A stretch of 46,215 nucleotides of DNA from Bacteroidia bacterium (GTDB lineage: Bacteria; Bacteroidota; Bacteroidia; Bacteroidales; UBA932): positions 1 through 46,215 of the forward strand of contig JAUNNZ010000016.1 of assembly GCA_030537315.1 (NCBI GenBank), written 5' to 3'. The position numbers and the translations under genes are program-made. The notes beneath the pieces were generated by a model. It had not been told where the DNA came from, did no database searches, and saw only the letters and a list, made by a program, of their open reading frames with translations. Positions 1-46,215 of this stretch are shown here, in pieces. Numbering within the stretch: position 1 is the first letter of the stretch; every line of letters starts with the position of its first letter.

Positions 1-57
1 ACCACACAGACCGATACCGAATCAATGTTTTCAAATTTTTGTCATATACTTAGTTTT

Positions 58-3000
58 ATGAGAGTAAAGTACATTCTGGCAGCTGTTGTGTCACTCGTCC
101 TTGCCTTTGGGGCGGATGCCGCACAGCCGGGACGCGACAAGGTCTTCCGCCAGGCCCTCAATCTATATCAGAACCAGTTGTACGAAGGTGCGAAGAACCT
201 TCTTGAAACGGTGGAGCCGGATGCCGTGTCCGACGGATACATCGTCCTCTGCGCGCTCAAGATGAGGTCCGACAATTATCCGGAACTCGTTTCCGCCTAC
301 CGGAAGGCGCATCCGTCGTCCGGTCTGACCAACGACATACTTTTCGAGAACGCCAGACTGCTCTTTGACGGGGAGAAATACCTTGAGGCGGCGGCTGAGT
401 TCGAGCAGGTCAACCCTTATGACCTTCTTGACGAAAACCAGTCGGAGTACTGGTTCAAGCGTGGCTTTTCCGAGTACTCCTGCAAGCGCTTCGACGAGGC
501 TGTAAGCGCGTTCGAGCGTCTTGAGAACCGCCCCGTGTGTGACTATACTGCCTGCGCGTACTATCTGCACGGAACGATCCTCTACAACCGCAAGGATTTT
601 GCCGAGGCGGTCAAGCGATTCGAAGTGTCGGTGAATGACAGCCGTTTCCGGGATCTCTCCCGTTTCTATCTTGTCGACTGCCAGTTCAATCTCAAGAATT
701 ACGACTATGCGATAACTGAAGGCGAGGCCTTGTATGAAAATGCCCCCAAGGAGCGCCGCGAGCGGCTGGCCCGCATAATTTCCGGATCCTATCTTGTCCA
801 GGGCGACAGCGGGAAGGCGCGTGAATATTACGAAGGCTCCTCCCATACCGACCTGAACAGGTCGGATATTTTCTATTCCGCCTCCGTCCTCTACGCCGTG
901 GAGGACTACGAAGGTGCAATCGGCCTGTTCAACCAGATGCCTGACAGGACTGACTCCCTGGGTCAGATTGCCAATTACCAGCTTGCGAACTCGTATCTGC
1001 GCACCGACAGCATGAAATCCGCGATGAAGGCATTCAAGGATGCCTCCGAGGCTGATTTTGACGCGAAAATAACAGAGGACGCCCTGTTCAACTATGCCAA
1101 GCTTTCGTATGATCTGAACAAGGATACCGCCGGTTTCTCCGAATATATCCGCAAGTACCCGAACAACAAGGGCGAGATGATATACAGCTATATGGCTCTC
1201 GCAAAGCTGGTTGACCGCGACTATGCCGGCGCCGTCGACGCATATGACAACATAGACGAGCTTGGCCAGGATATGAAGAGCAATTACACGAAGGCCAATT
1301 TCCTGCGTGCGGACCAGCTGATGAAGGCCGGCAAATATGCAGAGGCGCTGCCGTATCTCCGCACCTGCAGCTTCTATCTCGGCAGGAATGACCGTTTCGG
1401 ACAGCTGTCCCGCTACTGTATGGCGGATTCATACTACCGTACTGAAAACTACAAGGAGGCCGCGCGCACTTATCTTGAACTTTATAACGCCGACGCGTTC
1501 TATGACCGCCCGGAGGGCAGGATGCTGCCGTACAATATCGGCTACTCATACCTCAAGCAGGAGAATTACGATTCCGCCGCCAAATGGTTCCAGACATACA
1601 TCGACTCGGGCGACAGCACCTGGGTCACCGACGCGGAATTCCGGCTCGCGACATGTGACCGCAAGAGCCAGGCGGCCAAGGACAGCCTGGCATTTGTCAT
1701 CGACAAGGAATTCATCAGGCTGCCCGTGCCGGATTCTCTCACCAGATTCGACTACAAGTTCGACTATTCGGTTTTCGAATCGCCGTACAAGGGCGCATAC
1801 GAGTTCTCGCCATACTATGTCAAGACCAATCCGTCCAAGTCTTCAGCTGATTTCCGCAAGCTGTACCTTCGCGCCGGTGCGGGATATTCCCTCCACCCTG
1901 AACTGGATCTGTACTGGACGCCTGTCCTGACGGACAAGAGCTCCCTGTCGGTATTCAATTCGGGCCGCGGTTATGCCGGAAAATTCACCCTGGCCTACGG
2001 CGACGACAGGGGAACGGAGTACAGCGGCTATGACCTCTCCGACAGGCTCGGCCTGCAGGCGGACTGGATAAACGAAAATTCTTTCGTGAGACTCAATGCC
2101 GGCTGGGACGGCATATTCACCAGGTCGCCAGAGTACACGTCGGCGTACAATTCCGCTTATCTGGATTTCAACGTCAAGGCGAGGAATGACAATCCATCAT
2201 TCCTGTATTACGACCTGGGTGTCGTTTACCGCTATGCAAAGGACAATTTCGGCGTTGACGGAAGCCTGGGGGAGAATTATGCCGCACTCAGGGGCAGCAT
2301 AGGCCCGGTGCTGCAGAAGAAGTTCCGTTTCCTGATCGATTTCAACGTGGAGTATGACAATATCCGGGATGCCTTCTCGGGACTGGACAATGCCGGATAT
2401 TTCCTTCTGAACGCGACCCCTCACATCCACTTCACCCTCGGCCCCGTTTTCATAGATGCCGGCGCCAGATTCGATTTCGGTCACGGAAAGGGCAACCAGT
2501 TCTCGATGTCACCCGACGTCACCGCCTCGCTCGCGGTGGCCAAGGACGTTTTCAACATCTACGCGGGGTTCGTAGGCGGGCAGAAACTCCATACGTATTC
2601 CGAACTGAAGTTTATGAACCACTACAATTACCGTAACGACTGCTCTCCAGTGATTTCGAAGACCCAGTTCGACGCCTATGCCGGTTTCAAGGGTGAGATC
2701 GGCCAGCACTTCGATTATGACATCAGGGGCGGCTACAAGATCGTGGAGAAGGCTCCGCTTCCGTTCCATACTTTCCTGGAAGGAAATATGACGATGTTCT
2801 ATCTCGGACTGGGCGCGGGGTGGAGGTCGGAGGACCTTCAGATCGACGGGTCCGTGCAATACACGAAGAATACGATAGACGAGAATTCGATGGGTTATCT
2901 CGAACCTGCATTCAAGGGTGACTTGCGCGCCGTGTATAACTGGTACAGGCGTATCTACGCAGGGTTGTGGCTTGACTTCTGCAGCGACAGGAAGAGCTCA

Positions 3001-3183
3001 TGGTCGGCCGACGAATTCATTTCGTGGTATCTGAGCCCCGGCCTGTATGCGGAATACAGGCTCGTCAGCGGAGTCGGTTTCTGGATCCAGGGAGGGAACC
3101 TCCTCGGGCACAGGGTCCAGCGTACTCCGGGTTATGTGGAGAAGGGCCCGTACGTGACCGTTGGAGTTACTTTGAACCTATAG
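58..3183 (+). CDS. TPR-repeat protein with C-terminal outer-membrane beta-barrel
   Basis: The start at 58 is chosen because it opens directly with a signal peptide (MRVKYILAAVVSLVLAFG, cleavage near ADA-AQ); an upstream in-frame ATG at 25 would put extra residues before it. The mature protein is 1041 aa including the signal. Residues about 30-560 are degenerate tetratricopeptide repeats with recurring Y..A...F and L..YE.A motifs. Residues about 610-1041 are rich in alternating hydrophobic/aromatic strands and end in VTVGVTLNL, which looks like the closing strand of an outer-membrane barrel. Inferred role: an outer-membrane protein whose periplasmic TPR part recruits partners. I cannot name the partner. 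It precedes gyrB on the same strand but gyrB has its own promoter. Confidence 0.8.
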   Translation: MRVKYILAAVVSLVLAFGADAAQPGRDKVFRQALNLYQNQLYEGAKNLLETVEPDAVSDGYIVLCALKMRSDNYPELVSAYRKAHPSSGLTNDILFENARLLFDGEKYLEAAAEFEQVNPYDLLDENQSEYWFKRGFSEYSCKRFDEAVSAFERLENRPVCDYTACAYYLHGTILYNRKDFAEAVKRFEVSVNDSRFRDLSRFYLVDCQFNLKNYDYAITEGEALYENAPKERRERLARIISGSYLVQGDSGKAREYYEGSSHTDLNRSDIFYSASVLYAVEDYEGAIGLFNQMPDRTDSLGQIANYQLANSYLRTDSMKSAMKAFKDASEADFDAKITEDALFNYAKLSYDLNKDTAGFSEYIRKYPNNKGEMIYSYMALAKLVDRDYAGAVDAYDNIDELGQDMKSNYTKANFLRADQLMKAGKYAEALPYLRTCSFYLGRNDRFGQLSRYCMADSYYRTENYKEAARTYLELYNADAFYDRPEGRMLPYNIGYSYLKQENYDSAAKWFQTYIDSGDSTWVTDAEFRLATCDRKSQAAKDSLAFVIDKEFIRLPVPDSLTRFDYKFDYSVFESPYKGAYEFSPYYVKTNPSKSSADFRKLYLRAGAGYSLHPELDLYWTPVLTDKSSLSVFNSGRGYAGKFTLAYGDDRGTEYSGYDLSDRLGLQADWINENSFVRLNAGWDGIFTRSPEYTSAYNSAYLDFNVKARNDNPSFLYYDLGVVYRYAKDNFGVDGSLGENYAALRGSIGPVLQKKFRFLIDFNVEYDNIRDAFSGLDNAGYFLLNATPHIHFTLGPVFIDAGARFDFGHGKGNQFSMSPDVTASLAVAKDVFNIYAGFVGGQKLHTYSELKFMNHYNYRNDCSPVISKTQFDAYAGFKGEIGQHFDYDIRGGYKIVEKAPLPFHTFLEGNMTMFYLGLGAGWRSEDLQIDGSVQYTKNTIDENSMGYLEPAFKGDLRAVYNWYRRIYAGLWLDFCSDRKSSWSADEFISWYLSPGLYAEYRLVSGVGFWIQGGNLLGHRVQRTPGYVEKGPYVTVGVTLNL

Positions 3184-3209
3184 TGCATAAATTATTTATA
3201 ATTTATTGC

Positions 3210-3217
3210 TATCTTTG
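3210..3217 (+). promoter_or_regulatory. Promoter -7 element for gyrB
   Basis: TATCTTTG is a perfect match to the Bacteroidota TAnnTTTG -7 consensus, giving a predicted leader of about 35 nt before the gyrB ATG. No clear TTG -33 element lies at the usual 19-21 nt distance; the upstream sequence is plain AT-rich. Confidence 0.6.
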
Positions 3218-3242
3218 TGAGATATTTCAAACCGAAAAATAA

Positions 3243-5270
<2,028 letters not shown>

Positions 5271-5273
5271 GGA

Positions 5274-7307
5274 ATGAAGCAGCTCGACCCTCTTGCAAGA
5301 GTATTCCTGTCGCTTCTTGGAGTGGCGTTCATCCTGACCTTCCTGGTTCGGGACACCGCCCATTTCTCCTACGACTACAAGAAGGGTCAGCCATGGAAAT
5401 ACGACAACCTCTACGCGCAGTTCGATTTCCCTATCATCAAGTCTGACGAACAGCTTCTCTCCGAGAAGGTCAACTTCCAGGAGAAGGTGGTCCCGTACTA
5501 CAAGTTCTCGTCAGACCAGGTGAACAAGGCGCTCCGTCAGGCAGAGCGGCTTGAACTGGGAAGGTACAAGAGCGCGGTCATCTCCGACCTGCGCACCATT
5601 TATGACAAGGGCATAGTCGGTGATGACGGTGTTGGTGAAAACGTTGACGTCATTTACGTCCAGAAGGACAAGCGCGCGGCGAAACGCCCTGCAAGCGATG
5701 TCTACAGGCTGTCTGACGCCCGTACCAAGCTGCTTGACGATATGCGCGCCATTTCCGGTGAAGCCACCGATTCCATTTTCCGGGAACTGGGTGTTTTCGA
5801 CCTGGTCGTACCGAATCTTGTCTTTGACAAGCAGACGACGGATCTCGTGAGTGCGAGGGAAGGCAATGCCGTGTCGCCTACCGCAGGTTTCGTAAGCTCC
5901 GGCGAGCTGATCGTCTCCAACGGGGAAATAGTCACGTCCGAGGTCTTCCAGATGATCGATTCCTACAAGAAGGAATATGAGGCGAGTCTTGGACGTTCAA
6001 GTTCGCGGTTCCTTTTCTGGCTTGGCAACCTGCTGGTGCTCATCGCGATACTTACGGTGTTCTATTTCGTTATCCGGTTCACCAGCCCTGACATCATGTT
6101 CGACAGCAGGTTCTACTACCTGCTGCTGGTGTTTTTCATTTTTGCGGCCACTACGCTCATAGTGGTGCGCTTCAACGAAACCTGCCTGTATCTGGTGCCG
6201 TTTACACTTGCAGCGCTGTTCCTCAACGCTTTCTTCCGTCCGAAGGTCATAATGGCGGTATATATCGTATCCCTGTTGCCGCTGCTTGTCTATGCGCACA
6301 ACGGAATGGTTCCGTTCATGATGTTCCTGACCTCGGGAGTCGTCTCTATCTTCGTGTTCAAGAGATTCCACAAGGGATGGCGCCAGTTCGTGTCCGCAAT
6401 GCTGAACTTTGCGGTGCTGGTGATCGTGTTCTTCGCATTCCGTCTTCTTGATGCTGTTCACGAGGAGCCTTTGAGGGTCGTGATATACCTTTTCCTCTCG
6501 TCGCTTCTCTGCGTCCTCGGATACCCTCTGGTATTCCTCTTCGAGAAGATTTTCAACCTTGTTTCAAGTTCAAGGCTGATAGAACTTTGCGATACTTCAA
6601 ACCCTCTTCTCCGTGAACTCGAGAAGAAGGCTCCGGGAACGTTCCAGCACTCCCTGCAGGTCATGAACCTTGCAGACGCCGCAGCGCGCTCGATCGACGC
6701 CAATGTCAACCTGGTCCGCGCCGCGGCCCTGTATCACGATATAGGCAAGGTGGAGAACCCCCAGTGCTTCGTTGAGAACGAGTCTTTGATCGACAAGCCG
6801 GAGGCGGACAAATATCATGCATCGCTCACGCCTGAACAAAGTGCACAGGATATCATCAAACACGTTTCCGACGGCATCCATCTTGCCAAGGTGAACCAGC
6901 TGCCGGACGTCGTGACCGATTTCATCAGATCCCATCACGGGACTTCCAAGGTAGGTTATTTCTACAATATTTATCTGAACAACGGGGGAGACCCGGCAAA
7001 TGCAGGATGGTTCACCTATGACGGCCGCCGTCCGCGCAGCAAGGAAGAGGTCATACTTATGCTGTGTGACAGCCTTGAGGCTGCATCCCGCACGCTGAAG
7101 GATTATTCGCCCGAGTCAGTTTCGGCCTTCGTGGAGAGGATCATCAAGTCCAAGATGGATGAGGAGCAGTTTGAGGAGTCTGATATCACCATAAGCGAGA
7201 TATCCACTGTCCGTGAGACCCTGAAGAACTATCTGGCGCAGATGCACCACGAAAGAATAGTTTATCCGCAGAGAAACAAAGAGAAACAAATCAAAGCAAA
7301 ACAATAA
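5274..7307 (+). CDS. 7TM receptor with HD phosphohydrolase domain (PgpH/YqfF family)
   Basis: Membrane protein of 677 aa. One N-terminal membrane segment (residues about 9-26) is followed by an extracytoplasmic 7TMR-HDED-type domain (about 30-235), a cluster of membrane helices (about 240-420) and a cytosolic HD domain. The HD signature is YHDIGK at H488/D489, with an upstream metal-site His in FQHS and a downstream RSHHG motif. Members studied in Listeria hydrolyse cyclic di-AMP, so a c-di-AMP phosphodiesterase role is the best inference. It sits 3 nt after gyrB and 5 nt before tig, which looks like one transcription unit. Confidence 0.9.
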   Translation: MKQLDPLARVFLSLLGVAFILTFLVRDTAHFSYDYKKGQPWKYDNLYAQFDFPIIKSDEQLLSEKVNFQEKVVPYYKFSSDQVNKALRQAERLELGRYKSAVISDLRTIYDKGIVGDDGVGENVDVIYVQKDKRAAKRPASDVYRLSDARTKLLDDMRAISGEATDSIFRELGVFDLVVPNLVFDKQTTDLVSAREGNAVSPTAGFVSSGELIVSNGEIVTSEVFQMIDSYKKEYEASLGRSSSRFLFWLGNLLVLIAILTVFYFVIRFTSPDIMFDSRFYYLLLVFFIFAATTLIVVRFNETCLYLVPFTLAALFLNAFFRPKVIMAVYIVSLLPLLVYAHNGMVPFMMFLTSGVVSIFVFKRFHKGWRQFVSAMLNFAVLVIVFFAFRLLDAVHEEPLRVVIYLFLSSLLCVLGYPLVFLFEKIFNLVSSSRLIELCDTSNPLLRELEKKAPGTFQHSLQVMNLADAAARSIDANVNLVRAAALYHDIGKVENPQCFVENESLIDKPEADKYHASLTPEQSAQDIIKHVSDGIHLAKVNQLPDVVTDFIRSHHGTSKVGYFYNIYLNNGGDPANAGWFTYDGRRPRSKEEVILMLCDSLEAASRTLKDYSPESVSAFVERIIKSKMDEEQFEESDITISEISTVRETLKNYLAQMHHERIVYPQRNKEKQIKAKQ

Positions 7308-7312
7308 TTGAT

Positions 7313-8305
7313 ATGAAAGTAACAGAAAAGAAAATCGATGCGCTGAATCGCGAGCTCACTCTCGAGATTGCAGCAGCAGACTATGCAGAGATTGAGAGAA
7401 AGAAGCTCGCAGAACGTCGTCGTACAGCAGATTTCAAGGGATTCCGCAAGGGAATGGTGCCTGCATCAATGATTCAGAGGGTGTTTGGCGAGCAGTGCCT
7501 TGCAGAGGCTGTGAATGAGGTCATCTCAACACAGCTTGAGAAGCATATCACCGACAACAAACTCCATATTCTCGGAGAACCTCTTTCATCAGAGAAACAG
7601 CCTGAGAACGAATGGAAGGACGGTAATGACTTCAAGTTCGTATTCGACATCGCTCTCTCTCCCGAAGTCAAGTTCGAGGTTGAGAAGACCGATGAAATCC
7701 CTTCATATAACGTAACCGTAGCCGCAAAGGACAAGACCACCATGGCCGAGAATCTCAAGAAGTTCTACGAGGAGCGCAAGGAGGAGAAGTCAGCCGAGGA
7801 TATCGAGAAAGAGGCCGCTGAGCGTCTTGCAGACCAGTATAAGAACGAGGCCGAGTGGAGGCTCTCAAAGGACATCCGCGACTATTTCGTCAAGAAGGCG
7901 GACGTCAAGATCCCTGAAGACTTCCTCAAGCGCTGGCTTTTCGTGGCCAACAACGGCAAGGTCACCAAGGAAGACATCGAGAAGGATTTCGCTGGTTTCA
8001 GCGAAGACTTCAAGTGGCAGCTCGTACGCGGCTACCTTATGGAGAAATTCTCCCTCAAGGTTGAGGAGAAGGATCTCCGCGAGGCCGCAGAGGCATTCGT
8101 TTCCTATCAGTACGCAATGTACGGCCTGGCTAACGTGCCTCAGGACCTTGTAAAGGAAGCGGCTGTCAATATGCTTCAGGACCAGAAGCAGGTCGAGAGG
8201 CTTATCGAGCAGGTTGAAGACCAGAAGGTTCTCGCCAAGATCAAGGAGACAGTCACTCTCAAGGCTACCAAGATCACTTCCGCCAAATTCAAGGAACTTA
8301 AATAA
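7313..8305 (+). CDS. tig: Trigger factor lacking the PPIase domain
   Basis: Ribosome-associated chaperone for nascent chains. The N-terminal ribosome-binding domain carries the signature FKGFRKGMVP (residues about 42-51), and the C-terminal helical chaperone domain follows (about 150-330). At 330 aa it is roughly 100-120 residues shorter than the trigger factors I recall from Bacteroides and E. coli. Where the FKBP-like PPIase domain should lie, the sequence passes directly from the N-domain (ending near YNVTV) to a charged helical stretch (KFYEERKEEKSAEDIEKEA). The reading frame is intact, so this is a domain loss, not a frameshift. Fifth in line after gyrB and pgpH with a 5-nt gap. Confidence 0.88.
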   Translation: MKVTEKKIDALNRELTLEIAAADYAEIERKKLAERRRTADFKGFRKGMVPASMIQRVFGEQCLAEAVNEVISTQLEKHITDNKLHILGEPLSSEKQPENEWKDGNDFKFVFDIALSPEVKFEVEKTDEIPSYNVTVAAKDKTTMAENLKKFYEERKEEKSAEDIEKEAAERLADQYKNEAEWRLSKDIRDYFVKKADVKIPEDFLKRWLFVANNGKVTKEDIEKDFAGFSEDFKWQLVRGYLMEKFSLKVEEKDLREAAEAFVSYQYAMYGLANVPQDLVKEAAVNMLQDQKQVERLIEQVEDQKVLAKIKETVTLKATKITSAKFKELK

Positions 8306-8316
8306 GTGGTTTTTCT

Positions 8317-8817
8317 ATGAGCTCTTTCTTCGGGAAACTGTTCGGTGGAAAGAAGGATGTCGCGCCGCAGTCACAGACCAATGTGACTGCAGCGCCGTCA
8401 TTCGAACCGTCTGCCGACCTTAGGAAAGTTGCAAGTCTCAAGGAGGCCGTCGTGCTGTTTGTCGATGACGACCCGGACTTACGCATATACATACGTGAAG
8501 AACTGTCGGAGTATTTCATGACCGTGCTTGTCGCCCGCGACGGCACAGATGCTCTCGACATGCTCAAGGCAAACCCGGCCGTGGATATGATCATCAGTGA
8601 CGTGATGATGCCGGAAATGGACGGCCTGACTTTTTGCAGGACCGTGAAACGCAATCCCGAGACCCACGACATTGCGTTCATACTTCTTACTGCGAGAGCG
8701 GACAAGAAGAGTGAGGCGGCCGGTTACAACGACCGTGCTGACGCCTTTATCTCGAAGCCGTTCGACATTGACGACCTCATAGCGAAAGCCCAGAGTCTGA
8801 TTGTGGCCGCGCGTTAA
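8317..8817 (+). CDS. Stand-alone response-regulator receiver protein
   Basis: 166 aa. An N-terminal tail of about 45 residues (starting MSSFFGKLFGGKK, then low-complexity) precedes a single CheY-like receiver: acidic pair in FVDDDPD, phospho-acceptor Asp in IISDVMMPEMDG, Thr/Ala in LLTARAD and Lys in SKPFD. There is no output domain. The receiver resembles the C-terminal receiver of the hybrid sensor kinase at 24480-27944 (shared DVMMPE.DG, LLTA.AD and ADAFI.KPF motifs), so it probably derives from that hybrid family. It may act as a phosphorelay intermediate or bind a protein partner; the partner is unknown. Lies 11 nt after tig. Confidence 0.85.
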   Translation: MSSFFGKLFGGKKDVAPQSQTNVTAAPSFEPSADLRKVASLKEAVVLFVDDDPDLRIYIREELSEYFMTVLVARDGTDALDMLKANPAVDMIISDVMMPEMDGLTFCRTVKRNPETHDIAFILLTARADKKSEAAGYNDRADAFISKPFDIDDLIAKAQSLIVAAR

Positions 8818-8861
8818 TGATTTTTTAATCAATATTTTTGCATATTTATCCGAATATTCCT

Positions 8862-8892
8862 TTGGATTAATGGATTTATATGCATATATTTG
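8862..8892 (+). promoter_or_regulatory. Promoter of the arginine operon (-33 and -7)
   Basis: TTG at 8862-8864 and TATATTTG at 8885-8892 are separated by 20 nt, matching the Bacteroidota primary sigma-factor architecture (TTG, about 19-21 nt, TAnnTTTG). The predicted transcription start is about 8897-8899, giving a leader of only about 20 nt before argR. This is the only promoter in the window where I could find both elements at proper spacing. Confidence 0.75.
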
Positions 8893-8901
8893 CACTCGTA
8901 A

Positions 8902-8917
8902 TTGAATAATTATTCGA
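8902..8917 (+). promoter_or_regulatory. ArgR operator (ARG box)
   Basis: The core GAATAATTATTC (8904-8915) is a perfect 12-bp palindrome and fits the ARG-box core GAAT-WWWW-ATTC. It covers the predicted transcription start and leader of argR, so ArgR binding should block initiation or escape. A partial second half-box, GAATATTC, lies at 8852-8859 upstream of the -33 element. This supports autoregulated, arginine-responsive control of the whole argR-carB operon. Confidence 0.78.
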
Positions 8918-8918
8918 A

Positions 8919-9395
8919 ATGAGTGCAAGAAACGACAGACTTGAGGCTACGCGCCGGGTTATTGAGGAAAACCAGGTGGGCAATCAGGAAGAGGTCCTCG
9001 ACCTGCTCAAGAACGAGGGGTTCAACGTTACCCAGGCTACATTGTCGCGTGATTTTAAGGAACTTGGCGTTGTCAAGGTCCACGACGCGAGCAACGGCTA
9101 CGTCTACAAACTTACCAATCAGACGCCCAAATTCATAGCCCCGAATGCTTCGCATATCACCAGTGACGGAATAAAAAGCATAGAATTCTCAAATTCGTTT
9201 GCTGTCGTGAAAACCCATCCGGGTTTTGCAAGCGCCGTCGCATATATCATAGACAATAATGTTATCAAGGAGATTGCCGGCACGCTTGCTGGTGATGACA
9301 CCGTCCTTCTCATAGTCCGCGAGGGATATACCCGCCAGCAGGTGCTTGACGCGGTGTCAAAATTCATATCCGGAATACAGACAAAATTAATATAA
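8919..9395 (+). CDS. argR: Arginine repressor
   Basis: 158 aa, the normal length. The N-terminal winged-helix DNA-binding domain contains the ArgR recognition motif (VTQATLSRDFKELGVVKV, residues about 37-54). The C-terminal arginine-binding/hexamerisation domain has the GTLAGDDTVLLI motif near residues 126-137. In other bacteria arginine acts as co-repressor and ArgR hexamers bind paired ARG boxes. A perfect ARG-box core lies immediately upstream, and the stop codon overlaps the next start by one base (TAATG), so the repressor heads the operon it controls. Confidence 0.95.
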   Translation: MSARNDRLEATRRVIEENQVGNQEEVLDLLKNEGFNVTQATLSRDFKELGVVKVHDASNGYVYKLTNQTPKFIAPNASHITSDGIKSIEFSNSFAVVKTHPGFASAVAYIIDNNVIKEIAGTLAGDDTVLLIVREGYTRQQVLDAVSKFISGIQTKLI

Positions 9396-11143
9396 TGGAA
9401 AGCAATGTTTTTTCAGTAGAGGTTGCTTCAGAGAAGCATATCCCTTACATCCCCGAGATCCTCAAGACCATCGAAGACGCCACGAAAGTCCGCGGCACCG
9501 GTATCGCAAAGCGCAAACCGGAATATGTTGAACAGAAAATCCGCGAGGGCAAGGCCGTCATTGCGATGAACGGCGACAAGTTCGCGGGCTTCTGCTATAT
9601 CGAGTCCTGGGATCATGAGCATTTCGTAGCCAACTCCGGTCTCATCGTCAAGGAAGAGTATCGTGGACACGGCCTCGCAAAGCGCATCAAGCACAAGGCT
9701 TTCGAGCTTTCACGCGAGAAATTCCCTAACGCCAAGATATTCGGCCTTACCACAGGCGCGGCGGTGATGAAGATCAACACGGAACTCGGATACGTACCGG
9801 TGACCTTCCAGGATCTTACCAATGACCCTAAGTTCTGGGCCGGCTGCGAGAGCTGCATCAACTATGACGTCCTTACCCGCAACAATTTCACAAGATGCCT
9901 CTGTACCGGTATGCTTTACTCACCAAAGCCGAAGAAGGTCGTCGTTGCATACAGCGGCGGACTTGACACATCATTCACCATCATGTATCTTGCCAAGGAG
10001 AAGGGCTATGAGGTTTATGCGGCATGCGCCAATACCGGCGGATTCTCCAAGGAGCAGCTCAAGCAGAACGAGGAGAATGCATACAAGCTTGGCGCAAAGA
10101 AGTACGTCACCCTCGACGTTACAAACGAATATTATGACAAGACCATTAAATATATGGTTTACGGAAACGTGCTCCGCAACGGCACATATCCGATTTCCGT
10201 ATCTTCAGAGCGCATTTTCCAGGCGATGGCCATCGCCCGTTATGCAAAGGAGATCGGTGCAGACGCAGTCGCTCACGGCTCTACCGGAGCAGGCAATGAC
10301 CAGGTTCGTTTCGATATGACCTTCATGGTAATGGCTCCGGAACTGGAGATTATCACCCTTACACGCGATATGGCCCTCAGCCGTCAGCAGGAGGTTGATT
10401 ATCTGAACGAACACGGCTTCGCCGCTGACTTCGCGAAGCTGAAATATTCCTACAACGTGGGACTCTGGGGCACTTCCATCTGCGGCGGCGAGATTCTCGA
10501 CAGCAAGCAGGGACTCCCTGAGACAGCTTATCTCAAGCAGGTCGAGAAGCAGGGGAGCGAAGAGATAGCGCTCGAGTTCGCCGGCGGTCAGCTGGTGGGC
10601 GTCAACGGACAGAAGTTCACCGACGGTGTAAAGGCTGTCCAGAAGGTTGAATCCATCTGCGCCCCTTACGGAATCGGCCGTGACATGCACGTCGGTGACA
10701 CCATCATCGGCATCAAGGGCCGTGTCGGCTTCGAGGCCGCCGCACCGCTTCTCATCATTGCGGCGCACAAGTTCCTCGAGAAATTCACCCTCAGCAAGTG
10801 GCAGCAGTACTGGAAGGACCAGGTTGCAAACTGGTACGGAATGTTCCTGCACGAGAGCCAGTACCTGGAGCCTGTGATGCGCGATATCGAGGCCATGCTT
10901 GAGAGCAGCCAGCGCAACGTGACCGGTACCGTGACCATGAAACTCCAGCCATACACCTTCTCGACAGTAGGTGTGGACAGCCCTAACGACCTCGTAAAGA
11001 ACAAGTTCGGTGAATACGGCGAAATGCAGAAGGGCTGGACCAGCGAAGATGCGAAGGGCTTCATCAAGGTGTCCGCAACACCTCTCCGCGCATACTACGC
11101 GAACCATAAGGAAGAAGCAGAAAAAATTGAAAAGGAACTCTAA
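9395..11143 (+). CDS. argG: GNAT acyltransferase fused to argininosuccinate synthase
   Basis: 582 aa in two parts. Residues 1 to about 175 are a GNAT-fold N-acyltransferase with the acyl-CoA loop R90-GHGLA-95 and a Cys-rich end (C151, C154, C168, C170). Residues about 182-582 are a full-length argininosuccinate synthase (about 400 aa) with the ATP pyrophosphatase loop YSGGLDTS (186-193) and the GNDQVRFD motif. ArgG joins citrulline and aspartate using ATP. The GNAT half is a candidate for the first pathway step, acylation of glutamate, because no argA or argJ occurs in the operon; this is inference. The linker is very short and the frame continuous. It starts on the last base of the argR stop codon. 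Confidence 0.9.
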   Translation: MESNVFSVEVASEKHIPYIPEILKTIEDATKVRGTGIAKRKPEYVEQKIREGKAVIAMNGDKFAGFCYIESWDHEHFVANSGLIVKEEYRGHGLAKRIKHKAFELSREKFPNAKIFGLTTGAAVMKINTELGYVPVTFQDLTNDPKFWAGCESCINYDVLTRNNFTRCLCTGMLYSPKPKKVVVAYSGGLDTSFTIMYLAKEKGYEVYAACANTGGFSKEQLKQNEENAYKLGAKKYVTLDVTNEYYDKTIKYMVYGNVLRNGTYPISVSSERIFQAMAIARYAKEIGADAVAHGSTGAGNDQVRFDMTFMVMAPELEIITLTRDMALSRQQEVDYLNEHGFAADFAKLKYSYNVGLWGTSICGGEILDSKQGLPETAYLKQVEKQGSEEIALEFAGGQLVGVNGQKFTDGVKAVQKVESICAPYGIGRDMHVGDTIIGIKGRVGFEAAAPLLIIAAHKFLEKFTLSKWQQYWKDQVANWYGMFLHESQYLEPVMRDIEAMLESSQRNVTGTVTMKLQPYTFSTVGVDSPNDLVKNKFGEYGEMQKGWTSEDAKGFIKVSATPLRAYYANHKEEAEKIEKEL

Positions 11144-12112
11144 ATGATAAAGGTAGGAATCATCGGAGCGGCGGGTTACACCGCAGGCGAACTGATAAGG
11201 ATACTCGTCAACCATCCGGAGGTGGAGATTGCCTGGGCGCAGTCTTCAAGCAATGCCGGCAACAAGGTTTACGACGTGCACCAGGGCCTTGTCGGAGACA
11301 CGGAACTCGCTTTCTGCGAGGATGTCGATCTGAAAGGCGCTGACGTCGTGTTCCTCTGTTCGGGTCACGGCAAGAGCGAAGCGTTCTGGAAAGAACACGA
11401 GCTGCCGGAAGGCCTCAAGGTCATCGACCTTGCCCAGGACTTCCGCGACGAGCACGACGGATACGTCTATGGTTTGCCTGAGTGGCAGAAGGAGAAGATC
11501 AGCGCAGCCACAAGGCTGGCGAACCCGGGTTGCTTCGCAACCGCCATCCAGCTGGCACTGATGCCGCTGGCTGCAATGCACGAACTCCACGAGGAGGTCA
11601 ACGTCACTGCCATCACGGGCAGCACGGGAGCGGGCGTGAAGCCGGGCGCCACCACGCATTTCAGCTGGAGGAACAACAATGTCTCCACTTATAAGGTGTT
11701 CGAGCACCAGCACCTCATCGAGATACGCAGGAACCTCGGCATAATGGGTCAGCCGACCCTCGGACTGCCTCCGATCAACTTCGTGCCGATGCGCGGTGAT
11801 TTCGCCCGCGGAATCTTCGTGAGCGCCACTACCGAAACAACCATGACGGCGGAAGCCGCAGTCAAATTATACAAGGACTATTACAAGGACGCGGCATTCA
11901 CCTTCGTTTCCGACCGTCCGGTCGATCTCAAGGACGTCGTGAATACGAACAAGTGCCTTGTCCATGTGGAGGAGCATGACGGCAAGCTCGTGATTTCCTC
12001 AGTTATCGACAATCTCCTGAAGGGAGCCTCCGGGCAGGCCGTCCAGAATATGAACCTTATGTTCGGCCTTCCTGAAAAAACCGGTTTGAACCTTAAAGCA
12101 AGTGCATTCTGA
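11144..12112 (+). CDS. argC: N-acyl-gamma-glutamyl-phosphate reductase
   Basis: NADPH-dependent reduction of acyl-glutamyl phosphate to the semialdehyde, third step of arginine synthesis. 322 aa. An N-terminal Rossmann motif GAAGYTAGE (residues 8-16) is followed by the catalytic Cys130 in NPGCFATA and the STGAGVKPG motif. The ATG directly follows the argG stop, and its own stop overlaps the argD start by one base. In this lineage the acyl group may be succinyl instead of acetyl (see argF'). Confidence 0.95.
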   Translation: MIKVGIIGAAGYTAGELIRILVNHPEVEIAWAQSSSNAGNKVYDVHQGLVGDTELAFCEDVDLKGADVVFLCSGHGKSEAFWKEHELPEGLKVIDLAQDFRDEHDGYVYGLPEWQKEKISAATRLANPGCFATAIQLALMPLAAMHELHEEVNVTAITGSTGAGVKPGATTHFSWRNNNVSTYKVFEHQHLIEIRRNLGIMGQPTLGLPPINFVPMRGDFARGIFVSATTETTMTAEAAVKLYKDYYKDAAFTFVSDRPVDLKDVVNTNKCLVHVEEHDGKLVISSVIDNLLKGASGQAVQNMNLMFGLPEKTGLNLKASAF

Positions 12113-13230
12113 TGAATCTTTTTGACGTTTATTCTTTATATGACGTGGTGCCTGTCAAGGGACAGGGATGCCGCATCTGGGATGACAAGGGACAGGAATA
12201 TCTCGACCTTTATGGCGGTCACGCCGTCATTTCCGTGGGACACAGCCATCCGGCCTATGTCGGGGCGATCTCCGGGCAGCTGGCCAATATCGGCTTCTAC
12301 TCGAACAGCGTGAAGAATCCTCTGCAGGAACAGCTTGCCGAAAAGCTCGGCAAGGCCTGCGGCTATGAGGACTACTCTCTCTTCCTTGACAATTCAGGCG
12401 CGGAGTCCAACGAGAACGCCCTCAAGCTTGCGTCTTTCCATACCGGAAAAGACCGCATCGTGGCGTTCCGCAAGAGTTTCCACGGCCGCACCTCCGGTGC
12501 TGTCGCCGTGACCGACAACCCTAACATCCAGGCTCCTTTCAACAAGAACCACAAGGTGACCTTCTGCGATCTCAACGACTCCGCGGCAGTGGAGGCCGAA
12601 CTCAAGAAGGGCGACGTGGCCGGTGTCATCATCGAGGGCATCCAGGGCTGCGGCGGAATCAACGTTCCGGACGATTCCTTCATGAAGGAGCTCGAGAGCC
12701 TCTGCAAGAAGTACGGCGCTGTACTGATCCTCGACGAGGTGCAGTCCGGTTACGGCCGTACCGGCAAGTTCTTCGCCCACCAGTGGAACGGCATCAAGCC
12801 CGGAATCATAACGATGGGCAAGGGAATAGCCAACGGCTTCCCTTGCGGCGGCATACTCATCTCCCCGGAGTTCGAGGCGAAGAAAGGCATGCTCGGCACC
12901 ACCTTCGGAGGAAACTATCTCGCAATGGCTGGCGCGCTTGCCGTGCTTGACATCATAGAGAAGGAAAATCTCATCCAGAACGCATACGAGGTGGGCGAGT
13001 ACCTCAAGGCCAACATCCCCGCGCTGCCTCAGATCAAGGAGGTCCGTGGACGCGGACTGATGCTCGGAATGGAATTCAACTGCCCCGTAGCCGACATCAG
13101 GAAGAAGCTCCTCTTCGAGGACCACATATTCACCGGCGTCTCAGGCACCAATATGATACGCCTCCTGGCACCTCTCTGTCTCAAGAAGGAGCAGGCCGAT
13201 GTATTCATCAACGCTTTGAACAATATTTAA
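12112..13230 (+). CDS. argD: N-acyl-ornithine aminotransferase
   Basis: Class-III PLP aminotransferase converting the acyl-glutamate semialdehyde to acyl-ornithine with glutamate as amino donor. 372 aa. PLP-site features: NSGAESN (95-100), LDEVQSGYGRTG (207-218, with D208) and the Schiff-base lysine K237 in MGKGIANG. Length and operon position fit ArgD rather than a GABA or lysine aminotransferase. The stop codon is followed without gap by argF'. Confidence 0.94.
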   Translation: MNLFDVYSLYDVVPVKGQGCRIWDDKGQEYLDLYGGHAVISVGHSHPAYVGAISGQLANIGFYSNSVKNPLQEQLAEKLGKACGYEDYSLFLDNSGAESNENALKLASFHTGKDRIVAFRKSFHGRTSGAVAVTDNPNIQAPFNKNHKVTFCDLNDSAAVEAELKKGDVAGVIIEGIQGCGGINVPDDSFMKELESLCKKYGAVLILDEVQSGYGRTGKFFAHQWNGIKPGIITMGKGIANGFPCGGILISPEFEAKKGMLGTTFGGNYLAMAGALAVLDIIEKENLIQNAYEVGEYLKANIPALPQIKEVRGRGLMLGMEFNCPVADIRKKLLFEDHIFTGVSGTNMIRLLAPLCLKKEQADVFINALNNI

Positions 13231-14196
13231 ATGAAGACATTTTTCAACGTACAGGACATAGGTGACCTGAAGAAAGCTCTGGAAGAGGCGAAGCAGGTCA
13301 AGGAAAACAGGTTCGCGTGGAAGAAGCTGGGGGAGAACAAGACCATCATGCTGGTGTTCTTCAACAACAGCCTGCGCACCAGGCTGAGCAGTCAGAAGGC
13401 CGCCCAGAACCTCGGTATGAACACCATAGTGCTCAATATCGGCCAGGAGAGCTGGAAGCTCGAGACCGAGCTGGGCGTGGTGATGGACGGTGACAAGTCG
13501 GAGCATCTGCGCGAAGCCATCCCGGTTATGGCAAGTTATTGCGACATCATCGGCGTACGTTCCTTCGCCGGTCTTACCGACCGCGAATTCGATTACGCCG
13601 AGACCATCCTGAACCAGTTCATCAAATACTCAGGCAAGCCTGTCATCAGTCTCGAATCCGCCACGGTACATCCGTGCCAGGCTTTCGCTGACCTCATCAC
13701 CATTGAGGAATACAAGAAGACAGCCCGCCCGAAGGTCGTGCTGACCTGGGCTCCGCATCCGAAGTCACTTCCGCAGGCAGTCCCGAACTCATTCGCCGAG
13801 TGGATGAACGCAGCGGACGTCGATTTCGTGATCACCCATCCTCACGGATATGAGCTGGACCCTAAGTTTGCCGGCAATGCCAGAATAGAGTATGACCAGA
13901 TGAAGGCCCTGGAGGGCGCGGACTTCGTGTATGCGAAGAACTGGAGCTGCCCGGGCGTGACCAATCCCGAGGACTATGGAAAGATACTCAGCAAGGATAT
14001 GGGCTGGACGGTTGACGCCGCGCATATGGCAGTGACCAACAATGCATATTTCATGCACTGCCTTCCTGTACGCCGCAACATGATAGTATCCGATGATGTC
14101 ATCGACGCTCCCACGAGCCTCGTGATTCCGGAAGCCGCCAACAGGGAGATTTCCGCCCAGGTGGTGATGAAGAGAATACTTGAAGACCTCGAATAG
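13231..14196 (+). CDS. argF': N-succinyl/acetyl-ornithine carbamoyltransferase (Ser90 type)
   Basis: Transfers the carbamoyl group to a blocked ornithine. The 321-aa protein closely follows, from memory, the Bacteroides fragilis N-succinylornithine transcarbamylase. It carries the carbamoyl-phosphate loop SLRTR (47-51), the ATRHP-like SATVHP segment and the MHCLPVRRN motif near residue 270. The known specificity position, Glu in acetyl-ornithine enzymes and Pro90 in B. fragilis, is Ser90 here (DGDKS-EHL). Published mutants of the Xanthomonas acetyl enzyme with Ser at this site switch to succinyl-ornithine, so the succinyl substrate is the better inference. It is not an ordinary ornithine carbamoyltransferase. 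Confidence 0.93.
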   Translation: MKTFFNVQDIGDLKKALEEAKQVKENRFAWKKLGENKTIMLVFFNNSLRTRLSSQKAAQNLGMNTIVLNIGQESWKLETELGVVMDGDKSEHLREAIPVMASYCDIIGVRSFAGLTDREFDYAETILNQFIKYSGKPVISLESATVHPCQAFADLITIEEYKKTARPKVVLTWAPHPKSLPQAVPNSFAEWMNAADVDFVITHPHGYELDPKFAGNARIEYDQMKALEGADFVYAKNWSCPGVTNPEDYGKILSKDMGWTVDAAHMAVTNNAYFMHCLPVRRNMIVSDDVIDAPTSLVIPEAANREISAQVVMKRILEDLE

Positions 14197-14199
14197 AAG

Positions 14200-14961
14200 A
14201 TGAAACAGGCACTCAACATAGTCAAGGTAGGTGGAGCGGTTGTGGAGGACCCGCAGACCCTCGAGGCGCTTTTAGGCCGTTTTGCGGCCATAAAGGGCCC
14301 GAAGGCTCTGGTACACGGCGGAGGCCGTGCGGCCACCCGTATCGCCTCGCAACTCGGCATAGAGACCAAAATGGTCGAAGGCCGCAGAGTCACTGACGAG
14401 CAGATGCTCGACGTGGTGACGATGGTCTATGGCGGTCTCGTCAACAAGAACATAGTTGCAAAGCTCCAGGCCGCAGGCGTGAACGCGCTTGGCCTTACAG
14501 GAGCCGACCTCGGCTATATGATCAGCGACAAGCGCCCCGTGAAGACCGTTGACTACGGTTGGGTGGGTGACGTCCGCGAAGTCAACGCGGACATCCTGGC
14601 CGACCTTGTCGGCCGCGGAGTCGTTCCCGTACTTGCACCGCTTACCTGCGACGGCAGGGGACACCTGCTTAACACGAACGCCGACACCATAGCCTCTCAA
14701 GCAGCGCAGGCATTTGCGAAGCATTTCGACGTGACCCTCACGTTCTGCTTCGAGATGCCGGGCGTGATGGACGGCGACAAGGTCATCGGCCGCATCGACA
14801 AAGAGACGTTCCAGGCACTGAAGGCTTCGGGAGTGGTCTCGGGAGGTATGATTCCGAAACTCGACAACTCTTTCGACGCCATAGCCGGCGGAGTGTCAAG
14901 AGTGGTCATTACAAATACTGAAACGCTCGGAGAAGAGAATTCCGGAACAGTGATAGAATGA
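14200..14961 (+). CDS. argB: Acylglutamate kinase
   Basis: Amino-acid kinase family, 253 aa, phosphorylating N-acyl-glutamate. Visible motifs are KVGGAVVED (N-terminal phosphate loop), HGGGRAATR (substrate Gly-rich loop) and NTNADTIASQ with GMIPKL near the C-terminus. The N-terminal extension typical of arginine-inhibited kinases is absent, so control may be mainly transcriptional through ArgR (inference). A 3-nt gap follows argF', and the stop overlaps the argE start (ATGA). Confidence 0.93.
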   Translation: MKQALNIVKVGGAVVEDPQTLEALLGRFAAIKGPKALVHGGGRAATRIASQLGIETKMVEGRRVTDEQMLDVVTMVYGGLVNKNIVAKLQAAGVNALGLTGADLGYMISDKRPVKTVDYGWVGDVREVNADILADLVGRGVVPVLAPLTCDGRGHLLNTNADTIASQAAQAFAKHFDVTLTFCFEMPGVMDGDKVIGRIDKETFQALKASGVVSGGMIPKLDNSFDAIAGGVSRVVITNTETLGEENSGTVIE

Positions 14962-16001
14962 TAGAACTTCTGAAACAGCTGATTGCGATCCCTTCCGTAT
15001 CGCGTGAAGAGAAAGCCGCCGCCGACTTCCTCCAGGAATGGATGGAGGGGCGCGGGCTCCGGGTACACCGCAGGTTCAACAACCTGTGGGTGGAGACCGA
15101 GCCCGAATCGGCGAAGCCGACCATATTCCTCAATGCCCATATCGACACCGTGAAACCGGCTCCGGGCTACACCCGCGACCCTTTCACCCCGTCGCTGGAG
15201 GGTGACCGCCTGTACGGCCTCGGCAGCAATGACGACGGCGGAAGCCTCGTGTCATTGCTGGAGGTGTTCCTCCGCCTCAAAGGGAAGGAACTGCCATACC
15301 GCCTCGTTTTCAGCGCCAGCGCAGAGGAGGAGGTGTGCGGTGCGACAGGACTTGTCAGCATTCTGCCGGAAGTGGGGAAGGTTGAGCTTGGAATAATAGG
15401 CGAGCCGACCGGAATGCAGATGGCTGTGGCCGAAAAGGGCCTTCTGGTGCTCGACTGCACCAGTCACGGCCAAAGCGGCCACGCGGCGCGGAACGAAGGC
15501 GTGAACGCCCTCTACGCCGCGCTGGACGACATCGACTGGTTCCGTACATACGGTTTTCCGAAGGTCAATCCGCAACTCGGTCCGGTCAAGATGACCGTGA
15601 CCATAATCAATGCCGGCACACAGCACAACGTGGTGCCGGACAAATGCGTCTTCACAGTTGACATACGTCCCAACGGTGAATACACCAACCAGGAAATCGT
15701 GGACATCATCAGGGCGAACGTCAAATGCGACGTCCAGCCGCGCTCGATGCTCCACAACAGCTCCAGCATCCCTATGGAGCATCCGTTCGTGAAGGCCGGC
15801 CTGGCCCTCGGTCTCGAGGCCTTCGGTTCTCCGACCACATCCAACCAGACGGTCATCACGGACTTCAAAACGATTAAAATCGGCCCGGGACAATCATCCC
15901 GCTCACATTCGGCCGACGAATATATCTGCGTCAGCGAGATAGAGGGCGCAGTGGACATTTACCTCAAACTTCTTGAAAGTTATGGCAACACTCTGGAATA
16001 A
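14958..16001 (+). CDS. argE: M20-family N-acyl-citrulline/ornithine deacylase
   Basis: Metallohydrolase of 347 aa removing the acyl group, probably from N-succinyl- or N-acetyl-citrulline given the upstream argF'. Metal and catalytic residues are recognisable: H61 and D63 in NAHIDTV, D92/D93 in GSNDDGG, the acidic SAEEE cluster (E123-E125) and E149 in IIGEPTG. A dimerisation domain interrupts the catalytic one (about 165-275). The start codon overlaps the argB stop and the last 20 nt overlap argH. Confidence 0.9.
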   Translation: MIELLKQLIAIPSVSREEKAAADFLQEWMEGRGLRVHRRFNNLWVETEPESAKPTIFLNAHIDTVKPAPGYTRDPFTPSLEGDRLYGLGSNDDGGSLVSLLEVFLRLKGKELPYRLVFSASAEEEVCGATGLVSILPEVGKVELGIIGEPTGMQMAVAEKGLLVLDCTSHGQSGHAARNEGVNALYAALDDIDWFRTYGFPKVNPQLGPVKMTVTIINAGTQHNVVPDKCVFTVDIRPNGEYTNQEIVDIIRANVKCDVQPRSMLHNSSSIPMEHPFVKAGLALGLEAFGSPTTSNQTVITDFKTIKIGPGQSSRSHSADEYICVSEIEGAVDIYLKLLESYGNTLE

Positions 16002-17271
16002 AGGCACAGCAGCCACCGACATCGTCGAGGACTTCACCGTCGGCGACGACAGGATCCTTGACCGCAAGCTTGCGAAATATGACGTCATCGGCTCCAAGGC
16101 GCACATCAGGATGCTCGAGAGCATAGGTCTCCTGACCTCTGACGAGCTTGAGAAACTCACCGCGGGTCTCGACGATATAGCCGCCAGCATAGAGGCCGGC
16201 ACATTCGTCCTTGAGGACGACGTCGAAGACATCCATTCGCAGGTCGAACTGCTTCTTACCCGCAAGCTCGGCGACGTGGGCAAGAAGATTCATTCAGGCC
16301 GTTCCCGCAATGACCAGGTGCTGGTCGATGTCAAGCTTTTCCTTAAGGACCAGCTGCTGCAGGTGCGCGGTGAGGTGCTGGAGCTTTTCGGCACTCTCCA
16401 GGAGCTCAGCAACAGATACAAGGACGTGCTGATGCCGGGTTACACGCACGCGCAGATCGCGATGCCGTCATCATTCGGAATGTGGTTCGGCGCCTATGCG
16501 GAAGCTCTCGTGAACGATATGTATATGCTGGAAGGCGCATACAGGGTCGTCAACCGCAACCCTCTCGGCTCCGCGGCCGGATACGGCAACTCTTTCCCGC
16601 TTGACCGCGGGATGACGACGGAACTGCTCGGTTTCGCTTCTCCGGACTACAACAGCGTTGCCGCCCAGATGAGCCGCGGCAAGAGCGAGAAGAGCGTGGC
16701 TGCAGCAATCGGCTCGGTAGCGCTCACTCTCAACAAGTTCGCGGCCGACTGCTGCCAGTACATGTGCCCGAACTTCGGATTCATCCATTTCCCGGATTCC
16801 CTCACCACGGGCTCCAGCATAATGCCTCACAAGAAGAATCCGGACGTGTGGGAGATGGTCCGCGGAAAGTGCAACATGATACTTTCGGCGGAGAATGAAA
16901 TCTCGATGCTGTGCAGCAATATGCCTCACGGCTATCACCGTGAGTACCAGCTCCTCAAGGACATTCTTTTCCCTGCGCTCGAGCTTGCACACAAGTGCCT
17001 CGGAATGACCCGCTACATGCTTGGCTACATCGAGGTCAACGAGCATATACTTGACAATCTTCTGTACGAGCACCTCTTCACCGTCGAGGAGGTCAACCGC
17101 AGGGTTCTGGCAGGCACACCTTTCCGCGATGCCTACAAGCAGGTCGGAATAGAGGTCAACGAAGGGAAATTCCATTTCAACGGAGAATTGAAGCACACCC
17201 ATATCGGTAGTATAGGAAATCTTTGCAACGAACAGATTGCGGCCCTGATGGAAGAGGCGGCGCAGTGGTAA
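15982..17271 (+). CDS. argH: Argininosuccinate lyase
   Basis: Cleaves argininosuccinate to arginine and fumarate. 429 aa from the ATG at 15982 (MATLWNKG). A TTG at 15973 in the same frame is three codons upstream and is less likely. The fumarase/aspartase-superfamily signature GSSIMPHKKNPD, containing the catalytic Ser loop, is intact, as are SGRSRNDQV and GYTHAQIAMPS. It overlaps argE by 20 nt, suggesting translational coupling, and lies 1 nt before carB. Confidence 0.95.
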   Translation: MATLWNKGTAATDIVEDFTVGDDRILDRKLAKYDVIGSKAHIRMLESIGLLTSDELEKLTAGLDDIAASIEAGTFVLEDDVEDIHSQVELLLTRKLGDVGKKIHSGRSRNDQVLVDVKLFLKDQLLQVRGEVLELFGTLQELSNRYKDVLMPGYTHAQIAMPSSFGMWFGAYAEALVNDMYMLEGAYRVVNRNPLGSAAGYGNSFPLDRGMTTELLGFASPDYNSVAAQMSRGKSEKSVAAAIGSVALTLNKFAADCCQYMCPNFGFIHFPDSLTTGSSIMPHKKNPDVWEMVRGKCNMILSAENEISMLCSNMPHGYHREYQLLKDILFPALELAHKCLGMTRYMLGYIEVNEHILDNLLYEHLFTVEEVNRRVLAGTPFRDAYKQVGIEVNEGKFHFNGELKHTHIGSIGNLCNEQIAALMEEAAQW

Positions 17272-17272
17272 T

Positions 17273-20200
17273 ATGAAGAAAAATCTCAAGAAAGTACTTG
17301 TACTCGGTTCCGGCGCCCTCAAGATAGGGCAGGCCGGCGAGTTCGACTATAGCGGCTCACAAGCCCTGAAGGCTCTCCGTGAAGAGGGCATTAAGACAGT
17401 CCTCATCAATCCCAACATCGCAACGGTCCAGACGGGAGAGGGTATTGCCGACAAGGTATATTTCCTGCCGGTCACCCCTCATTTCGTCGAGAAGGTCATA
17501 GAGAAGGAAAAGCCGCAGGGCATACTTCTCTCCTTCGGCGGCCAGACCGCGCTCAACTGCGGCGTTGAACTGTACAGGAGCGGTTTCCTGAAAGACCACG
17601 GAGTGGAGGTCCTTGGAACTCCGGTCCAGTCCATCATAGACACTGAGGACAGGGAACTGTTCGTGGAGCGTCTGGACGAGATTGAGATCAAGACGATCAA
17701 GTCACACGCGGCTGAGAGCCTCGAAGAGGCGAAGGCTGCCGCCAACGACGTCGGTTATCCGGTCATTCTGCGAGCGGCATACGCTCTCGGCGGACTCGGC
17801 TCCGGCTTCTGCGACAATGAGGAGGAACTGGTGGCCACGGCCCGCAAGTCGTTCTCTTTCTCACCTCAGGTCCTTGTGGAGAAGTCCCTCAAGGGCTGGA
17901 AGGAGATTGAGTTCGAAGTTGTCCGTGATGCCAATGACAAGTGCTTGACAATCTGCGATATGGAGAACTTTGACCCGCTCGGCATCCATACCGGTGAGAG
18001 CATCGTTGTGGCTCCTACCCAGTCTTTGACGCAGCAGGAACTGGACTATCTGCACGAACTTTCAATCAAGATAGTCCGCCACCTCGGCATAGTGGGCGAG
18101 TGCAACATCCAGTTCGCCTTCGCTCCAGACGGCAGTATGGATTACCGCGTGATCGAAGTGAACGCGCGGCTCAGCCGTTCATCCGCCCTGGCCTCGAAGG
18201 CCACGGGCTATCCTCTCGCGTTCGTCGCCGCCAAGATTGGCCTCGGCTATGCGCTCGAGGAGATTGGGAACGCCGCCGTGGCGCCTTCAGTTGACTATGT
18301 GGTCTGCAAGATGCCGCGCTGGGACCTTGCGAAGTTCCGCCGCGTCTCACGCGAGATCGGCACTTCGATGAAGAGTGTCGGCGAGGTGATGGCAATAGGC
18401 AAGAGCTTCGAGGAGGCCATCCAGAAGGGCCTGCGCATGATAGGGCAGGGCGCGAACGGTTTCGTCTGCAACAAGCCGTTCAAGGCCGCCGACCTGGATT
18501 ATGCGCTGTCACATCCGACCGACAGCCGCATCTTCGCGATTGCAGCCGCGTTCGAGAGCGGCTATACGGTTGACAGGATACACGACCTTACCAAGATCGA
18601 CAAATGGTTCCTGGGCAAGCTCCAGAACATTGAAAGCATCTACCGCTGGCTCGAGTCCTATGACTCTTTCGCCGCGGTGCCTTCAGATACCATCCTGTCT
18701 GCAAAGAAGGCGGGATTCTCCGACATACAGATTGCGCGCATCTTCGGTGTGACCGAAGCGGCGGTGCGCGAAAAACGTCTCTCATCAGGCCTCAAGCCAT
18801 ATGTGAAGCAGATTGACACCCTTATGATGACCCCGGGCGCCGAGTCGAATTATCTCTATCTGACATACAATTCGGACAGGCATGACGTAAGTTTCAGTTC
18901 AGGTGAACATACGGCCATCGTGCTCGGTTCAGGCGCATACAGGATAGGCAGCAGCGTCGAGTTCGACTGGTGCGGCGTCAACGCCATACACACCCTCAAG
19001 AAGAGCGGTTACAAGGCCATTATGGTCAACTGCAATCCGGAAACCGTATCCACCGACTATGACATAAGCGACAGGCTCTATTTCGATGAGCTCAGCCTTG
19101 AGACAGTGCTTGAAATATGCCGTCTGGAGAGCCCGTACGGAGTGATCGTCAGCGTGGGCGGACAGATTCCGAACAATCTGGCGCTGCCTCTTTCAAATTG
19201 CGGAATACGCCTCCTGGGTACTTCTGCAACCGATATCGACCGCGCTGAGGACAGACGCAAGTTCTCTTCGGTCGTTGACAAGCTGGGCATCGACCAGCCT
19301 CTCTGGAACGAGCTCACAACGCTCGACGACGTCGACGCCTTCGTCGACAAGGTCGGCTTCCCTGTGCTTGTGCGTCCTTCGTACGTCCTTTCGGGTGCGG
19401 CGATGAACGTCTGCTACTCTCACGAAGACCTTCACAAGTTCCTTGAACTTGCCGTCGAGGTGTCCGACGAGCATCCCGTAGTCATCAGTTCATTCATGCA
19501 GAGAAGCAAGGAGATAGAGTTCGACGCGGTCGCAGACGGCGGCGAAATAATGGCTTACGCCGTTTCCGAGCACGTAGAATATGCCGGTGTCCATTCCGGC
19601 GACGCCACCATTCAGTTCCCGCCTCAGAAGCTCTACGGCGTGACCATCGCGCGCATAAGGAAGATAGCTTCCAAGATCGCACGCGAACTGCGCATCACAG
19701 GTCCGTTCAACATTCAGTTCCTTGCTACTGACGGCTATGTGAAGGTGATAGAGTGCAACCTGCGCGCGTCCCGCAGCTTCCCGTTCGTATCAAAGATTCT
19801 GAAGGTGAACTTCATAGAACTCGCCACCCGCTGCATGCTCGGCGAGCATCCGGCAAAGCCGTCCTGCGATGCCTTCGAGCTCGACTACGTCGGCGTGAAG
19901 GCGTCCCAGTTCTCATTCTCCCGTCTGGGGCTCGCCGACCCTGTGCCGGGAGTGGATATGGCATCCACCGGCGAAGTGGGCTGCATCGGAGACAACTTCG
20001 ACGAGGCCCTGCTCAAGGCGATGATTTCGGTAGGCCACGTGATTCCCGAGAAGGGGAGTGCAGTGCTGGTATCATCCGGCGATGCCATACAGAAGGCGAT
20101 GATGCTCCGTGCCTGCACTGTCCTGATAGAAAACGGATATAAGATCTTCGCTACAAGCGGCACTTATAAGTATTTGGTTAACAATGGACTGGAATGTTCC

Positions 20201-20482
20201 CGCGCCCTTTGGCCTTCCGAGGAGGATGCCGAAAAGGGCGCAGGCACTCCTGCAGTCCAGCTGATCAGGGAACACGCAGTCCAGCTTGTGGTGAACATCC
20301 CTAAGGATTTCAGCCACGGCGAGCTCACCAACGGCTACAAGATGCGCCGTGCGGCGATTGACTTCAACGTGCCTCTGATCACCAACAGCCGCCTCGCGAC
20401 AGCCTATATCCGGGCATTCTGCTCGAAGTCGTCGGAAGACCTCAAGATCAAGTCCTGGGACGAGTATCAGTCCGCTGGATAG
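17273..20482 (+). CDS. carB: Carbamoyl-phosphate synthase large subunit
   Basis: 1069 aa, full length. Two homologous ATP-grasp halves are visible, each beginning with a GSG-type dinucleotide-like motif (LGSGALKIGQAGEFDYSG near residue 11; LGSGAYRIGSSVEFDW near residue 546). A C-terminal MGS-like allosteric domain starts near residue 940 (ATSGTYKYL). The enzyme makes carbamoyl phosphate from bicarbonate, ATP and ammonia channelled from the CarA subunit. No carA is present in this window, so CarA must be encoded elsewhere. Its place after argH suggests arginine-linked control. It converges on the radical SAM gene with only 3 nt between stops. Confidence 0.95.
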   Translation: MKKNLKKVLVLGSGALKIGQAGEFDYSGSQALKALREEGIKTVLINPNIATVQTGEGIADKVYFLPVTPHFVEKVIEKEKPQGILLSFGGQTALNCGVELYRSGFLKDHGVEVLGTPVQSIIDTEDRELFVERLDEIEIKTIKSHAAESLEEAKAAANDVGYPVILRAAYALGGLGSGFCDNEEELVATARKSFSFSPQVLVEKSLKGWKEIEFEVVRDANDKCLTICDMENFDPLGIHTGESIVVAPTQSLTQQELDYLHELSIKIVRHLGIVGECNIQFAFAPDGSMDYRVIEVNARLSRSSALASKATGYPLAFVAAKIGLGYALEEIGNAAVAPSVDYVVCKMPRWDLAKFRRVSREIGTSMKSVGEVMAIGKSFEEAIQKGLRMIGQGANGFVCNKPFKAADLDYALSHPTDSRIFAIAAAFESGYTVDRIHDLTKIDKWFLGKLQNIESIYRWLESYDSFAAVPSDTILSAKKAGFSDIQIARIFGVTEAAVREKRLSSGLKPYVKQIDTLMMTPGAESNYLYLTYNSDRHDVSFSSGEHTAIVLGSGAYRIGSSVEFDWCGVNAIHTLKKSGYKAIMVNCNPETVSTDYDISDRLYFDELSLETVLEICRLESPYGVIVSVGGQIPNNLALPLSNCGIRLLGTSATDIDRAEDRRKFSSVVDKLGIDQPLWNELTTLDDVDAFVDKVGFPVLVRPSYVLSGAAMNVCYSHEDLHKFLELAVEVSDEHPVVISSFMQRSKEIEFDAVADGGEIMAYAVSEHVEYAGVHSGDATIQFPPQKLYGVTIARIRKIASKIARELRITGPFNIQFLATDGYVKVIECNLRASRSFPFVSKILKVNFIELATRCMLGEHPAKPSCDAFELDYVGVKASQFSFSRLGLADPVPGVDMASTGEVGCIGDNFDEALLKAMISVGHVIPEKGSAVLVSSGDAIQKAMMLRACTVLIENGYKIFATSGTYKYLVNNGLECSRALWPSEEDAEKGAGTPAVQLIREHAVQLVVNIPKDFSHGELTNGYKMRRAAIDFNVPLITNSRLATAYIRAFCSKSSEDLKIKSWDEYQSAG

Positions 20483-20485
20483 GCA

Positions 20486-21544
20486 TCATTGCCCGAGCGT
20501 CTTGCTGTAGTGGCAGTTGAGCACCTCCGAGCAGTCTCCGTGCCAGTTGTGCATCCCGTTGCCGAGACACCTGTCGAAGACCTTGCAGTCGGCGCACCGG
20601 CCCCTGCGGGCCCAACTGCGGTCGCGGAACTGCCCGAACCTGCCGTTCCACACCTCCCAGAGATTGTCCTTGTAGATGTTGCCCTGGGCAAAGACCTCCC
20701 GGTCTATGTTGGGGCAGGCGCAGATCGTGCCGTCGATCAGCACGGATGCGATGTTGATGCCTGCGCGGCAGAAATATGGCTCCAGGCGTGCCTTCTGTTC
20801 GTATTTTCCCAGATAGCCTTCGCAGCTGAAGGTAACGTTCATCCTTGACGGATGCTCGCGCTTTGACTTTATGAATTCCATCAAAGACCTGGTCTCATCG
20901 GCGTCCAGATGCATCATGGGATCGTCTTTCGCCCGTCCGATCGGTATGATGGTGAAAAGGCGCCACTGCTTCACACCAAGGCCAAGCAGGGTGTCGTGTA
21001 TATCCTGAAGCTGGCTGAGATTGCGTTTCGTCACACAGGTGACGACGTCGAAGTTGATCTTCCGTTCACCCGCCGCTATCCTTATCCCGTTCAGCGCCCT
21101 GCGGTAGCTGCCCTCGCGGCCGCGCATCCAGTCGTGAGAATCCTCCATGCCGTCCAGACTGATGGTCAGCGAGCCCATTCCGCCCCTCATCAGCCTGCTG
21201 TGCATCTGCTCGTCATAGAAGAAGCCGTTGCTGACCATTCCCCAGCGCAGACCGCGCTGGCGGATGGCCTTGCCGATTTCCTCGATATCGGGGCGAAGGA
21301 GAGGCTCTCCACCAGTGATGGCGACCGTGAAATTGTCAGGACGCTCTGAAACAGGAATAGTGTCTACGGCCCTGAGGAAATCCTCCAGAGGCATATCCAC
21401 TTCCCTGGATGCCGCAAAACAGTCACTGCCGCAGTGGCGGCAGTGCAGATTGCATCGGGTCGTACATTCCCAGAAGAGATAATTCAGCTCGTGAAGCCTG
21501 GTTTCGCTTCTGCGGAACGCTTTGAAGAAGAGCCAGGGAATCAT
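20486..21544 (-). CDS. Radical SAM/SPASM maturase of an rSAM/lipoprotein pair
   Basis: 352 aa. The radical SAM cluster motif is C31-NLH-C35-RH-C38, with an additional C27, followed by the ITGGEPLL SAM-binding motif. The C-terminal SPASM region is Cys-rich (about residues 250-345: C in FCRAG, CACPN, CADCK, CLGNG, DCSEV and NCHY), enough for two auxiliary [4Fe-4S] clusters. Such enzymes modify peptides. Its start overlaps the stop of the 61-aa lipoprotein gene (ATGA), and it fits my memory of the Bacteroidota rSAM/lipoprotein family, so that lipoprotein is the likely substrate. The chemistry is unknown. The N-terminus MIPWLFFKAF is hydrophobic. Confidence 0.85.
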   Translation of the reverse strand: MIPWLFFKAFRRSETRLHELNYLFWECTTRCNLHCRHCGSDCFAASREVDMPLEDFLRAVDTIPVSERPDNFTVAITGGEPLLRPDIEEIGKAIRQRGLRWGMVSNGFFYDEQMHSRLMRGGMGSLTISLDGMEDSHDWMRGREGSYRRALNGIRIAAGERKINFDVVTCVTKRNLSQLQDIHDTLLGLGVKQWRLFTIIPIGRAKDDPMMHLDADETRSLMEFIKSKREHPSRMNVTFSCEGYLGKYEQKARLEPYFCRAGINIASVLIDGTICACPNIDREVFAQGNIYKDNLWEVWNGRFGQFRDRSWARRGRCADCKVFDRCLGNGMHNWHGDCSEVLNCHYSKTLGQ

Positions 21545-21726
21545 TGTCCCGGTTCCTCAGATTCAAGTTCCACGTCAAGCGACGTGCTGTCAGCCATTTC
21601 GGACGTGGTTTCCGGTTCTGGTACCGGATCCGTATAACCCGGAGGCATCCCGTAGCAGGCCTGGAAGACGAAGAGCGCCGTGGACAGAGACGTGCACTTC
21701 AATAGATTGCGGATCTTTTTTTTCAT
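21541..21726 (-). CDS. Small lipoprotein, probable radical SAM substrate
   Basis: 61 aa. A basic n-region (MKKKIRN) and hydrophobic core lead to a lipobox LFVFQA-C24, followed by YGMPPG. The mature part is only 37 residues, Pro- and Glu-rich and acidic (VPEPETT, ELESEEPGQ). The CYGxPP start right after the lipidated Cys resembles the radical-SAM-associated putative lipoprotein family as I recall it, though this copy seems short. It lies 1 nt after the esterase stop and overlaps the radical SAM start by 4 nt, so all three genes are translationally linked. Confidence 0.75.
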   Translation of the reverse strand: MKKKIRNLLKCTSLSTALFVFQACYGMPPGYTDPVPEPETTSEMADSTSLDVELESEEPGQ

Positions 21727-21727
21727 A

Positions 21728-24418
21728 TCAATAGAAAATGGTGTTGAAGAAATCCTCCATCTGGCGTGCGTACGGCGCGCCGAACTTTATGAAAGCCTCC
21801 TTGGTCGCGGAATCAGACTTCCAGTCGTAGTATGCGTGTACTGCGCCCGGAACCTGGATGTTGTATGCGACCTGGCCCGCATCGAGCAGCGCGCGGTAGT
21901 ATTCCGCAGTGCTTTCTTCGGAGATGATAGGGTCAAGCGTGCCGCGGTTGATCCAATGAGGGATCTGGCGGACGGAAGCGTCGGGGATGTGGCATATAGG
22001 GGCAAGCGCCTCGGCGGCGGCAGTGTCTTCCGCCCCCGTGAAACGGGCCATGGTGCCCGCGTCGAAGATGCCGTAGTTCGGTGCAACCGCCTTGATGGCC
22101 AGCAGGCTCCTGCGGGCCTTCCTGATGCTCCAGCCCTTCGGCATATAGGTTGGCATATATTCATATACTCCAGGCTTGACGCCGAATCCCCGGTCGCCGA
22201 CCATCTCGACCATATTCGCGACTGCCGCGCAGAGGTGACCGCCGGCGCTGTCGCCGGTGACGGCCAGACGCCCCGCGTCAAGTCCGTACTCCGAGGCGTG
22301 CTCCTGGATGTGCAGGATGGCGCCGTAGCAGTCGCCGATGATGTCGGCGATGCTGTTGGGTTCAGCGTCGCCGTCAGCATTCCCTGCCCATCTGTAGTCG
22401 ATGCTGAACACGACGTACCTGCCGTCGGCGACAAGCTCGCGGGCGAGCCCCTTCATCACGTTCTGGCAGTTCATCCTCCAGCCGCCGCCGTGGATGATGA
22501 CTATGCCCGGGAGACCCTTCGCGCCGTCGGGGATGTATGCGTCATAACGGAGTTCCTTGACTCCCGGCTTGGCATATACTATGTCGTGCAGGCAGGTGTA
22601 ACCCTGCAGCCTCTCAGGCTCCACGAAGGATGCTCCTATAGTACAGTTCCAGCCGAGCTTGACGTCGAACTCCTGCGTATAGTACTCGTGATAGAAGCCG
22701 AACTGGACGCCAAGAGCGTCATAGCCGCACTCGAATTCATAACCCGGGTCAGCGGTCGCCTTGACGTGGAAGACGGTGCCGGCGGGGAATTCCGCGGCCT
22801 CGGGGCCGATTTCAGGTGTGACCTCGACACTGCCGTGGGTGCATTCTCCGAGAGCGGCCTTGAAGTATTCCGTATGCTCTGCCCTGAACTTGTCAAGCTG
22901 TTCGAAGCAATGCCTGTTCTGGATATCCTGAAGCGCTCTGTCTGGGTTGTTGCGTATGCGGCATTCATAGTCGAATACCATCATTTCACCGTTGTCGGCG
23001 GTATAAGTGTGCCATTCCGGAAGGCCTTCGGCGTTAGGGTTGCCCGTGCGGGCAAAGTTTGACCATGAGAGGCTCATGATGTCAGCGAGGGCCTGGTCGG
23101 CCTCTGTCGGTTCCGGAAGTTCGTTCAGTCCGTGGTCAAGCGTGTTGAAGCAGAACTTGAGCTCGTGCCCGTGGACGGACCCGCCGTTGACCGGAGACTT
23201 CCATGTGAACATGTACTGATAGACAGGGGCTTTCCAGTTTTCTGAAAGCCAGTCGCTTGTAATCACGGTCTTCGGACGGAACAGGCGGTCGACAGAAAGG
23301 AGGTCGGCAGGGGAGTATGACGGATATGCGTCGGCAAATGCGGCTATGTATGCGTCGGTCTCGTCTCCGAATATCTGCCTGAGCTGGGCCTTGGCCTCGT
23401 CCATTGTCGGATTCTGGTCGTAGCAGAGCCGCTGGAGTTCGTTGAAGGTGGTGCCTATCATAAGTGGCTTGCCTGTGGAGAAATCGGCGAAACCCGGCTG
23501 GAAAGGCTGCTGGAGCAGTACTTCGCCGTCAGGGGTAGGGCCGAAGCCCCACATCATAGGGGTTCCCGGCGCGCGGGTGCCTATGCTTTTCGCCATGGCC
23601 CTCTGGCCGGCGGCGTAAAGCTCTTTGTAAGGTACATCGTTGATGCGTGATATCTCTTCCACAGGGATGCCCAGCTCATCAAGGACGGCCTTTCCGAGGG
23701 CCTGGGACATTTTCCTGTCGTTGACGTTGAGTATGGTGCCGCTCATTATGATGGCCTTGTGGAACAGGTCTTTCGCCTCTGGCATGCAGAGGAGCGTGCC
23801 TACCTTGCCGCCGCCACCGGATTCGCCGAAGACGGTGATGTTGTCAGGGTCGCCGCCGAATTTGGAGATGTTGTCGCGCACCCACTTGAGGGCTGCGATG
23901 ACGTCCATCATTCCGACGTTGCCGGAATATCTGTATTCTGGAGAACAGGCCGACAGGTCGAGGAAACCCATTATGTTCAGGCGGTGGTTGACGCTGACGA
24001 CAACCACGTCATCCTCGCGCGCGAGTCCCATTCCGGGATTCCATTCAGAAGTGCCGGAATCGAAGCCGCCTCCGTGAAGCCAGAACATCACAGGCTTTTT
24101 TGCCTTGACGTCGGTTGTCCAGACATTCAGGACGGTGCAGTTCTCGGACATTTCGTCTTCGGTGAGCTCGCGGCCCCATACGTTCTGCATGGCCTGCGGG
24201 CCCCAGTGGTCGCATACGCGCACGCCTTCCCATTCCGGTGCCGGCTGAGGAGGCATGAAACGTGTCACGGATGCGTAAGGGATGCCAAGGAAGGCATACG
24301 TGCCTTCCTGTTCAATACCCTGGACGATACCTCCGGCAGTCTTGACAACAAGTGGATTTTCAGTGCAGGAACACAGCGCGAACAGGGCTGAAACAAGAGA
24401 AATGACAAGTTTCTTCAT
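21728..24418 (-). CDS. Lipoprotein with two esterase domains (type-B carboxylesterase + alpha/beta hydrolase)
   Basis: 896 aa from the ATG at 24418, chosen because it opens with a signal peptide and lipobox (MKKLVISLVSALFALCSC); an in-frame ATG 48 nt upstream lies in the promoter. The N-terminal part (about 20-485) is a type-B carboxylesterase: HGGGF oxyanion loop, nucleophile Ser in GESGGGG, catalytic His in VHGHEL. The middle (about 500-590) looks like a small beta-repeat domain (HGSVEVTPEIG, ATADPGYEF). The C-terminal part (about 595-896) is a second alpha/beta hydrolase: HGGGW, GDSAGGH, Asp in GTLDP, His in GAVHAYYDW. Both active sites look intact. Substrate unknown; possibly acylated glycans. 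First gene of the unit leading to the lipoprotein and radical SAM enzyme. Confidence 0.88.
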   Translation of the reverse strand: MKKLVISLVSALFALCSCTENPLVVKTAGGIVQGIEQEGTYAFLGIPYASVTRFMPPQPAPEWEGVRVCDHWGPQAMQNVWGRELTEDEMSENCTVLNVWTTDVKAKKPVMFWLHGGGFDSGTSEWNPGMGLAREDDVVVVSVNHRLNIMGFLDLSACSPEYRYSGNVGMMDVIAALKWVRDNISKFGGDPDNITVFGESGGGGKVGTLLCMPEAKDLFHKAIIMSGTILNVNDRKMSQALGKAVLDELGIPVEEISRINDVPYKELYAAGQRAMAKSIGTRAPGTPMMWGFGPTPDGEVLLQQPFQPGFADFSTGKPLMIGTTFNELQRLCYDQNPTMDEAKAQLRQIFGDETDAYIAAFADAYPSYSPADLLSVDRLFRPKTVITSDWLSENWKAPVYQYMFTWKSPVNGGSVHGHELKFCFNTLDHGLNELPEPTEADQALADIMSLSWSNFARTGNPNAEGLPEWHTYTADNGEMMVFDYECRIRNNPDRALQDIQNRHCFEQLDKFRAEHTEYFKAALGECTHGSVEVTPEIGPEAAEFPAGTVFHVKATADPGYEFECGYDALGVQFGFYHEYYTQEFDVKLGWNCTIGASFVEPERLQGYTCLHDIVYAKPGVKELRYDAYIPDGAKGLPGIVIIHGGGWRMNCQNVMKGLARELVADGRYVVFSIDYRWAGNADGDAEPNSIADIIGDCYGAILHIQEHASEYGLDAGRLAVTGDSAGGHLCAAVANMVEMVGDRGFGVKPGVYEYMPTYMPKGWSIRKARRSLLAIKAVAPNYGIFDAGTMARFTGAEDTAAAEALAPICHIPDASVRQIPHWINRGTLDPIISEESTAEYYRALLDAGQVAYNIQVPGAVHAYYDWKSDSATKEAFIKFGAPYARQMEDFFNTIFY

Positions 24419-24438
24419 AATAGTGCTATCAATAAGCA

Positions 24439-24456
24439 CAAATATAGTTATATTTG
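24439..24456. promoter_or_regulatory. Back-to-back divergent promoters in an inverted repeat
   Basis: CAAATATA-gt-TATATTTG. The left arm (24439-24446) read on the minus strand is TATATTTG, a perfect -7 element for the esterase-lipoprotein-rSAM unit. The right arm (24449-24456) is TATATTTG for the sensor kinase on the plus strand. Predicted leaders are about 15-20 nt each. No clear TTG -33 element is seen on either side, so an activator may be needed (inference). The two elements are 2 bp apart and cannot be occupied by two polymerases at once. Confidence 0.65.
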
Positions 24457-24479
24457 TTAGAACCACTATTGATCAATAT

Positions 24480-27400
24480 ATGAAACTTGCCTGGAAATTG
24501 TCCGTCCTGCTTGCGCTGACACTAGTCCAAATACCTCTTTTCAGTCAGAATTTCTCTTTCATGGAGCTGTCACCGTCCGACGGCTTCCCATCTAAAATCA
24601 ATACCATCTTCGTGGAGCAGGATGGCTTCGCCTGGATCGGGTCCGACGATGGCGTCTATCAGATATATGCAAACAACTACTTCAGCCATCATGTCCCTGA
24701 CGGGGAATTCCTGTCAAGCAGCAATGTAACCAGGATTTACTTCGACGAAACGGGTACGGCATGGATGCTCACCGATGTGGGCTTCTATGGATTCCTGTCA
24801 AGCATCCACCACGACCATCCTCAGATGATACTCGGCATTGACGGAAAGACGGTGGCGCACAGCGTGGTTTCAAAAGGCAAGGACGTCTATTTCGGCGGTG
24901 ACAACATTGTATGGAAGTACAGCCATGAGACGGGAGCGTTCACGGAGCTGTTGAAGCTTGACCCGTCAAAGCCTTTTACCGTGAACCAACTGCTCATAGG
25001 CTACGGCAACGGAGGCAATGACCTCATCATGGTCAGCGACTTCACCAGAGAGATGGCCATATACAACATCGCGACGAAAGAATGCCGCCCGTCCCAGTTC
25101 AAGGGCGGCAACGATTTCTTCGCGGCGTTCACGGGTTCCGACGGAACACTGTGGATTTCAATGCTCGGACAGGGCATCTTCAATATCGCCGCCGACGGCA
25201 CTATGCTGAAGAGCTTCAGCACGAAGAACTCCGGGATAAACTCCGACGTCATCATCTGTTTCGCGGAGCGCGAAGGCAAGCTGTGGCTTGGTACTGACGG
25301 AGGCGGAATCAATATCCTGGATCCGGAGACAGGTGAGGTGACAATCCTCAAGAATGATCCTGCGGATCCGTCCACATGCCCGTCAAACATGATTTCCACG
25401 ATGTTCTGCGACCACAACGGCAACGTCTGGTGCGGCCGTCCTTCAGGAGGCGCGTTCGTGGTATCGGAATCAAAGATAAAGCAATTCAAGAACGGTGTCT
25501 TCGACCCGCCTGTCGACAACAGGGGAATATGCTCTTTCTACCAGCTCCCCGGCGACCAGATGGTATGGATAGGCACCAACGGTTCCGGACTCGTCAGCTA
25601 TGACCTGAATACAGGAGAGTTCTTTTCATATCCGGTTACGGACAACATGCACATCCACTCGATAGCATCCATGTCGAACGGCGATCTTGTGCTGTCCTGC
25701 CCGAATCAGGGCATATTCGTCTTCAATCCGAAGACAAACGAGATGCGCAGGAACTCCTATGACCTCGAGGCTAAACTTTTCTATTTCTCGACCGACCGCA
25801 GTCCCGTATTCTGCAATGACCAGAGCGATAACGTAATCATTTTCACGGACCGTCTCTCACGCTACTATCCATCAGGCGCATTCGACCAGTTCCCACAAGT
25901 GGAGGGCGTAAAGGGCTACCTGCGCCCGGTGTGCGGCTCTCACGCCCAATATATGATTGACGATGCCTCTCTGTACCGCTGGGAGGAGACGTCGCCTACC
26001 AAGACGCGCAGGATCCTGGACATGTCTTCAAAAGGCCGTGTGCGATGCGCTACCTTTGCTGAAGACGGTTCGATATGGATCTCCGCCGGTTCATCCATAT
26101 ACAGTTATGACACCGTGACAGGGGAAGTGGAGTACGTCTTTGATTCTTTCGAGACCGAGCCGCATATGATGATGACCGCGGATGACGGCCGGCTGTGGAT
26201 GGGTACCAGAAACAAGCTCTATGTCTATAATCCGGCCACCAAGGGCGTTCTGCTTCTTGGGGAGACAGATGGAGTGTTCAACAATGAATATCTGTCGGGA
26301 GCCTGCCTGCAGGCCTCCAACGGAGAACTGTTCCTCGGCGGGCGCAACGGCTTCATCTGCGTCGGCCGCGACTTTGAAGTCAACACTGTAAGGAACGTGG
26401 GAATCACGGTCGGCGCTGTCCTGGTCGACAATGACGAGATATTTGACCTTTCCGGTTTTGCCGTTCCTTATCATCACAGCCAGATCGATATCCGTATGCT
26501 TGTCCGTTCCAATGACATACTCAAGGACAAGCTGTATCACGTGGTGGCATCAGGACCTAGCCTTGATTTCGACGAGTACCTGACCGAACCCGTAGTCCAT
26601 TTCCTCAGACTCAATCCGGGCAAATATTCCGTGTCGATGTCAGTCACCACCTCGGATGGCGGCATGACCGATATGCGTGAGGTGTATTCATTCAGCGTGA
26701 AGAGGCCTTGGTACAGGTCCGCCTGGTTCTATCTGGCGGCATCCCTGCTGCTGCTGTGCGCTCTGCTCCTTCTCATGAGATATCGCGGAAGGATCAAGGA
26801 CAAACGGCATGCGCAGGAGGCTTCCGACGAACGGTACAACTTCCTGATCAACGTGGCTCACGAACTGCGTACTCCGTTGACACTGGTTCAGGGTCCTGTC
26901 AAGCGTATGCTGCGGGATAAGTCGATATCTGCTGAGCAGCGGAGTTCTCTGAACAGAGTGTTCCAGCAGTCTTCCCGCATTTCAGACCTTCTGAACACGG
27001 TCCTCACATCCAGCAGGATAGAGGATGGCGCCACAAAGGTGAATCTCCAGTCAGTTGATGTCAATTCCTGGGTCACCAACCTGGCGGAAGACTTCCGCGA
27101 CGAGGCGGCAGAGCACGATATGGGCATCTCGCTGAAACTTGACCCTACGATAGGCGCCGCCATGATGGATGAAGGGCTTTGCGCCATCGTGTTCTCCAAC
27201 ATCATGTCCAATGCGCTCAAGCACAATCCTCCGGGAAAGGATATCGTGGTGTGGACCAGCTGGAACAGGGAGAAGGGGATGATAAGGGTTGGAATCCGCG
27301 ACAACGGTCCGGGAATCGGCAGGACTGACCCGTCAAAGCTTTTCGAGAAGTATTACAAGGAAACGGAGGAGCACGCAGGTTTCGGCATAGGTCTTTCGTA

Positions 27401-27944
27401 TGCAAAGGTGATCATCGACGCTCATGGCGGCTCGATCACAGCGAACAACAACGAGGACGACAAGGGCGCGACCTTCTGGTTCGAAATCCCTGCCGACCAT
27501 GAAGCGATAAAGACAACTGAGCAGATAATCAAGCAGATAGATGAACGCGCCGAGAAGATCTCCGAGAAGGCGATGATCGACAAATGCATCCTCTATGTGG
27601 ATGACAATATCGACCTGCGCGAATACATAATGGAAGAGCTTGGCCCTCTGTGCCGCAAGCTGATCACGGCAAACAACGGAAAGACTGCGATCAAGGCCAT
27701 TCAGAGCCACGACGTCGATGTTGTCATCACAGATATAATGATGCCAGAGATCGACGGTATCACCCTCTGCAAGACAATCAAGTTCAGCGACCACTTCAAG
27801 CATATCCCTGTAATCCTTCTTACGGCGAAGGCGGATCTTGAAACGATGAACCTTGGACGGGAAGTCAGGGCGGACGCGTTTATCCCGAAGCCTTTCGAGA
27901 TAGAGGAGCTGATCGATGCCGTCAAGGGCAAACGGAAGAAATAA
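24480..27944 (+). CDS. Hybrid two-component sensor kinase without AraC output domain
   Basis: 1154 aa from the ATG at 24480, which begins a clear signal peptide (MKLAWKLSVLLALTLVQIPLFSQ); the frame is open further upstream but overlaps the divergent esterase. Periplasmic Reg_prop propeller repeats (FVEQDGFAWIGSDDG, AEREGKLWLGTDGGGI, MTADDGRLWMGTRN) are followed by a Y_Y_Y-like domain, a membrane helix near 745-765, HisKA with H794 in NVAHELRTP, HATPase (NALKHN, DNGPGIG, GFGIGLSY) and a receiver from about 1036 with phospho-acceptor D1085 (ITDIMMPE). The protein stops about 70 residues after D1085, with no HTH_18 domain. Family members usually sense glycans and activate nearby genes directly; this one would need a partner. 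Confidence 0.9.
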   Translation: MKLAWKLSVLLALTLVQIPLFSQNFSFMELSPSDGFPSKINTIFVEQDGFAWIGSDDGVYQIYANNYFSHHVPDGEFLSSSNVTRIYFDETGTAWMLTDVGFYGFLSSIHHDHPQMILGIDGKTVAHSVVSKGKDVYFGGDNIVWKYSHETGAFTELLKLDPSKPFTVNQLLIGYGNGGNDLIMVSDFTREMAIYNIATKECRPSQFKGGNDFFAAFTGSDGTLWISMLGQGIFNIAADGTMLKSFSTKNSGINSDVIICFAEREGKLWLGTDGGGINILDPETGEVTILKNDPADPSTCPSNMISTMFCDHNGNVWCGRPSGGAFVVSESKIKQFKNGVFDPPVDNRGICSFYQLPGDQMVWIGTNGSGLVSYDLNTGEFFSYPVTDNMHIHSIASMSNGDLVLSCPNQGIFVFNPKTNEMRRNSYDLEAKLFYFSTDRSPVFCNDQSDNVIIFTDRLSRYYPSGAFDQFPQVEGVKGYLRPVCGSHAQYMIDDASLYRWEETSPTKTRRILDMSSKGRVRCATFAEDGSIWISAGSSIYSYDTVTGEVEYVFDSFETEPHMMMTADDGRLWMGTRNKLYVYNPATKGVLLLGETDGVFNNEYLSGACLQASNGELFLGGRNGFICVGRDFEVNTVRNVGITVGAVLVDNDEIFDLSGFAVPYHHSQIDIRMLVRSNDILKDKLYHVVASGPSLDFDEYLTEPVVHFLRLNPGKYSVSMSVTTSDGGMTDMREVYSFSVKRPWYRSAWFYLAASLLLLCALLLLMRYRGRIKDKRHAQEASDERYNFLINVAHELRTPLTLVQGPVKRMLRDKSISAEQRSSLNRVFQQSSRISDLLNTVLTSSRIEDGATKVNLQSVDVNSWVTNLAEDFRDEAAEHDMGISLKLDPTIGAAMMDEGLCAIVFSNIMSNALKHNPPGKDIVVWTSWNREKGMIRVGIRDNGPGIGRTDPSKLFEKYYKETEEHAGFGIGLSYAKVIIDAHGGSITANNNEDDKGATFWFEIPADHEAIKTTEQIIKQIDERAEKISEKAMIDKCILYVDDNIDLREYIMEELGPLCRKLITANNGKTAIKAIQSHDVDVVITDIMMPEIDGITLCKTIKFSDHFKHIPVILLTAKADLETMNLGREVRADAFIPKPFEIEELIDAVKGKRKK

Positions 27945-27989
27945 AAAAGATGAACGGACGCGAGTCACTCGCGTCCGTTCATCTTTTTT
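27943..27989. terminator. Bidirectional palindromic terminator, copy 1
   Basis: Perfect inverted repeat with 23-nt arms around a single central base, flanked by A6 and T6, between the convergent sensor-kinase and GH43 genes. It works as an intrinsic terminator on both strands. The core ACGCGAGT-c-ACTCGCGT recurs at 42890-42914. Confidence 0.85.
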
Positions 27990-27991
27990 GT

Positions 27992-30091
27992 CTATTTGTT
28001 TTCTATCGTCACCACTATCTTTCCCTTTTCCTTGCCCGGGATGATCTTCATCATCAGGTTGCCGGTGACTTCCGTGCCGGTGCCGAGGCGTGTCAGGAAG
28101 GCTTCTACGGTAGGCTTTGGATTCTTCTTGTCCGAGATGAGTTCCTTATCCGTAAGTTCTCCGGACCAGAGGACAGGGCCGTATGAGTGGTTGAGAACCC
28201 ACATCCCCGGGTCGATGTCTTCGAATACATATTCGGTCACTCCTTCCTTGAGCATAAGGATCTTGGTGTCCTGGTTCTGGCGGTATGCGCCAGGTGCGAA
28301 GTTGCGGGTGCGCTTTGCGACCTGGATTTCAGCGCCGCTGCCGAGTGTCGCAAGATATGGCTCGCGGTAGTAGTCAAGACCGCAGTCGAATGCCTCGACC
28401 TCGAAGTAATATTCAGGCGCGGTGTTCAGGCTGTGCATGTATAGGGTGGTCTTGTCATAGACGATGTAGCTGTTGTACAGCTTGCCCGGTTCGATGCCGT
28501 AGCGGACTACATAGCCGTCAGCTCCCGGGACCGCATCCCAGAGAAGATTGGCCTCGCGCCTGTCTTCAGGATTGCGGACAACCTTTACGTCCTTGACGAT
28601 GGTGCGGCTCATCTTGTCGGTGGTGCCGAATACGCGGAGGTCCTTGATGCTGAACTTGGCGTCATCGTAGGTGGCGACGTTGGTTACCTTTATATATCTT
28701 GCCTTCTGTGCCTTTTCAAGCTCGTTGTAGTCGTGCTTGAGCTCAAGCTTGTTGTTGCTCTTGTCGATGACCTTTGTCCAATGTTTCTTGTCCTTTGAGA
28801 TTTCCACGGTGTAGCACTGATAGTGGTCAGGGTAGGAGGCAGGGGCGCCGAAGCCGGCGGGAGCCTGAGGCGCTGCACCGATGTGGTCCCAGTTGAGCTG
28901 TATGGCGTTGATCTCTGCGAGACCGCCGAGGTCGAGCAGGAAGAATTCTCCCGGGTCGCCCGTGGCTGCCGTCCAGCAGGTGAGGAAGTTCTCGTCCAGG
29001 GCTTTGTCATAGGTGTAGTTTTCAAACGTTGAGGATACCTCCGCATATTTGCCGTTCGAGAGGAGCATCCAGTCGGTATAGTTGCCGACGCCGCCCTCAG
29101 GACGGAGGTCAGGATAGTACTGCGGATAGTCGCCGAGGGCGGTGTTGGAGTACATCACACCTTCCGCGTCAACGGCTGAAGGGTAGATGGCCAGTTCGGA
29201 GCCGCGGCCTGTGCCGCCGTACTGTGACGGAATCATGCAGATGGTCCAGAGGTTGCCCTTCTTGTCGTGGAAGGTGCTGCCGTGGCCGGCGCCTACCTGG
29301 AAGCCGCTGGTCTTGAAGGTCAGAGGGTTGTGCTCGGAATAGGTGAACGGGCCGGTAGGGCTGTCGGATACGTAGATTCCGTGTGAGTATGAGATGAACT
29401 CGAGGCCGATAGCCGCATATTCGAGATAGTATTTGCCGTTGTGCTTGATCATATAAGGACCTTCGATCCATGGAAGTTCCTCAGGATTGTACTCGCGGCG
29501 GCCGTTGAATATCGAATAGATCACGTCCTCGGGCTTGCGGACCTCGAATCCGTGGTTCTTGATATCGCTGAAGAACAGCGGAATGGGCTCATGCAGTTCC
29601 TTATATGTGACGGGGTCGAGCTCCACGACCTGGAACGGCATGATCTGAGACCATCCGAAATACAGATACACGCGGCCGTCGTCATCCACGAAGAGGTTGG
29701 CGTCGCCGTACCTGTCGCTGCTCAGTTCCCCGCATTTCTCCCAAACGCCTTTCTTTGGGTCGAGGCACTTGTAAACGTTCTTGTTGTTCATGGAGCAGCC
29801 GATCAGCTGGCCGTTCTGTTCTACGACAGATACAACTCCTCCAGGGTAGTTTGGAGCATCGACATAGGTCCAGTTTCTGAAATCAGGGGAGTACCAGTAG
29901 CCTTTGCGGTGGGAGACGAACAGATAATAATCGTCCTGGAAAATGATTACGACCGGCTCTCCACCTCTGTATGCGCGTTCGTTTCCGATAAGCACGTCAA
30001 GAGGATTGGCGAAGGTCTTGCTGGTGTTCTGGGCTGCGGCTGCGCCTGCAAACAGCGCGCACGCCGCAATGATGATCAGGAATTTCTTCAT
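27992..30091 (-). CDS. Secreted GH43-like glycoside hydrolase with F5/8 and Fn3-like modules
   Basis: 699 aa from the ATG at 30091, which opens a signal peptide (MKKFLIIIAACALFAGAAAAQ). The catalytic five-bladed propeller (about 30-360) has GH43-style motifs: an early blade ending YYLFVSHRKGYWYSPDFRNW, a D in YGDANLFVDDDGRVYLYFG, an acidic residue in WIEGPYMIKHNGKYYL, and GHGSTFHDKKGNLW. A discoidin-like carbohydrate-binding module follows (about 410-545: DENFLTCWTA, ARYIKV), then an Fn3-like domain (about 555-620). Likely acts on arabinose- or xylose-containing glycans; subfamily cannot be set by eye. It converges on the sensor kinase across the terminator. Confidence 0.85.
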   Translation of the reverse strand: MKKFLIIIAACALFAGAAAAQNTSKTFANPLDVLIGNERAYRGGEPVVIIFQDDYYLFVSHRKGYWYSPDFRNWTYVDAPNYPGGVVSVVEQNGQLIGCSMNNKNVYKCLDPKKGVWEKCGELSSDRYGDANLFVDDDGRVYLYFGWSQIMPFQVVELDPVTYKELHEPIPLFFSDIKNHGFEVRKPEDVIYSIFNGRREYNPEELPWIEGPYMIKHNGKYYLEYAAIGLEFISYSHGIYVSDSPTGPFTYSEHNPLTFKTSGFQVGAGHGSTFHDKKGNLWTICMIPSQYGGTGRGSELAIYPSAVDAEGVMYSNTALGDYPQYYPDLRPEGGVGNYTDWMLLSNGKYAEVSSTFENYTYDKALDENFLTCWTAATGDPGEFFLLDLGGLAEINAIQLNWDHIGAAPQAPAGFGAPASYPDHYQCYTVEISKDKKHWTKVIDKSNNKLELKHDYNELEKAQKARYIKVTNVATYDDAKFSIKDLRVFGTTDKMSRTIVKDVKVVRNPEDRREANLLWDAVPGADGYVVRYGIEPGKLYNSYIVYDKTTLYMHSLNTAPEYYFEVEAFDCGLDYYREPYLATLGSGAEIQVAKRTRNFAPGAYRQNQDTKILMLKEGVTEYVFEDIDPGMWVLNHSYGPVLWSGELTDKELISDKKNPKPTVEAFLTRLGTGTEVTGNLMMKIIPGKEKGKIVVTIENK

Positions 30092-30131
30092 TTTGGTGTT
30101 ATTAATTGACAGTATGTTGCGATTGGTTTCG

Positions 30132-30139
30132 GAAAGATA
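30132..30139 (-). promoter_or_regulatory. Candidate -7 element for the GH43 gene
   Basis: Minus-strand TATCTTTC has one mismatch to TAnnTTTG and lies about 40 nt upstream of the start codon. No convincing -33 element. Confidence 0.4.
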
Positions 30140-30166
30140 GCAATAATTTGCCATTTTCTCTCCGTC

Positions 30167-30187
30167 CCTTCGGCAAAATGCCGAAGG
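30167..30187 (-). terminator. Hairpin downstream of the MATE gene
   Basis: CCTTCGGC-aaaat-GCCGAAGG, a perfect 8-bp stem with 5-nt loop, 17 nt after the MATE stop codon. There is no strong T-run, so termination strength is uncertain. The same CCTTCGGC stem occurs in the hairpin upstream of the MATE gene. Confidence 0.5.
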
Positions 30188-30204
30188 CAGATGAAATCCG
30201 CCCG

Positions 30205-31551
30205 TCAGCTGAGTGGCAGATATCCGTAACGTTTGCCGAAAGCGGCCACAAGAATGAATGAAAGGACGAATGCGCATAATTCAGCGACATTGACCGCACT
30301 CCAGATGCCGTCGACGCCGAAGAATGCAGGCAGGAGGAAAACACACCCGAGCTCGAAAATAAGGGTGCGGGCGAATGCTGCGATGGCGGAGACAACTCCG
30401 TTGTTGAGCGCCGTGAACCAGGCGGAAGTGAACATGTTGAACCCGCACAGGAGGAAACTGAGCATGTAGATGCGGAGCGCGCGGACGGTAAGCGAGCAAA
30501 GCGCCACGTCGTAACCGACGAAGAAGCGCGCCACGGGAACGGCGGTTGCCTCTGCGAGTCCGGTCAGAATCAATCCTCCCAGTGATATCAGCACCAGGCT
30601 CTTGCGGAGCAGTGAGCGCATCTCGGCGGTGTTGCCCGCACCATAATTGTAGGAAACGATCTGCGATACGCCTATGTTGTATCCGATGAAGACGGCTGCA
30701 AATACGAATCCCATATACATCAGTATTCCGTATGCCGACACGCCGTCCTCACCCACATATTTCATCAGCTGCAGGTTGTAGCATATGCTGACGATTGCCA
30801 ATGCGACGTTTCCCACATACTCTGACATTCCGTTGCTGCAGGATTTGCCGATATGTCTCCATTCGTTGCTGACATTCCTGACAAAGCGGAGATGCGTCCT
30901 GTTCCGCCTGCTCAAGAACCATATCAGCGGAAACGATCCGCCGACAGACAGTGATATTGCCGTACCCAGTGCCGCTCCCAGCAAGCCCATTCCGAACACA
31001 CAGATGAACAGGGCGTCGAAAATGATGTTGGCCACGCCACAGGCTATGCTTACCGCCGTCCCCATCTCCGGCCTCTCAGCAACCATATAGAAAGGCTGGA
31101 ACATCATCTGAAGAATGAACAAAGGCAGCGAGACTATGACGACACGGCCGTATATCATCGCAAACGGAATCATTTCCCCCTCTGCCCCCAGTGCAACCAC
31201 AAGCGGTCTCATAAAGATGAATCCCAGCGCCGCCATCACGATGCCGGACACCAGTGCAAGGCGCGTGAGCATCGTGAAGATGCGGCAGGCCTTGTCGCTG
31301 TCGCCTTCACCCAGTGTCTTCGACACCAGCGCGCTACCTCCGGTACCTATCATCAGTCCCAGCGCAGCCAGAAGCTGCAATCCGGGCCACACGATATTCA
31401 TCGCCGCGAAAGCGGTGCTGCCTGCAAAATTGGACACGAAAAGCCCGTCGACGATGCTGTAAACGGATGTCACAATCATCATCGCAATGCTCGGCAGCAT
31501 CGTTTTCACGAGCCGCCTGTAGCCGTAATGTCCCTGCAGTTCAATTTTCAT
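30205..31551 (-). CDS. MATE-family efflux transporter
   Basis: 448 aa from the ATG at 31551 (MKIELQGHYGYRRL); an upstream in-frame ATG would precede the promoter. Twelve hydrophobic segments are visible, arranged as two repeats, with the MATE-like opening MLPSIAMMIVTSVYSIVDGLFVSNF and the GTGGSALVSK motif after helix 2, and SYNYGAGN in the second half. It exports organic cations or drugs using Na+ or H+ in characterised members; substrate unknown here. It is flanked on both sides by CTTCGGC hairpins and has its own promoter. Confidence 0.9.
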   Translation of the reverse strand: MKIELQGHYGYRRLVKTMLPSIAMMIVTSVYSIVDGLFVSNFAGSTAFAAMNIVWPGLQLLAALGLMIGTGGSALVSKTLGEGDSDKACRIFTMLTRLALVSGIVMAALGFIFMRPLVVALGAEGEMIPFAMIYGRVVIVSLPLFILQMMFQPFYMVAERPEMGTAVSIACGVANIIFDALFICVFGMGLLGAALGTAISLSVGGSFPLIWFLSRRNRTHLRFVRNVSNEWRHIGKSCSNGMSEYVGNVALAIVSICYNLQLMKYVGEDGVSAYGILMYMGFVFAAVFIGYNIGVSQIVSYNYGAGNTAEMRSLLRKSLVLISLGGLILTGLAEATAVPVARFFVGYDVALCSLTVRALRIYMLSFLLCGFNMFTSAWFTALNNGVVSAIAAFARTLIFELGCVFLLPAFFGVDGIWSAVNVAELCAFVLSFILVAAFGKRYGYLPLS

Positions 31552-31560
31552 TTGCGGATG

Positions 31561-31568
31561 CAAAGATA
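31561..31568 (-). promoter_or_regulatory. -7 element of the MATE gene
   Basis: Minus-strand TATCTTTG, perfect TAnnTTTG. A TTG at 31591-31593 lies 22 nt upstream, inside the neighbouring hairpin. The predicted transcription start falls only about 5 nt before the ATG, so the mRNA would be nearly leaderless. Confidence 0.6.
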
Positions 31569-31580
31569 GCCATTTGTTCC

Positions 31581-31607
31581 TTCCCTTCGGCAAGCAGCCG
31601 AAGGGAA
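31581..31607 (-). terminator. Hairpin between the YfiH-like and MATE genes
   Basis: TTCCCTTCGGC-aagca-GCCGAAGGGAA, an 11-bp perfect stem with 5-nt loop, 7 nt after the stop codon of the YfiH-like gene. Probably its terminator; it also carries the candidate -33 TTG of the MATE promoter. Confidence 0.6.
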
Positions 31608-31614
31608 AGTGCTG

Positions 31615-32295
31615 CTAGATAAGCTGGATCACGTTGATGGTGCGGCCGCATTCGAAGCCTTCCTTCCGGGCGGAGAAGAATCTGTCGTCATCGTACGAGC
31701 AGATGCCCGACAGGCAGATATTGTCTTCGAGGACACCGGCCTCGGTGAGAAGCCACTTGTTGGCGGCGGCGAGGTCGATGTGATGGCCGCCGGCCATGCT
31801 TGACTCGTCACGTACACCGTCCCATGTCCAGAGCTGTTCTATAGGGAAACAGGCTTCCTTGAAGAACTGGATGACTTCATTTCCGACCTGGAAGTGCTCC
31901 TTGCAGATGCTGGGGCCTATAGCCACGTGAAGGTTTATGGGTAGTGTGCCGTACTCGCGGTTCATCATCGTGAGCACCCGGTGCGATATTTTCTGGACAG
32001 TGCCTTTCCAACCGGAATGAACGGCCGCGACGGCGCGGTGGACGGGGTCGTACAGAAGGATGGGGACGCAGTCGGCGCTGCGGGCGCCGATGGCGCAGCC
32101 CGGCACGTTGGTCACGAAGGCGTCATAGCCCTGCAGTTCGTCTCTTTCAATTCCCGGACGGTCGATCTTTGCGACACAATAACCGTGAACTTGGTGTCCG
32201 GTGACAACAGGGAACGGAAGTTCTGCATTTCTCATTGTAGAGAAGGCTCTTACGCCTTCGCCGAGATTGTATTCAAGGAGTTCGTTGTCTGACAT
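31615..32295 (-). CDS. Purine nucleoside phosphorylase/YfiH (DUF152) family
   Basis: 226 aa. The family's metal ligands are visible: His in TGHQVHG, Cys in ARSADCVPILL and His in AVHSGWKGT, plus AIGPSI and the C-terminal FFSARKEG. Members, historically called multicopper polyphenol oxidases, are now known (LACC1/YlmD work) to cleave purine nucleosides with phosphate or water. Length is slightly short but complete. Has its own -7 element upstream. Confidence 0.88.
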   Translation of the reverse strand: MSDNELLEYNLGEGVRAFSTMRNAELPFPVVTGHQVHGYCVAKIDRPGIERDELQGYDAFVTNVPGCAIGARSADCVPILLYDPVHRAVAAVHSGWKGTVQKISHRVLTMMNREYGTLPINLHVAIGPSICKEHFQVGNEVIQFFKEACFPIEQLWTWDGVRDESSMAGGHHIDLAAANKWLLTEAGVLEDNICLSGICSYDDDRFFSARKEGFECGRTINVIQLI

Positions 32296-32322
32296 TCGGG
32301 ACTTTTAATGTAATGGAGACCA

Positions 32323-32330
32323 CAAATTTA
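32323..32330 (-). promoter_or_regulatory. -7 element of the YfiH-like gene
   Basis: Minus-strand TAAATTTG, perfect TAnnTTTG, giving a leader of about 22 nt. No -33 TTG at standard spacing. Confidence 0.55.
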
Positions 32331-32360
32331 ACGAAAAAACTTGAATGCTGAACGGCACGG

Positions 32361-33260
32361 TCAACTCTTCCTGTATTCAAGAGGTGTCATTCCGGTATGG
32401 GACTTGAAATAGCGGAAAAATACCGGGGTGCTGCTGAATTTCAGCCTGTATGAAATCTCCTTGACATCCAGGTCGGAGTATTTCAGGTAGTTCTTCGCTT
32501 CCAGTATCACGAAGGAGGATATCCATTCGGGCGCGCTCTTGCCGCTTGTCTTCTTTATCAGCTGTGACAGATATTTCGGGGTCAGGTTGAGTTTGCCGGC
32601 GTAAAAGCTGACCTCGCGCTCATCATTATGATACTCGGCGAGAAGTTTCATGAACTTCTCGAAGCAGGACTTGTTACGCATGCTGTCGGCAGAGTCGTTC
32701 ATCGAATGCAGAGTGTCTATCCACAATGCTCCGAGGTAGTGGGAGAGTGAGGAATAGAGATCGATGATCGCTTCCTTGATATTCTGCGATTTCGTATGTA
32801 TCAGAGCCTCTGTCAGGTGGTAATAGTGACCGCAGATGCACTGCTGTTCCTTGTTGAGGGAGATGCAGGGCTTGGCCATGACACGCATGGCCTCCTCGTA
32901 CAGGCGGGAGAAATTGACCTTGGCGTTCTGAAGGATACCTCTTGAAATGGCGATTAGAACGAACTCGCAGTTGGAAAGGTCGACACCCTTGTCCAGGCAG
33001 ATTATGCAGCCGGGCACGTAAAACAGAAGCGTGCCGTCATTGACATCGAATTCTTTCAGATTGATATTTACCCTGAAATGCCCCTTGACGCAATAGAAAG
33101 CGATGTAGCAGTCGAATTTGCTGGGATATTTGAGCAGATTCAGGTTTCCTCCCTGACACTTGTCCGAAATATACAGGTCTCTGGCCAGATCGCCATATAT
33201 GAGGTTGGGGTAGTGTTTGTTGAGTTCGGCCAGTCGGATTTCCCGATATTCATTGTTCAT
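32361..33260 (-). CDS. AraC-family transcriptional regulator
   Basis: 299 aa. The N-terminal part (about 1-190) is a cupin-like sensor of the Bacteroidota type (FYVPGCIICL). The C-terminal part has the two helix-turn-helix units of HTH_18: SFYAGKLNLTPKYLSQLIKKTSGKSA and VKEISYRLKFSSTPVFFRYFKSHTGMTPLEYRKS. The GMTPLEYR ending is typical of AraC members. It is divergent from the TonB_C lipoprotein gene, its most obvious candidate target, although effector and regulon are unknown. Confidence 0.92.
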   Translation of the reverse strand: MNNEYREIRLAELNKHYPNLIYGDLARDLYISDKCQGGNLNLLKYPSKFDCYIAFYCVKGHFRVNINLKEFDVNDGTLLFYVPGCIICLDKGVDLSNCEFVLIAISRGILQNAKVNFSRLYEEAMRVMAKPCISLNKEQQCICGHYYHLTEALIHTKSQNIKEAIIDLYSSLSHYLGALWIDTLHSMNDSADSMRNKSCFEKFMKLLAEYHNDEREVSFYAGKLNLTPKYLSQLIKKTSGKSAPEWISSFVILEAKNYLKYSDLDVKEISYRLKFSSTPVFFRYFKSHTGMTPLEYRKS

Positions 33261-33281
33261 AGTGAAAATTGTAGGTCCTTA

Positions 33282-33289
33282 CAAATATA
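33282..33289 (-). promoter_or_regulatory. -7 element of the AraC gene
   Basis: Minus-strand TATATTTG, perfect TAnnTTTG, with a leader of about 16 nt. Confidence 0.6.
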
Positions 33290-33301
33290 CGAAAAATTGC
33301 T

Positions 33302-33309
33302 TAAATTTG
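33302..33309 (+). promoter_or_regulatory. -7 element of the TonB_C lipoprotein gene
   Basis: TAAATTTG, perfect TAnnTTTG, about 44 nt before the start codon. It is 12 bp from the divergent AraC -7 element, so the two promoters probably interact. Confidence 0.6.
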
Positions 33310-33352
33310 TGCCTGGCCTGAAAAGCCAATCATTTTATACAAACAATAGATT

Positions 33353-33922
33353 ATGAAAAAATTACTCTCTCTTATCATCATCGCTTCGTGCGCATTGATG
33401 GTTGTATCCTGCAAGAACGGCAAGGGCCAGAACCAGGACGCGGACGCTCAGGAAGAGGTTTGCGAAGAAGCTTGTGAAAAATGCAAGGAAGGCAAATGCG
33501 AAAAAGAGGGCGAGTGCGCAGAGCACGATGCACTCGCGAAGCTTGACGGCATCGCATCTGAGGCTGAAACCTCACTTGCAGGCGAACTCAAGGCAAAGGG
33601 CATCTTCACAGAGGCCGCAGTAGAGGTCAAGCCTGTATTCGAAGGCGGTGACGCCGCTTCTTTCCAGCAGTGGTGCCAGAAGAACGCCCAGTATCCTGAG
33701 GTTGCCAAGGAGAACAACGAATCCGGCAAGGTATTCGTCAACTTCACCGTCGGCAAGGACGGCAAGATCGGTGACGTCAAGGTTCTCCGCGGCGTTTCAG
33801 AGGCTCTCGACGCAGAGGCGGTACGCGTAGTTTCATCAGCTCCGGACTGGACCCCTGCACAGGTGGGCGGCAAGCCGGTTGCAGTCAATTACACTATGCC
33901 TGTTGATTTCAAGCTTATCTAG
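33353..33922 (+). CDS. Lipoprotein with Cys-rich linker and TonB C-terminal-like domain
   Basis: 189 aa. Signal peptide and lipobox end at C20 (ALMVVSC). A low-complexity linker rich in Glu, Lys and Cys follows (C37, C41, C44, C49, C55), resembling a small metal-binding segment. The C-terminal domain (about 91-189) matches the TonB C-terminal fold: YPEVAKENNESGKVFVNF, VGKDGKIGDVKVLRG and LDAEAVRVVSSAPDWTPAQVGGKPV. A true TonB has a membrane helix instead of a lipid anchor, so energy transduction is doubtful. Divergent from the AraC gene and followed by a strong terminator. Confidence 0.85.
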   Translation: MKKLLSLIIIASCALMVVSCKNGKGQNQDADAQEEVCEEACEKCKEGKCEKEGECAEHDALAKLDGIASEAETSLAGELKAKGIFTEAAVEVKPVFEGGDAASFQQWCQKNAQYPEVAKENNESGKVFVNFTVGKDGKIGDVKVLRGVSEALDAEAVRVVSSAPDWTPAQVGGKPVAVNYTMPVDFKLI

Positions 33923-33941
33923 TTGAAGTCGGACTATAATC

Positions 33942-33979
33942 GGGCCCCGGCTTTCACATAGTCCGGGGCCCTTTATTTT
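33942..33979 (+). terminator. Intrinsic terminator after the TonB_C lipoprotein
   Basis: GGGCCCCGG (33942-33950) pairs with CCGGGGCCC (33963-33971), followed by TTTATTTTT. A 9-bp GC stem with T-tract. An alternative pairing (33931-33937 with 33958-33964) overlaps it. Confidence 0.85.
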
Positions 33980-33984
33980 TAGCT

Positions 33985-34893
33985 ATGTTGAAGCAGAGGA
34001 TAATATATCACATATTGGCGTTCGTGACGGTGGCGATCTGGGGCGTGACCTTCGTCTGCACCAAGGTGCTGATCGCGGCGGGTCTCGATCCGGCGCAGAT
34101 TTTCGCGATGCGTTTCATCATAGCCTACCTCGGCCTCTGGGTCATCTGCCTCATAAGGAAAGGGCAGGCTTCGAAACTTTTCGGAAGCCTTAAGGACGAA
34201 CTCCTTTTCCTCGCATTGGGTATCTCCGGAGGCTCCTTCTATTTCCTTACCGAAAACCACGCGCTCGCCAATACCCAGGCCTGCAACGTGTCGTTCCTCG
34301 TCTGCTCGGCGCCTCTCTGGACACTTCTCCTCAGCCTGATACTTAAAAGGGCGGGGAAGACGGAAGGTCAGGAGAACGTCAGGCTTACGCCGAAGATCAT
34401 CATCGGAACACTGCTGGCGCTGGCCGGAATGGCGATGACGATTTTCGGGCGCGAGAGCGTCAATTTCTCCCCTAAGGGAGACCTTCTGGCTCTCGCGGCC
34501 GCCCTCTGCTGGGCGGTATATTCCATACTGATGGGCCCCGCTTCAGCCCGCTACGGCTCGATATTCATCACCCGCAAAGTGTTCTTCTACGGGCTTCTGA
34601 CGATAATTCCGTTCCTGCTGACGCAGGATCCGCCGCCGCTCGCCGTGCTGGCGGCCCCGAGGGTTCTCTTCAACCTGCTCTTCCTTGCTCTGTTCGCATC
34701 ACTGCTCTGCTTCGTGCTCTGGAACAAGGTGATAGCGGGGCTCGGCAATTTCACGGCAACCAATTACGTATATCTGAATCCGTTCTTCACCCTGCTGTTT
34801 GCAATGCTGCTGCTCGGAGAGACTCTGTCTCCGATTGAACTGACCGGATGCGTAACTATTGTCGCAGGTGTATATCTTGCGGCAGAAAATTAG
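33985..34893 (+). CDS. EamA/DMT-family transporter
   Basis: 302 aa with about ten hydrophobic helices in two EamA repeats; the first repeat starts HILAFVTVAIWGVTFVCTK and the second starts GDLLALAAALCWAVYSILM. The late motif NYVYLNPFFTLLFAMLLLGE is typical of the family. Members export metabolites or amino acids; substrate not predictable. It begins just after the terminator and stops immediately before the rubrerythrin promoter. Confidence 0.88.
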   Translation: MLKQRIIYHILAFVTVAIWGVTFVCTKVLIAAGLDPAQIFAMRFIIAYLGLWVICLIRKGQASKLFGSLKDELLFLALGISGGSFYFLTENHALANTQACNVSFLVCSAPLWTLLLSLILKRAGKTEGQENVRLTPKIIIGTLLALAGMAMTIFGRESVNFSPKGDLLALAAALCWAVYSILMGPASARYGSIFITRKVFFYGLLTIIPFLLTQDPPPLAVLAAPRVLFNLLFLALFASLLCFVLWNKVIAGLGNFTATNYVYLNPFFTLLFAMLLLGETLSPIELTGCVTIVAGVYLAAEN

Positions 34894-34901
34894 TATATTT
34901 G
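34894..34901 (+). promoter_or_regulatory. -7 element of the rubrerythrin gene
   Basis: TATATTTG, perfect TAnnTTTG, starting right after the transporter stop codon, with a leader of about 25 nt. No clear -33 element. Confidence 0.6.
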
Positions 34902-34930
34902 TACATTCAAAATAACCAATCTGATAAATT

Positions 34931-35470
34931 ATGGCAAACAAGTACGCCGGCACCCAGACCGAGAAAAACCTGGAAGCAGCATTCGCTGGTGAATCACAAG
35001 CACGTAACAAATACACCTATTTCGCATCCAAGGCCAAGAAGGAAGGCTACGAGCAGATAGCCGCACTCTTCCTTGAGACCGCAGACAACGAAAAGGAGCA
35101 CGCCAAACTCTGGTTCAAGGAACTTGGAGGCATTGGCGGCACCGCCGAGAACCTCGCAGCCGCAGCCGCAGGCGAAAACTACGAGTGGACCGATATGTAC
35201 GAAGGCTTCGCAAAGACAGCCGAGGCTGAAGGATTCCCTGAGCTCGCGGCCCGTTTCCGCGGCGTCGCAGCCATCGAGAAGCGCCACGAGGAACGCTACC
35301 GCGCCCTCCTGAAGAACGTAGAGACCGCACAGGTGTTCGAGAAGTCAGAGGTGAAGGTTTGGGAATGCCGCAACTGCGGACACATCGTTGTCGGCACGAA
35401 GGCTCCTGAAATCTGCCCTGTATGCTCACATCCTCAGGCATACTTCGAGGTTCACAAAGAGAATTTCTAG
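34931..35470 (+). CDS. rbr: Rubrerythrin
   Basis: 179 aa. An N-terminal ferritin-like di-iron domain has the two ExxH-type motifs (EKEH at 54-57; EKRH in the second helix pair) plus early Glu21. The C-terminal rubredoxin-like domain has CRNCGH and CPVCSHP, the Cys4 iron site. Rubrerythrins reduce hydrogen peroxide in anaerobes, receiving electrons from rubredoxin or NADH-linked partners. Fits a strict anaerobe. The next gene begins 12 nt later with no terminator, so read-through is likely. Confidence 0.95.
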
Positions 35471-35482
35471 AACAGCGGCTGC

Positions 35483-37243
35483 ATGAAGCGATTCGTAATC
35501 TGCATCTCAGTCCTGTTGTGTGCAATATCCTGCCAGAAGAATGACAACCCTCAGCGTAAAAAGGACGCTGCCGACCTTGTCGTTTATGGAAAGGTATTCA
35601 CATCGGAGAATGATACTCCCGTCGAGGCGTTCGCCGTCAAGGACGGCAAATATGTCTATGCAGGTGACAGGAAGGGTGCTGAAGCATATATAAAAGACGG
35701 AAAGACCGAGGTCCTTGACTATACCGGCAAGGGCCTCGTGATGCCATCCTGCGGCAATGGTCACGCACACTATCTTATGGCATTCAACACGAATACCATA
35801 GGCCTTTCCTTCAAGGAGGATGATACTGTGGAAAAAGTATTGGCCGCCGTCAAGGCCGCCGCTGAAAAACCGGAGACAAAGGTCATTTACGGTTTCGGGT
35901 GGAACTACCACGTGTTCAACAGTGCAGGTGTGTTCAACGCCACTGCTGTCCCGATCATTCAGAAACTTGATGAAATATGCCCTGACATCCCTGTGTACCT
36001 CAATGATTCGGAAGGCCATAAAGGTTTGGTGAACACCGCATGCCTCAAGGCGGCGGGAATCCTGGACAAGGATGGGAAATACAGCGGCAACGGCAAGGAG
36101 ATACGCGGCGGCGACATTTGCCTCGCGGACGGGAAACCTACAGGTCTCCTTCAGGAGCAGGCCGGCACGTATGTGCGTTTCAAGGGGCTTGATTTCAGTA
36201 CCGTTCTGACTGTCGAGACTGCAAAGAAGGACATACTCGCATCACAGGACAAGCTGCTCAAGGAAGGATATACAATGTATCTTGACGGATGGAGCAACTA
36301 TTTCAATGACACGGCCTACGATGCTCTCCTGGAACTTGAGGCTTCCGGAGAACTGAAATCAAACATAGGTCTCAGCTATGAGATCGAGAGCTGGTGCGAG
36401 AACCTTGACGGCGAAATTGACAAGGCGGCTGACTATATGCAGAAATTCGCGGGTGCGCGTCTTGCAAAGGCCAATTGGATCAAGCTGTTTATGGACGGAA
36501 CCGTCGAGACGGGAACCGGCTTCTGCACCCAGCCATATCCGGATGAGAGCAAGGGCTATGGCATAGCCAACTGGGAGCAGGAAGAGGTCAACGGAATTAC
36601 CGGCAAGGCCAATGGCCTGGGACTGTCGATGCATATCCACACAATGGGTGACGCCGCAGTAAAGAGGGCTGTCGACGCTTTCGCAGGCTTTGGCAGCAAG
36701 GAATTGCGAAACACAATCGTCCACGTCCGTAACGTGGATGCTCCGGATTATGCCAAGATAGCTGCAAATGACATTTACGTTACCAGCGGTATTCTCTGGC
36801 ATCATTTCAACACCATACTCGGTTTACTGGTCTGGATGATAGTACCGGAAAATCTTTCAGTGGGTTCTTATCCTATCAAGTCATTCTTTGACAACGGCAT
36901 CACAGTTTCATCAAGCACGGACTATCCTGCTTTGGCAAACAGTCCTGACGATCCTTTCGGAGTGATGGAGATTGCTGTTACCGGCATAGACGGAAACTAT
37001 GCAGAAGATGAGCTTCTGCCTTGGTGGCCTGAAGAACTCATAAGCCGCGAGCAGGCACTCAAGGTGCTTACGATCAACTGTGCAAAGCAGATGTTCCTCG
37101 ATGAAGAGCGTGGCAGCATAAAGGAAGGCAAGTACGCCGACTTCATCCTTGTTGACAAGGATGTGCTCAGCTGCGATGTAAATACCATCCACGAGGCCAA
37201 GGTGACCGCCACCTACTTCGAAGGTGAGAAGGTCTATCCTTAG
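35483..37243 (+). CDS. Lipoprotein amidohydrolase (YtcJ-like), copy A
   Basis: 586 aa. A lipobox (VLLCAISC) precedes an amidohydrolase family-3 protein. Metal-site motifs: HAH in GNGHAHY, His in SMHIHTMGD, His in IVHVRN, Asp in SSTDYP. The C-terminal composite domain ends in EGKYADFILVDKD, typical of the superfamily. Likely a periplasm- or surface-anchored hydrolase of cyclic or N-acyl amides; substrate unknown. A paralog lies tail-to-tail 4 nt away. Confidence 0.85.
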   Translation: MKRFVICISVLLCAISCQKNDNPQRKKDAADLVVYGKVFTSENDTPVEAFAVKDGKYVYAGDRKGAEAYIKDGKTEVLDYTGKGLVMPSCGNGHAHYLMAFNTNTIGLSFKEDDTVEKVLAAVKAAAEKPETKVIYGFGWNYHVFNSAGVFNATAVPIIQKLDEICPDIPVYLNDSEGHKGLVNTACLKAAGILDKDGKYSGNGKEIRGGDICLADGKPTGLLQEQAGTYVRFKGLDFSTVLTVETAKKDILASQDKLLKEGYTMYLDGWSNYFNDTAYDALLELEASGELKSNIGLSYEIESWCENLDGEIDKAADYMQKFAGARLAKANWIKLFMDGTVETGTGFCTQPYPDESKGYGIANWEQEEVNGITGKANGLGLSMHIHTMGDAAVKRAVDAFAGFGSKELRNTIVHVRNVDAPDYAKIAANDIYVTSGILWHHFNTILGLLVWMIVPENLSVGSYPIKSFFDNGITVSSSTDYPALANSPDDPFGVMEIAVTGIDGNYAEDELLPWWPEELISREQALKVLTINCAKQMFLDEERGSIKEGKYADFILVDKDVLSCDVNTIHEAKVTATYFEGEKVYP

Positions 37244-37247
37244 CCCT

Positions 37248-39011
37248 TTATTCCGCCTTGTATTCAGTAACGCCCTTGATTATGGTCTCTGCAACGTTGA
37301 TCTTGCAGATGTCATCGACAGGCGTGCTCTCGAGGTCGCTGTCCAGGATGACCATCTCCGCGGACTTGCCGACTTCAATCGAGCCTGTGAGGTCTTCCAT
37401 ATGGAGCTGATATGCCACGTTGATGGTAAGAGCCTTGACGATGTCATCCAGGCTGACACATTCTGCAGGGTTCATTGCAGGGACGTCCTTGCACCTCTCG
37501 TACCAGTTCTTGTCGGTGGCGACGACCTTTCTGGTCATCGCAATCTGGATGGCTGCAAGCGGGTCAGGAAGGTTGACTGAAAAGTCTGTACCGTTCGCGC
37601 ATACTGCGCCGGCATCGATGAAGCTCTTGAAAGGGTAGAATCTCCTCTGCTGCTCGATTCCGTAAACGTAGCCCATTCCCGGGTCGTCAACCTCATTCTG
37701 GCTCATCCAGAGAGGCTGGACGTTGGCGATGATTCCGTTCTCGCCCATAAGTTTGATTTCCTGAGGGTCAACCAGCATGTTGTGGGCGATGACGTTGCGA
37801 AGCTTATGCTCCGGATCGAGCTTCTGGGCTTCGATGAGGCCGGCCACGACAACTCTCTGGGTTCTGTCTCCCATAGTGTGGATATGGATGTTGAAGCCTG
37901 CTTCGGCGGCCTTCTTGAAGGACTCGGTGAGGTGGCCCTCATCCCAGAGAAGAGGCTCGACGTAATCCAGAGGAAGTCCGTTGTCCTTAAGGTACTGAGG
38001 GTTGAAAGGAGCAAGAGGGGATGGCGTGCCGTCAACGAAATATTTGACGGTATTGATTGTGAACATGTCGCCGACGTTATACGTATCCTTGTTGTCAATG
38101 GCATACTGCATATCAGCTTCGCGCGTCTCGTCCATAATCAGGAAAGTGCCGCTGGCGCGCATCTTCAATTCACCGCTCTTTGCGATTTCGACGAGCGGCT
38201 CATAGGCACCGGCCGTCTTCATGCAGTCTGTCACCAGAGCGTAACCCTTGGTCAGGAACATATCCTGCGCAGCCAGCATTCCGTCACGTTTCTGCTGTTC
38301 GGTGAAATCGTAATCCGGGATTCTGGCACACAGCGGTGCGATGAGCACAGGCTCCTGGACGTAACCGTCAGGAACGCCGTCAGCTCCTCTGCGGAGCGTT
38401 CCGGCCTCAGGCTCCGGCGTGTCCGCCGAGAGCACGCCTGCGAGCTCGAGGGCCTTTGTGTTGAACATCGCAGCGTGGCCGCAGTAGCTGTCGAGGACGA
38501 CAGGACGGTCAGGGACGACGGCATCCAGATCGTGGCGGCTGAAAGTGTATTTCGGGCCGGCCAGGCCTCCTGAGAACCATGATCTGTCCCATCCGCTTCC
38601 GTGTACCACAGGATCATCCGGATGGGCGTCTGCAAACTCCTTCACCCGTCTCTGTATTTCCTTTACAGCCTCTTCTGGCGTTGTGCCTGCCTCCGGAACG
38701 AAGTTCAGGTCGGCGACGCCGAAGCGGCGCACCGAGATTGAGAAGTGCATATGACCGTCGTTGAATGCAGGCATAAGCGTGTTGCCTCCGCAATCTGTGA
38801 TTTCGGTCTTCTTGCCTATGAACTCCCGGACTCCGGCTTCATCGCCCACATAGGCGATCTTGCCGTCCGTCACGGCGACGGCCTCAGCGTGCGTCACCTT
38901 GCCGTCCAGGCTGATGGAATATACTTTCGCATTGACGAATACCCTGTCCGCCTTAGGGGTGCAGGATGCCGCAAGAAAGGCGGTAAACAAAAGTAATGAA
39001 AGTCTTTTCAT
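37248..39011 (-). CDS. Lipoprotein amidohydrolase (YtcJ-like), copy B
   Basis: 587 aa. Signal peptide with lipobox (TAFLAASC). Metal-site motifs: HMH in NDGHMHF, His in IHIHTMGDRTQ, His in NVIAHNM, Asp in ANGTDFS. C-terminal VGKSAEMVILDSD. Clearly homologous to copy A but divergent. It follows the carboxylesterase by 2 nt on the minus strand, so the two hydrolases are probably co-expressed. Substrate unknown. Confidence 0.85.
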   Translation of the reverse strand: MKRLSLLLFTAFLAASCTPKADRVFVNAKVYSISLDGKVTHAEAVAVTDGKIAYVGDEAGVREFIGKKTEITDCGGNTLMPAFNDGHMHFSISVRRFGVADLNFVPEAGTTPEEAVKEIQRRVKEFADAHPDDPVVHGSGWDRSWFSGGLAGPKYTFSRHDLDAVVPDRPVVLDSYCGHAAMFNTKALELAGVLSADTPEPEAGTLRRGADGVPDGYVQEPVLIAPLCARIPDYDFTEQQKRDGMLAAQDMFLTKGYALVTDCMKTAGAYEPLVEIAKSGELKMRASGTFLIMDETREADMQYAIDNKDTYNVGDMFTINTVKYFVDGTPSPLAPFNPQYLKDNGLPLDYVEPLLWDEGHLTESFKKAAEAGFNIHIHTMGDRTQRVVVAGLIEAQKLDPEHKLRNVIAHNMLVDPQEIKLMGENGIIANVQPLWMSQNEVDDPGMGYVYGIEQQRRFYPFKSFIDAGAVCANGTDFSVNLPDPLAAIQIAMTRKVVATDKNWYERCKDVPAMNPAECVSLDDIVKALTINVAYQLHMEDLTGSIEVGKSAEMVILDSDLESTPVDDICKINVAETIIKGVTEYKAE

Positions 39012-39013
39012 AT

Positions 39014-40693
39014 CTATTTCTTTAAAAAGTAATCATAGAAGGTAGGGAGAAGCAGTTCAGTTTCCTTGGCAAGAGGATTCTGCTCCACATGGATTTCGGA
39101 ATCGCGGCCGATGATGATGGTGCTCCTGTCCGTCTTGTCATATTCAGGGACATCGACACCGTCGATGCTCGGATTGCCGGTGCGGGCGAAATTCACGAGG
39201 ATGTTGCTGAAACGCTTCGTAAGAACCGGATCGTACGGGGCGCCGGGCTTGTATGCGAGGTTGTTGAACGCGTATGTAAGTTCGCAGGCGTGGCAGGCCT
39301 TGATGTATGATTCCTCAGGGAATGATTCCTTGTCATAGCCCTTTCCGAACACGTACATATATGTGCGTCCGCTGCCGCCGGCCTCAGAATGGTTCTGCGC
39401 TATGGTTATGCTTCCAAGACGGAACATATAGTTGTTCATTATCTCTGTGTATTTCCAGATTCCCGGATGTTTTGCATCCCACTCGTCGCTGTCGGGATCG
39501 ATATATTTCATACATTCGTCAATCCTGCGCGCAGTCTCCTTGCCGCCAATCTGTTTGATTTCGTCAACCTTTCCCTGAGCCCAGAGGTAGTAACCGGCGA
39601 GAGGCCCGTCTGTCGTGTTGGATGCGTCGAACTGAAGGTGGGCCCAATATCGCAGCTCATCGGCCACGATGCCTATCATCACGTCAACATCCTTTGATTT
39701 CCCTTCAAGGAGAGCCTTGTAGCCATCGGTAGGGAGTATGCTCCTCTCGTCGCTGCGCATAGGCCAGTTGTTGAATGCGCCGACCTTTGAGTCATATCCT
39801 TCGAAACTCTTGACGCCTGCATCCGTATTCAATCCTTTGAGAAGTTCAGCCTCGGAAAGAGCCATCAGTCCGTCCATATCCTTGCAGCCCGTCGCAGCAA
39901 GAAGCTTTTCCGCCTGACCGTTGGCGGCATAGTTTTCCGGAGTATGCTCCAGATAGATGTCTCCCGACATAGGTATCACCCTGCGGAAAAGTCCTTCAGA
40001 GCCCTTTGCGATAAGATGGCAGCACATAGAGCCGCCTCCTGCTGATTCTCCGAAGATGGTCACGTTGTCCGGGTCGCCGCCGAATGCGCTGATGTTCTTC
40101 TGGATCCAGCGCAGGGCCTGCTGCTGGTCAAGTATTCCCAGGTATGGCGTATCAGGGAACGCCTCGCCGCCCGGAACGTTGCTGAAATCTATGAATCCCA
40201 TAGCGTTGACCCTGTACTCCACAGAAACAAGCACTACGTCCGGGTATTCCGCCGGGAGGTACTTGCCTTCATACAGCGGGTCGATTGTGCCGCCCCAGCC
40301 GTATGAACCGCCGTGGATCCAGACCATAACCGGCCTTCCGGCTTTCATCTCCAGGTCTGTCGTCCACACATTCAGGTAGAGGCAGTCCTCGCTCAGTTCG
40401 CCGTGGCTGGCCGGTTCGCCCTCATCGTATGACTGAAGTCCCGGAACCCTGAACTCCTTGGCTTCGAAAACCTCGTCTGAGGCTTCGACAGGCTGCGGAG
40501 CCTTCCACCTCAATTCGCCTACAGGCGCCTTCGCAAAAGGAATTCCCTTGAACGCAAGGACACCGTTGTCCTCGACGTATCCGACAAAACGGCCGTTTTC
40601 GCATACGGCAACGGGATCGTTCTGCTTCTCCGCACAGGAAAGGGTGAGCAGGCAGAATGCGGAGAATAGTGAAATCAAGTTGATCTTTCTCAT
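39014..40693 (-). CDS. Type-B carboxylesterase lipoprotein
   Basis: 559 aa from the ATG at 40693, preferred over an upstream TTG because it starts the signal peptide (MRKINLISLFSAFCLLTLSC, lipid Cys20) and has a purine-rich GAAGGAAAGAAAG leader. Motifs: GIPFAKAPVGELRWKAP (type-B opening), SEDCLYLNVWT, HGGSYGWGG oxyanion region, nucleophile Ser in FGESAGGGS, catalytic His in CHACELTYAF. Related to the N-terminal half of the double esterase at 21728-24418. Substrate unknown. Followed after 2 nt by the amidohydrolase. Confidence 0.9.
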   Translation of the reverse strand: MRKINLISLFSAFCLLTLSCAEKQNDPVAVCENGRFVGYVEDNGVLAFKGIPFAKAPVGELRWKAPQPVEASDEVFEAKEFRVPGLQSYDEGEPASHGELSEDCLYLNVWTTDLEMKAGRPVMVWIHGGSYGWGGTIDPLYEGKYLPAEYPDVVLVSVEYRVNAMGFIDFSNVPGGEAFPDTPYLGILDQQQALRWIQKNISAFGGDPDNVTIFGESAGGGSMCCHLIAKGSEGLFRRVIPMSGDIYLEHTPENYAANGQAEKLLAATGCKDMDGLMALSEAELLKGLNTDAGVKSFEGYDSKVGAFNNWPMRSDERSILPTDGYKALLEGKSKDVDVMIGIVADELRYWAHLQFDASNTTDGPLAGYYLWAQGKVDEIKQIGGKETARRIDECMKYIDPDSDEWDAKHPGIWKYTEIMNNYMFRLGSITIAQNHSEAGGSGRTYMYVFGKGYDKESFPEESYIKACHACELTYAFNNLAYKPGAPYDPVLTKRFSNILVNFARTGNPSIDGVDVPEYDKTDRSTIIIGRDSEIHVEQNPLAKETELLLPTFYDYFLKK

Positions 40694-40727
40694 ATACTTT
40701 CTTTCCTTCAAAAGGATTTATCAGGTC

Positions 40728-41825
40728 TTAATTCCAGTTGAATACGAAGTCGTAGCTGTCGAGCGGGATATGGACGGTGTAGGAGTCGTTCTTTTTCTTC
40801 TCCACTGCGACATAGCCGCTGATGCCCTCGCCGGCAGCGATGCTCTGGCTTCGGAGGACGTCGGGACGGTTCTTCGGGTGGGCTGCCAGGTATTCCTGGA
40901 TGTTGTGCTCGGCAGCCTCGTTGGCGAGATTGCTGAGCATCCTCAGTCCGATGTTCGCCCATTCGTCGTTCTTGCTGTTGAGGGACATTGTATGAAGCTT
41001 GTTGCCGACCTCGCTCAGCCCGCCGCCTACGGCGTTCTTGGCTTCCTGATAGTCCTGTGACGACATATAGTCGGCAAAGCTGTCAGGAGTGTATTTCGGC
41101 ATTACCTTCTCTTCCTCCTTGCCGCGGACGGTACGCTTGGCGACAGCATAGAATTTCTCGAAGTCGAAGGCTACGCCACGTGGAGAGTCGTTGTTGATCT
41201 CGATGAGGAATCGGTAGTAGTCAGGCTCGAAGAGCCCGCCTTCGCACCAGGTGCTGCGGCAGGAGACATATACTCCGTCGTGATTGATGTACTGGACGTT
41301 GACGCCTTTGTCCTTGTAGGTGCCGCGGATGGTTACAGGGTATCTGTCGAGGAACTTGTCGGCGTCTGGGATGTTTTCGTAATCGGTGGCTTCAGTAATG
41401 ACGTTGTATAAGTTGAAGCTTGTGTTCCCTTCGTCCTTTTTTTCGCTCTCTATGATGTCGAAAGGCTTCTCCGGTGAGAACTTCTCGAACTCGACGATGA
41501 AATTGAGCTTTTCGCCGGCTTCTTCCATTACGACGTACATCCGTTCAGCCTCGTCCCAGACAGGCATATGGATGGAGTTCTTCACTTTGTATTTCATATC
41601 GTTCTGAATTACGGCCAGATTCTGGTTGAAAGCGAATCTGCCGTCATCCTTCGGACTGGTGAACGTGCAGTAGATGAAGGTTGAACTTTCACTTTCGAGG
41701 ATATACTTCAATTCATAGCAGCAGTCGCTTTTGAATGAACTTTCGAATGATGTGATCCTGAACTGTGCCGTTGCAGTTAACGATAAGGCGGCAAGAATGC
41801 AGATTGAGAAGAGTTTTTTGAGCAT
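40728..41825 (-). CDS. Exported protein of unknown function
   Basis: 365 aa. A clear signal peptide (MLKKLFSICILAALSLTATAQ) precedes a protein I do not recognise. The first half is beta-rich with conserved-looking aromatic residues; a Cys pair (SDCCYEL) and two later Cys (SCRSTWCEGG) could form disulfides. The C-terminal part has a helical stretch (residues about 255-320) and ends in strands (SYTVHIPLDSYDFVFNWN). It lies 34 nt upstream of the esterase on the same strand, so possibly the same unit. Confidence 0.75.
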   Translation of the reverse strand: MLKKLFSICILAALSLTATAQFRITSFESSFKSDCCYELKYILESESSTFIYCTFTSPKDDGRFAFNQNLAVIQNDMKYKVKNSIHMPVWDEAERMYVVMEEAGEKLNFIVEFEKFSPEKPFDIIESEKKDEGNTSFNLYNVITEATDYENIPDADKFLDRYPVTIRGTYKDKGVNVQYINHDGVYVSCRSTWCEGGLFEPDYYRFLIEINNDSPRGVAFDFEKFYAVAKRTVRGKEEEKVMPKYTPDSFADYMSSQDYQEAKNAVGGGLSEVGNKLHTMSLNSKNDEWANIGLRMLSNLANEAAEHNIQEYLAAHPKNRPDVLRSQSIAAGEGISGYVAVEKKKNDSYTVHIPLDSYDFVFNWN

Positions 41826-41866
41826 GGTATTATGTGATAATTACTGCAAGATAGTGTTTTTTTTGC

Positions 41867-41874
41867 TATCTTTC
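41867..41874 (+). promoter_or_regulatory. Candidate -7 element of the GH18 gene
   Basis: TATCTTTC, one mismatch to TAnnTTTG, only 7 nt before the ATG, so the leader would be very short. A minus-strand TATCTTGC at 41846-41853 may serve the divergent exported-protein gene. Confidence 0.4.
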
Positions 41875-41881
41875 GGGCATT

Positions 41882-42889
41882 ATGAAGAAGATTTTTGTTT
41901 TGATTGTCTCGGCCGCATTTCTGGCTGTAAGTTGTGTGAGTTCTTCAGACAGGGTGGTCACGGGATACGTCACTTCGTGGGGGACAACCCTGCCGAACCC
42001 GTCGCTCGTCACCCATCTTAACTATGCGTTCGGCCACGTTGCCGACAGCTTTGACTCGCTGGTGATCGACAACGAGCCCCGCCTTGCGGAGATCGTTGCG
42101 CTCAAGGAAGCCAAGCCATCGCTCAAGGTGCTGCTGTCAGTAGGCGGGTGGGCGAGCGGCAATTTCAGCGAAATGGCCGCCTCGGATTCGCTGCGCGCAT
42201 CTTTCTGCGCCTGCTGCAAGGCCGCCGTCGACCGCTTCGGCCTTGACGGAATCGACATTGACTGGGAATACCCTACATCTGATCTTGGGGATATCTCCTG
42301 CTCGCCTGACGACAAGGACAACTTCACGCTGCTGATGCGCGACCTTCGCGCCGTGCTCGGCGACGACGCGCTGCTGTCGTTCGCCGCTTCGGCCGAGACG
42401 AAATATATAAACTACTCCGACGTCGTTGAATATGTTGACTTCGTCAACGTCATGACTTACGATATGGGCCGCGCGCCGCACTTCAACGCCGCGCTCTATC
42501 AGTCCGAGAACCATCCGGGCCTCACCGCCGACCAGTCGGTCAAGGACCATCTCGCCGCAGGCGTACCGAGGTCAAAGCTTGTGCTCGGCATTCCGTTCTA
42601 CGGCAGGGGAGACCGGATCTTCTTCCCGGAGAGCGTTGACTACAAGGACCTCAGGGTGGACGGCAGGTACTACGAAGTGTGCTGGGACGACGATGCCCTT
42701 GTGCCTTACGTTGCCAACAAGATCACCGGGGAGATAGTATTCTCATACGAAAACGAGAAGTCCATCCTCGCCAAGTGCTATTACATCAAGGACCATCATC
42801 TCCGCGGCGCAATGGTCTGGGATTGCGGCGCCGACGATTCCGACTTCACCCTCTCCACCGTCCTCTGGACATATCTGAAAGAGAAATGA
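41882..42889 (+). CDS. GH18-family glycosidase lipoprotein (chitinase/endo-glycosidase-like)
   Basis: 335 aa. Lipobox at C18 (AAFLAVSC). The GH18 active-site motif DGIDIDWE spans residues 122-129, with the catalytic acid E129, and the SVGGW motif (86-90) and MTYDM (beta-6 strand) are intact. GH18 covers chitinases and endo-beta-N-acetylglucosaminidases that release N-glycans. A single small catalytic domain on a lipid anchor suggests surface or periplasmic glycan release. Followed directly by palindromic repeat copy 2. Confidence 0.9.
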   Translation: MKKIFVLIVSAAFLAVSCVSSSDRVVTGYVTSWGTTLPNPSLVTHLNYAFGHVADSFDSLVIDNEPRLAEIVALKEAKPSLKVLLSVGGWASGNFSEMAASDSLRASFCACCKAAVDRFGLDGIDIDWEYPTSDLGDISCSPDDKDNFTLLMRDLRAVLGDDALLSFAASAETKYINYSDVVEYVDFVNVMTYDMGRAPHFNAALYQSENHPGLTADQSVKDHLAAGVPRSKLVLGIPFYGRGDRIFFPESVDYKDLRVDGRYYEVCWDDDALVPYVANKITGEIVFSYENEKSILAKCYYIKDHHLRGAMVWDCGADDSDFTLSTVLWTYLKEK

Positions 42890-42914
42890 ACAGACGCGAG
42901 TCACTCGCGTCTGT
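42890..42914. terminator. Palindromic repeat copy 2
   Basis: ACAGACGCGAGT-c-ACTCGCGTCTGT, a perfect 12-bp palindrome starting right after the GH18 stop codon. It shares the core of the hairpin at 27943-27989 but with a compensated base pair. It lacks its own T-run; a second hairpin follows. Confidence 0.65.
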
Positions 42915-42917
42915 ACG

Positions 42918-42952
42918 AAAAGTGCGGCCTGCAAACGCGGGTCGCACTTTTT
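42918..42952 (+). terminator. Intrinsic terminator after GH18
   Basis: AAAAGTGCG (42918-42926) pairs with CGCACTTTT (42943-42951); the inner part (42927-42942) continues the stem to an AAAC loop. Ends in TTTTT. Probably the main terminator of the GH18 gene and usable from both strands. Confidence 0.75.
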
Positions 42953-42983
42953 ATGTCGCATAGGGTATTGTTTTAGCAGGTGG

Positions 42984-44006
42984 TTATAGCCCGAAATATG
43001 CCTTGTCCAATTTTATGAATTTTACTATCTCAGATGATGTGATTAATGTGTTGGTATCATCAGTGTGAACATAATTTGTTGTCCCGTCGTTAAGGGTGAA
43101 TTTGAATGGGCCATCACCACTTTGATCCACAACGTCATAGAAGCAGAATGCCACGCCGTCTTTGTTGCTTACACCAAGTGTAGGAACATCATAATCATAA
43201 CCACTGACAACGAAGTCACCGAGGCCATTGTTGTCCTGGTATGTTTTAGTTATACTGGAAATACTATACATATTGTCACAACTCAGAGTGTAACTGCTGG
43301 CTTTTGTTTTATCCAGTCCGTCAACTACAACCTGGACCATTGTCAGTACGGTCCATCCTGTGATGGTTGCAGTGAGGGTTGTGCCGTCATACGTATATGG
43401 TACATTGTCAGCACAGCACATCAGCTGGATGATGTTGTTGGAAACAGGAGCGGCTCCATCAGGTTTGTACTCGTCGCATTTTGCACATTTGTCAGATCCA
43501 AAATCATTCTCCTCACCGCATTTCTCGCATTTCCAAACCCACTTCACAGGTGTGAAAGTATAGATATAATTAGCTGCATCGACTTTATAGTTGCTTATGT
43601 CATTACTCCCTTCATACAGGCAATTGAGGACGCCCTCGTCTTTTATCGTATGAAAAAGGCCATCAAGCTCATTTTTATCATCTGTATGAGTCTTGTAAAA
43701 TTCATCAAATACAGCCACCCATTTGCCACTTGTATAAGTCAGTACAAGTTCTGCGCGGCCTTTATTGTCACCCATCAAAGAGATTACATCCAGGTCATCG
43801 ATCCAGATGTTGATCTTGTCACCCTCGACCCAGCCGGTCTTGGCGGCCTTGGTGCCGCCGCCGATTTCGGCGACGTTGATGTTTAACTTTATGTCAGATG
43901 CATGAACTTCCGGTGCCGGTCCGTTGTCGTCCAGATAGCCAATGTTCTTTGAACAGGATGTGAGAGCCGCACAGACAGCGGCGATTATTATGAATGTCCT
44001 TTTCAT
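42984..44006 (-). CDS. Fimbrillin-like lipoprotein with an embedded zinc finger
   Basis: 340 aa from the ATG at 44006, which begins the signal peptide and lipobox (MKRTFIIIAAVCAALTSC). The early motif GGGTKAAKTGWVEGDKINIWID matches the fimbrillin/Mfa-like family of Bacteroidales surface fibre proteins. Residues 158-177 are unusual: W158, C160, C163, N167, C174, C177 match the RanBP2-type zinc-finger pattern W-x-C-x2-C-x3-N-x6-C-x2-C. The rest is beta-rich with many Thr, Asp and Asn. The gene is visibly AT-richer than its neighbours, suggesting recent acquisition or rapid evolution. A 45-aa peptide gene lies 25 nt upstream. Confidence 0.8.
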   Translation of the reverse strand: MKRTFIIIAAVCAALTSCSKNIGYLDDNGPAPEVHASDIKLNINVAEIGGGTKAAKTGWVEGDKINIWIDDLDVISLMGDNKGRAELVLTYTSGKWVAVFDEFYKTHTDDKNELDGLFHTIKDEGVLNCLYEGSNDISNYKVDAANYIYTFTPVKWVWKCEKCGEENDFGSDKCAKCDEYKPDGAAPVSNNIIQLMCCADNVPYTYDGTTLTATITGWTVLTMVQVVVDGLDKTKASSYTLSCDNMYSISSITKTYQDNNGLGDFVVSGYDYDVPTLGVSNKDGVAFCFYDVVDQSGDGPFKFTLNDGTTNYVHTDDTNTLITSSEIVKFIKLDKAYFGL

Positions 44007-44031
44007 CTTTCTTACCGTATTAACGTTGATT

Positions 44032-44169
44032 TTACCAAGTGGTCTCATCACCGCCCCACGGTCCGTTGCCAGGGGTGAGGTTTGGAGATACACACAAAAC
44101 GCCCTGGATTTCTATGATAACTGTCTTGAAATCAGGCGCTACGTAATTTATTTTTTCTGTTTTAATCAT
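44032..44169 (-). CDS. 45-residue peptide upstream of the fimbrillin-like gene
   Basis: A 45-codon frame starting MIKTEKINYVAPDF and ending GPWGGDETTW, on the same strand as the fimbrillin-like gene and 25 nt before its ATG. The Y-x-x-P-x-F, then E-x-x-x-x-LC-x-S arrangement resembles the short peptides I recall next to fimbrillin genes in Bacteroidales. The C-terminal half is Gly/Pro-rich and acidic. No signal peptide. A weak candidate -7 (minus-strand TATATTTT, 44211-44218) lies upstream. Function unknown; it could be a small secreted or regulatory peptide. Confidence 0.6.
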   Translation of the reverse strand: MIKTEKINYVAPDFKTVIIEIQGVLCVSPNLTPGNGPWGGDETTW

Positions 44170-44249
44170 TTGCTTGGATTTTGGGTCCGCGAAGATAATA
44201 AAAAATTTTAAAAATATAGTGGCAAATTATTCGTATATTGTGGTGGGAT

Positions 44250-44837
44250 ATGCTTTTCTATAAGACAGTACCGGTCACGGCGGAGGATGTGGACCGCGGA
44301 CTTGATGCGCTGCTCCAGCAATTGCCGGAGTGGCGTTTGAGGTATGCGATGAAATACATACGTCCGGTTGACAGGTTTCTTTGCGCGAAGTCGTACATGA
44401 TGCTGTGTGAACTTTTGTCTGAGCATTATGGAATGGAGGCTCAGCCGGAATTCTCCTGCGGGGAGAACGGCAAGCCGTACATTGATGCGTCTCCGCAGGT
44501 GCATTTCAATATTTCGCATTGCGCCGCAGGGATAATATGCGCGGTGGGGGACGAAGAGTTGGGGGTGGACATCGAGATGGCGCAGTTTGATGAAGGACTG
44601 GCGAAGTCGGTGCTGTCCCCGGATGAATATCAGGATGTCATTTCCGCGCAGCGGCCGGATGTGCGTTTTGCAGAGTATTGGACCATGAAGGAAAGCCTGC
44701 TGAAACTGTACGGGAAGGGCCTTCCCGATGATATGAGGTATATCCTTTCTTTGGAGGATAATGTTTCATTCAAATTGGATTCGGACGAGGCGGCCGGCGT
44801 CGTTTCGTGCATAGCAGTCAAGGGAGGTTTCAGGTAA
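44250..44837 (+). CDS. 4'-phosphopantetheinyl transferase (Sfp-type)
   Basis: 195 aa from the ATG at 44250; a TTG four codons upstream is less likely. It transfers phosphopantetheine from CoA to acyl- or peptidyl-carrier proteins. Motifs: GENGKPYI, HFNISHC (residues 85-91), GVDIE (105-109, Mg2+ ligands D107 and E109) and WTMKESLLKLYGKG (144-157, E148). Sfp-type enzymes often serve secondary-metabolite or lipid pathways; no carrier protein lies nearby. One nucleotide separates it from the peptidase gene. Confidence 0.92.
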   Translation: MLFYKTVPVTAEDVDRGLDALLQQLPEWRLRYAMKYIRPVDRFLCAKSYMMLCELLSEHYGMEAQPEFSCGENGKPYIDASPQVHFNISHCAAGIICAVGDEELGVDIEMAQFDEGLAKSVLSPDEYQDVISAQRPDVRFAEYWTMKESLLKLYGKGLPDDMRYILSLEDNVSFKLDSDEAAGVVSCIAVKGGFR

Positions 44838-44838
44838 A

Positions 44839-45297
44839 ATGATTTCCGTAGAGAATTATAACTCGATAGAAGAGGTTCTGGCCGAAAAGGGCTGGTTCGT
44901 GAGCACCATATCAGGTGTAAGTATGTATCCCATGCTCCGCAACCGGAAGGACCAGATTCTGGTCAAGCCCGTCGAGGGCCGTTTGAAGCCCTACGACGTG
45001 GCATTGTACCACGTTGGCGGGAGCAATGTCGCCCACAGGGTCCTTGAGGACTGCGGTGACCATTACGTCATAAGGGGAGACAACTGCATGAGCAAGGAAA
45101 TCGTTCCCTGCGCCGATGTCGTCGGCGTGGTGACGGGCTTCTGGCGGCGCGGCCGTTTCATTGAAGTGACCGACCGGCGGTATCTGCGTTACGCCCGTTT
45201 CTGGGTGGCTGTAAATCCTCTCGTCAGGCTGGCCCACTATCCGCGTATCATCGCATCTAAGATCTATCACGGATTGTCTGGCAAAAACTCCGTCTAG
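44839..45297 (+). CDS. Small S24/S26-type peptidase (signal peptidase-like)
   Basis: 152 aa. The nucleophile motif SGVSMYPML places Ser28. The expected general base Lys of bacterial type-I signal peptidases is not evident; instead His66 (VAHRV) and Asp81 (RGDNC) give the Ser-His-Asp arrangement of ER-type/SipW enzymes. There is no N-terminal membrane anchor; a hydrophobic stretch near 118-140 could attach it to the membrane. Coupled to the phosphopantetheinyl transferase. Its stop codon overlaps that of the convergent fimbrillin gene (shared CTAG). Substrate unknown. Confidence 0.8.
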   Translation: MISVENYNSIEEVLAEKGWFVSTISGVSMYPMLRNRKDQILVKPVEGRLKPYDVALYHVGGSNVAHRVLEDCGDHYVIRGDNCMSKEIVPCADVVGVVTGFWRRGRFIEVTDRRYLRYARFWVAVNPLVRLAHYPRIIASKIYHGLSGKNSV

Positions 45298-46154
45298 CTG
45301 TCGCTGTTTTTTATGTTGAGCGAGATGGTGGATTTGGTGTTCTGGCGGATGACGGCTCCCTTTTCGCCAATGAGCGTTGTGCTAAGGCTCTTGCCGTTGA
45401 ACGTACAGGTAACCGTGAAATCACGGGGCTGTTTTGCATCCGTGCCGGTACTTACGGGCACCAGCAGGCAGGGGACTACAATCCTGCCGTCGGAAATGGA
45501 GTACTCTTTATACGTCTCTAAATCGTTCACTTCTCCGGAAGAGAGTATCCCGTTGGTGGCATTAAGGGTTCTCCAGGAAGCAAAACCATCGCTGGTGCTT
45601 TCAATCTTGAGGTATGTCAATCTGGCGGATTCCTGGTCGAAACCAGATATGTTGAAAATAATCTCAACCAGCGCCAGAGCGTGATGGAATGTAAGGTCGA
45701 TATTGGGTTTGGCCGCGTTTATATCGCCAACGGGCGTCGCCCACATAAAGTCTGTCCCGTCAAATGAAGAGGTGACTTTGATCTCATCGATTTTGGTGAC
45801 GCTGGCATTGTATGGATAGTAGGCATAGACGGTCGCCGTCTTGTCGTCAAGTTTGATTTCTTTGTCCGTCACCCACTCGGAGCCGCCAGCCACGCGGGTG
45901 TATTTCACGTTGTCGTATGAGCCGGTATAGCCTTCGCCTGTGAGGAACAGGCCTATGCTGACTTCCTCGTCAGCAGGGAAGGTCGTGCCGTTGATCACGG
46001 ACTTGACCGGTTCGGATGTCGATACGGAGTTGATTTTGAGGTAAGCGACATCAGTCTGATTGTAGGGAATGAATCCATCCTCCTGCTTTGAGCAGGAAAG
46101 CACCGCCATCACTGCTGGCAGGGCGAGAATAATTGTTTTGAAATAATGTCCCAT
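45294..46154 (-). CDS. Fimbrillin-family lipoprotein
   Basis: 286 aa from the ATG at 46154, which begins MGHYFKTIILALPAVMAVLSC with lipid Cys. Fimbrillin features: VKSVINGTTFPADEEVSIGLFL, TATVYAYYPYNA, DLTFHHALALVEIIFNI and a late STISLNIKNSDS strand. Such proteins are exported lipidated, processed by gingipain-like or other proteases, and polymerise into type-V-like pili or remain as anchors. It is the last feature before the window edge, and its upstream partner genes may lie outside. Confidence 0.85.
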   Translation of the reverse strand: MGHYFKTIILALPAVMAVLSCSKQEDGFIPYNQTDVAYLKINSVSTSEPVKSVINGTTFPADEEVSIGLFLTGEGYTGSYDNVKYTRVAGGSEWVTDKEIKLDDKTATVYAYYPYNASVTKIDEIKVTSSFDGTDFMWATPVGDINAAKPNIDLTFHHALALVEIIFNISGFDQESARLTYLKIESTSDGFASWRTLNATNGILSSGEVNDLETYKEYSISDGRIVVPCLLVPVSTGTDAKQPRDFTVTCTFNGKSLSTTLIGEKGAVIRQNTKSTISLNIKNSDS

Positions 46155-46215
46155 ATATCGTCTCCCCGATTCAAGTGAACAGTGCAACAGAGGTGTAAGA
46201 TTGTGAGGCCGCGGC

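Follow-up and report, generated by a model that had tools for sequence, protein, structure and literature searches.

There is a roughly even chance that the radical SAM/SPASM enzyme P0001 and the small lipoprotein P0002, encoded next to each other in the window (i.e., the whole 46,215-nucleotide stretch of DNA that was analysed), constitute a dedicated peptide-modifying enzyme and its lipoprotein partner, with a predicted backbone modification at an X-Tyr-Gly (XYG) motif, perhaps the excision of tyramine. Exported proteins encoded beside enzymes of TIGR04133, the family to which P0001 belongs, have unrelated bodies and a common X-Tyr-Gly-x-Pro, and the XYG motif persists even where the remainder of the protein has been lost or exchanged; this common motif indicates a specific chemistry. 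All three genes of the locus lie on the minus strand, in the order esterase, lipoprotein, radical SAM enzyme, the last being flanked by carB and the lipoprotein gene:

20486..21544, minus strand: radical SAM/SPASM enzyme P0001, 352 aa, a TIGR04133 member by profile search (466.7 bits against a cut-off of 425), with Pfam matches to Radical_SAM and SPASM (PF13186, 1.6e-8)
21431..21454, minus strand: CxxxCxxC of the SAM-binding cluster, C31/C35/C38, in WECTTRCNLHCRHCGSDC (translation; invariant Cys columns)
20963..20965, minus strand: Trp194, present in 36/36 TIGR04133, 12/12 PlpX-like and 1/8 outgroup rows
20513..20770, minus strand: SPASM region, C259 to C344 (Pfam SPASM at residues 259-321; Cys columns)
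21541..21726, minus strand: lipoprotein P0002, 61 aa, short domain-less form of the CYG family and proposed substrate (translation; relatives)
21655..21726, minus strand: conserved signal peptide with lipobox FQA-C24 (conservation in 65 non-redundant sequences)
21640..21657, minus strand: C24-Y25-G26-M27-P28-P29, proposed target motif X-Y-G-x-P (C, Y and G invariant; common to unrelated partners)
21541..21639, minus strand: acidic tail replacing the Ig/transthyretin-like domain of the long forms (DNA comparison with L031)
21728..24418, minus strand: double-esterase lipoprotein, 896 aa, COesterase and BD-FAE/Abhydrolase_3 (Pfam), a neighbour probably outside the system

The preliminary description had the three genes joined by a 1-nt gap and a 4-nt overlap, and both the coordinates and the junctions (TGA-T-ATG between esterase and lipoprotein, ATGA between lipoprotein and radical SAM enzyme) agree with this. 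Its account of a 61-aa lipoprotein with a C24-YGMPP start and an acidic mature part is likewise correct: counting Cys24, the lipid anchor of the FQAC lipobox and first residue of CYGMPP, the mature part of P0002 comprises 38 residues, including 10 D/E and no K/R, and the lipobox Cys is its sole Cys. The pairing, which had been described as a known family, corresponds to TIGR04133/TIGR04134; among 198 sampled Bacteroidales genomes, TIGR04133 is over its cut-off in 41 and TIGR04134 in 23. Searching the two small genes against these family models places the enzyme in TIGR04133 but does not place the lipoprotein: P0002 has no TIGR04134 match (cut-off 39.8 bits) at E ≤ 10, nor any NCBIfam or Pfam match, and the window's own genome has no TIGR04134 match at E ≤ 0.001. 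In NCBIfam, the TIGR04133 label is of hypothetical-equivalog type only.

Judged by its sequence relatives, P0002 belongs, as a form without the domain, to a family that is almost always accompanied by a TIGR04133-type enzyme. Positions -15 to +2 around the Cys are mostly near-invariant in 65 non-redundant sequences, with -12, -8, -6 and -4 being variable, and the C, Y and G of the CYG motif are invariant in the 61 of the CYG sequences found that were aligned, window included. The Y and G codons vary synonymously across 77 genes. A quick tree indicates at least six switches between long and short forms on supported branches. The nearest kin of the window's lipoprotein locus, L031, has a long form and an enzyme with 90% identity to P0001; DNA similarity between the two ends at 21634, after CYGMPPGY, and returns at the radical SAM gene. 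P0002 was also considered as a frameshifted long form and rejected as such, since no domain reappears in the window's other reading frames and the similarity to L031 simply ends.

A CYG-type lipoprotein is found near the related enzyme in 73 of 81 loci, window included; for the remaining eight, five genomes carry one elsewhere and three have no match. One of these three loci runs into a contig end, and a tail resembling the short form can be read there. Further, among 199 genomes of the family, all 39 in which a CYG lipoprotein was found (E ≤ 4.8e-9) have a P0001 relative as well (E ≤ 5.4e-108), a result that was cross-checked manually, and homologs of the lipoprotein without the radical SAM gene, which the preliminary description had named as grounds for abandoning its view, were thus found in none of the 39. 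Counting partial matches, 40 of 47 lipoprotein matches lie ≤ 1.5 kb from the P0001 relative on the same contig and the other seven on different contigs of genomes that carry such a relative; one weaker match (G140, 6.8e-4, 14 positions) was left out. This co-occurrence supports the lipoprotein as the probable substrate of the SPASM enzyme, a role for which it had been put forward earlier. The eight loci without a local CYG-type lipoprotein, where the enzyme is distant from any, would be in keeping with the lipoprotein being a partner, scaffold or regulator of an enzyme whose actual target is a different protein or a small molecule. Against this improbable reading, some enzymes are accompanied by an array of 3-4 short lipoproteins (L163, L167, L171), and the motif is repeated within one protein in L113, L160 and L166, as well as in L182 from a PlpX-like locus; both look like multiple substrates.

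The esterase, in turn, is probably extraneous to the lipoprotein/enzyme system as judged from comparison of related loci. The presence of two intact esterase domains holds, as the expected motifs occur in both halves (GESGG, GTTFNE and HGHEL; then HGGG, GDSAGG, RGTLDP and PGAVH). An HTCS gene lies divergently upstream and a GH43 gene close by (Pfam), and together with the 1-nt gap between the esterase and lipoprotein genes they make co-transcription plausible. It is nevertheless highly improbable that the modified lipoprotein and the esterase form one surface unit, a functional link that had been suggested earlier and that the comparative data disfavour: tblastn of both halves recovered no esterase counterpart in the flanks of 80 related enzymes (L031-L110, 0/80; up to 6 kb, some shortened by contig ends), and in L031 DNA similarity starts only within the lipoprotein gene, with none upstream. 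Moreover, the combination of BD-FAE/COesterase, HTCS and GH43 would point to plant-polysaccharide degradation. Taken as a whole, the preliminary interpretation is partly supported.

The generality of the motif emerges from 30 TIGR04133 loci chosen by the enzyme alone, one per genome, from 47 matches over the cut-off (two of them, L166 and L169, being near-copies). A lipoprotein-like ORF lies directly upstream in 26 of these 30 Bacteroidales loci, and the nearest upstream lipoprotein contains YG in 25/26 (expected 7.8; maximum of 1000 shuffles 18) and YGxP in 23/26 (expected 0.4; maximum of 1000 shuffles 4). The nearest lipoprotein at L153 lacks YG and no partner was seen at L164. At L168 and L175 the gene downstream encodes an exported protein that has no lipobox and bears AQYG after the signal. 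The pair is also present on a plasmid record of Parabacteroides distasonis (L200), with a lipoprotein reading CEYGSPH. Under one fixed rule, a YGxP ORF occurs near 27/30 TIGR04133 enzymes as against 1/7 NirJ2-like and 0/9 other SPASM enzymes; a locus scan of L214/L215 showed neither a YGxP neighbour nor a lipoprotein. The bodies of the partners are unrelated, including the TIGR04134 domain, coiled coils (L156, L160, L166) and small lipoproteins of 53-112 aa (L163, L171-L173). The comparison of gene neighbourhoods across Bacteroidales that had been proposed yields a recurrent YGxP partner beside TIGR04133 enzymes. The common XYG motif had been overlooked in the preliminary description.

Alignment of P0001 with its relatives, with enzymes resembling the PlpX-type spliceases (the TIGR04103 family) and with an outgroup shows C31, C35 and C38 to be invariant in 36 TIGR04133, 12 PlpX-like and 8 outgroup rows. 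The C-terminal Cys 241, 259, 277, 317, 320, 326 and 344 are invariant in the 36 TIGR04133 rows; the canonical CX2CX5CX3C is incomplete, with Gly330 in place of a Cys present in 12/12 PlpX-like rows, so that one cluster looks standard and the second atypical. Additionally, E26, S40, W194 and G243 occur in 12/12 PlpX-like rows and in 2, 2, 1 and 0 of 8 outgroup rows, all of the PlpX-like rows being putative. Trees place TIGR04133 on the PlpX-like side as against the NirJ2, MftC and TIGR04053 rows (supports 99/96, 99/98 and 91/96). L197, L185, L193 and L194 were left out of the second tree; for the third, thirteen more rows were removed and L205-L208, L212, L214 and L215 (7/12 of L205-L216) added, with L214/L215 emerging as sister to TIGR04133. 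With L214/L215 included, TIGR04133 and the PlpX-like rows together make up one side of a branch (91/96), and trees that instead join TIGR04133 to NirJ2/TIGR04053 (p 0.075) or to MftC and others (p 0.076) are not rejected. A kinship of TIGR04133 with PlpX is therefore suggested but not proved. P0001 is no formal member of the PlpX family: its TIGR04103 scores (124.4 and 123.4 bits) are below the cut-off of 725, no PlpY-like RRE partner lies beside it in the locus, where carB and the lipoprotein gene are its neighbours, and P0002 carries no Nif11 or nitrile-hydratase-type leader but a lipoprotein signal peptide instead.

The available text of PMC10533398 states that PlpX spliceases (PlpXY) target XYG, lists PIRPLYGLPI among its tags as well as a second splice tag, GYGVVFP, without YGxP, and refers, for a set of 939 splicease systems that were predicted, to Scott et al. 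2022 (Chem); that of PMC11002830 equates PlpX-type spliceases with IPR026482. A Nostoc plasmid carries a PlpX-family cluster with a precursor ending in ALYGLPPELF, where the window has CYGMPP, and Bacteroidota PlpX-like loci show LLYGTPP and six KYGYP. An XYG neighbour was judged by eye to be a partner in 3/9 of these Bacteroidota loci (L178-L186), and a YGxP ORF occurs in 4/14 PlpX-like loci, one probably by chance.

The motif evidence fixes the site and not the reaction, and a TIGR04133 enzyme might act at Tyr-Gly by a different radical reaction, for example by crosslinking the Tyr side chain, by epimerisation or by desaturation; this alternative is rather unlikely. P0001 scores about as well on heme and other SPASM families (TIGR04053 130 bits, AhbD 126) as on TIGR04103 (124), kinship with those families is not rejected by the trees, and its SPASM Cys set is unlike that of PlpX-like enzymes. 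Conversely, YGxP is present in PlpX-type precursors too, and tallies of residues disfavour two specific forms of this alternative: the residue after the Gly is Gly, Pro, Asp, Thr or Met, which is hard to reconcile with its crosslinking to the Tyr, and a thioether requires a nearby Cys, which the partners with TKYGIP and AVYGSP lack.

Under the splicing reading, the TIGR04133 enzyme would act on the lipoprotein while this is still cytoplasmic, ahead of its export and lipidation, recognising the highly conserved signal peptide plus X-Tyr-Gly and modifying the backbone at Tyr-Gly, possibly with loss of tyramine. As X is the lipobox Cys24 in the window's clade, the mature lipoprotein would bear a ketoamide at the lipid anchor, and might then have a protease-trapping or surface role; spliceotide products are described as protease inhibitors in the available text of PMC11117315. 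More tentatively, all TIGR04133 enzymes could be spliceases for exported Bacteroidota lipoproteins, forming a second backbone-splicing branch without RRE or RiPP leader. If so, the range of backbone splicing, so far small peptides, would widen to include proteins anchored in the membranes of gut bacteria, and surfaces would naturally be modified with ketoamides. The question is directly testable, as the target motif is fixed and the candidate reaction is named and entails a defined loss of mass.

None of the PMC papers searched contains TIGR04133, TIGR04134 or the phrase 'radical SAM-associated putative lipoprotein', and the available text of PMC10352776 is free of 'lipoprotein', 'TIGR0413' and 'splice'. 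Among known systems, the locus resembles the TIGR04133/TIGR04134 pair in its enzyme over the cut-off, its adjoining lipoprotein gene and the YGxP also seen in TIGR04134 proteins, but differs in that P0002 lacks the TIGR04134 domain and has YG directly after the lipidated Cys. Thioether radical SAM systems need a free Cys in the modified segment, whereas several TIGR04133 partners have no Cys near YG. The GDL-motif system (TIGR03913, DUF1843 peptides), which profiles and tree alike place near TIGR04103, likewise has small partners with PYG or LYG (L178, L199), but these are peptides without a lipoprotein signal, in which YG is not followed by x-Pro. PlpX-type systems share with P0001 a radical SAM/SPASM enzyme, partners with X-Y-G (several with YGxP), the same side of the tree, albeit not proved, and the common E26, S40, W194 and G243. 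In contrast, P0001 has a different SPASM Cys set and scores far under the TIGR04103 cut-off, its locus is devoid of an RRE partner and a Nif11/NHLP leader, and its proposed substrate is an exported lipoprotein; tyramine excision from the backbone at XYG is known for the PlpX-type spliceases and is proposed here for P0001.

The coordinates read from the window bear out the preliminary description of a three-gene layout, in which an esterase, a lipoprotein and a radical SAM/SPASM enzyme follow one another with a 1-nt gap and a 4-nt overlap. By translation, the genes lie as follows:

24418-21728, minus strand, double esterase
21726-21541, minus strand, lipoprotein P0002
21544-20486, minus strand, radical SAM enzyme P0001

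A single base separates the esterase and lipoprotein genes, while the lipoprotein and radical SAM genes have an ATGA in common. A gene convergent to the latter, labelled carB-like by eye from its sequence, has its stop at 20482, leaving three bases (20483-20485) between both stops. As claimed earlier, both esterase halves look catalytically intact by motif, given the roles we assume for these motifs. However, the proposed coupling of the esterase to the lipoprotein and enzyme did not extend to other genomes, with no counterpart (0/80) in the examined flanks of the loci around 80 relatives of P0001. The window also encodes HTCS, GH43 and one more COesterase protein (24480-30277 and 39014-40693), likely a polysaccharide-degradation neighbourhood; because HTCS and GH43 genes are close by, the esterase reads as a polysaccharide-degrading neighbour.

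The family-model check proposed for the two small genes came out for one of them: P0001 is a member of the TIGR04133 enzyme family (466.7 bits against a cut-off of 425), whereas neither NCBIfam nor Pfam yielded a match for P0002, which lies outside the associated lipoprotein family, TIGR04134. The genome that contains the window (1.9 Mb, 82% complete) yields a single match at E <= 0.001, which is the P0001 gene, and the closest named relative of P0001 is from Candidatus Cryptobacteroides onthequi (locus L031; 90% identity). In an alignment of 36 TIGR04133, 12 PlpX-like and 8 other rows, cysteines 241, 259, 277, 317, 320, 326 and 344 (P0001 numbering) are invariant across the TIGR04133 rows, yet Gly330 occupies the fourth Cys position of CX2CX5CX3C. 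Hence, of the two auxiliary clusters for which P0001 was earlier said to have enough Cys, one looks complete and the other atypical.

An ORF combining a P0002-type signal peptide with Cys-Tyr-Gly (CYG) was found near the enzyme in 73 of 81 loci (the 80 related loci and the window), of which 49 have a long form (118-139 aa), 21 a short form (61-74 aa) and three both. The lipoprotein gene is codirectional and upstream in 58, divergent in 12, downstream in two and convergent in one; thus, the pairing survives changes in gene order. In two of the eight remaining loci (L050, L071) the sequence is truncated at a contig end, and five of the eight genomes carry a CYG gene outside the locus. Across 65 non-redundant sequences, positions -15 to +2 around the Cys are mostly near-invariant, with variability from +5 on. 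The Tyr codons of 77 CYG genes (56 TAC, 21 TAT) and the use of all four Gly codons reveal synonymous variation, indicating that the constraint acts on the protein. The search pattern required Gly and allowed Y/F/H/W after the Cys, so that the Gly was partly selected by it; lipobox-only searches gave the same picture.

The pairing would have been called into question by lipoproteins consistently occurring without the enzyme. A model spanning 31 positions of signal peptide plus CYG, searched against 199 genomes of the family, gave 47 matches (E <= 4.8e-9; a 48th at 6.8e-4 was left out) in 39 genomes, all 39 of which also have a P0001 relative (E <= 5.4e-108). By hand comparison, 40 of the 47 lie within 1.5 kb of an enzyme match on the same contig, partial enzyme matches included. 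Enzyme-unlinked CYG genes (genome:contig G052:C2, G102:C65, G187:C240, G158:C5, G119:C23, G097:C1 and G129:C1), with the P0001 relative elsewhere in the genome, possibly encode lipoproteins modified in trans.

Domain matches at E <= 1 among 61 aligned CYG members comprise TIGR04134 (30, best 1.7e-8), Big_1 (14) and CarboxypepD_reg (7). On a quick enzyme tree, long and short forms switch at least seven times, six forced by starred branches, with loci carrying both scored as short and gain indistinguishable from loss. The window's closest relatives, L031 and L032, carry the long form, and DNA similarity between the window and L031 covers P0002 codons 5-31, then breaks, resuming at the enzyme gene. 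Given these repeated switches and this break, the domain looks dispensable from sequence comparison, the retained part being the signal peptide and CYG. Short and long CYG lipoproteins also stand in tandem ahead of one enzyme (L042:5352-5985, L045:1546-2173, L079:1745-2378), which suggests duplication followed by domain loss.

When both models were searched in one set of 198 Bacteroidales genomes, TIGR04133 exceeded its cut-off in 41 and TIGR04134 in 23, all 23 within the 41 (compared by hand). The partners of TIGR04133 enzymes are unrelated protein types: TIGR04134-domain proteins (L113 has two such domains, both with the motif ahead of them), coiled coils that bear VYGSPE, LYGTPE or VYGPPE once or twice, arrays of 3-4 lipoproteins of 61-112 aa, and lipoproteins of 53-58 aa. 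In L163:2584-3787, L167:2565-3311 and L171:463-1481, a single TIGR04133 gene is preceded by 3-4 short lipoproteins, all of which have a YG motif of their own. The nearest upstream lipoprotein-like ORF, picked regardless of YG, is present in 26 of 30 TIGR04133 loci, and contains YG in 25 and YGxP in 23 of these, preceded by E, V, M, K, L, A, C or others. At the sole YG exception, L153, a YG lipoprotein stands next upstream; the intervening YG-less ORF ends 110 nt short of the codon for the first motif Cys of the enzyme. Among loci without such an ORF, a downstream exported protein reads AQYG in L168 and L175, a contig end truncates L162, and no partner was seen at the L164 locus. In a control that applied one fixed rule to all loci (a YGxP ORF >= 45 aa near the enzyme), 27/30 TIGR04133 loci were positive, versus 1/7 NirJ2-like, 0/9 other SPASM, 4/14 PlpX-like and 0/2 for L214 and L215. 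The tree places the last two enzymes as sisters of TIGR04133; HCSC or HCTC replaces HCGS in them, and no YGxP neighbour was found for either.

For four Bacteroidota PlpX-like enzymes, TIGR04133 ranks third or fourth among the models, behind TIGR03913 and the PlpX-family (splicease) model TIGR04103, which we take to be IPR026482. Scott et al. in 2022 reportedly predicted 939 splicease systems. E26, S40, W194 and G243 are common to TIGR04133 and PlpX-like rows, and occur in 2, 2, 1 and 0 of the 8 other rows. Three trees, all with long branches and few outgroups, place TIGR04133 and the PlpX-like rows on one side and NirJ2, mycofactocin, TIGR04053 and others on the opposite side (supports 99/96, 99/98 and 91/96). 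Because rival groupings of TIGR04133 with NirJ2/TIGR04053, or with MftC and others, are not rejected (p 0.075 and 0.076), we go only so far as to say that these data suggest a TIGR04133-PlpX kinship.

By eye, three of nine Bacteroidota PlpX-like loci have an XYG neighbour that was judged to be a partner: L178 (LYGVG, PYGVA), L180 (LLYGTPP) and L182, where a protein of 214 aa in which KYGYP occurs six times (2955-3599; a Bacteroidales genome) adjoins the enzyme. Near the PlpX-like enzyme of an Agathobacter rectalis plasmid (L203), a 71-residue open frame with VMYGTGVR recalls LYGVGIRE of L178. The precursor in a Nostoc plasmid cluster that bears the annotation nif11-class maturase 3 has ALYGLPPELF as its C-terminus, and a 71-aa gene lies behind the enzyme. 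According to passages of PMC10533398 and PMC11002830, PlpXY removes a tyramine equivalent from XYG to leave a ketoamide, the sole reaction with an X-Tyr-Gly target among those in the literature considered. The passages of PMC10533398 give MYG and LYG as natural PlpX targets, and splice tags including PIRPLYGLPI, with YGxP, and GAVAAGYGVVFPG, without it. We do not class the P0001/P0002 pair as a PlpX-family splicease, because P0001 falls short of the TIGR04103 cut-off, the locus has no RRE partner and P0002 no RiPP leader; nonetheless, it may work like a PlpX-family splicease.
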